64,000 nucleotides of DNA. It comes from Vitis vinifera (taxonomy: Eukaryota; Streptophyta; Magnoliopsida; Vitales; Vitaceae). Below the pieces are notes generated by a model. It was not told the origin of the DNA, did not search any database, and worked only from the letters and a program-made list of their open reading frames with translations. Below are positions 1 through 64,000 of the stretch, one piece after another. Every line of letters starts with the position of its first letter. The first letter of the stretch is position 1. The DNA lies in NCBI RefSeq assembly GCF_030704535.1, contig NC_081806.1, positions 6,201,501-6,265,500 on the forward strand, in the 5' to 3' direction. A program made the translations under genes and the position numbers.

Positions 1-270
1 TATAATTATTTAATTATTTATAAAATATATTTATTTTAATGTAATTAAAAATTTTAAAAGTAATTTTTAAAAAAAAAATAAAATTAAAAAAAAAAAGTTA
101 AACGGGACGAGGTGGAGCAGGCGGGTATGGTACAAGAAATTCTCATACTCGCCCCGTCCCGTTTAATTTTTTAAATAGGATAGGGATGAAAATTGTTTTG
201 AATAAACGGGGTGAGATTGGGATGGGGGCGACCCATCCCATAGTCATTCCTACAAATGGGCCCTAAGATA
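1..270. repeat. Dispersed AT-rich repeat with GC-rich palindromic segment, truncated by window edge
   Basis: An AT-rich stretch (1-105) is followed by GC-rich segments of the type AACGGGACGAGG and CGCCCCGTCCCG at 107-245. The AT-rich part recurs in opposite orientation at about 57300-57420, sharing runs such as ATTACATTAAAATAAATATA and TTTATAAATAATTAAA. Two copies of one family at opposite ends of the window point to a dispersed repeat. The class is not determined; no coding sequence and no complete terminal repeats are visible because the left end lies outside the window. Confidence 0.5.
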
Positions 271-397
271 TTCTAAAAAAGGAAGATTATTAATCGAAGA
301 AAATAGAAAAACTACTAAAAAGAAGAAATGTAAGTCTAAACTTAATGTATTAGAAAATAAAAAGGTTTCAAATACGTGAGATACTTCATAGAAAGAG

Positions 398-612
398 TTG
401 AATGAAGAAAAATAAAAGTTATAAAAAGTTACTAAATATTAAAATATGAATTTCTACTTACTATTTTTTATAGACTTCATTGATTTTCAATTTAATTTCG
501 AAAAAGAGCTGAATCGATAAAAATAAAAATTATAACAAGTTATTGAATATTGAATCATGAATTTTTATTTATTATTATTTTTATAGACTTCATCGATTTT
601 CAATTTAAGACA
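398..612 (+). repeat. Two-copy tandem duplication, period ~110 bp
   Basis: A unit containing GAATTTCTACTTACTATTTT and ending ATAGACTTCATTGATTTTCA occurs at about 398-500 and again, diverged, at about 505-612. AT-rich, noncoding. Confidence 0.5.
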
Positions 613-3600
613 ATGGCCTAAGTTGTGGTAAAAAAATTCGAGATTACAATATATTTCGGGTTTTTAAAATACGAAGGTCATTCTTCTAAATTTGAAACTC
701 TACCCCCCTTAACCTGTCAAATTTATTAAAAAATAAATCAAAATGAAACAAACCTTAACCCATTAACCCATTTCTATCCTTTCTTTCTACACAAACCCTA
801 ATGACCCAAGATCTCCATAATCAATTCGAAATCTTCCGATTAAGCTGGGCAACAATACATTATTTAGTTGACATTTGTAATGCGTATTTAAGGGATTATT
901 TTAATCCATGATTCTCCCCTAAAAGTAAACAAAAAATCACTTTTTCATCACATGATCCACAAACTTGACCTTTGCATCCACTTTAACCTATATTTGGCAG
1001 TGGAGATCCTTCTTTTTGGCCATTACATATTTACATGCCTCGTGACTTAGACCTACACACCCTTCCTAGAAATTATCCAACAAGAAAGTTTCCATGTGGT
1101 CGGGTCCTATGATTGTGTTTTTCGTGAGGTGGTGTTTGGGAAGATGGAAAGTGGTAGTAGTGGAGGTGTGGTGGAGGTGGACGGTGTTCGACCACCCAAA
1201 CGGGGGTGTAGTGATATATCGATGTGGAACTGGCAACAAAAAAAGTAAAAAGTAAACCAAAACGATCAAAAGTCAAATAATTTAAGGCATGAAAAAATTG
1301 AGGAAAAGTGTTGGTAGTATTCAAGAATGTTATGATTAGGACGTGATGTCGAGGAAGCGCAGATTACAATGTGGAAGTGGTGATAAACTTAAAACGTGAA
1401 AATATTTCAACGGGAGGATGTGAAATATGGTGGCATCTTCAATGCTGATGTTGGACCAACAAGAAGCAAGCGGGCATTCATAGTAATTGCCTAATTGCTA
1501 ACGTGTGAATCAAATCACTTCTTCTGTGGATGAGATGGTGCCACCATTTTAGTTTTTTGGATCTGTCTTCTTAGAGATGAGAGTGTATATGCCAAGAAGC
1601 ACTTTCAAGAAGCAAATATTAAAATTAAAAATAATAATTTAGTCAAATTCTAAAACCCCATTAAATCACAGAAGTTTATATTGAAAAAGTAATTATTTTA
1701 AAAATTGTTTAAAAAAATTGCTATATCCTTTAATTTTTTAAATTTTTTTAAAAAAATTGATTTTAAAAGGTGCGAGGTAAATTTATAATTTTTTTTATAA
1801 AATATTTTATTTTTATATAGAAATTCCTGATTTTACTTAAAATTTAAAATAAAAAATTAAATAAAATCAAAATTTAAGTAAAAAATGCATATTGTAGAAT
1901 TTAATGATATGAATATAAGAATGCATTGTGAGGTGTTTTTATTTGAGACGTTGTTTTATAAAGTTAGAATATGTTTGATAATGATTTTATAAAGTGTTTT
2001 TAATCTTTTTAATACTTAAAATTTTTTATCATTTAAATATTAAAAACATTTTTTAAAATTACTTCCAAACGCATTATTATTTTTTCCAAAATTATTTTTG
2101 ATTGAATCATCTATCAAGTATTTATCTACGAAACACGATAAGTGATTTTTTAATTCTTAGAAGTGTTTTTGAAATTTAGTCCACGCCTGATTTTTATTTT
2201 TTTTTAAATGTTTTATAAAAACATTGTGAAATGAAATTTTATATAAAAGTAAAATACTAAAGCACTTTAATAAAAATTAGGAATGAAGAAACCGTCAAGA
2301 AGGAGATTTTCGCAGAAGTGAAGAGTTAGAACTTGGAAGGAGATTACTGGGGGAGTCTTGGTTGTTGGGTGGGAGCCAAACCAACCAACAAGCTTAGGTT
2401 GTGATGCAAATGTGGCACATGCTGCAGGTCAAGCACCACACCACTCTCCTGTCTCCAGTATTCCGCCCACCTACGCCCATCTTTCGCCAATCACATGTCT
2501 TACTGCGTGTCTGCCCTCTCTTTTAGTTGTTAGTACTTGGTCGCATAAACAACTGTGCGTCGGTGGTCGTTCTCGCTTTGAAACCAACCCTCGCTTTCCC
2601 ATTAATTCACTCGGCTCCCTTGACATTTGCTACCCTTTCAACTTCCTTAATCCAAGCCAATGCTTGTCCCATGCTTTTTAATTAATTTGGACAGACCTCA
2701 GTGTGTTAATTCTATCTAAATATATTCTATTTCTTGTTTTCTTAAGTGCTACAAGACAAATGTTTTCAATTTCTTCCTTGATAATTCATATTATATGAAC
2801 AATATTTATGACCGATTGTCTCGTACCTCACTATTAAAAAAATTGATATTATGTTCGGATTTCAAAAAAAATGAAAGAAAACATGAGGAAGACCAAAAAT
2901 AGAACTCGACCTCGACCATTACTCTGTCTGTTTATATGACAAAGAGGCAAAATCAAGTTTTCACAACACAATATTCATGCATCATAAGGTTTCTAATAGG
3001 TCTAATAACCAAAAACAAAAATAAGGAAGCTTTAACCTCAAGTACATCATCTAATAACATTATTAGTTGATATGGAGATACCGATATCAATATCATTTGT
3101 AATATGGAGGAAAGAAAATAAAAATGGAAAAAAAAAAAAAAAGACAAGTGAAGAATTTTTTTTTAAAAAAAAATGATATTGATAAATTATTTTTATTTAT
3201 AAATTTTTAATTAATTTTAATTATATTGAATTTTATTTTTTATTTTTTTATAATAAACTAAATGAGAGAAAATAATTTTCTTAATGTTTATTTTTCCTTT
3301 ATAAAAAAAATAAAAATAATAAAATGCAATCAATTTGAAAGCGAGATGGTATTTGGCTACAATTTCCTTTCTTTTTTCCCACCTAAAAACAAAAATAAAC
3401 AAATAAATAAATAAAAAGCCTAATACAAGATAATGGTTTCAAAAGATTATTTAAAAAAGTAAACATTAAAAAACATAATTCTTAATAACATATATTAATA
3501 ATACATGATAAATTTATATTATTTATATAAAAATGTTTATTTTTTATATAAAAGTTAAGTGTATTTAAATTTATCTTACTCATTTAATTTAAAAAAAAAA

Positions 3601-4200
3601 TTAAATTTTATTTATTTAGTTATCAATCTTATCTTAATCTGACCTTATTTACATCTATTAGGAATAACGTAACCTTCTATTTTATCTATCCATCCTTAGT
3701 ATATTAAACATTAGATAATATTTAATATTGTAAATCAATTTAATAAACTTGCAATTCCGACCCATTAAAAGTATATGATAAAATTTATATGATTGAACAA
3801 TGATACAAATGTATAAAATCAAAGCATAGAAAAAATGTGACCAAAATACAAATGTAACATAAATTGTTCACTATAATTTTGTTCTTGAGGTAGTGAAAAT
3901 AAATGCATAGAGGATCAATTAAACTAGTGATAGCATACTAGTGGGTACAAAATTAATGGGTCTGGTTCTTCTCCACTACCCCTTCTCTAAATTCTAACTA
4001 TTCCTCTTTTCAAGTTGCAACCCACACTCCACGGTTCTCCCATTTCTAACGTGATTTTATACTCCAACTATCTAAAACAAAGCAAAAAACACACCTACAT
4101 AGTGCCAAAGCAAAAAGAGATCAACTTTTTAATTCATTAAAGTACATATAAATTATATGAAGTGACAAAAAGAGAAGCATAATCTCATTAAGCAGTGATT
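613..4200. other. Intergenic AT-rich DNA, no gene recognised
   Basis: The open frames here are short, low-complexity and without recognisable domains. A locally GC-richer patch at about 2340-2690 has a 107-codon frame (2358-2681, plus) with no recognisable homology and no splice context; I do not call it a gene. Mononucleotide A/T runs are frequent. Confidence 0.5.
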
Positions 4201-4213
4201 CTCACACAAAGAT

Positions 4214-4530
4214 CATGCCGATTAGTTTACAATTAAAGAATAAGCCATCTCGGCTTGTGATTAGGCTCGTTATAAAGGGAGATCAACAAAAAGATGAATG
4301 GAGATACACCAAATTAATAAATTAATAATAATTAATAAATAAATAAATACAAAATCTTGAGTTGGTGTACTATTGACGTGCATGACCATTAGTTTACAAT
4401 TAAAGGATAAGTCATCTCAGCTTGTGATTAGGCACATTATAAAAGGAGATCAACAAAAAGATGAATGGAGATACACCAAATTAATAAAAATAATAATTAA
4501 TTAATTCTTAAGTTGATGTACTTTTCACAT
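4214..4530 (+). repeat. Two-copy tandem duplication, period ~167 bp
   Basis: The segment starting CATGCCGATTAGTTTACAAT at 4214 is repeated, diverged, from 4381 (CATGACCATTAGTTTACAAT). Both copies contain GAGATCAACAAAAAGATGAA and then an ATTAATAA-rich tail. Noncoding. Confidence 0.65.
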
Positions 4531-6900
4531 GTTAGTAAAATTATGAGTGGCGCTTGTACATCTAACGAAGAAACTAAATAGTTTATAACCTTATTATATT
4601 ACTAGTGCAATATGTATACTTTTTTTAAAATAATAAATATTTTGAATGTGTTTGTTGTGCAAATTAATGATTGAAGATAAGCATTAATACATGTGTAATT
4701 AATAAAGTAAATATAAATTAAATTCATAAATAAGGTTGATTGAGGTTAAATTTTGATTTCATGTCCTTAAGATGAGTTTACCTTTCTCGGGTGTTTGTGA
4801 TTTAGTAAGAGTTATTTCCTAAAATAAAATGATCATTTTAGATTATGTTTGCTTCTCAAAATTATTTAAGAAAGGAAAAAAAATACTAAAGAATTTAATT
4901 TTTTTTCATATTTAGTTTTACTATGAAAAATATGAAAGAAAATCAAATATAATTTAAATTAATTAGAAATTTATATATTTTAAAATTATTTAATCTTTAT
5001 ATAATAAAGGAAAATAAGATAAATGAGTTTAAAGAAACATGTAAAAATAATTTATTGATTTTAAATCTATTTTTATTTTATTTCCTTTATATTTTTCCTC
5101 AAAATTTTTAGAAAATACTTCAAATTACAAGTAATGACAAATTGAATAATGTTTTGTATTCTTTACAAATGCTACAAAATTATATACTTGCATCTCACAC
5201 TTGCCTTGAAATAAAATTTCACACTTATGAATGATTTGATGAAAAAAAAAAAACATATGATTATTGGAACAAGTGAAAAGCCGTTGAGAGATCTCATGTT
5301 CATATTTATAGGTGGTGGTTAGTGAAATGCTTGTGTCTCTAAGACGTTGAATATATTTATTAAAAGGATCATGTGTTATGATACGAGACTCTTTTTTTAG
5401 CAAAAACATGTTTTTTTAAAAGGTTAATTTCATTCATCTCCCTTGAAATTTCAACTAAATACATATATGTTTAAAATTTCATCAAATACCTCATTTTTTT
5501 TATTTTCACTCATCTCCCCCCTCAGACTCAAAATAAGAAAGGTGCATGACAAAATTTCAAATTTATAAAAGTTAGATATATTTAATCAAAACCTTAAAGG
5601 AGGTAAATGAAATTAACTTTTTTTTTTTATTAAAATCAAATGTCATGTTTCTTTGAACTCAATTTCACCTATGAATGGTTTTAAATCATTTTCTTAAAAC
5701 CATTTTTCTAATTATGTTAACATAAAATTTTAGGGGGAAAAAAAACTAACATATTGAATCGATATTTATTGGACTTTTAATCTTCATTCATCGTTGAGAG
5801 TATAAAAGAAATGTAAATCATCAAAGAACAAAAAAATGAAATGAAATACAAATGAATAAAACTAAGATACAAAATAATGAATACAAGATACTACGAACTA
5901 AATCTACACGAAACGCGGTATGATTGATTGAATCTTTTGACATGCATTTCTTAATATTGTATTCATTTTCCAATGACTTCAACTCAGTTAAAGATTGGGA
6001 GCTTTCATTGTCGATATATTTGACCATCTTAAGTTATTAATATCTTTCTAAATATCGAATACTTTTTGGAAAACCATCGAAAACCTTACTCGGAATTACC
6101 TAATCATACTTACTTACTTCCATAAATTAATGCAACTAGTGGGATTATAATAGAGAAGGGCGCCCGTGTTTCAGTGAGTCGGGCCATTTGACGCGGTTAA
6201 CCACCGCCCATGATTTGTTATGTTTATTTAATGAGGACATGGACATGCACGAAATAAACAAATAGTGTCACACGCCACCTGCCAAATTAAATAGCGATTA
6301 TAGATAGTTGAGTTTATGTTGGTCAAACATGAATTTATTTACTTCTTCTATGTTCATGAGATTGTCAGAAATATTAACCGTCTGAATTTTGTCCAAAGAC
6401 GACAACATATGTTTGGGTAAGCGTATACGTAAATAGCATGACAAAAGGGATTGTCCAGACTGTTCAGTTGGTGACTGGAGGGGAGATGTTTGAAGGCAAA
6501 TTGTGAACATATGTTAGGTTTTGTGGCTACCCACATTATCGATCTTCTTTGGACCACTCAGAATCCACGTCAACTACTAATCTCTAGTCTTCTCTAACCA
6601 AAACCTACTTTTAAAACTCTTAAAAGTATATGAAATAATTTTGGGGATTATTGAATAGTCGTGAATAAATGAAATTCCATTACGGGGGTCACGATGCATG
6701 AGAGAGAAGGACCCCAGAAATGTAGGAGAGTGAGCGTCGAGCCGTCAAGTAACGCTTTCAACGCAAGGAAGGGTAGAGTTGTAATTTTTGGGGCGAAAAG
6801 GATGGAGAACAGGAGAAGTGAGAGGGCCCTCCAGTCAAATTGAAGTATGAAAGCAGGGATAGCGGTTCTGTGCCATGTAGGCTGTAGCAGACTTTTCTGA
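4531..6900. other. Intergenic AT-rich DNA upstream of the lipase gene
   Basis: No gene recognised. About 4840-5110 resembles stretches near 52495-52755 and 59035-59325 (a TTTGATTTTCTTTCATATTT-like core with an AT-rich middle) and may be a degraded copy of one dispersed family. From about 6680 onward the base composition rises as the lipase gene is approached. Confidence 0.4.
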
Positions 6901-7076
6901 AGTACGAATCAGCGAATTCAATTTCATGTGATAGAGAGAAGGGGTCAGTTCTTAGTTCAATTCCACACGTACCCTTCCCCCGCCTTCAGGCAGTTTCCGG
7001 ATTTCCACGGATTGGACCACTGTGGTATTTTTTGTAATTTAGTACAAGTTCAATGGCATTCCCCTAAAATCTCCTT

Positions 7077-7083
7077 TATATAT
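7077..7083 (+). promoter_or_regulatory. Candidate TATA box of the phospholipase gene
   Basis: TATATAT lies 130 bp before the ATG at 7213, in a stretch less AT-rich than the surrounding intergenic DNA. The spacing would place transcription start near 7110 and give a leader of about 100 nt. Position and motif are the only support. Confidence 0.4.
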
Positions 7084-7212
7084 CCATTTCGGGAGTCATT
7101 TGAATCCAAATTGTTTAAACTGGTAGCTGGATCTCCTCCCAATATCCCATTGACTCTCCAATTCTGGGGCGAAGGCCGCCGTTTCTGTCTTCTCCAGTAA
7201 ACCCCTCTCTCC

Positions 7213-8799
7213 ATGCAGATTGGTGCTACGCTCCCGGCTCAGAACCTCCACCTCTTTCAGGCGAGGCGTGCCAGCTTTAAATGTAGTGGATCGCCTTTGA
7301 ACCCTTTAACCAAGCGTCCTCCTTCTGCAAAGCCTCTGCAAAGGGTCGCAAACATCGAAATGACTCGGCTTCACCTCTCCAACCTTGAAAAACTGCTTCA
7401 GAAGCAAGAACAGCCTCCTCTGTCCCAACCAGTTGAGAAAATTTCCAGTGATGGGTTGCCAGAGAACAAGGGAAGAGGTCTGTTAGAAGGCCTGAGCTTG
7501 GCCAGACTCTGGCCGGAGATGAAGGCGACAGAGGAAATGTCGCCGCGCCATATGAACCGCCTCCAGCGGCTTCTATCGAAATCGCAGGAGTATTCTCCAA
7601 GAAATACTCTCGGCGGGCGGTGGCGCGAGTACCATGGCAGCAAAGACTGGTCCGGCATGCTCGACCCTCTCGACGAGAATCTCCGGCGAGAGGTGGTGCG
7701 ATACGGCGAGTTCGTGCAAGCCGCGTACCATTCATTCCACTCCAACCCCGCCATGTCAGCGGAGGAACCTCCCCTTCCTCGCCATGTAACGCTTCCGGAT
7801 AGGGCCTATAGAGTAACGAAGAGCCTCTACGCCACTTCATCAGTAGGGTTGCCGGACTGGGTTGACGACGTGGCTCCCGATCTCGGGTGGATGACCCAGC
7901 GGTCGAGTTGGATGGGCTACGTGGCGGTCTGCGAGGACCGAAGGGAGATCGCAAGGATGGGGCGTAGAGACATAGTCATCGCCCTCCGTGGAACCGCCAC
8001 GTGTCTAGAATGGGCGGAGAACATGAGGGACTTACTGGTCCAAATCCCGGGTGAAGATGACTCAGTCCAGGGCCAGGGGCAACCCAAGGTGGAGTGCGGG
8101 TTCTTGAGCCTGTACAAGACTCGTGGAGCTCACGTGCCGAGCCTAGCAGAGTCCGTGGTCCAAGAGATACAGCGGCTGATGGAGGTATACAAGGGCGAGA
8201 CCCTCAGCATCACAGTGACCGGGCACAGCCTTGGTGCGGCCCTAGCCGTGTTAGTAGCCGACGAGTTGAGTACCTGTGACTTCGAGGTGCCCCCACTAGC
8301 GGTTTTCTCCTTTGGAGGGCCTCGAGTGGGCAACAGAGGCTTCGCCAATCGCATTAAACAAAACAACGTCAAAGTTCTACGTATAGTAAATTCTCAGGAC
8401 GTGATAACCAGAGTCCCAGGAATGTTTGTAAGTGAAGAACTTGACCAGAAGTTGAGAAACACAAAAATGGGCGGAGTCCTCAATGTGCTGGACAAGATGC
8501 CATGGGCATATTCGCACGTAGGGACAGAGCTCAGAGTGGATACCAAACAATCGCCTTATCTGAAGCCCAATGCCGACGTAGCATGTTGTCATGACTTGGA
8601 GGCCTACCTGCACTTAGTGGATGGATTCTTGGCTTCCAACAGTCCATTTAGAGCAAATGCGAAGAGGAGTTTACTAAAGCTGGTACACGAGCAGGGCTCT
8701 AATGTGAAAAAACTGTACACAAGGAAGGCCCCGGCCTTGAATTTGAATCTTGAAAGGGATAGAATGCCCATGTCTCCCTGTTTGCCCAGCCCATCCTGA
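7213..8799 (+). CDS. DALL1: Phospholipase A1-Ibeta/DAD1-like class I lipase, plastid-targeted, intronless
   Basis: A single open frame of 528 codons encodes an alpha/beta-hydrolase of the lipase class 3 fold. Visible catalytic elements are the nucleophile elbow GHSLG with Ser339, Asp396 in [11 protein letters not shown], and His460 in [11 protein letters not shown], the Ser-Asp-His triad of this family. The first ~120 residues lack domain signatures and are rich in Ser/Arg/Lys/Pro, as expected for a plastid transit region (inference). [18 protein letters not shown] at ~137 is the conserved start of the DAD1-like region. Family members remove the sn-1 acyl chain from galactolipids and phosphatidylcholine, releasing linolenic acid for jasmonate synthesis. 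The length agrees with PLA1-Ibeta/Igamma members (~510-530 aa). The specific symbol rests on gene order (next to RGG and DYW-PPR genes, as At4g16820 is in Arabidopsis, from memory); PLA1-Igamma is the alternative. An antisense frame over 7277-7954 is a composition shadow. Confidence 0.93.
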
Positions 8800-8951
8800 A
8801 ACTTGGAAACTTACCACAAATTACCTGTACAAACCCCTGGATAAGTACTTACCCACCACCCCTTCTCCAATTATTTATTCAAATTTCATTACCAACTTAC
8901 AAAATTCTAATCCAAACATGATGGGAATATTGTACTTGGCCTCATCTTTTT

Positions 8952-8957
8952 AATAAA
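8952..8957 (+). terminator. Candidate polyadenylation signal of the lipase gene
   Basis: AATAAA lies 153 bp after the stop codon, following a pyrimidine-rich 3' segment. It is a plausible near-upstream element; plant signals are loose, so this is suggestive only. Confidence 0.4.
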
Positions 8958-9700
8958 ACCTACTATTATTTGATATTTTTGCCTTGATTAGTGACCCCAT
9001 TTTTTACGGTTTACAATCAGACACGTAAAACATTTAATCGAGCCACCATGGGATTCATGTTGCAACTTGTACCTTTCCATTACTTTATCTGTGTTGACAC
9101 TGACTTTTAAATGGAGAAAAAGCACAAAATTTACTTTATTAAATGGGCCACCTAACCTAAGCAAACGTTATGGACCTGGTCTGTACTGATAAGGACACAT
9201 CTAATTGACCTTTCTCCCACCTTTGCCCATTGCCTTCTTTATGGCATTTCTTCCGGGAAACACAACACAAAGACCCGGTTAATGGTGGTTGCAAGAATTT
9301 GTCAAGTGTCAACCACCCTCAGCCACATCTGAGACAGGTGTTAAGAGATATTTGTGGTGGGTTGTCGCTTGGTCTAGGTTTTAATCATATTTGCTTTTAA
9401 TTTTTGGGAAAATGAGGTCAGTGCATAGCTCTCACCTTGTTTCGTATTCCAATTCTGCGTATCCTCGTTTCGCAATACACTTATCCAAATTGTTTAAAAT
9501 ATATTTAATATTAGTAAAGTAAATAGAAATTGAAACTTATAAATAAGATTGATTGAAATTCAAGTTTCATTCTGTCCTTAAAACAAGTTTGTCTCATTCA
9601 AGTATTTATGATTTAGATATTTATATTATGGTTTAGAATTTGCTTCATTCGAGCATTTATGATTAACAATAATTATCTTTTAAGATATAACAATCAATTT
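8958..9700. other. Intergenic, no gene recognised
   Basis: Moderately AT-rich sequence without recognisable coding potential or terminal repeats, lying between the lipase 3' end and the 148-bp tandem array. Confidence 0.4.
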
Positions 9701-10990
9701 TTTGGTGAAATGATTATGGAAATTGGGAATGACTTAAAAAAGAAGGCAAGGATGATAATTGGTGGATAGCATTGTTTGTGAAATACGTTATTTTTGTTAA
9801 CCATCATAAACGCACGAAATGGTTATTGGACTTGGGAATGACTTAAAAAAAAAAAGAGAATGATGATTAGTAGATGAGATGTGCCCCTGTGAAAAAGTTA
9901 TGGTATTTGAATGTCAAGTGTTTGTGGAAAACATTATTTTTTGTTAACCTTCATAAACGTACGAAATGGTTATTGGACTTGAGAATGACTTAAAAATAAA
10001 TAAGAGAATGGTGATTAGTGGATGAGATGTGTCCCTATGAAAAAGTTATGGTATTTGAATGTTAAGTGTTTGTGGAAAACATTATTTTTGGTTAACCTTC
10101 ATAAACGTCCGAAATGGTTATTGGACTTGAGAATGACTTAAAAAGAAATAAGAGAATGATGATTAGTGGATGAGATGTGCCCCTATGAAAAAGTTATGGT
10201 CTTTGAATGTCAAGTATTTGTGGAAAACATTATTTTTTGTTAACCTTCATAAACGTACGAAATAGTTATTGGACTTGAGAATGACTTAAAAATAAATAAG
10301 AGAATGATGATTAGTGGATGAGATGTGCCCCTATGAAAAAGTTATGGTCTTTGAATGTCAAGCGTTTGTGGAAAACATTATTTTTGGTTAACCTTCATAA
10401 ACATACGAAATGGTTATTGGACTTGGGAATGACTTAAAAAGAAATAAGAGAACGATGACTAGTGGATGAGATGTGCCCCTATGAAAAAGTTATGGTCTTT
10501 GAATGTCAAGGGTTTGTGGAAAACATTATTTTTGGTTAACCTTCATAAACATACGAAATGATTATTGGACTTGGGAATGACTTAAAAAGAAATAAGAGAA
10601 TGATGATTAGTGGATGAGATGTGCCCCTGTGAAAAAGTTATGGTCTTTGAATGTCAAGTGTTTGTGGAAAACATTATTTTTTGTTAACCTTCATAAACGT
10701 ACGGAATGGTTATTGGACTTGGGAATGACTTAAAAAGAAATAAGAGAATGATGCTTAGTAGATGCGATGTGCCCCTATGGAAAAGTTATAGAAATTGGGA
10801 ATGACTTGAAAAAAAAGGCAATAATAATAATTAGTGGATAAAATGTGATCTTTGAACGTAAGTGTTTGTGGAAAATATTATTTTTTGTTAACCTTCATAA
10901 ACGTACGAAATAGTTATTGGAATTATGAATGACTTAAAATAGAAAAAAAAGAAAATGATGATCGGTGGATGGGATGTGCCCCTTGCAAAA
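9700..10990 (+). repeat. 148-bp tandem repeat array, ~7-8 copies
   Basis: The marker CGAAATGGTTATTGGACTTG (and variants) starts at 9815, 9962, 10110, 10258, 10406, 10554, 10702 and 10906. The spacing is 147-148 bp except for the last interval (204 bp), which contains extra sequence. Each unit also carries GTGGATGAGATGTGCCCCTA, a GAAAAAGTTATGG segment, and TTAACCTTCATAAACG. Central copies are very alike and edge copies more diverged, the usual pattern of unequal exchange. No open frame persists through it. Confidence 0.9.
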
Positions 10991-12264
10991 AAGGGTATAT
11001 ATGGAATACACTATTTTTTTATTGTTGGGTTTTATAGTTAACCTCTCTAAACATATGGATCTAAATTAAGTTCAAATTCACATTCATCTACTTAAGCTTA
11101 CACTCATATGAACTACTATCTAAACCCACATTTTTTCTAAGCTTATGAAATGTTTATAAAATCCTTCAACCATTGATATTGAGATTTGAAATTACTTTCT
11201 TCAACCATATTTTTCTTAAATATACGAGTCATTTTGAGCTAAATCTCTTATTTGCCCATAAATAATTTTGAACATTTAAATATATTACAATCATCTACTC
11301 ATGGAGATAAAAATATTCTATTGTGATCCAACATAAAAGAAATTTTTGTGGGGTTTACTCAAATTTCAACTAGAAGGGAATCCTTTTCATTGTGACAGCA
11401 TTTGGATTCCTCAACTACTATTGCCAACCATTTTTTAATGTTAAATGCATCTAGAGTATTATTGCTCTCAATGATATGGGTTTCTTTTTTAACAAAGATT
11501 TGATATTTTCGTGTGTTTAAAAGCTCGATTATAATGCATTTGGATGAAATTTGTGAAGAAAATGATTGAAAATAGAAAAAATAATTTCGTTCAAATCTCA
11601 CGGGGTTTGGTATAAAAACATGTAATTATTATTGGTTTCAAATTTTATCGGTTAACATTCCTATAATTTTATTTTTATTTATAAAATTTATGTTTAACAA
11701 TTCTCTATAAATTTAAATTTATTCTCTAAAAAATAAATATTATATATAAAATATGTCTCAAAGCTACTAATCAATGAAATTTGAAATTAGTGATGGAACC
11801 TAAAAAAAATATAACATAAAAGTTAATGGTAAAAGTTTGTCTTATGTCTAGCTCTCCCTTGTTGGACAAGAAATTCCTTACCTCTTCACTTTTATTATTA
11901 TTATAATTGTTTGTTTATTGTTTTAAAACAACAATTTTCTTCCTAATATGTTTAGGCTTATGGAAGAGTTTGAGGCTTGGAGGAGAAGCAAGTGCAAGTA
12001 GAAGAGAAGGGGAAGGGTAAGGCCTGTTTGGTAATTATATTTTAAAATAGGTTTTTGTTTTTATAAAAAGAAAAAAATATGTTTGACAATTAGAAAATGA
12101 AAAACAATTTTCTATTAATAAAGACAGAAGTAGGGTATTTTAAATAATATCTTTTAATTGTTTTTTGAATGATATTTTAAAAAATGATTATATAAATATA
12201 AAAAATTGTTAAAAATAAAATATTACATATAAGAGCTATTTTTAAGACATGTTTAAAAATATAG
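10991..12264. other. Intergenic AT-rich DNA left of the retrotransposon
   Basis: No gene recognised. The last ~250 bp (from about 12020, GGCCTGTTTGGTAATTATAT) and the DNA right of the element (30980-31110) are AT-rich with runs such as AAAACAATTTT. They resemble AT-rich repeat sequence near 50940-51560, so the retrotransposon may have landed inside an older repeat. Confidence 0.4.
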
Positions 12265-12269
12265 AAATG
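12265..12269 (+). repeat. Target-site duplication, left copy (AGAAA)
   Basis: AGAAA directly precedes the left LTR edge and is repeated exactly at 30975-30979 after the right LTR. A 5-bp duplication is what LTR-retrotransposon integrases make, and it fixes both boundaries. Confidence 0.92.
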
Positions 12270-12363
12270 TGGACCCCGCATTTCGGCTCAATGCGTTTCC
12301 CACTCGATGGCGAGCTCGATTTTAATTTGAAAAATTGATCTTTATTGATTAAGAAAAATTGAT

Positions 12364-12378
12364 TTGGAGTCGCCACTT
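12364..12378 (-). other. Copy of the primer-binding-site core inside the LTR
   Basis: The minus-strand sequence GTGGCGACTCCAA overlaps the first ~10 bases of the element's own primer site (TGGCGACTCCACTGGGA). It lies about 100 bp inside the LTR edge next to the internal primer site. The same match occurs in the right LTR near 27157-27171. This may be ordinary sequence similarity or a trace of past priming slippage. Confidence 0.5.
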
Positions 12379-13179
12379 ATTTTTGTTTTATTTTTAAAGG
12401 GTAAACAAAATAAGAAAGAAAAACCCTAAGGGTGACTCCTTGTTTTGGAAAAGGTGGTCTGTGAAAAACCGGATCGGGTTCGGGGGTCAGGTTACTCATC
12501 GGGAAGGTACGGTAAAGACCGTAGCACCCCTCTAAGCCCCTAGAGGCGGGTCTCTACTAATAAAATGAAGCAATCATGGCAGTGGACGAGTAGATCAATG
12601 AGTACCCAGAATAAATCATGCACACGTGAGAATCAAAATATGCTTGGACAATTACCAGAGTGAAAGTAGGTGCGTACCTGGGCGACGAGCCACCATGCGC
12701 CATCAAGAGAGAGGTTAGTGCGCAATTAAGAAATAATAGCATGCATGTCGGAGAGCAGGATAAATAAATCGCACGTGACAAACAAAACAATCAATCATAA
12801 AATCACGTATGTGGGGCCCCCACCAAAGCCCGATTGGTCTTGCACGAATTAATCTCACAAATTCCATTTGTTCTGAAATTATGAAAATGACATTCATGCT
12901 TATATAAAGTTAAGAGAAAAATAAGATTATTTGAAAACCAAAGTGGAATTAAAACTATTTGAGAGAAAGTTGGATTTTTGAAATTTATTCGAAAATTGGA
13001 ATATTGAGAATTAAATTTAAGAGTTGGAATTTTAGGATGTCAAACTTGAAAGAAATTAGAATTTTAGAAATCGGAAATTAAGTTCAGAAATTGGGATTAA
13101 AAAAAAAATGTTTAAAAAATGGGATTTTGAAATAAATAAATGGAATAATAATAATAAGGACGAAAATAATGATTAAATA

Positions 13180-14600
13180 AATGAATGAGAATGCTGGAAT
13201 TTTTGAATTTGGAAATTAGATTTAGAAGTCAGAAATTTTAAAGAATTGTTTAAGATAGAATTTTAAGATAAATAAACAAACTATTAGTGATTAATTTAAT
13301 GTGAATATGGGAATTTTCAGGATTAGGAATTTAATTCGTAAATCTGAAGTTTTAAAGAATTGATTTAAATGGAGATAAAATACTAATGATTAAATAAATT
13401 AATGAGAATATGAGAATTTTCGGGATTAGGAATTTAATTCGGAAATCAGAAGTTTTAGAGAATTTGATTTAAAATAGAGTTTTGAAATAAGTAAATAAAA
13501 TACTAATGATTAAATAAATTAATGGGAATATGGGAATTTTCGGGTTTAGGAATTTAATTCGGAAATCAGCGGTTTTAAAGAATTTGGTTTTGAAATAAAT
13601 AAACAAATGAAATACTAATGATCAAATAATTTAATGGGAATATGGGAATTTAATTCGGAAATCAGAAGTTTTAAAGAATTTTGATTTAAAATGGAGTTTT
13701 GAAACAAATAAATAAAATACTAATGATTAAATAAATTAATGGGAAGATGGGAATTTTTGGGACTAGGAATTTAATTCGAAAATCAGAAGTTTTAGAGAAT
13801 TTGATTTAAAATGGAGTTTTGAAATAAATAATTAAAATAATAATAATTAAATATATTAATGTGATTTGGAATTAGAAATTAAATTTGAAAGTCGGAAATT
13901 TTAATGAATTGTTTAAAATTGAATTTTAGAATAAACAAATGAAATAATAATAATAATGAAAATAATAAGGATTAAATAAATAAATATGGAAATTGGAATT
14001 CCAGAAATTAGGAAATTGAGTTATGGGATTTTGAGGAATTGCTTGAGGATAGAATTTTAAATAAATAAATAAATAGTAATAATAATAATAATAACAAAAA
14101 TAATGGTTGAATAAATACGTATGGAAATTAGAATTCCGGAAGTTAGGAAATTGAGTTTGGAAATCGGGATTTTGAGGAATTGCTTGATGATAGAATTTCA
14201 AATAAATAAATAAAATAAGGATGATTTAAATAAATTGATGCGAGAATTTAAAATTTCGGGAAGTGGAATTTAAATTTAGAAATTAGAATTTTGAAAGATT
14301 ATTTTAAAGATTGAATTAGGAGGATTATTTAAAAAAATGTAAGTTTTAAATTTAAACAAATAAATAAATGGATAAGGTGATAACGATTAAATAAATTGAT
14401 ATGAAAATTGGAATTTCGAAAATTGGAATTAAATTTAAAATCGGAATTTTGAAGAATTGTTTAAAGATGAAATTTTTAAGAATAAATAAATGAATAAATA
14501 AAAATAAAAATAATAAAAACGAAAATGATAATTAAATAATGAATGCGAATATTGGGATTTTTTTAAATTGGAACTTCAATTATGAAAATTGTTTAAAAGA
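13180..14600 (+). repeat. Degenerate ~120-130 bp tandem repeats within the LTR
   Basis: Successive units share TTAGGAATTTAATTCGGAAA, TCAGAAGTTTTA(A/G)AGAATTT, GGAGTTTTGAAATAAATAAA and ACTAATGATTAAATAAATTA. The best-conserved units lie around 13310-13860 and more diverged ones continue on both sides. The same array is present in the right LTR (about 27973-29393). Strongly AT-rich and noncoding; antisense frames here are Tyr/Asn/Phe-rich low complexity. Confidence 0.7.
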
Positions 14601-15275
14601 TGGAATTTAAAAATAAATAAATAAATAAAATTTGAGAATGGAATTTAAAAATAAATAAATGGATAAAATAAAAACAATAACAATAACAATAGTAATAATT
14701 ACAATAATAATGGTAATTAAACAAATAAATGTGGAAGTTGAATTTTGGGAATGAAATGAAAATTGAGATTTTGAAAATTAGATTTAGAATTGAGATTTTC
14801 GGTTGGATATTACAATATGGAGACATAAGTAATAATATTAAAATATAAGTTGTGGCTTTGTTATTAGGAGTGGTTAGATGGCAAAGAAAAGAAAATCACC
14901 CGGGACCACCATATATTTAAGAGACTTGGGAGCAAAACATGTGGTCCCCACATATTAAATAGGTTTGGGAGCAAAACATGGCTGCATGCATAAGAGAGAG
15001 GATGGAAGGATAGTTGAGTGGGAGAAAAGTCAAGGAAAAATGTGGGTATTACGCATGAGAGAGAATGAAGACGTTTAAGTGTTAAAAGAAAAAAAAACGC
15101 CCTGGTGACAATGTAAAGGACAACTTCTTCTCTTTCTTCAACCTTTCTACCTCAAGCCTTGCCTCTGCAACACTGTCTCACATCCCATCTGTAGCATACA
15201 AGTTTGATAATAATACATAAGGAGAAGTAGTCACAGGCTGAAGTTTTAGAAGCCATTTAGCCATGATAGCTTCAC

Positions 15276-15446
15276 CATGAGTAACAGTCATCAGGAGGCT
15301 TCCCTGGTAGACCATTTAGTCCTCCAGATTGGACTTGTCGTTCACATAACCCCCACCCAAAGAGGTCCTCATCAACATGATGCAGAGAACCCGTCAAAGC
15401 AAGAACACCAACCTGACAGAATATTTGCCCTGCATGGGATTCAGTA
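15276..15446 (-). pseudogene. Captured exon of Rab geranylgeranyl transferase beta subunit (left LTR copy)
   Basis: The minus-strand frame reads [20 protein letters not shown], continues [16 protein letters not shown] and GGLNGLPGK, and ends CYSW. These are the hallmark strings of the plant RabGGTase beta subunit (prenyltransferase alpha-toroid repeats). The piece is about 171 nt, has no stop or frameshift, and is bounded by CTAG before (15447-15450) and GTGAAG after (15270-15275), which look like a splice acceptor and donor. Beyond them the frame soon ends (stop overlapping the last Trp codon) and the sequence looks intronic. So this is one genomic exon with intron flanks, not a spliced-mRNA copy. 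Substitutions against family residues remembered (for example GWW to GWG) suggest an old capture. It cannot make a working enzyme alone. Confidence 0.85.
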
Positions 15447-16107
15447 CTAGCAACATATAACCTATTCACCACTGAATATATATCCTCTGTAACTCTTTGC
15501 TCCCATGGACGGAAATAGGAGTAATGATGCACTCCATGACTAGATACCCGAAACAGGGGAAGATGGAAAAGAAAAACAGAGCACAACGTGTAGGAGTAAA
15601 AGAAACCCATACAAGCCTCATTTCATATAACGATCAATGAGCTCATACGAGGGTGGATGAAATCAAATGAGCACCAAATAAAAGGTAAAACAGAGGTACA
15701 AAACATCTCATGCAGAAATCAGAACAGGGCAAACTAAACTTCAGCAAAGACCCATTAGCAAAATATGAACGTACTCACTCCCAAGCAACAAATATCATCT
15801 GAGCATCAACAAAAAAAAAGATAACAGAAAAGCATGAAGAATGAAAATATACGTGAAAAACATGGTAACCAAACCTGAAAATCCCTCCCTCAGCTGGGCG
15901 TTTTTAGGCTGCAACCCTCAGAAGAACGGGCTCCTCCCGCAACTCCCTTTCCTGACCCTCCTTTTCTTTCCTCTGTTTGTGTCTTCCTCAGCAAGCCATC
16001 CTCGGCTGCTGCTACACGTCCCATCTGGTCGCCCCGAGAGTAGCCCACCATCAGTCCCCTTCAGCCGCCTGAAAGCAGCCCACTTGAGAGGTCCCCTGAA
16101 AAGCAGC

Positions 16108-16132
16108 AAAAAAAAAAAAAAAAAAAAAAAAA
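16108..16132 (+). repeat. Poly(A) run in left LTR
   Basis: Twenty-five A residues, against 27 in the right LTR (30901-30927). This slippage tract accounts for one of the two length differences between the LTRs. Confidence 0.9.
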
Positions 16133-16183
16133 TGATAATAAAAAGAAAAAAACTCCCCAGCTCCTCGGGGGGGTCTACAAATA

Positions 16184-16195
16184 TGCCCCTCTTTG
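16184..16195 (-). other. Candidate polypurine tract
   Basis: On the minus strand AAAGAGGGGCAT lies a few bases before the LTR that is 3' in element sense (TGTAGACC...). A purine-rich tract there primes plus-strand DNA synthesis in LTR retrotransposons. Position and composition fit; it is short. Confidence 0.6.
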
Positions 16196-16199
16196 GTAG

Positions 16200-16700
16200 A
16201 GTTCACGAGTGCAAGGAATATGAATACTAGAATGAAAAGAAAGTGTGAATAGTGAGTGTAATGAAGTGAACTCTACCGAAGAACGAAGGAGACCCCCAAA
16301 AGGACACTAGTAAAATAAGAACTCACTCAAGCCAACAGATGAACACAAAGGCTCTAACCCTAACAAAGAAAAAGATGTCCCAAAGCGCCTCTAAAGCTAC
16401 ATTAAGGACCTAGGCTCCCTCTAAGACGTCCCCAAAAATGACTCGAAAAACCATATCAAAGATGAGTAACGGTCGAATCACCCCAGAGTACGAGATGAAT
16501 ATACGATAAGCACCGGGTAACGAAGTGAGGAAAACCGCGGACGAACGCAAAACCCTGAAGGTAAGATGTGCAATGCCAGTGAATATGAATGCTAGGAGCT
16601 GTGACTCTGAATGATGGGACTGACTCTAAACGCTAAACTAAGAAAAACAACGGCTCTGGAAGCCAAACCAAAAAGCTAACTCTAAACGCTAAACTAGAAA
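16200..16700. other. Noncoding 3' internal region of the retrotransposon
   Basis: Between the polypurine tract and the hairpin array. No open frame of note on either strand; contains a short duplication (GCTAACTCTAAACGCTAAAC-like) near 16625-16695. Confidence 0.4.
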
Positions 16701-16703
16701 GCC

Positions 16704-17372
16704 CATAGGTGAAGACCTACGGTGGTGATACAATAAAAAAGACCCATAGATGCCAATCCATGGTGGCGAAATAACTGAAATAAAGGCTCATAGATGAAAA
16801 TCTATGATGGTGAAAACCTGATCAAAGCCCATAGATGAAGATCTATGGTGGTGAAAACTAAAACAAAGGCTCATGGATGAAAATCCATGATGGTGAATCT
16901 GAAAGGCCCATAGATGAAAATCTATGGTGGTGAAAACTGATCAAAGCCCAAGGATGAAAATCCCTGGTGGTGAATCTGAAATGCCCATAGATGTCTGATC
17001 TATGGTGGTGATAATAACTGAAACAAAGGCTCATGGATGAAAATCCATGATGGTGAATCTGAAATGCCCATAGATGAAGATCTATGGTGGTGATATAACT
17101 GAAGCAAAGCCCACAGACGAAAGTCTATGGTGGTGAAAACTGAAATGCCCATAGATGAAAATCTATGGTGGTGAAAACTGATCGAAGCCCAAGGATGAAA
17201 ATCCCTGGTGGTGAATCCGAAATGCCCATAGATGTCTGATCTATGGTGGTGATAATAACTGAAATAAAGGCTCATAGATGAAAATCTATGATGGTGAAAT
17301 AACTGAAATGCCCATAGATGAAAATCTATGGTGGTGATAACTAAAACAAATGCTCATAGATGAAAATCTATG
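16704..17372 (+). repeat. Array of 17 short hairpin-forming repeats
   Basis: Units of about 40-48 bp have the form (C)CATAGATGAAAATCTATGGTGGTGA plus a spacer. Each carries a 7-8 bp inverted repeat around a 4-5 base loop. Stem variants change on both sides together: CATAGAT/ATCTATG (16789-16806), CATGGAT/ATCCATG (16872-16889), CATAGGT/ACCTACG (16704-16721, one mismatch), and an AGAC/GTCT stem (17112-17129). Loops are mostly GAAA or GAAG on the plus strand, with TCTG in two copies. A larger block of several units is itself duplicated. The element-sense strand is the complement, so its RNA loops would be UUUC/CUUC. Noncoding. Confidence 0.88.
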
Positions 17373-17394
17373 ATGGTGAAATAACTGAAAGAAG

Positions 17395-17880
17395 GGGGAT
17401 GTCCTAAATAAGATGACAATAGGGGGATGCCCGAAACAAGACGATGGTAGAGGGATGCCCTAGGCGATAACTCATAAAGGTCGACAAATGGGTCTGACAA
17501 CCATGAAATCAACACGAGACACGGTAAACCCAAAGAGAGGGGGCATGCCCCAGTAGTAGAAGCGCTAAAGGGGGTATACCCCGATATGATGACTCGCAAA
17601 GATCAAGAAATAGATCGAGTAATGAGAGAAGTCTGCAAAACGTCAATGAACTCAAGGATGGGGGTATGCCCCAGTATGACAACTCACAAAGGTCAAGAGA
17701 TAGATCGAGCAGTGAGAAAGTACACAAAAGACCTGATGAACTCAAGGATGGGGGGTATGCCCTAGTGTGACGGCCCATAAAGATCAAGAAGTAGATCGAG
17801 TAGTGAGAGAATCTGCAAAAGATCCGATGAACTCAAGGATGGGGGTATGCCCCAGTGTAGGATAGTTACTAACATAAGAC
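17395..17880 (+). repeat. ~90-bp tandem repeats with GGGGGTATGCCCCAGT core
   Basis: Successive units share AAGGATGGGGGTATGCCCCAGT, then an ACAAAGGTCAAGA-type segment and AGATCGAG(T/C)AGTGAGA. They occur around 17655, 17743 and 17835, with degenerate units to the left. The array directly follows the hairpin array inside the retrotransposon. Confidence 0.7.
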
Positions 17881-20110
17881 ACGGAATCTCACCAAACAAG
17901 ACACTCTGGGATATGCTCAATGATGATGCAATGAAAAAACACATGCAGAGCCTCAATGAACAAATGCTAAAACAAGTCCAAACATCACCGAAACTATGCT
18001 GACAGAGCAAAACTGAAATAACGGATCAAACCAATGCGGACCAAAACTCTAAGTCTGAAATGTAAGCAAATCAAGACACAATATGTCAACTATCAATACG
18101 AGTACATCATCACAAATATATCAATAATCTAACAGGCCCTACCATCACGGAAGATGTTGAACCTAATGCCCAAAGGCATGTGAAAACTCAACCAGAAAGC
18201 TCGAGACTAGTCTGTGTCTTCCTCTGATAAAGAGAATGGGATAAGGTCATGTAAGACGATGAAATATGTGGGCTCAAAAGGTGTAAGGCTCTGATAAGAT
18301 GGGTGCAGGTATAATAGTGTACAATGTAGGATGCATGAGTGCGTAACAAAGGTAAGTGAATACCCAAATCAAACTAAGTATGCTGAGAAGACTGAGCCCA
18401 GGGTGTCAATGATTCCATGATCTATCAAAAGCAGCAATCATAAACATGAGGTGGAGTCTCAATGTGAAAATCAGCAAGGCGGCTATGCCCCAGTATGAAT
18501 GCATCATCTCAAAATGGGTAAGCCCTCAGTGCAGGATAAACTCTGGGAAGTATGTGTCTGGCATAAACTGTCATCTCACAAAATCATCACCAAGACGAGT
18601 GGGTTATGCCCCGGTGTAAACATCTCCAAATCAAACATCCATGAGAAGAATACGACCAATCATACATCATCTGATCAAAATGAACATCTGCTCATCAAAG
18701 CCATCGTGGTAATGTGAAGAGAATATCTGACCTCCCCCAAAGAAAGAGCATGTCCCAATGTGAACTAATATCTCTAAGATCAACAGCCAATGAAAGGGTT
18801 GTGCCCCAGTATAGGGCAAACCCTGAAATGACTAAACTCCGCTGCATGCTCTCATAAGTGTCCGTGTCCTGATCCAATCATCTCGAAAATATGTCAACAA
18901 TGATGAGAAGGCTATGCTCCTGTGATCACATCAAATATATCACCCAATCATATCTCGTACTCCAATGTGAAATGAATCTAATCGCCTCCAAGGAACAACT
19001 ATGCCTAAAAACCATCATGGACCGAAAGGGGTATGCCCCTGTGTAAAATACACCAGATGAAACGCGCCAATCATGTCTCATGCTCCAATGTGAAAAAGGA
19101 CATCTGATATCCTCCGAGGAATGGACGTGGCTCAAAAATCCATCATCAACTGAGAAGAGTATGTCTCAAACATAATGGTCATCCAATAGAAAAGAACTCT
19201 CTGAGATGGTTATGCCCCAGTGTAGGGTCATACCATAACTCCTGGTCTATCACAATCAAAACGCTCTCGAATCAATCCCAAGTATCGCTCACATAACAGC
19301 TATCAAACACAATGCATGATGAGTCAAAAGAACCAGATGAGCCCAGATCACCCGTCATCGAATGCGCGATCCAAGTCATCCACGTGTACAACTGAAACAG
19401 ACCCATAGATCAAAGGGGCGTCTCTCGGAAGGAAAGCATGATGACATCGAAGCGTCGCGAGGTGCAAGCCTAACTGGGTAACTCCCGAGAGGCTCCACGG
19501 AGGAAACATAGTGTCAAAGTGTATCTCGTAAGTGGGGGATGAGCGTGCAACTCCATGAAGATCCATAAATCTCAATCAAAAAGGAAATATGCCCCAGTAT
19601 GGGCATCGAATGTATGGCAGGTCAGAGATCGGACGACATGAAATCATCTATCATCGATCATGTGACATAAGTGAAGATCTACAAATCACATCTGAAATGG
19701 AAAATATGCCCCAGTATGACATCAAGTGCGCGACAGGTCCGAAGGACATGTCATGAAATCATCTATCGTCGCACATGTAACACTAGTCATCCGAATCCAT
19801 AACTGAATCGTGCACATATATCCAAGATGTTCTCCCAGATGGAGAGGCATGATGACATCCAAGCATCAAGAAGTGCGGAACTAGCTGGATGGATCTCGGG
19901 GGCTCTGTAAGGTAACGATCATGTCCACGTCTCCGTGAGCATCCAGTAAGTGATAATGAACGTGCAAATCTGTGAGGATCCATAAACCTCCAAATGAAAT
20001 GGGATATGCCGCAATGTGACACCAAAGGTACGATAGGTAAAAAAAAAACAAGTGACACCAAGTCAATCATCATCAAACTCATGATCCCGGTAATCCGAAC
20101 ACAACTGAAT
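17881..20110 (+). repeat. Old, diverged repeats sharing TATGCCCCAGT
   Basis: The 11-base core or close variants recur near 18486, 18604, 18788, 18913, 19032, 19150, 19207, 19587, 19706 and 20007, often 115-125 bp apart. A larger diverged unit (about 310-430 bp, with GGAAAGCATGATGACATC-type segments) repeats around 19360, 19785 and 20090. No conserved open frame; minus-strand frames are short and resemble each other only because of the repeats. Confidence 0.55.
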
Positions 20111-20858
20111 TAGACCTACACATCAAAGAGGCGACTCCCAGAAGAAGAAGCATGACAATATCTAAATATCAACCAGATCTCAATCACCTGTCCAAGTAGA
20201 GGCTGCCGAAGACGACATCTGATTCCATGGCCTCAGAGTGGTCTTAAGACACGGGACGTAATGTAGGCTGAGGTGATAGGGTAATAGAAATGAAAGGAAA
20301 CTAGGCCCAAATACCCGATGATCAGAACTCATGCCCTCATATATGAAATGCAACATGTATAGTGAACCCCATGAGCCATGGACCTGAGAATGCCTAACGT
20401 GAATATGATATCGATAAGGAGACAAATGAAGCAAAATGAACTGGTAGTGATATGTGTAATGATGATGCGAAGTATCGAACCCGAGATGGGTCGCTGTAAG
20501 GGAAGAATAAGATGTGAAGGGAATGAGATGAATCACAAGCAACGATAAAAACGACAGCGAAACAATGGATATGTGAAGAAAGGTAGTGATCGACTCAGAT
20601 CAAACATGAAGTGAAGTCACATCAATAATGAATGTAATGATGGGAAGGACAATGACTCGGAGTCCTAAGGAGAAGGTCACTCATCTCTCTCACAAATAGA
20701 TATGACGAAGTAATACAAATAACATGGGATCTCAGAGAGCTCACATACGAACTCCCAATAACGAACATACTCGATAAAAATGACCCACAGACATCAATAT
20801 ACATACCCAATGATCGAGAACACTATGCACATACACACATGTGCTAATAATAAAAATA

Positions 20859-20862
<4 letters not shown>

Positions 20863-20899
<37 letters not shown>
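20863..20899 (+). repeat. Poly(T) tract, 37 nt (poly(A) in element sense)
   Basis: An uninterrupted T run. In the element's transcribed orientation it would be an internal A37. It is not next to any coding end, so it may be a slippage tract or the scar of another insertion. Confidence 0.9.
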
Positions 20900-20901
<2 letters not shown>

Positions 20902-21457
20902 ATATATACAAATACGCGTACCCTGAACGTGAACAAATGAATCCCAAAGACGATATCGATAACAAATGAACACACCCCCAAGTGATAAGGCAACCCAAAA
21001 CTCTCTCCAACGAGATGACCTTCTCAAACTAAGGATCTCTAAACCAATGTCCGTGAGATAAATGGTGGAAATGATGTGACTATCCTCCATGTGATGAACT
21101 GAGGAGGCTCACCACTCAGGGTGGAGAGAATATGAGACAAACAAATAGTAGATAGGATAAAGAAGAAGAGATGAATAACACAACCAATAAGATGAGATGA
21201 AAATGCAGAGGTGCAGTGATAGGAAAAAATGATGAGAAAAACATGCCCCTAGGTCCAAGGCTCATGAAACTACCAAACAATGCATGCATACATTAAAGGG
21301 CCCCTATCCCGGTGTGAAAATGTGAGCAAGGCGATAAGAAAGAAAGGTTATAATGCGCATGCGAGGCTCAATGGGCTAGCAACGGACTATGTATCAAAAG
21401 GGAATAACAAGGTAATGGCTAACCGAAATGATGGCCACCCATCCTGCGACCATGGTC

Positions 21458-21622
21458 TCAAACATAGTACCTCTTTAGCTGATCCACATTGGTTGGCTCT
21501 GAGAATCGGTTTCCGTCTAAATCCATCAGCCATGCAGCGCCTTCTGGGGTCAGCTCCCTGATGAAATAAGGTCCGCTCCAGTTGGGTCTGAACTTCCCTC
21601 TAGGATCATGTATCAATCGTAC
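21458..21622 (-). pseudogene. Remnant of integrase C-terminus with GPY/F motif (end of pol)
   Basis: The minus-strand frame, open from 21622 with two stops just upstream, reads RLIHDPRGKFRPNW, then SGPYFIRELTPEGAAW, and ends NVDQLKRYYV with a stop at 21458-21460. GKFRPNWxGPYFI is the GPY/F module at the integrase C-terminus of Ty3/gypsy elements, and RELTPEGAAW...LKRYYV is the typical polyprotein end in Tat-type elements (recalled family pattern). About 54 codons survive. It shows that the element descends from an autonomous one whose pol was almost wholly deleted. Confidence 0.8.
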
Positions 21623-22375
21623 TCATCAGGCGAAGTAAACGGTGATCTCATCAAGTAATACTGCCCATCACAAGCCAACTCTCATCATACAATATCAATC
21701 CTTATACTCACGACAAAATAAGTGACAGTCTCATCAAGCAATCGACCAATCCACATATCGTAAACCACCCAAAGATCATAAGATATCCCTCGCCATGCAA
21801 GATCAACCCTGGGCCCAAACTCCTCACACTCTACCTGGTCGAATCAGGAAGGGGATGTGAAAAGGTAGAAAAGCCGAGGATGGAAAGGTCATATAACGGT
21901 CTCAAGGGTGATGGTGTGTAAAGCTCATAATGGATGGATGTAGGTCAAAACAAAAGCAAGGTGTGGGAAGTGAACGAGGTACTGCTCTGATCATAAGAAG
22001 ATATGTCACAGTCTCGAACTCCCTAGGTCAAATCTCTGATCCTAGGCTAATAGGCTCAATATCCTCCATGATAGGTCAAACCTCAAGACCACAATATGCA
22101 AGTGAAAAGACGCCTCAAGTCAAAAGTATAGCACATCATAAAACACAAGCATACGTCAATAAAGGAAAATGCATACACTGGGATAATCCGATGAGTACAT
22201 CATGCAAAAGAAGGATAACAAAGACAATACTCAAGAATCGAGTTATAGTCTCTAAAAGTCAAAAGTAAAACAAGACTAAACAAACAAAAACAGTGACTGG
22301 TCCTGTCATCACATCTCTGGCCACAGCAAGGAACAAAATCTGAGTGCCACCACACCAAGGTAAGCCGATCATGAG
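21623..22375. other. Retrotransposon internal DNA at the pol deletion
   Basis: No reverse transcriptase, RNase H or integrase-core motif seen on the minus strand. A plus-strand frame at 21930-22268 has no recognisable features. In a full element about 4 kb of pol would lie here. Confidence 0.5.
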
Positions 22376-23038
22376 TCAATCGCCCAAGTCAATAAGATCA
22401 GGGACTGCTGGTGAAGGAGCGTCTGCATGCATGGCCTGAGCTGAGATAGGAATAGGAAACATATCAAACTGAGGATGCCCAAATGTCCCAGAATCAACAA
22501 TGTCCTGTATGGCATGTCGTAGAGCAGTGCAACGATCAGTGTGATGTCCTGCTGACTGGTGGTACGCACAATATAAATCAAGCCGAAACTGTGGAGGCAT
22601 AGGATCTGGAAGTGCCCTAGGAGCCAGAGGAGCCAAAAATCCCATGGCCTGCAACGTCTCAAAAACCTTGCTCAGGGGTGCGCCCAAATCTAAGAAGTGT
22701 CTCTGACATCGTCGACGAGGGTGAAGTCGCTCATGAGGAACTGTGATAACTGGAGGGCCTTGAAACTGGGGCGGAGGTCGTGCCAACGTAGCCAATGAAA
22801 TGGATGAGGAATGCTACTGGAGTAATAAATGCGGGCGAGGTCGTGGATGCGAGGCACCCAAAGTAACAGGTGTCGGTGAAGTCAAGTGTGGCAATGAAGG
22901 CATCGCTACTCCTGGAGCTCCTCTCGATGACGATGGATGCTCTGACAAAATAAGCTCAATCCTCTCAACCCTCCGTGTCAAATCCACCATCATCTCGTAA
23001 AGAGTAGTGAGAGTAATGGGTGTGATCTCGTCCGACAT
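22376..23038 (-). pseudogene. Second gag-like frame, internally deleted, with in-frame amber stop
   Basis: From ATG at 23038 the frame starts MSDEITPITL and includes LYEMMVDLTRRVERIE, then meets TAG at 22814-22816. The same frame continues after the stop into PPPQFQGPP, LGAPLSKVFETLQAMG and the knuckle CAYHQSAGHHTDRC, ending at 22376. The part after the stop parallels the C-terminal third of the main gag (LGMPLDRAFERLRATG, CAYHQMAGHRTDYC), while the central retrotransposon gag domain is missing. It is therefore a second, partial gag copy downstream of the first. The TAG could be a disabling mutation or a programmed readthrough; the sequence does not decide. Confidence 0.7.
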
Positions 23039-23464
23039 GGTGAACCTCAACTGAAGAAGTCTAATCTCAATGTACTCTGAAAATATCATAACCATCATGC
23101 CATCAATCTCTGCCCGGGGACCAGTCACAATACTAAAACTGTCCAAGACTCTAAAACGAACACATGCAAGAGACAAAACAAACCAACACACGATGCTATA
23201 CAAGATAACAACACATAAAATGCATGATACGAAACAATGATAATAATAAAAAGAAGACAGAAACACATACCCAAGAAAACAACAATATCACTAAGTGAAA
23301 TGAGAGTACATCATGCGAAAAATAGGACAATAAGGACTGCTCTCGAAACACAAGGTACGAACACGAATCACTAACTATAAAACAAGACCCAAATACAAAG
23401 CAAAAGGGAACAAAAACTCAAACAACCAACTAACAAGGTAGTCCCAAAATACACCAACAAGGTA

Positions 23465-24904
23465 TCAAAGTGTCCTGTGAATATCAGTGCCCTGGGTGTC
23501 CAAAACGTGATGGTATAAACCCGAAGGAGGAGGAACCGCATGTGTGGAATAAACCAGAAAGGAATCAGCAGTCATATCTGGACCAAGATCAGTGTCTGTG
23601 GTCGATATGGGAAGGCTAACTGCACCACTGTCAATGAGATCCTGTATGGTATGACGCAGAGAAGCACAATAATCAGTACGGTGGCCTGCCATCTGGTGAT
23701 ATGCGCAGAACTCATGAGCGCGAAAACGCGGAGGTAAAGTACTCGGGGGTGGCCTAGGGGCCAATGGTACTAAAAACCCAGTAGCTCTGAGTCGCTCAAA
23801 AGCTCTATCCAAAGGCATCCCCAAATCAGAATAAGTCCTCTGACGTCGCCGATGGGGGCGAGACTGCTCATACCGTGGGATACTAGTCTGCGGACGCTGA
23901 AACTGGAATGAAGGTCGTACTGTGACAGTATGAGGATGCACAGAAGGGTACTGCTGAACTAAATGAGGATGACGATGCTGTAAAGGTGGGAAATCACTCC
24001 TAGGTATCTGCAATGATCTCGCATAGGGATGATAACCAGGTCGTCGATGCTGAAAGTCTGCAGAACATACGCCTCCATAGCTCTCAGATGATCCACCAAC
24101 TCCCTTCCCCTCAGTATCCGGAGAAGGAATAATATCTGACCATAATCCTCTAGAGATGCCATCATCTACATCGAACAAAGCCTGAACCAATGATCTGAAA
24201 TCCTGGAATGGGACTCCTGTCAGATGCCGAGCAAACCTAGGGTGCAAACTCCTCAAAAACATGCTCATCTGATCTCCCTCGGTAGGTCGCTCAATCATCT
24301 CCGCAGCCTTCTCCCTCCAGCGGGAGATAAACGAAGAAACAGGCTCATCTGACCCCTGTCTAAGCAACTCAAGCTCTCTACGTGTAGCGCTCGTATCACC
24401 ACTGAAGGAATACTGTCTCAGAAACTCCTGTGCTAAGCCCTCCCAAGTTCTCCGACGAGATGTCTCTAATGAAGCGTACCATCTCTGCGTCATGCCGTTC
24501 AATGACAATGGGAACAAAGTGAGCAACTGTGCCTCATCTAGACCAAGAGCTCTCATAACTGTGCTATAAAGTCTGAGATGAATACGAGGACATCCAAAAC
24601 CCGTGTATCTCTCCATATCAGGCATCCTGAAACCGACTGGCAAAGTGGCCACTGGCACATCGTCAGGGTCATCCCATGAAATCATCTCATCAAGATCTCT
24701 CATCTGTCTAACCCTCCGCTCGAGTATGTCCATACGGGAATGAGGATCCTCATTAATGGTAACTGGTGTGACAATGGGTGGAATGACAGTAGCCTGATCA
24801 CGTGAAGTCTGTGTAGCTGGCATCTGAACAGGTAGAACAGGTGGTGTCACTATATCAGATGGCGTGTCCTTGAGCACTACATGCCTACTTTGCAGAGTAT
24901 CCAT
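23465..24904 (-). CDS. Retrotransposon Gag polyprotein, Tat/Ogre-like
   Basis: An intact 479-codon frame. Residues ~105-230 form the retrotransposon gag (capsid-like) domain, with GFGCPRIHLRLYSTVM, FPLSLNGMTQRWYASL, TWEGLAQEFLRQY and FISRWREKAAEMI. A basic, Pro/His-rich linker follows, then the knuckle CAYHQMAGHRTDYC (Cys400, His403, His408, Cys413), a CX2HX4HX4C variant of the classical CCHC box, and the helix LRHTIQDLIDSG. Gag packages element RNA into particles. The frame ends without fusing to protease. An intact gag in an element without pol suggests either recent descent or retained function, as in gag-only elements that use a relative's enzymes (inference). Confidence 0.85.
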   Translation of the reverse strand: MDTLQSRHVVLKDTPSDIVTPPVLPVQMPATQTSRDQATVIPPIVTPVTINEDPHSRMDILERRVRQMRDLDEMISWDDPDDVPVATLPVGFRMPDMERYTGFGCPRIHLRLYSTVMRALGLDEAQLLTLFPLSLNGMTQRWYASLETSRRRTWEGLAQEFLRQYSFSGDTSATRRELELLRQGSDEPVSSFISRWREKAAEMIERPTEGDQMSMFLRSLHPRFARHLTGVPFQDFRSLVQALFDVDDGISRGLWSDIIPSPDTEGKGVGGSSESYGGVCSADFQHRRPGYHPYARSLQIPRSDFPPLQHRHPHLVQQYPSVHPHTVTVRPSFQFQRPQTSIPRYEQSRPHRRRQRTYSDLGMPLDRAFERLRATGFLVPLAPRPPPSTLPPRFRAHEFCAYHQMAGHRTDYCASLRHTIQDLIDSGAVSLPISTTDTDLGPDMTADSFLVYSTHAVPPPSGLYHHVLDTQGTDIHRTL

Positions 24905-27040
24905 CCTCTAACTCAAACTGGTCAATGCCCCCTGAATCGAAACCACATAAGCGATAAGCTAACCAAACGAAACTGACTATGAATCTGCCTATAGCAGCTC
25001 AGAGATACGAATCAACCTCCATCCCACTCTACCTAGGGCACTGAACCAAGACTGGGACTACAAATAGACCCCTACAAAAGAACCCAAACAAAACGACTCA
25101 AACACGACTCATGCAACGGCACGGGACGCAACGTACAATGACCAACGCATGATACAACACAACCCAATACATGACAGGGTGTGATACACAATCATATGGT
25201 GACAATCAAATTTTGGATATACGATAGAATCTCTAGAGTCATAGGAGTGTCCAACATGAGATGACTACAAATATGACTAAAAAATTTCTATCGATGGTCC
25301 AGAAAATAATCGAGGTGTGAAGAAAATGAATGGGATGTGAATAACAACACTATCACGAGATCAATACTCAGTCTAGACCAAAAATATCCTTGATTCAACC
25401 TTCAACTCGAGCTCCATAAGAGACAAAATGATAAGGTGATCAAGGCGAATCTCTCGAAAAATGTGTGAATATGAAAATATGCCTTTCACCTTTCTGTAAT
25501 GAAAATGTGAGCATTGAGTCGAAAATCGAACCAAAGATCAAACAAAGAATATGGTACTGAGCTCATGATAGGTATACAGTGTAAAAAGATGATCAATAAA
25601 CATATCCCAAAGTATCGAGTGAGTGACAACAAAGTGAAGGAGTGTGTCGAGCCAAGAAATGAGAACGAAAACCCTAGGGAGAAAACATGCTAAACTCATC
25701 AAGTAAAAAACATAATCTAGAGCGACGAGACGAAAAGGTGATCCAATCGATACTCAAACTCATACTGATCTCCGAGCACTCTCAACTGGAGACTAAAAAG
25801 AGGGAATGTCAAATCCGAAGTGTAACCACAGAGGCTCTGAAAGCCCTCAGATGCACCCACGTGTAGGGAGGGAGTCCTAATCGAAGGATCTACGGCTCAA
25901 ACTACAAGGTGAAGGTGGCTCTAAATGGATATGGGTGGACTTTAGAGGATCCCTAGCAGAAGCGATCATACCCTCCGGCGGTACGCAACCCTCTGCACGC
26001 CTCCGAAGAGACGGGGTGCTTCCATGCAAGGTGGTCATCACCTCCACACATGCACTACCTCGCATCCCAGGGGGCTCCTACAGTGAAAGCTCTCACACTC
26101 TCAACACTCAATAGTCAACTAAAGTGCACAGTGAGCGGTGTGGGTGCATCCGAAAACCCTAAGAATCTAGAGCAGAAGAGGAAACACACTGGTCGCACGA
26201 CTATCCATGAAACCTAGCTCGAGGCTATACAGGTCTTCAATGATCGGACTCCAATCGTCATCAAAGTGTCGCTCTCCTCTAGAATGCTCCCGTGCATCGA
26301 TATAGCCTGTCGCTAGACCCTACTCCTAATCTCTGGCTCGGTCAAAAAGCAAGCACACAGAAGGTCTCACACTTGCAATAGTGAGAACTGAGATGAAATG
26401 AATGACCGAAACCAAGAGAGTTGGAGGTAGGGGGATAGAAGTGAGACTCACATAGACAAACGACATGCAATCATGCAGAGGGAGGCAATCATGCAACATG
26501 CAGTCAGACAGAGTACAGGATATATCACTCATGCACACAAACTATGACGATCAAGACGAATAGTGATACGAACATCATGCTCAAAAGGCGATCAAGACAA
26601 TATACAAGCCAGAGAATCAACACATCAAGTCAAATGATATATACCAGTGAATCCATGCATGTGAGATGAACAGAACAATCATGGCAAAATCAGAATGACT
26701 ATGCTAAGCAGGGCAAGATGATCGATCAATATAATCAGCATGTCAATGTACTCAACAAACATGGCAATGAAGCACAGAAAAATCAAAATCCTCAATCAAG
26801 ATAATCGATCACATAATCAGCATGTCAAATATCTCATACAAATATATCAATGAGGCATGAAGAAACTGGCTATATCATAATCCCCAATCAAAATAATTGA
26901 CCAACATGATCAACATGTCAATGTCCCAAGTGAAAGCTCGGGAACTCTCAATGTGCAATCAAAAGATGAGTACCCACTGATCGACTCACCAAACGCCACG
27001 TTTGCTTCACTTTAAGTTCAAGCTTGACCCTCTAAAAGAT
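24905..27040. other. Retrotransposon leader between primer site and gag
   Basis: About 2.1 kb, noncoding as far as can be seen. Ogre elements carry an extra ORF before gag; nothing longer than about 70 codons is open here on the minus strand, so no such ORF is intact. CATGTCAA and AATCAGCATGTCAA-type short repeats occur at 26740-26920. Confidence 0.5.
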
Positions 27041-27057
27041 TCCCAGTGGAGTCGCCA
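27041..27057 (-). other. Primer-binding site, tRNA-Arg-like
   Basis: On the minus strand TGGCGACTCCACTGGGA starts three bases inside the element from the LTR edge at 27061. It would pair with a tRNA 3' end of the form TCCCAGTGGAGTCGCCA. From memory this matches a plant tRNA-Arg, the primer reported for Ogre-type elements. The TGG start and the position are clear; the tRNA identity is recalled, not searched. Confidence 0.75.
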
Positions 27058-27060
27058 TTT

Positions 27061-30000
27061 TGTGGACCCCGCATTTCGGCTCAATGCGTTTCCCACTCGA
27101 TGGCGAGCTCGATTTTAATTTGAAAAATTGATCTTTATTGATTAAGAAAAATTGATTTGGAGTCGCCACTTATTTTTGTTTTATTTTTAAAGGGTAAACA
27201 AAATAAGAAAGAAAAACCCTAAGGGTGACTCCTTGTTTTGGAAAAGGTGGTCTGTGAAAAACCGGATCGGGTTCGGGGGTCAGGTTACTCATCGGGAAGG
27301 TACGGTAAAGACCGTAGCACCCCTCTAAGCCCCTAGAGGCGGGTCTCTACTAATAAAATGAAGCAATCATGGCAGTGGACGAGTAGATCAATGAGTACCC
27401 AGAATAAATCATGCACACGTGAGAATCAAAATATGCTTGGACAATTACCAGAGTGAAAGTAGGTGCGTACCTGGGCGACGAGCCACCATGCGCCATCAAG
27501 AGAGAGGTTAGTGCGCAATTAAGAAATAATAGCATGCATGTCGGAGAGCAGGATAAATAAATCGCACGTGACAAACAAAACAATCAATCATAAAATCACG
27601 TATGTGGGGCCCCCACCAAAGCCCGATTGGTCTTGCACGAATTAATCTCACAAATTCCATTTGTTCTGAAATTATGAAAATGACATTCATGCTTATATAA
27701 AGTTAAGAGAAAAATAAGATTATTTGAAAACCAAAGTGGAATTAAAACTATTTGAGAGAAAGTTGGATTTTTGAAATTTATTCGAAAATTGGAATATTGA
27801 GAATTAAATTTAAGAGTTGGAATTTTAGGATGTCAAACTTGAAAGAAATTAGAATTTTAGAAATCGGAAATTAAGTTCAGAAATTGGGATTAAAAAAAAA
27901 ATGTTTAAAAAATGGGATTTTGAAATAAATAAATGGAATAATAATAATAAGGACGAAAATAATGATTAAATAAATGAATGAGAATGCTGGAATTTTTGAA
28001 TTTGGAAATTAGATTTAGAAGTCAGAAATTTTAAAGAATTGTTTAAGATAGAATTTTAAGATAAATAAACAAACTATTAGTGATTAATTTAATGTGAATA
28101 TGGGAATTTTCAGGATTAGGAATTTAATTCGTAAATCTGAAGTTTTAAAGAATTGATTTAAATGGAGATAAAATACTAATGATTAAATAAATTAATGAGA
28201 ATATGAGAATTTTCGGGATTAGGAATTTAATTCGGAAATCAGAAGTTTTAGAGAATTTGATTTAAAATAGAGTTTTGAAATAAGTAAATAAAATACTAAT
28301 GATTAAATAAATTAATGGGAATATGGGAATTTTCGGGTTTAGGAATTTAATTCGGAAATCAGCGGTTTTAAAGAATTTGGTTTTGAAATAAATAAACAAA
28401 TGAAATACTAATGATCAAATAATTTAATGGGAATATGGGAATTTAATTCGGAAATCAGAAGTTTTAAAGAATTTTGATTTAAAATGGAGTTTTGAAACAA
28501 ATAAATAAAATACTAATGATTAAATAAATTAATGGGAAGATGGGAATTTTTGGGACTAGGAATTTAATTCGAAAATCAGAAGTTTTAGAGAATTTGATTT
28601 AAAATGGAGTTTTGAAATAAATAATTAAAATAATAATAATTAAATATATTAATGTGATTTGGAATTAGAAATTAAATTTGAAAGTCGGAAATTTTAATGA
28701 ATTGTTTAAAATTGAATTTTAGAATAAACAAATGAAATAATAATAATAATGAAAATAATAAGGATTAAATAAATAAATATGGAAATTGGAATTCCAGAAA
28801 TTAGGAAATTGAGTTATGGGATTTTGAGGAATTGCTTGAGGATAGAATTTTAAATAAATAAATAAATAGTAATAATAATAATAATAACAAAAATAATGGT
28901 TGAATAAATACGTATGGAAATTAGAATTCCGGAAGTTAGGAAATTGAGTTTGGAAATCGGGATTTTGAGGAATTGCTTGATGATAGAATTTCAAATAAAT
29001 AAATAAAATAAGGATGATTTAAATAAATTGATGCGAGAATTTAAAATTTCGGGAAGTGGAATTTAAATTTAGAAATTAGAATTTTGAAAGATTATTTTAA
29101 AGATTGAATTAGGAGGATTATTTAAAAAAATGTAAGTTTTAAATTTAAACAAATAAATAAATGGATAAGGTGATAACGATTAAATAAATTGATATGAAAA
29201 TTGGAATTTCGAAAATTGGAATTAAATTTAAAATCGGAATTTTGAAGAATTGTTTAAAGATGAAAGTTTTAAGAATAAATAAATGAATAAATAAAAATAA
29301 AAATAATAAAAACGAAAATGATAATTAAATAATGAATGCGAATATTGGGATTTTTTTAAATTGGAACTTCAATTATGAAAATTGTTTAAAAGATGGAATT
29401 TAAAAATAAATAAATAAATAAAATTTGAGAATGGAATTTAAAAATAAATAAATGGATAAAATAAAAACAATAACAATAACAATAGTAATAATTACAATAA
29501 TAATGGTAATTAAACAAATAAATGTGGAAGTTGAATTTTGGGAATGAAATGAAAATTGAGATTTTGAAAATTAGATTTAGAATTGAGATTTTCGGTTGGA
29601 TATTACAATATGGAGACATAAGTAATAATATTAAAATATAAGTTGTGGCTTTGTTATTAGGAGTGGTTAGATGGCAAAGAAAAGAAAATCACCCGGGACC
29701 ACCATATATTTAAGAGACTTGGGAGCAAAACATGTGGTCCCCACATATTAAATAGGTTTGGGAGCAAAACATGGCTGCATGCATAAGAGAGAGGATGGAA
29801 GGATAGTTGAGTGGGAGAAAAGTCAAGGAAAAATGTGGGTATTACGCATGAGAGAGAATGAAGACGTTTAAGTGTTAAAAGAAAAAAAAACGCCCTGGTG
29901 ACAATGCAAAGGACAACTTCTTCTCTTTCTTCAACCTTTCTACCTCAAGCCTTGCCTCTGCAACACTGTCTCACATCCCATCTGTAGCATACAAGTTTGA

Positions 30001-30896
30001 TAATAATACATAAGGAGAAGTAGTCACAGGCTGAAGTTTTAGAAGCCATTTAGCCATGATAGCTTCACCATGAGTAACAGTCATCAGGAGGCTTCCCTGG
30101 TAGACCATTTAGTCCTCCAGATTGGACTTGTCGTTCACATAACCCCCACCCAAAGAGGTCCTCATCAACATGATGCAGAGAACCCGTCAAAGCAAGAACA
30201 CCAACCTGACAGAATATTTGCCCTGCATGGGATTCAGTACTAGCAACATATAACCTATTCACCACTGAATATATATCCTCTGTAACTCTTTGCTCCCATG
30301 GACGGAAATAGGAGTAATGATGCACTCCATGACTAGATACCCGAAACAGGGGAAGATGGAAAAGAAAAACAGAGCACAACGTGTAGGAGTAAAAGAAACC
30401 CATACAAGCCTCATTTCATATAACGATCAATGAGCTCATACGAGGGTGGATGAAATCAAATGAGCACCAAATAAAAGGTAAAACAGAGGTACAAAACATC
30501 TCATGCAGAAATCAGAACAGGGCAAACTAAACTTCAGCAAAGACCCATTAGCAAAATATGAACGTACTCACTCCCAAGCAACAAATATCATCTGAGCATC
30601 AACAAAAAAAAAGATAACAGAAAAGCATGAAGAATGAAAATATACGTGAAAAACATGGTAACCAAACCTGAAAATCCCTCCCTCAGCTGGGCGTTTTTAG
30701 GCTGCAACCCTCAGAAGAACGGGCTCCTCCCGCAACTCCCTTTCCTGACCCTCCTTTTCTTTCCTCTGTTTGTGTCTTCCTCAGCAAGCCATCCTCGGCT
30801 GCTGCTACACGTCCCATCTGGTCGCCCCGAGAGTAGCCCACCATCAGTCCCCTTCAGCCGCCTGAAAGCAGCCCACTTGAGAGGTCCCCTGAAAAG

Positions 30897-30927
<31 letters not shown>

Positions 30928-30974
30928 TGATAATAAAAAGAAAAAAACTCCCCAGCTCCTCGGGGGGGTCTACA
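27061..30974 (-). repeat. Right LTR (5' LTR in element sense), 3914 bp
   Basis: The direct repeat of 12270-16179, with boundaries TGTGGACC...GGTCTACA. In element sense this is the promoter-bearing LTR. It has TTTCCC where the left copy has a shorter C run near 12300, G at 29266, C at 29907 and A27 at 30901-30927. All internal features are repeated at an offset of 14793 bp, so no large gain or loss separates the two LTRs. Confidence 0.93.
30069..30239 (-). pseudogene. Captured exon of Rab geranylgeranyl transferase beta subunit (right LTR copy)
   Basis: The second copy of the host-derived exon (ESHAGQIF...GSLHHVDED...LCERQ...CYSW) at the position matching 15276-15446, identical by eye. Because it sits in the LTR that drives transcription, the element's own transcripts may run through it in the same sense as the host exon. 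Confidence 0.85.
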
Positions 30975-30979
30975 AGAAA
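30975..30979 (+). repeat. Target-site duplication, right copy (AGAAA)
   Basis: Exact match to 12265-12269, directly after the LTR end CTACA. Confidence 0.92.
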
Positions 30980-32400
30980 TCAGCTTAAAAATGTTTCCAT
31001 TCTCAACTAACTTTTATTTTATAAAACAATGTAAAACAATTTTTAAATACTATTCTCATAAATTATTTTTTAAAACTATTTTGAACAACACTTTCAAAAC
31101 AAAAGCCTAAAATTTTCTTTTCATGCTTTTGTCTTACGACATTTATGTAAAAAACAAATTAATTTTCAAGTTCAAACATGTCATATATTAGATTTACAAA
31201 TTTCAAATCGTTTCATTTATTTTTATTAATTAATTCACAAATTAAATTATCAATGGTAAATGTCATACTAGACATGCAATAAAAAATTCTAACCATGGTT
31301 TAAGTATTTGGATGATTAAATATTGTTATGGGCAATAAAATTTTAATTTATGATGTAGAATTTATGTAAGAAAAATTGTATAATACTTTTCAAAACCATA
31401 TTTGAACTTTTAATTAAGTTCTTCATGCGTATGATTAAATTTTGATTGTCAAATACTAAAAAAAAAATATTAAAGTATAAATAAATCATATTAAAGTACA
31501 CAAAAATAATATAAAGATATAATGATTCGAGACTTAAATGCAAAGAATAAAACCATATTCTAATAACAAAGAAAATGATGGATGTAGAAAGACGATATAC
31601 AATTTGAAAGATTTCGCATAATTATTGAAAATTACAAAAGTGAATTTAATTGTTTATTGAAACAACAGAATTAAAATATAATTAGAAAAATGAAAATGTT
31701 AATTGCATCACCACTTTTACAACACTATTGAGTGATAATGCAATAATTAGATGTCAATAATTTTTTTAATTAATTATTTGATTGATTTTATGACTATAAG
31801 TTATTCCAAAAGATAAGGGTGACTATTTGTGTTGGTGAATCGTGTTCATATTGTGTCTAAGTTCAGATATTCCACTATATAGATAAATTCAAACCCCAAA
31901 TGAATTATAATAATGTAAAAAACATAAACCCAAATACAAATACTACATAATTATTAAATATGTTACACGTCGTGTAACCCATTTAATCAATTTAATAATA
32001 AAATCATTGTATTTAATAATAAAATTGAATTAGACATTATATATATTTATAATTAATATCTCAACTAAATATGTTTATAACTCAATTAATCCATTTATTT
32101 AAAAACAAATTTAAATGAGTTATATATATATATGAATTAAATGGGCAAATTTAGGTAAAATTCGTGTTGTGTGGGTTGACCTAAAAATTACTTATGTATT
32201 AAATGGGTTATGCAATCAATATGAATTTGACCAAAACTCATTTATATTCAACTCAAACCAGCAAAAAACTTTGGTAGTAAAGTGTCGGCAAATCGTGTTT
32301 TGCCCCCCCAACCAAATGAGCCCTTAGTAAACTCAATCTGCGAAGCGGGTGAAGTACCTATCAAGTTCAAATTTGAACGTTAATCAAAATATGTGTACTT
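30980..32400. other. Intergenic AT-rich DNA between retrotransposon and RGG gene
   Basis: No gene recognised. About 31830-32260 contains TTCGTGTTGTGTGGGTTGAC-type sequence, reminiscent of short dispersed plant repeats. Frames on the minus strand are low complexity. Confidence 0.4.
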
Positions 32401-32416
32401 TTAGGCGTAAAAACTT

Positions 32417-32753
32417 TGGGCTGGTTGTTGGGCCATATCAGGCCCAAATTCTCAAACAACTGCACTTTGCTACCGGCCCACGCAAATCCGACCCCAGCAA
32501 TCACAGCCCGAACAAATGAGAAAGCAGGACAGACAATGTACCTGTCCGCAGCGTAACATTACCCATTAGGGTTTTTAAGACTAGGTTGTGCTCACTATCG
32601 ACGCTCTGCCGCATCGGCTAGGGTTTTCACTATCATTTTTCTTCCCGTAGTCATCATCGTTGCAGTGTTCTGTGAGATCTATCCATCCATCCATGGAGTT
32701 TAGCAATTTGTAGGGTTTCGTGGTTGCTGTTACGGTCGTAAACGTAGGGTTTT
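32417..32753 (+). promoter_or_regulatory. Promoter/5' leader with site II elements and telo-boxes
   Basis: Four TGGGCY/GGCCCA (site II) hexamers lie at 32417-32422, 32429-32434, 32441-32446 and 32475-32480. A perfect telo-box TTAGGGTTT follows at 32566-32574, then (C)TAGGGTTT-type motifs at 32618-32627, 32711-32718 and 32745-32753. This site II plus telo-box pairing is typical of plant ribosomal-protein and translation-factor promoters (established knowledge). It suits a ribosome-associated RGG protein and suggests growth-linked expression (inference). Confidence 0.6.
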
Positions 32754-32786
32754 GTCTGAGAGTTGTTGTAGCTACAACAACAAGTA

Positions 32787-35700
32787 ATGGCAACCACAAA
32801 CCCTTTCGATCTCTTGGGCGATGACGACAACGACGACCCCTCTCAGCTTGCTTCTCATCTGCTCAAGCTCGCGCCTGCTAAGAAATCCTCAGCGCCTCCT
32901 CCTCAGGCCGCTCCTGCGCAGCAGGCTAAGCCGGCTAAGTTGCCCTCTAAGCCTCTTCCCCCGGCTCAGGCTGGTGAGCTTTTCTTAATTCGTTTAGTTT
33001 TCCTGGTTTTTGTTTTCTTTTTGTGAATAGATCTATTTGATTGTTGCGGAATTGGGGGAAATGAAGGAAAGGGGATGATTTTGAATATTGTGGTTGTTGT
33101 AGGTTTGGTTTCCAAAGAAGGGTTGATAAGTGCTGACGATGTGTGGATTCTTTGTATTTTATGGTTCTGGGATTTGTATTGTGGCTGGACTATCGGTTGC
33201 TTTTGTTTGCATGTGTTTTTGTTCAGACTTGGTGTCGGTTAAGCACTATATGTTTGCCACTAAGAATTGTAGCATTGGAGCTTATATTCCGATCATTTAA
33301 CGGCGTGCTCTATTGTGTTTGGGTTTGGAATTTGTTGTGCTTGAAACTTGAATATTTGGGCTGAACTTAGAACTGTTCCGGCTGTGTATTGATTTGTTGA
33401 TGCTTGGTATTTGATGTGGACGTTTTGTTTTGCATACTATTTGATGGAACAAGCCTATAGTATAAAATGGGCTCATTTATGGAAAAGTTAATTCTATACG
33501 AACAAACAGGAAAAAGGGTGTACTAAAATATTTTTTGAACTCGTGTTGTTATGGTTTCATTTCACAGCAAAGAAACCATCACCCCATTAATATCTCAAAT
33601 ATGCTAGCCTTGATCATCTGTATTCGATGTATAAACTCCTTATCCTAATCCCATTTACTTTCGAGTAATGGCATCGTCGCAATTGGTTGTGTATAGACAA
33701 TTTTGGATGCTGATTTAGGCCGTTTTATACAGTTACTTGAATATGGCTTTTCTTTTGTTAATGGAGTCCTTGAACAAAATGAAATTTGTGAACCCAAATG
33801 CTTACATTGGAACCTTTCATTTCTGTTAGACATCTTCAATTAGCTGCCTTTTGTTAGTTTTTAATTCCCTTCCTGTTTGTTTAGCTTGTCTTTTATCTAT
33901 TGCATGCTGAAAAGAGCCCTCCACTACACCCAGTTTTGGAATTTGACTGTTTAGAAACTCTTGAGGAAAAGATAAGGGTCCTTATGTTTTCCTCTGTTTT
34001 ACTTTTCAAGGAAAAGGAAGGTCAGCTTGATTGTGTTTTGTTTTCAACTTAAATGAGGGATGGAGTTCTACTTTCTTTTGGTTTCCTGTTTTCCTTGTAA
34101 CCAAAAGCAAAGCCATTTGACATCCTAAATTATGGAGCTTCAGCATATCATTCTAGCATTGAAGTAATGGTTATTCTCATCACTTCCTTCTCTCTGTTGT
34201 TAATTTAGTTTCTGCTTTGTGTTTTGTTGGTGATTGCACTACTGTTGCTCTGAGGATATTTCATATTCATATGGGGTTTTTCATCTATGTCTTTACTTTT
34301 TTTCCTTTTTTTGTGTGTGAACAACATATATCAGAAAGTTAAACTTCATTTTTGGCATTTTAGGTTTTACTTGAAATATTCATTTGTGTGTTACAATATG
34401 AATTGGTTTGTGGTGGAGGCATAACATCATTGGGTTTTGGTAGTTTTCTTTGAATATATGCTGTTATATTAATTATTGGTGCTTTTTCTTAAATGCTTTC
34501 TTAAATAATGAGGCACCCCCTTTTTTAATCTATGGTGTTAGAGGAATCTAAAACTAGCATATGCATTTGACTCAAGTTTCAAAATGTATGTTTGTTTTCT
34601 TTTGAACAGTGAGGGAAACAAAGAATGAAGTTGGGCGCGGAGGCGGCCGTGGCAGTGGACGTGGTTATGGACGTGGACGTGGTGGAGCTGGATTGAACAG
34701 AGACTCATTCAATAACGAAAGTACGCTTAACAACAATGATGGATTCTCTGGAGGGTACAGACCATCTGAAGAGGGCGATACAGGCAAATCCTTTGAAAGG
34801 CGTGGTTCTGGTGGACCTCGTTCTCCTTACCGTGGTGGTGGTCGTCGTGGTGGTTTTAGCAATGGAGAGGTTGGGGAGGGGGAACGTCCCCGTAGGGCAT
34901 ATGAACGCCGAAGTGGAACTGGGCGTGGGTTAGTTTTTCTAATTATGATGCTCATTTTTATATCTATTATATTATGATGACTTATGCTACTCATTGTCAT
35001 GATTTGAATAGTTGATTTTTTATTTCTAATATACTTGGTGCTATTTTGTGCCCTTCTTGTATAGAAATGAGATTAAGCGTGATGGAGCTGGTCGAGGGAA
35101 CTGGGGAACTCCTGCTGATGAGATTGCTCCGTGAGTACCTATTTTGCCAACTGCAACTTAAAGTAGTTTTAGCAATTAAGAACTTTATCATGTTCCTTCA
35201 TGTGAGGTTAGCTCTATATTTATGTATTAACTTGAATTTATTTGCTCCTTTCCTAAATTAAGGGAGAATGAAGAACCTATCAATGAAACTGAGAAGAATA
35301 CAAGTGCTGAGAAGCAGTTGGGAGAGGAAATTGCTGCAGATGCCAACAAGGAGAACCCTGTCAATGAATCAGAGGAGAAGGAGCCTGAGGATAAGGTAAA
35401 TGTCTTCCTTGAGTATTTTGCATGTTCCACTTCAAAAAATCTTTGTTACAAAAAGTTGAGTTACAATCACCTTAGACCTACTTAGGCCTATGATTGGTAG
35501 AAGCTATCTGAAATTTCCTTCCAGCCTTTATTTGCTTAGCAAACCTACCAGGGATGATCGGTTTATTTAATCAGTAAAGGTGGAGTTCGTAAATGAAAGG
35601 AAAACTAAAGTAGGATACAGAGTAGTCTTAACTTACTATAACCATTTATGCCATTTGATCTGATTTTCTAATTTGGAAAAGACGTGTGTGATGCCAAGAG

Positions 35701-38197
35701 TTCAGTGTCATCTAGGTTATCAATTATATAGCCAAAGTATATGATGATAATCAGGGCTTGAATGCTTTGAAAAATGCCCAACAACAATAAAATGCTTATT
35801 TTTTTTTTCTACAAGTGTCTAATATGGTGGTTCAATCCTCAGTCCTTGGTGCCGGCATAAAACTATGCAGCAAGAAATTATGTATGTTAAAGGATGTCAA
35901 AAGAAAAATGTTTGAATAGTTGAAAATATTGGGTACTGAAATAAAATGTTTGATCATCAGCGTGTGAATAAATGAGAATTTTTCTAGATTTAAAAACTCT
36001 GGCAGCAAGAGGCTTGGGAATTCTTCTAGATTTAAAAACTCTGACAGCAAGAGGCTGGGTCCAACTTGTTATAATTGCAAAGACAGAGACTTCAGTAATT
36101 TCAATGACTTTTGTCTGGGCATGGAACAGTTTGGTGTGAACTATCTTTGCCATCATATTGTTACTATAGAATATAGTAGTGGAAGGAAAGATGCTTCTTC
36201 TAGCTAGAACTTCAGACAAAAATATTCATCTGTTGCGGATTTTGTGTTGTATTTAACATAACCTTATTTTCGATAAGAAGTTGTTAAGACTGGGAACCAA
36301 CATTCATGCCTCTAGTCAAAGAGATGATCTACAACTTATGTTTTTTGAATATCTGGATAAAGATGTGACAGAATCTAGAGCAGCCTAAGATGATCTTTGA
36401 AGGCATCTTTATACAAAACTTACCCAATTTGGTAGCCTGGGCTTTGCCTCTTTAGTATTGTAGATCAAAGGGCCTATTATTATTTTCTTGAGACTGGAGT
36501 TTGACTCTTTAGTCTTTAGAAGGGCCTTATTTATGTTGATGGCTCAATGCAAGTTACCTTCAATGAGGTGCCCACCTTAGCCTGTGTGATGCAAGTAGAG
36601 TACATCTATAACATGTAACTTTTTACTGAAAGTGGTATTAGTGTACTAATTGATTTAATGAAGATGATATTATATTGGTCCTTGTACTAAAAACAAATTA
36701 CAATGAACTTAACATGGGGCTTCTCCTTAGCAGGGAAAAAGGACTGGGTTATTCATCTAGAAGAACATAGTAAAATAAATATTTGAATGGCTATGTGTGC
36801 AACATGCAGGATCATATACTGCCCATGATTCAGGTATATAATATATTGCCTTTGTCTTGGGCAATATGGGTTCCAAGCTATGCTTGGAAGAAAGATGGCC
36901 TACTACCACTAACTGTTAAAATTGGCCTGTTAGTGGTGTGACTTTAGATATCTGGGTGCATGCCTTGTATAGTATTAATCTGCATTTTTAAGAATCAGAA
37001 AACCTTCTGGCATATTCATCATCCATATGATCCTAATTGGACGCACTATCCTTGATCCTTCTAATGATAGGAGATGACTCTTGAAGAGTATCAGAAAGTA
37101 CTTGAGGAGAAGAGGAAGGCTCTACTTGCACTGAAGACTGAGGAGAGGAAGGTTGACGTCAAAGACTTTGAAGCCATGCAACAGCTTTCAAGCAAGAAGG
37201 ATAATGATGATGTCTTCATTAAGCTGGTGAAACTCTATATCTCTTGTTGAATGTATCCTAATTTCAGTTGATGATGCTCAATGCAAGCATATTGACTGTG
37301 TTAAGTACTTGGCTCCGTCTCAGGGTTCTGAAAAGGATAAACGTAAAGAGCTTGCTGACAAAGAAGAGAGAGCCAAAAAGGTTTGTGGTTTATTAAAAAG
37401 GATAATAAATGTGATTGGTTGATGGAATCATTTCCTCTCATTTACTTTCTCTCTTTCATATTGTTCTTTTTTATTTGCTGGCATGTTTGTCCAATAGTAA
37501 AGGCACTTGTACTGGACTTTGATGAGCTTACATGTGTTGATTTTATATGCTGGGCCTGCATGATTACTGCTCTGATACAATGGAACTGGGAAACATTTTC
37601 TGCCATGGGGATTTTATGTTTGCCTGCATGGTGGATTTTCTTGTTCTCATTTCATTTTAAATACGCATTTGTGTGCCATGTGGCGACGCAAATCCATTTA
37701 AATTTGTGATCTGCACTTGAATTGAATCTTGCATTGAAGTTTGGCTTTAAAGCATTGATTTCTATATCTACCCTTCAAATGAATGAATTTTATTATTATC
37801 ATTTTGGTGTTTTATGGGAATTTGATAATAGGTCATTTTGTGTCACTAAAATTTTACTTTATGCTCTTTCATTGAACTGAAACCTTGATTTGTGGGGCAA
37901 TGACCTGGTGTAGATGCTCACCAATAAAAAAAAAACAAAAAAAATGACCTGGTGTAGATGCTGAAGCAATATATTTCATTCCAATTTTGTTGATGATATG
38001 TTTGATTGCTTGTTTGGTTGTAGTCTGTCAGCATAAATGAGTTCCTGAAGCCAGCTGAAGGGGAGAGGTACTATGGTGGTCGTGGTAGGGGTCGTGGCCG
38101 TGGTACAAGAGGAGGATTTGCAGGCAACACCTACAGCAATGTGGCTGCTCCATCCATTGAAGATCCTGGGCAGTTCCCTACATTGGGTGGCAAGTGA
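32787..38197 (+). CDS. RGGA: RGG-box RNA-binding protein, Stm1/HABP4-SERBP1 family
   Basis: Seven coding exons: 32787-32973, 34610-34928, 35065-35130, 35263-35395, 37071-37226, 37324-37380 and 38024-38197. They join in frame to 363 residues, and all introns are GT-AG. The N-terminus MATTNPFDLLGDDDNDD is the Stm1-type start. A Lys/Ala/Pro stretch leads into the first Gly/Arg block (GRGGGRGSGRGYGRGRGG, ~residues 70-90) and a second RGG block (~125-140). The HABP4/PAI-RBP1 region follows (RDGAGRGNWGT; MTLEEYQKVLEEKRKAL), and the protein ends with YYGGRGRGRGRGTRGG and GQFPTLGGK. Family members bind mRNA and ribosomes; Arabidopsis RGGA is a cytoplasmic RNA-binding protein linked to drought and salt responses. 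Length agrees with RGGA (~355 aa). Assignment among RGGA/B/C paralogues rests on gene order only. Confidence 0.9.
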
Positions 38198-38299
38198 GAT
38201 GTCAGCTCTTGCAGCCTGCTGCTCCTGCTCGATGTCTCTTTGGTTTCTGCTTGTTTGGGAATTCGTTCTTGTGATAGGGAGTGGCAGGATATCAACAGG

Positions 38300-38305
38300 A
38301 ATAAA
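38300..38305 (+). terminator. Candidate polyadenylation signal of the RGG gene
   Basis: AATAAA about 100 bp after the stop codon, in T-rich surroundings. Further GAAATAAA occurs near 38656. Confidence 0.35.
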
Positions 38306-38309
38306 GGCA

Positions 38310-39709
38310 TTTCCTGTATTAAAATTTAAAACCATTTTAACCGTTGTCTTTTTTGAGTGTAAATTTTAGATGTTTCTCCATAGGCTTACTGCCTATGGTT
38401 TCCTTGACTTTTGACATGCATGCTTACATCTTTTCCTTTTTTCCTTTTCTTTTTCCCTTTAAAATTAGGGCATATGGGCTGTTTTCATATCTTGGAATTA
38501 ATGGCTTCAGTTTTGATTTTGGAGTTAGATTTGGAACAAATTTTTGTTTCCTTAATCTGATTTTTGCCTGTGGGATGTTTGAACTTGGTTTTGCCTATCT
38601 TGATTTTGTTGGCAAATCAAGATTGTTCGTTTGGGCAAAAAAATTTGTCATGTTTTGAAATAAAAATGATTGGGATTTTGATCAAAACCAGAGACTCATT
38701 CCCCCTTGAGTCTTGACATAATTACAGGAGGTACGTGGTGTCAATCTGTGGAGTTATTGCAGCACTGAACCTGTATTTCTTATTGCATTTGGAAGTTGGG
38801 GATGGATGTTAGCTTTAGGTTGGGAACAGGTCCTTCTTGTTTACCCGTTGAAGCTTTTTTATTCTTGCCAGATTATCGTTATTTTCTCATCAATTAATTA
38901 GGTGATGATTTTAAGTTCTACAAACGGTCTAGGCCTACTAGTGTTAATTTAGGTACTCTCTTGATAAACTGGTTACCTAATAACTATTTCGATGCCCAGT
39001 AACAAGGAGAAATTGTAGCTATGAGAAGTTGGAAATGGAAGAGCTGAAGATGTGATATTTGATAAATTACAAATATGGAAATATAAATTTGTTGGATGAA
39101 TCTGATCGGTTAAATTTATTCAACGAACTGCATTTAGTTGATCTTAATAAATGATTTAGGCCAAATTGATATGGACAATTCATTGACATGATCCCGACCT
39201 GTTGAACCTATTCAAGCACTTTTAACCCATAAAATCTACTAACATGGATTTGAGATTTGTGGGGGATGATAAGAGTCGGGCAAAGCCAAAAAGTGGCAGG
39301 GGCATGAAAGAGCCTAAACAAGCGTGTGAAAGATAAGTCAGCAAAATTCATGTGGGGAAAGGAAGATGATTAAAATTAGAAGAAATCAATATCAACTCTG
39401 AATTGAATTATGAGAAGTAACCTGTGAATTTTATGGGACAAGCCACATGGATTTGAAGCTTGAAAAGCCAAAAATTTAACATTTCACACAACTCTCAAAT
39501 GATCAATTGAAAATTATGAAAACAAGAACAAACAAAAATTCTAAGGGAAAAATAATCTATAGAAGCCAAAGATTAAAATCAGAAGAACTAGAGCCACAAG
39601 CGAGAAAACTACAAGAATTTGAAACTGAGTTGACTACTTGACCAGTGTTTACAAACAAGTTGGATTCAATACAATTGAAAGAACTTCCGGGGGATGAGAC
39701 AATGGCTAC
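38310..39709. other. Intergenic, 3' flank of RGG gene and edge of a decayed transposon
   Basis: No gene recognised. From about 39200 the sequence becomes A-rich and probably belongs to the same decayed copia-like insertion as 39710-40285. Confidence 0.35.
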
Positions 39710-40285
39710 TTTGAAGCATCAAACACATACAAACCATGCTTAAGTCTCCTTTTTCTCCTTGAACATCCTTGGAAACCTGATCTTTGACAAAACAAAAATC
39801 AGCGTAGAATTCAAAGAATACGTTGTTTTCCTGAGTAAATTTAGAGGCACTTAAAGAGATTTTTAGTTATTGAAGGAACATGCAACAAATTTTTCAAAGA
39901 AGAAATCTAGAATTGAATTGTTATGGAAAAGAAAAGTGCCCAACGTGTTGAATATGGAAATCTACTCCAGTTCCCCAAAGAAGAGTCTATCTTGTCATGT
40001 GAATTTAGACTTTGTCCCCAAGTTACTCATATCTGGAGTCACATGATTCGTTGCCCCGGAGTCGAGATATTAATTTGAATCATAAACAGATTCTAGATTG
40101 GCAAGCATAGCCACCACTGGGGCAATTGGACGAAAGCCAGTGTTAGCTCCATGAAAAGAAAGTGAACCTTGAAACAATGGTTCTGTAACTGTATTTGTAA
40201 AGAAAAGGTTCTCACAAGAGTTGGTGATATAATCATTGAATAAATTATTTTGTAGCTCAAAACTTAAGCAGGCTAATCCCAAGAA
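39710..40285 (-). pseudogene. Ty1-copia retrotransposon relic (gag end, protease, pre-integrase)
   Basis: The minus strand reads, with stops and frameshifts, AMLANLESVYDSN, a stop, then YLDSGATNHVTPDMSNLG at 40018-40069. DSGATNH is the copia protease active-site motif. Further on, pieces like NLLHVPSITKNL, FYADFCFVKDQVSKDV and FVCV resemble the segment between protease and integrase in plant copia elements. The TAA at 40070-40072 stands where family members usually have Trp. No LTRs or reverse transcriptase were identified. It is a decayed fragment. Confidence 0.75.
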
Positions 40286-40395
40286 GATACTTTCTAAACA
40301 CTTTTAATTATAATAACAAATGCTTCAGTTAAAAGTATTTAATAGTACTTTTTTGGGTACTTACCAAAAAATCACCATCAATCAAGTGCAACAAA

Positions 40396-41495
40396 CCTTG
40401 ACTTTTGGAAGGGATGCATTTATTAGATGAAAGGTTGATGCACCCGTTGCTCTGATGATTCATGATAACTTGACAGATTGTATAGCGGTCGTGTCGATGA
40501 CGCATCATTCAAATTTTTGCCCTATCAACTTTCGATGGTAGGATAGGAGCCTACTATGATATTGACAATTGATAGAAAATTAGGGTTCGATTTTGAAGAG
40601 GGAGCTTGAGAAACGGCTACCACATCGAAAGAAAGTAGCAAGTGCGCAACCCACTTATTTATTTTCCAGTTTCATTATTTTTACCCGAGTTCTATTATTT
40701 ATACTTTTATACCTTGATCTTGTTCGTTTGTACCCTTAACTTAAATTTAAATTAACCTTGACTTTTCGAAGGGATGCATTTATTAGATAAAAGGTCGATG
40801 CAGGATTTGCCCATTGCTCTGATGATTCATGATAACTTGACAGATTGTATAGTCGTCGTGCCGATGACGCATCATTCAAAATTTTGCCCTATCAACTTTT
40901 GATGGTAGGATAGAGGCCTACTATGATATTGAGTTATTAACAGTTGATAGAGAATTAGGGTTCGATTTTGCAGAGGGAGCTTGAGAAACGGCTACCACAT
41001 CGAAAGAAAGTAGCAGGTGCGCAAACCACTTATTTATTTTCCAGTTTTATTATTTTTACCCGAGTCCTATTTTTATACTTTTATACCTTGATTTTGTTCG
41101 TTTGTACCATTAACTTAAATTTAAATTAACCTTGACTTTTGGAATGGATGCATTTATTAGATAAAAGGTCGATGCAGGATTTGCTCGTTGCTCTGATGAT
41201 TTATGATAACTTGACAGATTATACCGTCATCATGTTGATGACGCATCATTCAAAATTTTGTCCTATCAACTTTCGATGGTAGAATAGGAGTCTACTATGA
41301 TGTTGATAGTTGATAGAGAATTAGGGTTCAATTTCAGAGAGGAAGCCTGAGAAACGGCTACCACATCAAAAGAAGGTAGCAGGTGCACAAACCACTTATT
41401 TATTTTCTAGTTTCATTATTTTTACCTGAGTCCTATTTATTTATACTTTTATACCTTGGTATCGTTTATTTGTACCCCTAACTTAAATTTAAATT
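40396..41495 (+). repeat. Three tandem copies of a ~360-374 bp unit
   Basis: Units start with CCTTGACTTTT at 40396, 40756 and 41130. Each contains GATGCATTTATTAGAT, TGATAACTTGACAGATT, ATGACGCATCATTCAAA, GAAACGGCTACCACATC and a T-rich tail ending ACTTAAATTTAAATT. They differ by scattered substitutions and small indels, so the triplication is not recent. No shared open frame. It directly follows the copia relic and may derive from it. Confidence 0.85.
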
Positions 41496-41743
41496 TTTAT
41501 TTTTAAGTCTTATTATTTGTACTTTAATTCTGTTAATTTATATCTTATACCTTATTCTTATTTGTTTATACTGTTAATGACTTTGGTAGGTACAAATACA
41601 CTACCTTAGCATTTCTAATAACAAAACTATAACATCACTCAATCATTTTTTAGTGAATGCATAGGATTTTTGGGTATTCATGATTAGCGGCCAAACAATT
41701 ATAAAAACCCAAGGTCTCTTCCTTTTCCACCATACCATGACTG

Positions 41744-43738
41744 ATGCTTTGTCTTCGGAACCCTGGAAACCAACCTTTCTTGCTCTTCCTTGCAATTTTC
41801 TCGCAGTCCAAACACCAAAACCGTTCTCTCTCTTTCTTCGCTATCCAAAACCCACATGTCAACCCAAACAGAGAACCATTTCTTCCCCATCCTCTGCCAA
41901 AACCGGATTCAATTCCCTCTACACCGTTTGGTCAACAGAAATCCAGTAACGTGATTTCATCAAATAGAGTGATCACCAACCACATTCGATCCGGGGATTT
42001 GAATTCTGCTCTGAGAGTTTTCGAGAGCATGACCGTTAAGACAACCGTTACATGGAATTCAATGTTGGCTGGGTATTCAAACAGGCGAGGGAAAATTAAA
42101 GTAGCTCGCCAACTGTTTGATAGAATTCCAGAACCAGACATTTTCTCATACAATATCATGTTAGCTTGTTATTTACACAACGCGGATGTAGAATCCGCAA
42201 GGCTTTTCTTTGATCAAATGCCAGTTAAGGACACGGCATCCTGGAACACCATGATATCGGGTTTTTCACAGAATGGTATGATGGACCAAGCACGCGAGTT
42301 ATTTTTGGTAATGCCAGTGAGAAATAGTGTTTCTTGGAATGCCATGATATCGGGTTATGTTGAGTCAGGGGATCTGGATTTGGCAAAACAACTGTTTGAG
42401 GTAGCTCCGGTGAGGAGTGTGGTCGCATGGACTGCAATGATTACTGGATTTATGAAGTTTGGAAAGATTGAATTGGCAGAAAAATATTTCGAGGAGATGC
42501 CCATGAAAAATTTGGTGACATGGAATGCTATGATTGCAGGCTACATTGAGAATTGTCAAGCGGAAAATGGCTTGAAGCTTTTCAAACGGATGGTGGAATC
42601 TGGGTTTAGGCCAAATCCATCGAGCTTGAGCAGTGTTCTACTGGGTTGTAGTAATTTATCTGCATTGAAGTTGGGCAAACAGGTTCACCAGCTCATATGT
42701 AAATCTCCAGTCTCGTGGAACATAACTGCAGGGACTTCATTGCTTAGCATGTATTGTAAGTGCGGAGATTTAGAGGATGCATGGAAATTGTTTCTTGTGA
42801 TGCCGCAAAAAGATGTTGTAACCTGGAATGCAATGATTTCTGGTTATGCTCAACATGGGGCAGGTGAAAAGGCTCTTTATTTGTTTGATAAGATGAGAGA
42901 TGAGGGGATGAAACCAGATTGGATCACTTTTGTTGCAGTTTTATCAGCCTGCAACCATGCAGGATTTGTAGATCTTGGTATTGAGTATTTCAATTCAATG
43001 GTGAGGGATTATGGAGTTGAAGCTAAGCCAGACCACTATACCTGTGTGGTTGACCTCCTTGGTCGAGGTGGGAAGCTAGTTGAAGCTGTAGATTTGATAA
43101 AGAAAATGCCTTTTAAACCACATTCTGCCATATTTGGAACCCTTTTGGGTGCCTGTAGGATCCACAAGAACTTGGAGCTTGCTGAGTTTGCTGCCAAGAA
43201 TTTGCTGAATCTTGATCCGGAGAGTGCAGCTGGTTACGTTCAACTTGCTAATGTTTATGCAGCAATGAACAGATGGGACCATGTTGCTATGGTTCGGCGA
43301 TCAATGAAGGACAACAAGGTGATTAAAACACCTGGGTATAGTTGGATTGAGGTAAAGAGCGTGGTTCATGAGTTCAGATCAGGTGATAGGATTCACCCAG
43401 AATTGGATTTTATACATGAGAAACTAAATGAATTGGAGAGGAAGATGAGATTGGCAGGGTATGTTCCAGATCTTGAATATGCATTGCATGATGTGGGTGA
43501 AGAGCAGAAAAAACAGATACTGTTGAGGCACAGTGAGAAACTGGCAATCGCTTATGGGCTAATCCGAATGCCTTTAGGGACTCCAATTCGGGTGTTCAAG
43601 AACTTGAGAGTATGTGGAGATTGCCACTCTGCAACAAAGTACATATCAGCGATTGAAGGGAGGGTAATCATAGTGAGAGATACTACAAGGTTTCATCATT
43701 TCAGGCAGGGGGAGTGCTCTTGTGGTGATTACTGGTAG
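41744..43738 (+). CDS. DYW-type pentatricopeptide repeat protein (PLS class), probable organellar RNA editing factor
   Basis: A single intronless frame of 664 codons. After a Phe/Ser/Pro-rich N-terminus of ~70 residues, possibly an organelle transit peptide, come about ten PPR motifs, mostly S-type ([27 protein letters not shown]), then longer units with [19 protein letters not shown] and [18 protein letters not shown]. The E/E+ region runs from ~490 to 570 ([25 protein letters not shown]). The DYW domain ends the protein with HSE (His596, Glu598), CGDC (Cys624, Cys627), HH at 651-652, CSC (658, 660) and terminal GDYW. HxE plus CxxC is the zinc-binding deaminase signature, so the protein is a candidate C-to-U editing enzyme in mitochondria or plastids. 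It corresponds by position and type to Arabidopsis At4g16835 (from memory). A Met seven bases upstream is out of frame. Confidence 0.93.
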
Positions 43739-45217
43739 GCTTGCATAATGTAAGTACCTTGAGAAGTTTTCTCCTGCAAGTTTCAAATGGTCATAAAACT
43801 ATAGAAGTATACCTTGCCTGTGAAGAATCTCTCTTGGGGACTCTTTCCTTGACAAGAAGGTGATCACTTTTCAGTCCCAAGTTGAACAAACTGCCAATTG
43901 AGAAACTGTAAAGGTGCATTTGGATGTCACACAAAGAATCACATTTATTCCATTGTGTTCCCATAGCATTTGAAGGCTCTAATCCAAGCTCCAGAATGGA
44001 GTATTTTCTGAGTATGAAGCTATCAAGCAATAATCTCATGAAATCCTAAGAATGAACTTACAAATGCTATGCAAAAAGAAATAATCTCCTTCCAATATCA
44101 ATGGAATGGTTTCTTTTTCACTGGATGTCCAGAAGCTCTGTTATTGGTACATAAAGGATGATTCAGTCCAAATGACATTATATAGAATATTACATTGAAA
44201 TTTTTCCTTAGCCATCTTCTGCAATGGAGTATTACTTAAATTTGGGTTTAAATTTTCCTTTTTCAATATCATTGAACGACTATTTAACCTCTTCGACTTC
44301 TTCCATACCACTGCTGCAAATGTTCACCTGCTATAGTTTTAGTCCAGTTCTTATGCTTATCCTTATAGACATTCAAAATTTCTTGAGAATTCCACCAGTC
44401 CACTGGTTGGTCCAATGTTTATTCATATGAAAGTTGTGACAAACATATGGCATGGCAGTAGCTAATCTTATTTACCATCTTTTGCCTTCAATTTTTTTTT
44501 TTTTTTTTGTTAATTAACAACCTACACTGGGTTTGGTCTTGAGAAGCATTCTTATTCTATATAGTTTGAGATGCAACCTAGCAAATTGGGGTCTCTGTTA
44601 GTTTGTTGAATATATCAATCATACAGATACATGTTTGTGAAAGCCAATAATAAGCAGAAGCATGAGTATGCCACCAGGGGGCATGCTAAATCAAGGATTT
44701 CATATAAACTCATAGATATTTTTGCTTGGTTGAATCTGAGGCAGAATTGTGTTTCTCGAAGGATTGGGATAATGTTTTGTTGTACCTTCTGTGGGCAAAC
44801 TTGGAATGCTTGATTTATATGCATTATAATTGGTTTATGTGTGCTACTTTCTAAACTATTATATATATATATAAGGGAGTTGGGAGTTCGAGGACTTCTC
44901 AGTGGACCTAAGTTGTAGGGACCCTTGTTGAGACAAATAAGAAGACAAGAATTTGGCGAGGTTTTCTGAGTCTTGGATTTTTTGCAGGGATGGCCCAGCT
45001 TGAAAAGGACGAAAATGAATATAGAAAACAAGGAGGTTGTCCAAGTCTGAACCGGTCACGAAGGCGCCCACCTTCTTAAACTTTCCCATTTCAACAAATG
45101 CCGCGTAATCCCATTCAAAGTACCATCTCATCTTCTGTAGATTTGACTGCTGGTAGAAATGAGGTAGGCCAGTCGGGAAATCAACACCCCTATTACCAGG
45201 GATTTCCGGGGGATTGT
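43739..45217. other. 3' flank of the PPR gene, no further gene
   Basis: Moderately AT-rich, with poly(T) at 44489-44508 and (AT)n at 44862-44873. Short frames on both strands lack recognisable features. Confidence 0.4.
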
Positions 45218-45315
45218 CTCATTGTGAGAGATACCACAAGGGTTTCATCGTTCCAGGGAGGGTTGATCACTGGTAGGATTTGCCAAATGCAGTTAGCTCC
45301 AACAAGTTTCATCTG
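45218..45315 (+). pseudogene. Broken copy of the PPR gene's 3' end
   Basis: ATTGTGAGAGATACCACAAG at 45221 parallels ATAGTGAGAGATACTACAAG near 43671 of the PPR gene. The match continues through TTTCATC(G/A)TT(C/T), then GATCACTGGTAGG (gene: GATTACTGGTAGG, the DYW end and stop), and into the 3' flank (CTCCAACAAGTTTCA versus CTCCTGCAAGTTTCA). The copy lacks part of the last zinc-binding segment and carries small indels. Since noncoding flank is included, it arose by DNA duplication rather than reverse transcription of a processed message ending at the stop. Confidence 0.6.
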
Positions 45316-46017
45316 ATTATAAGGAGGATAGCGACCATACACGGAAGTAGTGGCATATTTCAACTCCTACTGCCTCAACCGTGATCGTGTGCATCGGAGC
45401 AATTCCCCATTCAAATAAATGGTAGAAGAATCTACGTATTTTATGCCAGAGCACATTTATTGATTTATTTAAGAAATGCGTACAGCCCTTGGCCACACCA
45501 AAATGCCTAACTTAATTAGGCATATACGCATGAGAATGAGATTCAACATTCCCACTGACGCATAAAGAGCATCCAATCAAATAATCCCAGGCCGTGGCAA
45601 CCTACAATTTCCATTTTGACCCACATCAAAAAGGATATCACCCTCAAACCAGAAAACTTGAGAAATTATAAACCTTTCTAGTTAGATAATAATCCACTGA
45701 TGGATAGACTCTCACCTAATAAATCGAATAATAGGATCATAGGTGCCTGGTTATTTAGACTGTGATCACTGTTGCAGAAAGCGTTAACAGAATAAAGGCA
45801 ATGACTGCTATTCACCGACATTCCTAATTTGTACAGACAGTTCTTTAAAATCAAATTACATTGAAAAGAATGGAAGTTTTAACAAAGTGCTGAAACTGAT
45901 GAGAAACAGAAATCATGAGGAAGAGTCTTCTTCATATCAGAGCATTAAAAACAACTAATTTTACATGCCACGGAGATCAAACACAGGCATCACATCCCAA
46001 CCAATACTTTTTTCCAT

Positions 46018-48964
46018 TCAAGAAGAGCAGCAACCAGACTTCTGGTTGACGGGCTGTCCTCGGATCTGCACCGTTGGAGGCCTGGCAGTGTTCATGGCTG
46101 GTTGGCTAGCCATCCTGCAGATTCACAGCAAAAGTTATGCAAATTCAGTTAATAATCATTGAGAAAGCATAAACCAAACTTAACCAGAACTTACAGCAGA
46201 TTTTATATTGTGAAAATCAAATTAAATGGACAAAAAAAATGAGTAATTTCATAAATAAGTGTAATTCTAAGCAAAAGCATGTTTTGTGTTTGACTAATTT
46301 ATTCCCTAGTATGACATAGTTGTAATAATAGTGAAGTTGTGCCAATACAGTACCTGTTCTTGATCTCAGCAGCCATGGCCATGAAAGCCTGTTCTACATT
46401 GGTGGCATTTTTGGCACTTGTTTCCATGAAAGGGATTCCAATTTCATCAGCAAATGCCTGAAAATGGGAAAACAAAGGCTTTTGTGATCAGACTAGCACT
46501 CTAATTAGTAGAGAATTTTCATCCATGGAAAAACAGAAAAAGAAGAATCTTTTGAGTGTCATTATTACCTTGGCTGTCTCATAAGACACAACCTTGTTTG
46601 CTGTGAGGTCACACTTGTTTCCAACTAGAAGCTTGTTTACATTCTCACTCGCATAGCGGTCAATTTCATTCAACCATTGCTTGACATTGTTGAAGCTTTC
46701 TTGATCCGTCACATCATAAACCACCTACCAGAAAAGCAACCATATGAAACTACTTGCTTGCACAAAGGAAACTCAGAAATGGAACAATAAATGCAAAGAA
46801 AGAACTCAAAATGATTAACTCACAATAATTCCATGTGCTCCACGATAGTAGCTGCTAGTGATTGTCCTAAAACGTTCTTGCCCAGCAGTGTCCCACTGTA
46901 TATCCAGAGAAAAGCAGAAGGCTTATCAAATTTGTTAACAGAACAATGGTTTAAAGCTGTTGACACTGATTCCAGAACTGCCTAACATTTTGAACGTCCA
47001 CAATGTGTAAATTACAATATTCTAGGGAAAAAAAAATTAAACAGAAAAAGAGACATGACATTGCTAAAAGATGCAACTGACCAAAAAAATTACATAAATA
47101 AGTAAATAGCTATGTATGTGTGCATGTAGTATATATAAAAAAAGAAGAAGAATAAAGACTCCTACCAATTTCGACCTTTTTTCATAGAGAACTTTCAAAA
47201 TGCCCAAGAAATAGCAACAGAATTACATACATATCTTGATATTTCAGTTTGCTTATGATTGAAAGCAACATTAACACTGGAAATGCAATCTATAACCTCA
47301 ATAGACAAAGCAAATTATAGGCAATTCAAAAACTTACAATTTGCAGTTTGATGGTCTTTCCATCCTGTTCCACAGTGCGAATTTTCTATATCACAGAAAA
47401 TAAGCATAAGATCAGTTCTATACAATTACCAAAAAATAAAAATTGAAATCAAAACCAAAGGGGGGGAAATGATTTCTTACAAAGTCAACCCCAATGGTGC
47501 TTATGTAACTCTCGAGATATGAATCATCCTGGATTAGAAAAAAAAAAAAAAAAACAAAGCATGGTTAGGAAAGAGAAGAATTCACCTGAGGAAACCCCCA
47601 ACCAATGAAGCAATTACATGAATACAACACAAACAATTGAAGCACGCTTAATCACAAATGGCCTAAAAGAATTGATTTCATTTGGCAAACTTCTACATGT
47701 AGACTGAGTTGTTCATATTGAATAAAGAATTAATTGGTTAAAAGAGATGAAATAATCCTCATAACTGTGAAATTAACCTTTTCCATATTTTTGTTTGAAG
47801 AGTAACTCATTTTTGACATAAATGCCCTTAACTATTTCAAGTATTTACAATATGTTTTAAAAGAAGAGGTTATTTTTACAAGAAAACAACAAGGACATTT
47901 TTGTTAAAATGAGGCCAAAAAAAGGATGAAGGGTTAGATTTCCATAATTAAGTTTCTGATGACCCTTTTAATCAAATAACCCTTGAATAAAATATGTTAG
48001 AAAGCTAATTTTAACGAAGATGCTAATATGAGCTAAAACTACATCATATCCACCTCAAATGGACACCATTACAACTTTTCAGAAGACATGATCTTTTTCT
48101 TTTTTTCTTTTTTGATAAGCTTTTTAGAAGACATAATCTTATTTCCTTAATAGTAAAACAAAAACTGACAATTAAAGGAATTAAATAAAACCACACCAGA
48201 GGAAAGCTCATACCCAATTTGCAAAAGCCATTACAAACCATATTATTAAAAAAATGGATAGAAAAAAGAAAAAGAAAAGGAAAGGAACTAAAAGATATTC
48301 CAAAAACTTACAGCAAACCTCAGGAGGAGACATGATTTGCCAACACCAGAATCTCCAATGAGCAAAAGCTTGAAAAGGTAATCACTGCAAAAAGGTGCAA
48401 AGATGATGTTTATTTATGATCTCAAGTAAAATGGAAAAAGGATCCAAAAGAAAAAAATCTTCCTTGTATAAATAGGTCAAATTTCAACCAGAAATGAAAT
48501 CAAATCAAAAAACAATAAGAAAAAAACAAGTAAAACCTATCATATTATCTGTTTTCTATCTTATTCTTCATCTTCTTCCTCCTTTTTCATGTTGTTCTCA
48601 CTTTATATATGCATGTGTGTACATGCACATACCCTCATATGAATCTATAAGAGGTGAAGCCTCAATACATTTTATTTCAAAAACTAAAAAAATTAAAAAA
48701 CCTTTTTTAAAAATTGTACTCCAAAACTTTAGTAACAACTGATATGCACATTTTAAGTCGTCCTACTTATTCGCTTGAATTTATTGCATTCCATGGAAAA
48801 ATTGTTCCTGATACCAAATGGTTATTTGCTTCCCAACAATTTAAATGTGGATCATACTAAGTATAGTGAGCTTTCTGAACAACTTATATGCCAATTCCGT
48901 ATAACAGGTAAAAGGAATGGAACTCATCAACAGATGTCAAATTAGTGTATTATTATTGTAAAAG

Positions 48965-49008
<44 letters not shown>

Positions 49009-50243
49009 TCGATGAATTTTAAGACCAACCAGGGATCAAATTGAAATTGAATTCTGAAATCATCAATTATTCAAATCATCATATCATTTTCTACCCATAA
49101 AACTAAATGAGATACAACAAATTAAGGTTGCCATGTGCCCCACCTGCCTATGCCTTCTAGAAATGATTTGATGGATCACCTATAACATGTTCAAAAGACA
49201 CTCAGCTAAACATGTGTAACCAAGCAAGGCCAACCAGGTCTCTTCAGCAATTCTAAACAAACTCCAACAATAAAATCCCTGCAATTGCATTGCAGAAAGA
49301 ACTCCCAACTATGACAAACCAGAAAACTTGCTACAGAAGCCTACATCCTATTCATTCATAAAGACATAAATAACTAGTACAAGTACAACCAAATAGCTAG
49401 AATGTATGATATTATACTTTTTGTGGTGAATAAACAACAGAAAAAACAAAACCAAGATCTCGTAAATATCCCCCATATGGCTACATGACAAAGGTATCCA
49501 TAGTTAACCTAGAACAAATCCGAATTCCACCATATATTTAAATCTTAATTTTCTTAACAAAGTGCATCTCCTCAATGCAATTACATGCATGCACCAATAA
49601 CTCTGGCTTAGCCTGCACCTTCAAATTTATATGCATAAACACCCTGTGTTACATTCAATGTTTTTATTTTCAAAACTGATGAACACCACCGGTCCCCCCA
49701 ACAAAAAAAAAAACCAGCTTTCCCCAAATTGTCAATCCACCATCAATATTCAACCCCTGAATTTTATTTTATTTTTTATTGGCTTCGATACCTTTGAATT
49801 AATCGATCAAAATTCTTAACCAAGTCAAAAAAGTTTCATGCATTTAGATGAAAAATCTTCCCACCCCACTTCGCCGGCAATCAGATAAGAGATTCACAAT
49901 AAGTCCCAAAAAGAACACGATTTTAGACACGAATCAATTCATAAAAAAGCACTTTCCCGATTTCCCCAAACACAATTGACCTAAACAGGTCAATGGATCT
50001 GCAACCAAGGCCCCTAGATCTGGTCGACCAAGCCAAACCAAATTACATAACACCAACAATCATCAAAGCCAAAAACAAAAACCAAAAAACAAGCACGAAG
50101 CGAACAAATTCACAATCTCAACGCAACAAACCATCGCAGATCCATACAAGTTCCATGACAAATAAACATAATTCAAAGAAAAACAACCGATTTCAAAGGG
50201 CTCCCTATTTGGGGATAAACCGGACTTACTACTCGGGATTCAT
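46018..50243 (-). CDS. RABD2: Rab1-type small GTPase, ER-to-Golgi transport (RABD2)
   Basis: Eight exons, transcribed right to left: 50230-50243, 48312-48384, 47481-47528, 47338-47385, 46824-46895, 46569-46724, 46354-46457 and 46018-46114. They join to 203 residues with GT-AG introns. Motifs: [22 protein letters not shown] (P-loop, residues 15-22), the effector loop STIGVDFKIRTV, WDTAGQE (62-68), NKCD (121-124), ETSAK (149-153) and the C-terminus KSGCCSS, whose Cys200-Cys201 pair is the site of double geranylgeranylation. RabD2 proteins control COPII vesicle traffic from ER to Golgi. The length equals that of plant Rab1. A very short first exon of 14 coding bases is normal for this subfamily. 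Paralogue assignment (RABD2a/b/c) is not decided. Confidence 0.95.
48967..49008 (+). repeat. (AT)n microsatellite in first RAB intron
   Basis: About 21 AT units, inside the 1.8-kb intron between exons 1 and 2 of the Rab1 gene. Confidence 0.9.
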
Positions 50244-51627
50244 GGCTAAGTGGCGGTGAAACCGATTACACGGATATAGGTAAGGTTAGGGATGCCGGAG
50301 ATTTGTGGTTTTCCGGCGAGGACGTGGCCGGAATCTGGATCGTGACGTGTGAGAGAGGGATGAGAGACGAGAGCAGGAGAGGGCTGAGAGAAAGAGAGAT
50401 TTGAAGCGAAAGTCCGAATTCTAAAATGACCCGAAAATGTCGGACTCATTAATAGAAAAAGAGGTGGGGAGAGAGGTGACGTAGCCACAAGGAATTCATG
50501 CTTGCCACGTGTTGCCCACTCTTCTGCAATTACCATATTGGCCTTCCTCCTTCCGAATTTACAATTTACCCTGCCTTTTCATCCTTGAAGAAAAAATCAA
50601 AATTCTCTTAATATTATGGGAGATTTTATTTTATTTTTATTTATTAAAAGGAAAAATGTTGATTCGCATTTATGGACGTGATTTCAATGAAGAAGAAAAA
50701 TTAGACCTACTATTTATTGTGCTTACGTGGAAAAGCAATTTAAGTGACATATTTTTTATTTTAATATTTTTAATTACAATTTTACACATAATCAATTATC
50801 CCCATGTTTTCATAATTATTTTATTTTTCATTATAATTAATTTTTAAATATTATTTTCATTCTTAAATTCAAATTAAAAGTTTCATATGTTGTAGATAAT
50901 TTCAAGATATAAAATAAATTATCTCACTTATGTTTTAACACTTTTTTGTTTTTAAAAATATGACTTTGTTTAGTAATATGATTTTAAAATAGTTTTCTAT
51001 TTTTAAAATTTTTTATTATTGTTTGATCGTTATTCTTTGAAAAATATTTTTAAAAATAAAGTAAAATAAAGAATAATTTTTAAATAATAAATAGAAATTG
51101 TTTTCATCAATTTTTAAAAATAAAAGGATAATATTAATATGTTTGAATATGTTTTTTAAAACTGTGTTTTTATTTTTTAACTTAAAATTATGTAAAAAAA
51201 TAAAAAAATAAAAAAACGTGTTCAAACTAGTCCTTGCTTTTAAAAATAAAGGATTTCTAATATCTCAAAAATTTTGACCAAGTTTTTAAAATATTAGATT
51301 TCATATTTTTTGAAACTTGTTTTTTATTTTATAACTTCAAAACAGATTTTAAAAACAAATTTTAAAAAAATACGATTAAATGGACTCATATTTTCCTTTT
51401 ATTTTTAAAAATTAGTAAAAACAACTTTTTTCTCTAAATTTTTTTCTCTATTTCACATTATTTTAAAATTTTGTTTAGAGAGAATAACAATTAAATAGTA
51501 TTAGAAAATTTTAAAAATAGTTTTTTGTTTTTTTGTTTTTTTGTTTTAAATCGTTTTTAAATCATAAGGCCAAACAATTCTTATATTTTTAATATGAGTC
51601 TTTAAAAAAAATTATATTTTATATAAA

Positions 51628-51665
<38 letters not shown>

Positions 51666-54600
51666 AACAAATGAAGACTTTTTCATCTAAGGGGCTTTTG
51701 TGTCAAAATGCAAAATTTTGCATTATTGCTTTAATATCACATTGCTTGATAGAGTTTAAGCTTACGTGTAAATTACTAAATTAGCATTCCAAGTTGGGAT
51801 GCACTTTCCCATTACCAAACACCTTTCAAATTTAAATTTTGGTGTTAATGAACTTTAGGTCAAGTGTAAATTTAGGTACGATATATGTACTTACTCCATT
51901 ACTTGAACAACTTACGTTCTATAATCGAATCATCCAAGAATTCTTAGATGCAAAATAGAAAATTCTAATGCGTCACCACTCACTAGCACCCCCATTTCCA
52001 CCACCACTAAATTATATCGATTGATTATGAGGGTTGGTTAATGGGTGGTGTGGATTCAAAATTTTCTCCAAGGACCTCAAAATAATTATATTTTGATTTA
52101 AATTATTTAATTAGTACAATTTGAAAAAACGTAAATTATTTAAATCGGTATTTTTATTTTAGTATTAGTTTCATATTGAAGTTAAACCAGATCAATTATA
52201 TATTCAATATAATTTGTATGTATAATTTTACTTCGTTTTCAAATTAGACTAACATATATTATTTTTACAATATGAATTAGTGCATATGATATTATTGTTG
52301 ACCGTCACGAATTATATCTTATATTGATTTATCCAACAAATCAACTATAATATGTATATTATTGTTCTTTTTAGTTACTTTTTAAATATATTTATGAGTT
52401 TTAACCAATTTTTATCACATCGACATTTTTTATTCAAATTTTCATCATTATTTTTTGATACTTTTATAAAATCAAATTACTGACATGCGTATTGTAAGGT
52501 GGTATTTGATTTTAAGAAACTACTAAAAAAATAAAAAATAATTTTCTTGTATTTGACTTCATTATGAAAATATGACTATATATAAGTAAAATTATTTCAA
52601 AATTTATATATTTTTAAATTATTTAATCTTAAATTAAAATAAGTGACATAATTTTAAAATAACATATAAAAATATTTCATTAATTTTATTTTCTTAATTT
52701 TTAATTTTCTTTCTATTTTTTTCTCACTTTTTTCTTAATTATTTCAAGAATCATAATAATTTTAAAAAATTAAAAAATTAATTAAGATTTTCATAGGAAT
52801 TTGTAAAATAACTTTTTTATTTGTAATTTGATAAGCAACTTTGTTCTTCTTATTATCCTTATCATAATTTTTGACACAATTAAATACTAAACTTTCAACT
52901 TTAAGTCTTTAACACGCATTACTCAATCACCACGGATTAAACCTTATTAATTTCAAATAAGAAATTAAAATTAAACAGGACGCAAAAACCCAATGGGCAT
53001 GACATTTTGTACGGCTGGTGAAAGGGTATTTGAGTAATTTAACATAGAAGAATTGTCCTCCACGCCCATTCGGTCTACCAAGCAGAAAAGCCAGTTGTTT
53101 CCTGGCTGCTTCTCGGCACAGACGTGTGTGCTTGAATGAGATGCGCATGGAGGACGCTTGCCTCAAACGATTGGGAGCGCGTATGCACCACAAATTTATT
53201 CAAATATTTTATTATTTTAATAAAAAATCATAATTCTGTTTTAAAGAAGATTAAATAGTCTTTATTGATAAATTGTACTTAATCATATCATTAAAGTTTG
53301 AAATAAATTTTAATAATTATAATATTTAAAAATAAAAAACTTCATAATTAAATTTAGAATCAATTTAATAGCTTTTAAAAAAAATAATTTTGAATCTAAA
53401 AGTTTTTTTTTTTAAATTAGATATTTAATAAAATTTTGAAAAATATTTTTAAGATTTTGAAAAATCTTCATTTTCAAGCTTCCACATCAAGTTGAGAATT
53501 GTAACGACCAATATCCAAATGTGTAGGTATTATTCGTTTTGAATGCAAAAAGGAATTTATCACATTTAGTAAAATATTTTTATTAAAAATACTTTGAATA
53601 AAATTTTATATTAATATTTTATATTATTAAAATATTTAAAAATAAAAGAAAATTTTCAAAAATGAGATGGCGCGTGGGGGCTAGATTACTAAGGAGAAAA
53701 GGGTGAAAAATGGGTGGGCGGAAGTTCTAGAATAATGGCGTACGGTTTGTGAGGTACGCATCCGAAGCCGTGGGGTGGGGATTCGGGAATTGGAAAGGGA
53801 CTTACGGCTTTGTGTTTCTCTCGTGCCTTCACATGAAAGAAACCTTGGACCCATGGATACAATCTGATTAATGATTTGTCTCTCATGATATGATCCGTTT
53901 AAACTGATTATTTTATATCGTATTACTCGTTAGAATTAAATTTATTAACATGATTATAATCAATTTACCTTATTTAAAGTTTTAATTTCACACTTATTTG
54001 TTATTTAATTTTTTTTTAATTATAAAATATTTTAATCTTTTTATAATCGAATGTGTAAAACTTTTTTTTGTTTAGTTGTTTAATTTTTTAATTATCTTAT
54101 GTGTATAATTTAAAATATATTTTTAGTTCTTATGATTTTAAATGTATAAATTTAATAAACTCGTATGGGTTAAACGGATTATAATTGTAAAAGATAATTA
54201 TTTATAATAATTTTTACCAATTTATATACATGAAAACTAGGTATATAAAGAATATTATTCAAAATAATGTTACGTGTTAATTTGACATTATCATTGAGTA
54301 ATAAGGGCACCGACTCTGTTTGGTAATTTGACCATTTTTGAATGAGTGGATAGTATGTAACAAATAAAAAAATGGAAGGAATCAAATCAACGATCACTCC
54401 AAATAAGTCATTTAAGAGGTTGAATGTGAAGAAAAATTAGTATTAAGTGTAATACCTACGAAATTGCTCTATGAAAGGTGATTACATATAAGTTTTGATC
54501 TTGGTTGAGAGTTGATCAAAGTCAGAATTTGTCTAACACTATTCCAGCGTAAAGAAAAAGTTTGATGAGATTGATGAAAAAATAAAAATTTGACAAGTAA

Positions 54601-54790
54601 ATACTTAAGAATAATATGATAGATTTAGTCCTTTGTATAATTTGTGGTATGAAGGCTATCCTTGTGATTTGTAGTAAGTATTTTTCGTTCTTACACAAAA
54701 ATTATAATCGAGTTTCGAGTTAAAAGGATTTGACTTTGAAAATTTGTTTGTAAGACGATTCTCTTTTGGAGCCAGTGTAACAAAAATCCT
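50244..54790. other. AT-rich intergenic DNA left of the Harbinger-type element
   Basis: 50244-50540 is the 5' leader/promoter side of the Rab1 gene. About 50940-51560 is an AAAATA/TTTTTAAAA-rich dispersed-repeat type sequence. (ATT)n occurs at 51628-51664. About 52495-52755 resembles 4840-5110. Two locally GC-richer islands stand out (52970-53190 and 53660-53880), with no recognised gene. Confidence 0.4.
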
Positions 54791-54793
54791 TTA

Positions 54794-56258
54794 GGGGGTG
54801 TTTGGTACATCGGAATAGGGAATGAAAATAATATTTTGTTTCCTTTCCTATTTCTTAGTGGAATGGAATGAATTTGATGATTCCATTTCTAGCATTTGGA
54901 TGAACTTAGGAATGCAAGATTGGAATGATTATTTGTTTCCATTCCAATATTTGATAATAATAGGAATGGAAATGAAAAAGAAATAAATTTACAATAATAT
55001 CCTTACATATAATTTAAAATATTTTTTTATTTTTACTTTTATTTTAAAAAAATAAAATTTGAGAGGTTTTTTTATATTAAATAATAAGACTAAAAAATAT
55101 ATATATACTCAATAAATAAAAAATTAACCATAAAAAATCGTATAACCCTAATGCACAAATATTGAATTATTATTTTTATTAAAAATTTGAATAATTTATC
55201 ATGCTTAAGTAGTTATAAAATTATATTTTTCAAAAAAAAAATTATTTATTATAATATTTAAATTCTCAAAGCTAGCAAATGTTTATCCTATTTTTAAAAG
55301 AGGAAATAAAATAATTCAAATTTATTCTAATTTTCAACAAGTATCATATCCGATAAAATCCATAACCTTAAAAAATTTTAAATATTTGTTTTTTTTATCA
55401 AAATTTTAAATAATTTGTCATGCAAAAAAAGCTATAGAATTATATTTTACTAAGAAAAAAAAGAGAAAAAAATATATAAGAACATATAAAAGTTTTGTTT
55501 TTGTTTGTTTTTTTCTTTTTATATTTTTCCTAACCATTAAAAATTTTCAATATTGTAAACACATGAAATCGAAAAATCTTTTTTCAACCATTTCAATTTT
55601 TCTCTCCAATTTCCATTAATACAAGATAAAGAAACATCAAAGATTCCAAACATAAATTAATAAAAAAAAATTAATCGATTTATAGAAAAGAAGAAACACA
55701 TATAAAGAAGTAGAAGAAGAAAGAGAAAATAAGGTAAACCTGATCGAAGATGTAGAAGGGAGTTTTCAGAACCTAGTTGCAGCAAACAATGACGAATCCT
55801 AGATCCAATAATCAAAATGAACATCCAAAACCCTATAAATTAGAAATTGATTTTTTTTTTTTAAATATCGTGGAAGGTTTAATTGATTCAATTTAGAAGA
55901 ATCACTTGTTGAAGAGAATTGGATGATGGGTGGGTCTCTAGCTTTGCAAAGAAGATAAGAAGTGGATGATGAATGAATCTCTACCTTTACAAAGAAGATA
56001 AACATCAGGTTTGAAGAACAAGATAAGAGGGTAAAATAGTAATTTAGGTTATTTTATATTATCAAATAAGTTTAATGAATCAGAATACCACCTACTTTTA
56101 ATGAATGCAAATCCGACTCATAAGTTGGATTTGATTTCTACTGGAATAATTTTTTATTTCATTTCCGTCTTCTTAACATTTATCCAAACATAGGAATAAA
56201 GGAGAAAAGGAATGAGATGTCTATTCCCACTCCCTATTCCCGTGTACCAAACACCCCC
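54794..56258. mobile_element. Non-autonomous PIF/Harbinger (Tourist-like) element, 1465 bp
   Basis: The left end GGGGGTGTTTGGTACATCGG and right end GTGTACCAAACACCCCC form terminal inverted repeats that continue imperfectly for about 35 bp (GGAATAGGGA(A/G)TG on each side). Both ends are flanked by TTA (54791-54793 and 56259-56261), the 3-bp target typical of Harbinger transposons. GGGxxTGTTTGG termini are typical of Tourist MITEs. Internal sequence is AT-rich with no transposase frame, so it depends on an autonomous relative. It is long for a MITE. Confidence 0.85.
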
Positions 56259-56261
56259 TTA

Positions 56262-57240
56262 GAGATTGCGGACTTGCAATCCCACATTGTCTTTCTTCTT
56301 ACAATAGTAGAGAAAAGATCTTACTTACAATTAGAATTCGATTCATCAACCATAGATGACCATGCACAACTCTATAAGTCTCATTCAAACACAATAAAAT
56401 TTACATAATATAGTCTCTCTCGGTATATGCCTCCACATTTTATTTGATTCACATACACAAATTGAAAGAAGAGAGTAAAAGTTTAATTCATCCTATAAAA
56501 GTCTTTGATTTCAAATAATATGTTATAACATAATTTTGATATTGTGATACTGAACTAGGTAACTAACTCTTCATTAGATTTCAAAAATACAAGGTCTATT
56601 GAGTTGAAGAAACTTTCTTCTAAATCAATTCGTAGGTCTCTTGTCATGTTTACACAAATAGCATCTCTTATAAGTTCCTTGCTAGCGTTTATGATCCATG
56701 AGGTGACAATGTTGAGAGACTTGGTTTCGATAAATCCAAACTTGTTCTTTACATGATAGCTTTGATTATGAAATAGAAAATGTACCATGATTATCTAAAG
56801 GGTGCAAAAAGGAAACATTTTTGGTATCATTAATCAAGAGACAACTCATATCTTTAATAAGTTAAATAAATTGATTAATTATGACACCATCACAATTACA
56901 CCTAATAATTCATGTTGTGTGAAAATAGTCACCCCTAAGATTAGGAGGACGAGTATAGAGCTAAAGTCTAGATGAATAGTGAAGTAAATAGAAAATCTAT
57001 CATACTCACATGATTAGATCCAAACAATTAATCAAAGAAATGTTAAAGCTCACTCACATGAATTATTATCATGCTTTAAAAAAAATAAAAATAAAAATGG
57101 CAAAGTGTGAAATTAATATCTTTCATGGTCTCTAAAATTGACCCATTTTAAGTAAATAATTGAAAAAAAAATTAAAATATGCCATCAGATATGCCTTTTC
57201 CTTTGAAAACAAAATTTAAAAATCTTATGATCAATTCATT
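56262..57240. other. Intergenic, no gene recognised
   Basis: A minus-strand frame of 77 codons at 56555-56788 has no recognised motif and no supporting context; not called as a gene. Confidence 0.4.
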
Positions 57241-57610
57241 TTACTCGAGTTAAGGATAGTAATAGGTGAGTTCCGGAAAATGTTCAAAATAATTATCATC
57301 CCCATTGCATTTAACTTTTTTTTTAATTATTTATTTAATTACATTAAAATAAATATATTTTATAAATAATTAAACTATTATAATTTTTTATAACTTATTT
57401 TATTAAAAAGTATTTTATTGTTATGTATACATAATGAAAATAGAAAAATAAAAATTAAATTAAATTAATTTTATATATAATCGGGTAAGATAAGGTGAGA
57501 CAAGATAATACTTGAAACAACTTCAAGTTTAAAAGAAGAAAATCCTAAACCCATCCATAACTCATTTATTTAAATTTCAAACCCATCGTATTGGAGACAG
57601 AATAGAACGA
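57240..57610. repeat. Dispersed repeat, inverted partner of window start
   Basis: AATTACATTAAAATAAATATATTTTATAAATAATTAAA-type sequence at about 57340-57375 is the reverse complement of positions 1-50. The neighbouring CCCATTGC...TAACTTTTTTTTT edge corresponds to the AAAAAAGTTAAACGGG edge near 90-110. Class unknown. Confidence 0.5.
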
Positions 57611-58305
57611 GTATCCGAAAAAACTCTCAATTGTCATATTTGCAAATGCAAAAAGTACATTTATTATCCAAGTTAGAAAACTGTTATATTTCATAATTAT
57701 ATATAAAATTCACAAAAATAAAAAAAAATTGATAAGGTTATATTTTGAAATTATTTGAAAATTTTTATTATAAAATTATTAATTCAAAGTTGATTTTATC
57801 CGAGTTTAAATCATAGTGAAAAAAAAAACATTTTTTTATAATTTTATGAGAGGATTTATAGATAATGTTAATTTTAAAAAAAAAAACAAATTAGAGAATA
57901 AAGTGGTAGAATTTTGAATAGGACCAGGCAAAGTATAATGGATGTAAAAGATTGACAGACAAGGGTATATATAATCCAAAGTTTAAAGTCCTCCTTGGAA
58001 AGCGGTGGAACGATTGAACGACGCGGTTTTGATCATGTTGACTGGCACCCGCAGAGGGTGAAGAAACGACATCGTTTTGTGAGGGCAGTTGTTGTGAAAC
58101 GCTGTCGTATTAGTTTCAGTGGCCGGCAGCTTCTCGTTCAGTTAAAATCCCACGAAGTCTCTCTCCAAAGCTTACTGGTGGGTGGTGACTTGTTAGTTAA
58201 TGCTCCTCTTATCTTCCTCTCTAAATTCCCATTCCAGGCCTCCACCTTTCCCATACTTTCTCCCCACTTTCTCGGGAAAATCTCTACATCCGCTCTCTTT
58301 CAACC
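57611..58305. other. Upstream region of the small membrane-protein gene
   Basis: AT-rich to about 57990, then GC-richer and probably the 5' leader (58000-58305). A frame at 57995-58504 overlaps the gene out of frame and is taken as a shadow. Confidence 0.4.
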
Positions 58306-59896
58306 ATGCACCGAATATCGAGCGCAACCCGCGTCTCCGATGAGTTTTTCAACTCAACAACTTCACCATCAGCAACCCCAGATGCAGACCAGTTACCCAC
58401 TTACGATCCTCTCTCACATGTGGCCAAGAAAGAGAGAACCCGTATTAGATCTGCCGAAAACGCCATCCACGCAATACCCGTTGTGCTCCTTCTCTGCGTC
58501 ATGACTCTCTGGTTCTTCTCTAATCCAGGTCAATATTCTCAATCACCCATGTGTTTAACTCTTCATTGGTATGCTTGTAGAAAAACCCTTCTGCATACGT
58601 GTTCGTTTCTCATCCTATAACACTATTTATTCGAGTGATCGCTCCAAGAGATCAATACTTTGTTTAGAGCTTCTGCTTCTATGCGTTAATCTGGGTAAAA
58701 GTAGCAATTTATCAATGACCCAACTAGCAATTGCCCATTTCTCACACTGTTTGATGGATTGGACTATGAAGAGTTAGATTGCCAGAAAATCTACATACTG
58801 AATTATTACAGTTTTCTCTTATTTGGGTGTTGTTTGCTTGAGGGAAATTTTGAATTTTTTGGTTGGTTTTATGCATGCTTGTTCCTTGCATCTTCGCCTG
58901 TTCAGGTTCAAAAACACAACCCTTTTATTGATATTGTTATTGGAGGATCCATAGCTTTCTCCCTGAGGTATATGTTAGATTATAAGTCGAAGTCTGGAAA
59001 TTTTGTTCACTTACCTATGTCAGGGCTTGGAGAAAATGAAAGGAAAAGAAAATAGAGAAGAAAAAGAGAGAGAAAAAAAAAGACTACAATGAAAAATAGA
59101 TCTAAAAGTTAATAAATTATGTTTTAATGTCTTCAAACATATTTCAAATATTTCTATCTTTTCCATATAGAGATTAAATAGCTTGAAAATGCATAAAATC
59201 TAATTTTAGATATATTTGATTTTCTTTGTGTTTTTTTAGGGTAAACCAAATATGAAAAGAAAAAAAAATCCTTTTTTCTTAATACATTTTTTCCCCTTTT
59301 CTTGATACTTTCCAGAATCAAACAGAGCGCTATTTGTATTTATTAGAGGTTAAACATTGAAGCTTTTCAAAGATCCTATTTCTTATTTCTTCCTTTGGAA
59401 TCATATACTTTATCTGTTTAAGAGATGTAATGAACAATTCAGATATTTTCAGTTCTTTGGTATCATATACTTAATCTGTTTAAGAGATGTAATGAACATG
59501 TGGTCTGTTACTTCTGTTTTCTGTGTTCACTTTTTCTGGGAATACTTTTAACTTATTATCATCCTATGAGGGTAATTTCTATTTTGTTCCGTTTTGCTCA
59601 TCGTATACCATAATCCTCAAATTTTCCCTATTTCTGAACTATGGTCAAGGAAAAGTGGAAGTAAAAAACATCATATAGCGTTTATACTTTGTTGCTGTTG
59701 CCTTTTTGATACAGCAGTTGATATTGTCAATAAGGGTGCTTCAATTGTTCCCAGACAGAAGGGTTTGACGGTGATTGGCAACATCAAGAGTGACCCTACA
59801 CAGAACGGATTGCTAAAAGATTTGGAGCAGGACTCAGATCCTACAAAAGAGTTTCTGCATCAGAAAGGCCCAAAATCCACTGAGAATGAATCGTAG
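58306..59896 (+). CDS. Small single-pass membrane protein of unknown function, two exons
   Basis: Exon 1 58306-58528 and exon 2 59715-59896 join across a GT-AG intron to 134 residues. Residues 1-52 are hydrophilic (MHRISSATRVSDEFF..., then VAKKERTRIRSAENAIHA). A hydrophobic segment, IPVVLLLCVMTLWFF at about 57-71, is the only membrane span. The C-terminal half is polar (VDIVNKGASIVPRQKG, TVIGNIKSDPTQNG) and ends KSTENES. The basic residues before the span suggest the N-terminus faces the cytosol. I do not recognise a domain. In Arabidopsis a small unknown gene follows RABD2c (At4g17540, from memory), a possible counterpart. A possible extra exon near 58906-59000 (after TTCAG) was not needed to keep frame. 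Intron choice is by eye. Confidence 0.7.
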
Positions 59897-60723
59897 TAAG
59901 ATTTTTCTTTAATGTCAAGAGCTCTGGTGTATGGTCACCATGTTGTTTTAGAAAAAGGATTTACTCCATCTTTCATTCCATTACTTCCGTCATGATAGGT
60001 AAGCCACAAGCTCTGTAACATGAACATGCCGAGAGAAAATCTTGGGTTTTTCTTAATTTATGTTTCCTTAATTTATGTTGTAGCACTTCAAGTTGTATAG
60101 TTTCTTTCATAATCAGTTTTTTGTCGACTGTTAAAGAACGGCCAAGTTGAGTGTATGGCATGACAGACTCTCCTTGTATGTGTTCCCTTTCCCTGAAATC
60201 TGGTTTACTCTGTTTGCTATATAAGCTGTAGTGGAGGCTCATCAACTACCAGGTTAAATGTTAACAACATTATTGTATGACTCAATTCTGTCAATGAAAG
60301 CAGGCTTTGAGCTTGTCTGTCCTCTTCCAAAACAAGGAACTGAAGCAGTGTCCTTCCCCAATTCAAACAGACATGGCAGATTATTTATGCATGTTGAGTG
60401 TATAGAATAGGTTTTCCTTCCTTGCTGCAATTTCATGAAACCATCTCCATGGCTTCATGCTGATAATTTTGTAGTTTGACTTTGAGGAACTCATAACCTT
60501 TGCTATCCTAATCTAGTATAGGGAAGCCATATAAAGTTGGTATAACAATTAACTTCATGTCTACTGAACTCTCGTCCAAGTGTACAACATAATACAACTT
60601 TTGTCTGCAGGATTCGAAACAATGTTATATCTGTCCTGAATATAAAAGACGCTGAGGTGCCTTTACATTGAGTTACAGATCTTTTATATAAGTGTATTTC
60701 TTTGGCCTGAAATTCTCTGCCAA
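59897..60723. other. Region between two convergent genes
   Basis: Holds the 3' ends of the membrane-protein gene (plus) and the monooxygenase (minus). No further coding sequence recognised. Confidence 0.5.
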
Positions 60724-63400
60724 TTATAGAGGCTCAAACTCAAAATTGGTATGTTCCAATAGTGGTCCAAGCCTAACCAGCTTAGGTACGATGACATTGT
60801 TCCTGACAGAACACACAACTGGGTTGTCCCACTGCAGGAGTGATCCCACAAGATTTGCACGTATCGTTAATGGAAAGATACGAGGCCACCTTTCGCTTCC
60901 ATACAATCTGAGTGCACCTTCCACAGATTCGGGCCCTAACCTGAGTGCATCTGAGAGCTTTTTTGCGAGAACTACTGCATCTTCCAATGCACAACAAGCG
61001 CCTTGCCCAAGATTGGGAGTCATTGGGTGCCAAGCATCCCCGACCAGCACAACTCCACCTGATGAGGCGGGAGGGCTTATGGCAGGCCACAGCCACCGGT
61101 CTACCAGGGGAGTTCTAATGATTGTGTCATCTGGTGTCAGATCTATGATGTTCAACAGCTCTGAAGGCCAGTTTCTAACCAGTTCTCTTGCCTGCTTCTT
61201 CAGCACTGATGGATCAGTTATCTTTGGACCTAAAAAGCAGACGAACACATACCCCAGACTGTCAGAACAATTTTGATTGTGGGTCAAGGGAGTAATGCAT
61301 GAATATGTTGTTAGAAATACCTGGGGATGGGCTGTTGAAGCAGATGAACCAATAAACTTTTGTTGGAGAAACAGGAACATATCCAGCACGTAATCCCCTT
61401 CCATAGATGTAGTTGACCTTTGGTTCATATGGCATTCTCTCAGGAAAAAATCCAAGCCCACGGAAAGCACAGTGCCCCACATACCTAGGCTCAGAAAACC
61501 CCATCCACTTCGCTACCGGAGAGCGTATCCCATCACAGCCAATCACAATCTGTTAAGCAAGGTCTAGATGATCAGATCATCAAACAAACCCACAATTTCA
61601 TTGTTCAGTTGACAGTCACAACAAAATGATAAAAAATAAAATGAGAAGGGTGAATGCAAGCTGTGTTGCAGAGCAACCTTAACCAGCCCTTCTATTTGCA
61701 GCGGGTTACCTTCCCACTCAGTCGGGTTCCATCCTCAAGTTCCAACAACGTTTCACCCGTCTCAATTCTTTCAATCTTTGCCAGCTTTGAAGAAAAGTGA
61801 ATTGAATCTGTTGGCAATTGATTAGCAAGAGTCTCCAAAAGTATTCTCCTCTCCACCGCGCGGACCTCTTGGCTGTGTAGCATCACATAGTTAATGGAGA
61901 AAGAAGAAAAGTTTGTACATGGCGAAGTCAAAGTGGAAGAAAAAAAACAAATTGTTTTGCAGAATCAAGGACAAGCAGATATGACTGGAATTCATTACCT
62001 TTCATCTTCATCTTTGAACCTGAAGGAGCGCAGCTCCCTACCATCTTCTGATTTTACCACCATCCTGCACAGCTGATACCATGAAACAGTTCAGGAGTAA
62101 AAAACCGAAAGGATAAGCCTTTGCTTCAAACTTCAGTTAACTTCCATAAAATTTCTGTACTGCAAAGGAGAAGCATTTCCACCTTAGTGACTATATACTT
62201 ATGCTTTGATTTGTCCAATAGAGTTTGATTCAGGTAAGCATTCAGTTCCCATAACTATGATGAATATGTGAAGTACTGGTTTTATTCTATCAGCTGGATA
62301 CCACCCCAATTCTTCACTTTTAAAGCTCCCAAGACTAATCACATTGGAAGAAAAAAATATGCTAGCTAGTGGGGCTCATAAATTATATACTTGTTATCAT
62401 ATTCCTCAGCAATTTCAGACTAATTGGATGCCCTAAATTTCAAACTAGCCACATTGCAGTTAGAACTTCTCACAGATACTTGAAGCTTCCATGAAATTCT
62501 CTACTACCAGAAGAAGAAAATTTACCCTTGGATTTCAAGGAATTGGCTCCTGAGATCATTTCCCACTCCCATTGCATCTAATACTCCCCACCCATTCTTG
62601 AAGAGGGTGAGTGAGGTTCCACCAGTGCGAAGTGACTCTGCCTGCTCAAGCACCAACGACCCGACTCCGAGCCTAATCCCATAATAACAAATTTCATCAT
62701 CATTTGGCATGGACATAAATTTTGACTTCTGGGAAAAAAATATCAACAATGCTTAAGAGAAAAGTCCAAGAATTGATTTCAAAGCAAGAAAAGTAATACA
62801 GATTATTTAGAATTGTAGGCAACTATCAAATACATATATGGCTAACTTGGGCTTAGATTGATTTGATGGAAAATTAGGAAATCCAGGACTAAAAAGTTTG
62901 ATTAAAAGTGCGTTTGGGAGTAATTTTCTCGTTTGTTTTAAAAACCATTCTTATTATATCAAATTTATGCATCATTTAATAATGATTTTTAGTATGCTCA
63001 GCATGTAAGAAAAGCAACTTTTATACAAAAAGTAATCAGAATTACAGAAACTATGTGGGCAAAAAGAAATCAAATTCACACCAGGAACTCGGGTCAAATT
63101 TTGGTGAATCAAGGGGCTTTGCTGACCGAACCTGTGGAGGGACACTGCAGTGGCAAGGCCAGCGATTCCGGCACCGACGATGATGATATCCTCCTTTCGG
63201 ACAGGGGGTTGAGCTTCCACCATCGATGCAGAAATGGGTTTAGTTCTGGTTCCAACTCCAAAGTAAGATTGGCTCTGTGGGAATGTTTTGGCTTGAAGAT
63301 GGTGAAGTGATTGAGAGAAAGAAGAAGGCGGTGAGAGAGGAGAATTAAGAAGAAGGAGAGAAGTAAAGCTTTTAGCCATGGATGCTGAGTGGCAGTTCAA
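60724..63400 (-). CDS. FAD-dependent monooxygenase, CTF2/UbiH-like, probably plastid-targeted
   Basis: Six exons on the minus strand (63132-63400, 62526-62672, 61999-62064, 61710-61872, 61321-61549, 60724-61229) join to 459 residues with GT-AG introns. The Ser-rich first ~60 residues resemble a transit peptide. Then come IIIVGAGIAGLATAVSLHR with the FAD-binding GxGxxG (76-81), SLVLEQAESLRTGG, the DG motif IGCDGIRSP (Asp221-Gly222) and the GD motif VLVGDAWHPM (355-356) with LGQGACCALEDA. These three motifs define the p-hydroxybenzoate-hydroxylase fold of class A flavin monooxygenases, which hydroxylate aromatic substrates using NAD(P)H and O2. Closest remembered plant proteins are CTF2A/CTF2B (~440 aa); zeaxanthin epoxidase is related but longer. 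Substrate unknown. An in-frame second Met at 63379 is an alternative start. Confidence 0.9.
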
Positions 63401-64000
63401 TGGTGGTGCACCTGTAGTGGATATTTTTCGTATGGGAAGAGAGGAGGAGGTAGGTGGGGCATGAGAAATTAGTGGTGCACATGAAGCGGTTTGGATCCAT
63501 CAGATTTTACCCGGCAAATTTGAAAGGTTGGTTTTTCATTATGAAGTAAATTACTTAAAACCCCTTTCTTCTCCACGTGAAGGTGAAGGGCACCACAAAA
63601 TCGCCGGGACCATGTAATCTTAGCAATCATGAAAAACTATTTATATAAACATGGTGATGGTCCAAAAATAGACTATTTTGGAGGTGGTTATCTCATATGA
63701 AAAATGTTTTTGGCACGTGTTAGAGCGTGGGGCCAAACAATATGTAGCTAATAAAGAGTATGTGAAATTTGACCTCCCATGGAAGAAACTATAAATTTCC
63801 TTGTTCCAAAAAGATAAAAATGGGCTAGGTCCTTATTTAACCTTCAAGAAGTTGTTGATGCAGAGCCAATTGGAGTCGGATTCACCCAAATGCAATGGAG
63901 ATTGGACAATCTTCCTCCTTTCGTGTGCCTCTTAGAGTATCCGCCTCAGCGAGAATAAGGCTGGACAAACTCTTTCCCTGCACAAAGGATGTCCGGACAT
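63401..64000. other. Upstream region of the monooxygenase gene
   Basis: The 5' side of the minus-strand gene to the window edge. No second gene recognised; no clear TATA box chosen. Confidence 0.4.

Follow-up and report, generated by a model that had tools for sequence, protein, structure and literature searches.

An intronless RGTB fragment in the long terminal repeats of a grapevine retrotransposon, one of many host gene pieces carried by related LTRs

The long terminal repeats (LTRs) of a retrotransposon in a 64,000-nucleotide stretch of Vitis vinifera DNA (referred to here as the window) carry a piece of the host gene for the beta subunit of Rab geranylgeranyl transferase (RabGGTase-beta, RGTB) that was derived from spliced mRNA, and this finding is one example of a wider, family-wide phenomenon. 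As a probable explanation, we favour that these LTRs contain a variable cassette, of which the RGTB piece is one component, assembled by repeated template switching to host mRNAs during reverse transcription.

The element contains a 3' LTR at 12268..16179 (minus strand, 3912 bp; minus-strand reading TGTAGACCCCC...GGGGTCCACA) and a near-identical 5' LTR at 27061..30974 (minus), and the two differ at 2 positions and by a 2-nt poly-T indel. The target site duplication AGAAA is found at 12263..12267 on the left and at 30975..30979 on the right. A putative primer binding site (PBS), TGGCGACTCCACTGGGAA, was read from the sequence just inside the 5' LTR (27040..27057, minus), where the PBS-like TGGCGACTCCACTGGG adjoins the right LTR on its interior side; a polypurine tract (PPT), AAAGAGGGGCATATT, was read next to the 3' LTR (16180..16194, minus), and GAGGGGCATATT is also found directly before the LTRs of the related loci L016, L039, L040 and L043. 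The positions of PPT and PBS put the element on the minus strand. The paired TG..CA-type repeats, the 5-bp target duplication, the PBS-like site and the PPT are those of an LTR retrotransposon. The interior encodes a gag ORF of 480 aa (23468..24907, minus; PF03732, 1.9e-11) with Vitis relatives that are 90% identical at full length or 94% identical over 76% of the length (best 120 of 450 matches), V. riparia, V. piasezkii and V. rotundifolia being included among the matches listed. The reverse transcriptase, RNase H and integrase domains of an autonomous Ty3/gypsy element were absent from 36 of the 51 minus-strand internal pieces of at least 50 aa, in which only gag was detected, and the further internal pieces that were pooled into a control scan likewise gave gag and no pol domain. 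To judge from these features, the window element is a young, gag-only Ty3/gypsy-type element without detectable pol. TR-GAG and LARD are classes of non-autonomous LTR elements, and TR-GAG elements carry a gag ORF and no pol, the arrangement found here between the LTRs. By these definitions the window element resembles both classes in being large, with gag and no detectable pol; it differs in having host cargo in its LTRs, which is unmentioned in the titles and abstract openings of the TR-GAG and LARD papers. With no reverse transcriptase found, its possible membership of the Ogre/Tat lineage is a guess from the PBS and the long LTRs. By eye only, an integrase-C-like piece was seen at 21461-21622, and the region 22379-23287 (minus, downstream of gag) resembles a second, broken gag C-terminal part.

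The RGTB piece occupies 15264..15446 (minus) in the 3' LTR and, as the same sequence, 30057..30239 (minus) in the 5' LTR; 15276-15446 and 30069-30239 are exactly identical, in agreement with the initial annotation, which had described the piece as doubled at insertion. That annotation was also right in placing the RGTB sequence inside an LTR, as two LTRs with the AGAAA duplication were delimited around the pieces, and in giving it the same sense as the element, since the element lies on the minus strand. The reading frame is open as it had reported, but the frame runs one base away from 15276-15446, i.e., at 15275-15445 (minus) and at 30068-30238 in the other LTR. The host identity of the encoded peptide is borne out by RGTB chains in the PDB (E = 4.7e-22), by Pfam family PF00432 (3e-13) and by plant RGTB proteins (E-values down to 3.9e-26 among the best 120 of 121 matches). 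Compared with exon 6 of the RGTB gene on contig C12, the window piece shows 88% identity.

The genome searched (495.6 Mb, 21 contigs) has two RGTB genes, on C12 and C15, each with an intron after ESHAGQ (~2 kb on C15) and a second intron after ..LPD (~115 bp on C15). The LTR copy contains two exon-exon junctions and no introns; it is contiguous at both intron positions, where it reads GGGCAAATATTCTGT and CCTGATGACTGTTAC. Because the two gene introns are missing, spliced mRNA and not a genomic exon was the source. The proposal that genomic DNA including intron edges had been taken must therefore be given up: the AG and GT dinucleotides are present near the edges of the fragment, but they are not intron edges, since the gene introns lie inside it. 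The expected match to RGTB genes in the same genome was obtained, and with two real genes, so the objection that only other copies of the same repeat would match does not hold. Spliced origin was compared with donor genes for RGTB alone, and the donor of the PPR piece described below is a single ORF.

A plant RGTB protein searched against the genome gave 40 rows, 16 of which are the two genes and 24 of which fall at 22 other places (two places listed twice). Seventeen of these 22 were examined, leaving out C16:5937258, C12:22625313, C18:36659615, C18:18871243 and C2:20458498. A retained intron was found in none of the 17, and 15 are intronless across at least one gene intron position; in the other two (L036 and L037) the BLAST alignment comprises exon 6 only, so that no intron position is covered. 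An LTR context was recognized for 16 of the 17 (C16:6556592 being the remaining one), on weaker grounds for L036 (96% identity to L037) and for C16:2121339 (a 5'-terminus-like motif only). The captured RGTB segments differ, i.e., aa 1/3-112, 108-174 and 148-253, and the copies L033 and L034 (aa 1/3-112) are contiguous across two introns. At one codon of the C-terminal RGTB core, the copies have CAG/CGG/CAA in common in place of the TGT found in both genes, which suggests that this core is probably of single origin.

The RGTB piece is directly followed by a piece of a second host gene, a PPR (E-motif) gene, at 15157..15263 (minus) in the 3' LTR and at 29950..30056 (minus) in the 5' LTR (offset 14793). 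Its E motif matches PF20431 at 3.5e-5, below the family's own cut-off. The donor is an intact 592-aa single ORF on C11 (L023, at 16.9 Mb), to which the piece shows 2 mismatches in 107 nt by a by-eye count in the alignment and 94.3% identity over 123 nt by BLAST; the two mismatches point to a capture probably far later than that of RGTB. The DYW-type PPR gene within the window itself (41741-43735) was rejected as donor (45.7% aa identity over 35 aa). The change from RGTB to PPR falls inside TGGCTRAATGGYTT, which occurs both in the PPR donor gene and in L011, an LTR that bears RGTB. At the other border, an 11-nt overlap, TATATGTTGCT (15449..15459, minus), occurs in the L016 LTR scaffold as well as in the LTRs L009-L011, and is likely the switch point from the scaffold to the RGTB part. 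The scaffold segment (15449..15921, minus) is 96.6% identical to L016 and is shared with related LTRs that have no RGTB, and the window LTR resembles the product of recombination between an L016-like scaffold and an L011-like LTR. A reading of the upstream piece as a PPR E+ motif was rejected, as the piece belongs to the LTR scaffold and also occurs in LTRs that have no RGTB; its counterpart in L021 gave no Pfam match. The same C11 PPR gene has contributed different pieces to three repeat families: the LTR of L028 contains 492 nt from a different part of the gene (95% identity), and the repeats L024-L027 contain a third part. L024-L027 and a further 80-164 matches make up a separate repeat family, in which the PPR-gene piece is fused, by reading, to an LRR-type coding piece; some copies occur in same-strand pairs 15-22 kb apart, so these repeats may represent an additional gene-capturing LTR family.

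Related LTRs are numerous. Their 19-base terminus, TGTAGACCCCCATTTGGGG, occurs 173 times in the genome (83 plus, 90 minus; reversed control 0), not counting the window LTR, whose own terminus TGTAGACCCCCCCGA is a variant, nor L003 and L004, whose termini are likewise outside the 173. Twelve same-strand pairs of the 19-mer lie 11-20 kb apart among 100 of the 173 places listed (contigs C1-C12), and three LTR pairs chosen by this spacing show 99.96, 99.08 and 99.6% identity between their LTRs, all with host-like pieces. RGTB is also present in putative solo LTRs on C14 (4876 bp, duplication CCCCA, together with an RPN6-like piece), on C2 (4223 bp, duplication CTATG, together with PPDK, PDB E = 1.1e-49) and on C6 (6.1 kb, duplication ATGAT). 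Further 5-bp target duplications at related LTRs are ACGAT, CTATT and CGAAC. L021 and L022 are solo LTRs of 2.6-2.8 kb that share the scaffold, and in L021 the ten longest pieces in sense gave no Pfam match. For L016-L019 and L028 the 5' terminus was found in loci without a 3' end, and the myosin head piece of L013 (1.5e-21) lies upstream of RGTB in a part of the locus without an LTR start. Other pieces, which showed no family match, we take from their translations to be HSP90-like, HD-ZIP III-like, RPN6-like, CHD-like and AHL-like.

To survey host cargo, 12 LTRs not chosen for content were used (the three spacing-chosen pairs and nine LTRs at every tenth entry, 1, 11, ... 81), with the longest 150 of 307 sense pieces and the longest 150 of 240 antisense pieces compared with Pfam at E <= 0.001. 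Fifteen families were found in sense and six in antisense, and the sense bias of host pieces is therefore real but not absolute. The sense families are aminotransferase I/II, NOT1 (DUF3819), AMP deaminase, Clp protease, DUF1005, AIM24, glycosyltransferase 20, metallophosphoesterase, glycosyl hydrolase 14, HSP70, two PPR models, ATP synthase, biotin carboxylase and a viral p31 model (BNYVV_p31, probably a chance match); the antisense families are SEO_C, three HMG models, a copia-type reverse transcriptase, which is the strongest antisense match, and a USP7 domain. Among the captures are ATP synthase beta (2.8e-38) and aspartate/prephenate aminotransferase (1.5e-25). A host family was tied to its own LTR by a computed match in 6 of the 12 (L038, L040, L045, L048, L051 and L052) and by reading in L042 (AIM24) and L044 (HMG antisense, copia-like sense), whereby the LTR end was located only in L042 and L047 and pieces in the other loci may lie past it. 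No host piece was seen in L047 and L049 of the 12, and L046 and L050 are without clear host assignment. An earlier set of related LTRs had given nine host gene kinds (RGTB included) in 96 sense pieces, hand-picked from 193, versus none in 96 antisense pieces, the longest of 181, and four of its nine loci had been fetched for holding RGTB. As a control, 45 kb of window sequence free of the LTRs and of obvious genes (longest 150 of 256 pieces, both strands pooled) gave Ras/Roc and Stm1, which presumably belong to resident genes, gag, and two weak families; the Sigma_reg_N and DUF6886 matches in it are probably due to chance. In L051 (1259-1591) the ATP synthase beta piece joins residues ~69-138 to ~258-319 (the second stretch in other chains), i.e., it reads as an internal jump within one mRNA. 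By reading, the sense strand of the L044 LTR region contains copia-type gag and RNase H-like pieces, and its antisense strand an HMG-box gene.

In the mechanism that we propose, host mRNAs, spliced beforehand, would be co-packaged with element RNA, and the reverse transcriptase would jump, where short sequences match, from the LTR-encoding RNA of the element onto a host mRNA and later return. Because a single copy serves to regenerate both LTRs in reverse transcription, the foreign piece would appear in both and be amplified by every new insertion, and later jumps would shuffle, trim and add pieces. The spliced source of RGTB, the sense bias, the fused fragments of unrelated genes, the overlaps at both switch points of the window, the identical cargo of the two LTRs and its persistence in solo LTRs agree with this mechanism. 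The antisense host pieces (SEO_C, HMG box, USP7-like) count against this mechanism, because minus-strand jumping alone does not predict them; some may be nested DNA insertions. It is unlikely, in our judgement, that the pieces are instead LINE-made processed pseudogenes copied into LTRs by gene conversion or as end-joining filler and then amplified by retrotransposition. Grape is unusually rich in processed pseudogenes (ratio of non-processed to processed ~2 versus ~10 in the other plants surveyed), an excess tentatively tied to L1 LINEs in the accessible part of the report (PMC7935947); processed pseudogenes recombined into LTRs could yield identical sequences, a few antisense pieces do exist, and introns are absent from 15 of the 17 RGTB places examined, with the other two covering one exon only. 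The sense bias speaks against such an origin, as do the fusion of pieces of unrelated genes in the same LTR part, the overlaps at the window's two switch points, and the borders of the window's RGTB and PPR pieces, where the RGTB piece runs straight into PPR and scaffold sequence and where, by reading, neither a poly-A tail nor a target duplication of the pieces' own is present.

Template switching might also have been confined largely to the elements themselves, with a few ancient mRNA captures passed between LTR subfamilies when co-packaged element RNAs recombined. The probable single origin of the C-terminal RGTB core and the recombinant look of the window LTR agree with this; we nevertheless consider it quite improbable as the whole explanation, since the differing RGTB segments, the three pieces of one PPR gene and the unequal divergence of the RGTB and PPR pieces from their donors all need several captures, and additional genes occur in the LTRs that were not selected for content. 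Pack-MULEs and Helitrons typically contain multi-gene chimeras, and insertion of such an element with gene fragments into an ancestral LTR was also considered; it is very improbable, as RGTB is intronless and the whole is bounded by LTR ends with 5-bp duplications, and a Pack-MULE origin was rejected because L009 1301-3400 has no inverted repeats of at least 14 nt and the duplications at the LTR ends are of 5 bp versus the 9 bp of a Pack-MULE. Capture of one genomic RGTB exon with its intron edges, suggested by the AG and GT near the fragment edges, is scarcely conceivable and was rejected, as the fragment covers portions of three exons and lacks the two introns between them. A stronger form of the template-switching proposal is a tentative possibility only: the LTR may have a dedicated hypervariable acceptor slot for the systematic sampling of host mRNAs, and the LTRs would then amount to a library of host cDNAs, mostly in sense, that moves and copies itself. 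If so, the leader sequence would be constantly refreshed, perhaps escaping small-RNA silencing, and the element RNA could target the donor genes or be spliced into them.

Retrotransposons are known to capture genes; maize Bs1 is reportedly a plant LTR retrotransposon that captured gene fragments. A maize genome survey counted 425 intact LTR elements bearing gene fragments and, in the accessible part of the report, no element whose fragments came from two or more standard nuclear genes (PMC2774510); 20 LTR elements with gene fragments were described in a 22-Mb maize region (PMC2773423, in part), and rice and sorghum were surveyed for such capture as well (PMC3726574, in part). The elements in those plants, like the ones here, carry and amplify host gene pieces, whereas the window LTR has two donors, a difference drawn from the available portions of the maize survey. 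The cargo here lies inside the LTR itself; the accessible parts of those surveys do not state its position within the element. Template switching into LTR elements is documented for Veju and BARE-2 (review, PMC13317346): as proposed here, foreign sequence enters by reverse transcriptase jumping between co-packaged RNAs, but the inserts, so far as the accessible sections describe them, are other retrotransposon or unknown DNA in place of a changing set of host mRNAs. The chimeric retropseudogenes made by LINEs in Magnaporthe through double template jumps (PMC2104539, in part) also fuse cDNAs of unrelated transcripts; they are LINE products without LTRs and so would lack the doubling and re-amplification that LTRs provide. 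The term 'gene fragment' is absent from the accessible text of a grapevine study of TE transcription (PMC9097378). Our literature search, which drew mostly on journals outside subscription, yielded no account of LTRs with multi-gene cassettes of host mRNA.

Cargo placed in an LTR is doubled per insertion and left behind even in solo LTRs. LTR cassettes might be a competing, testable source for the grapevine processed-pseudogene excess, notably in introns and UTRs (PMC7935947, accessible part), and they may form a natural record of mRNAs that enter retrotransposon particles. The captured pieces also pollute gene annotation. For example, the V. vinifera protein P0054 (207 aa, named RGTB) is 96% identical over 46 residues to the window frame, and its gene model joins a nodulin-like N-terminus (PF06813) to two short pieces matching elsewhere in the window LTR; such an LTR has therefore entered public annotation.

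Other features of the window include a class 3 lipase ORF (7201-8796) and an FAD-binding (squalene epoxidase-like) exon (60727-61512), both probably of resident genes, seven tandem copies with 148-bp spacing (9697-10884), and tandem repeats of ~370 bp (40331-41437) just upstream of the DYW-type PPR gene.
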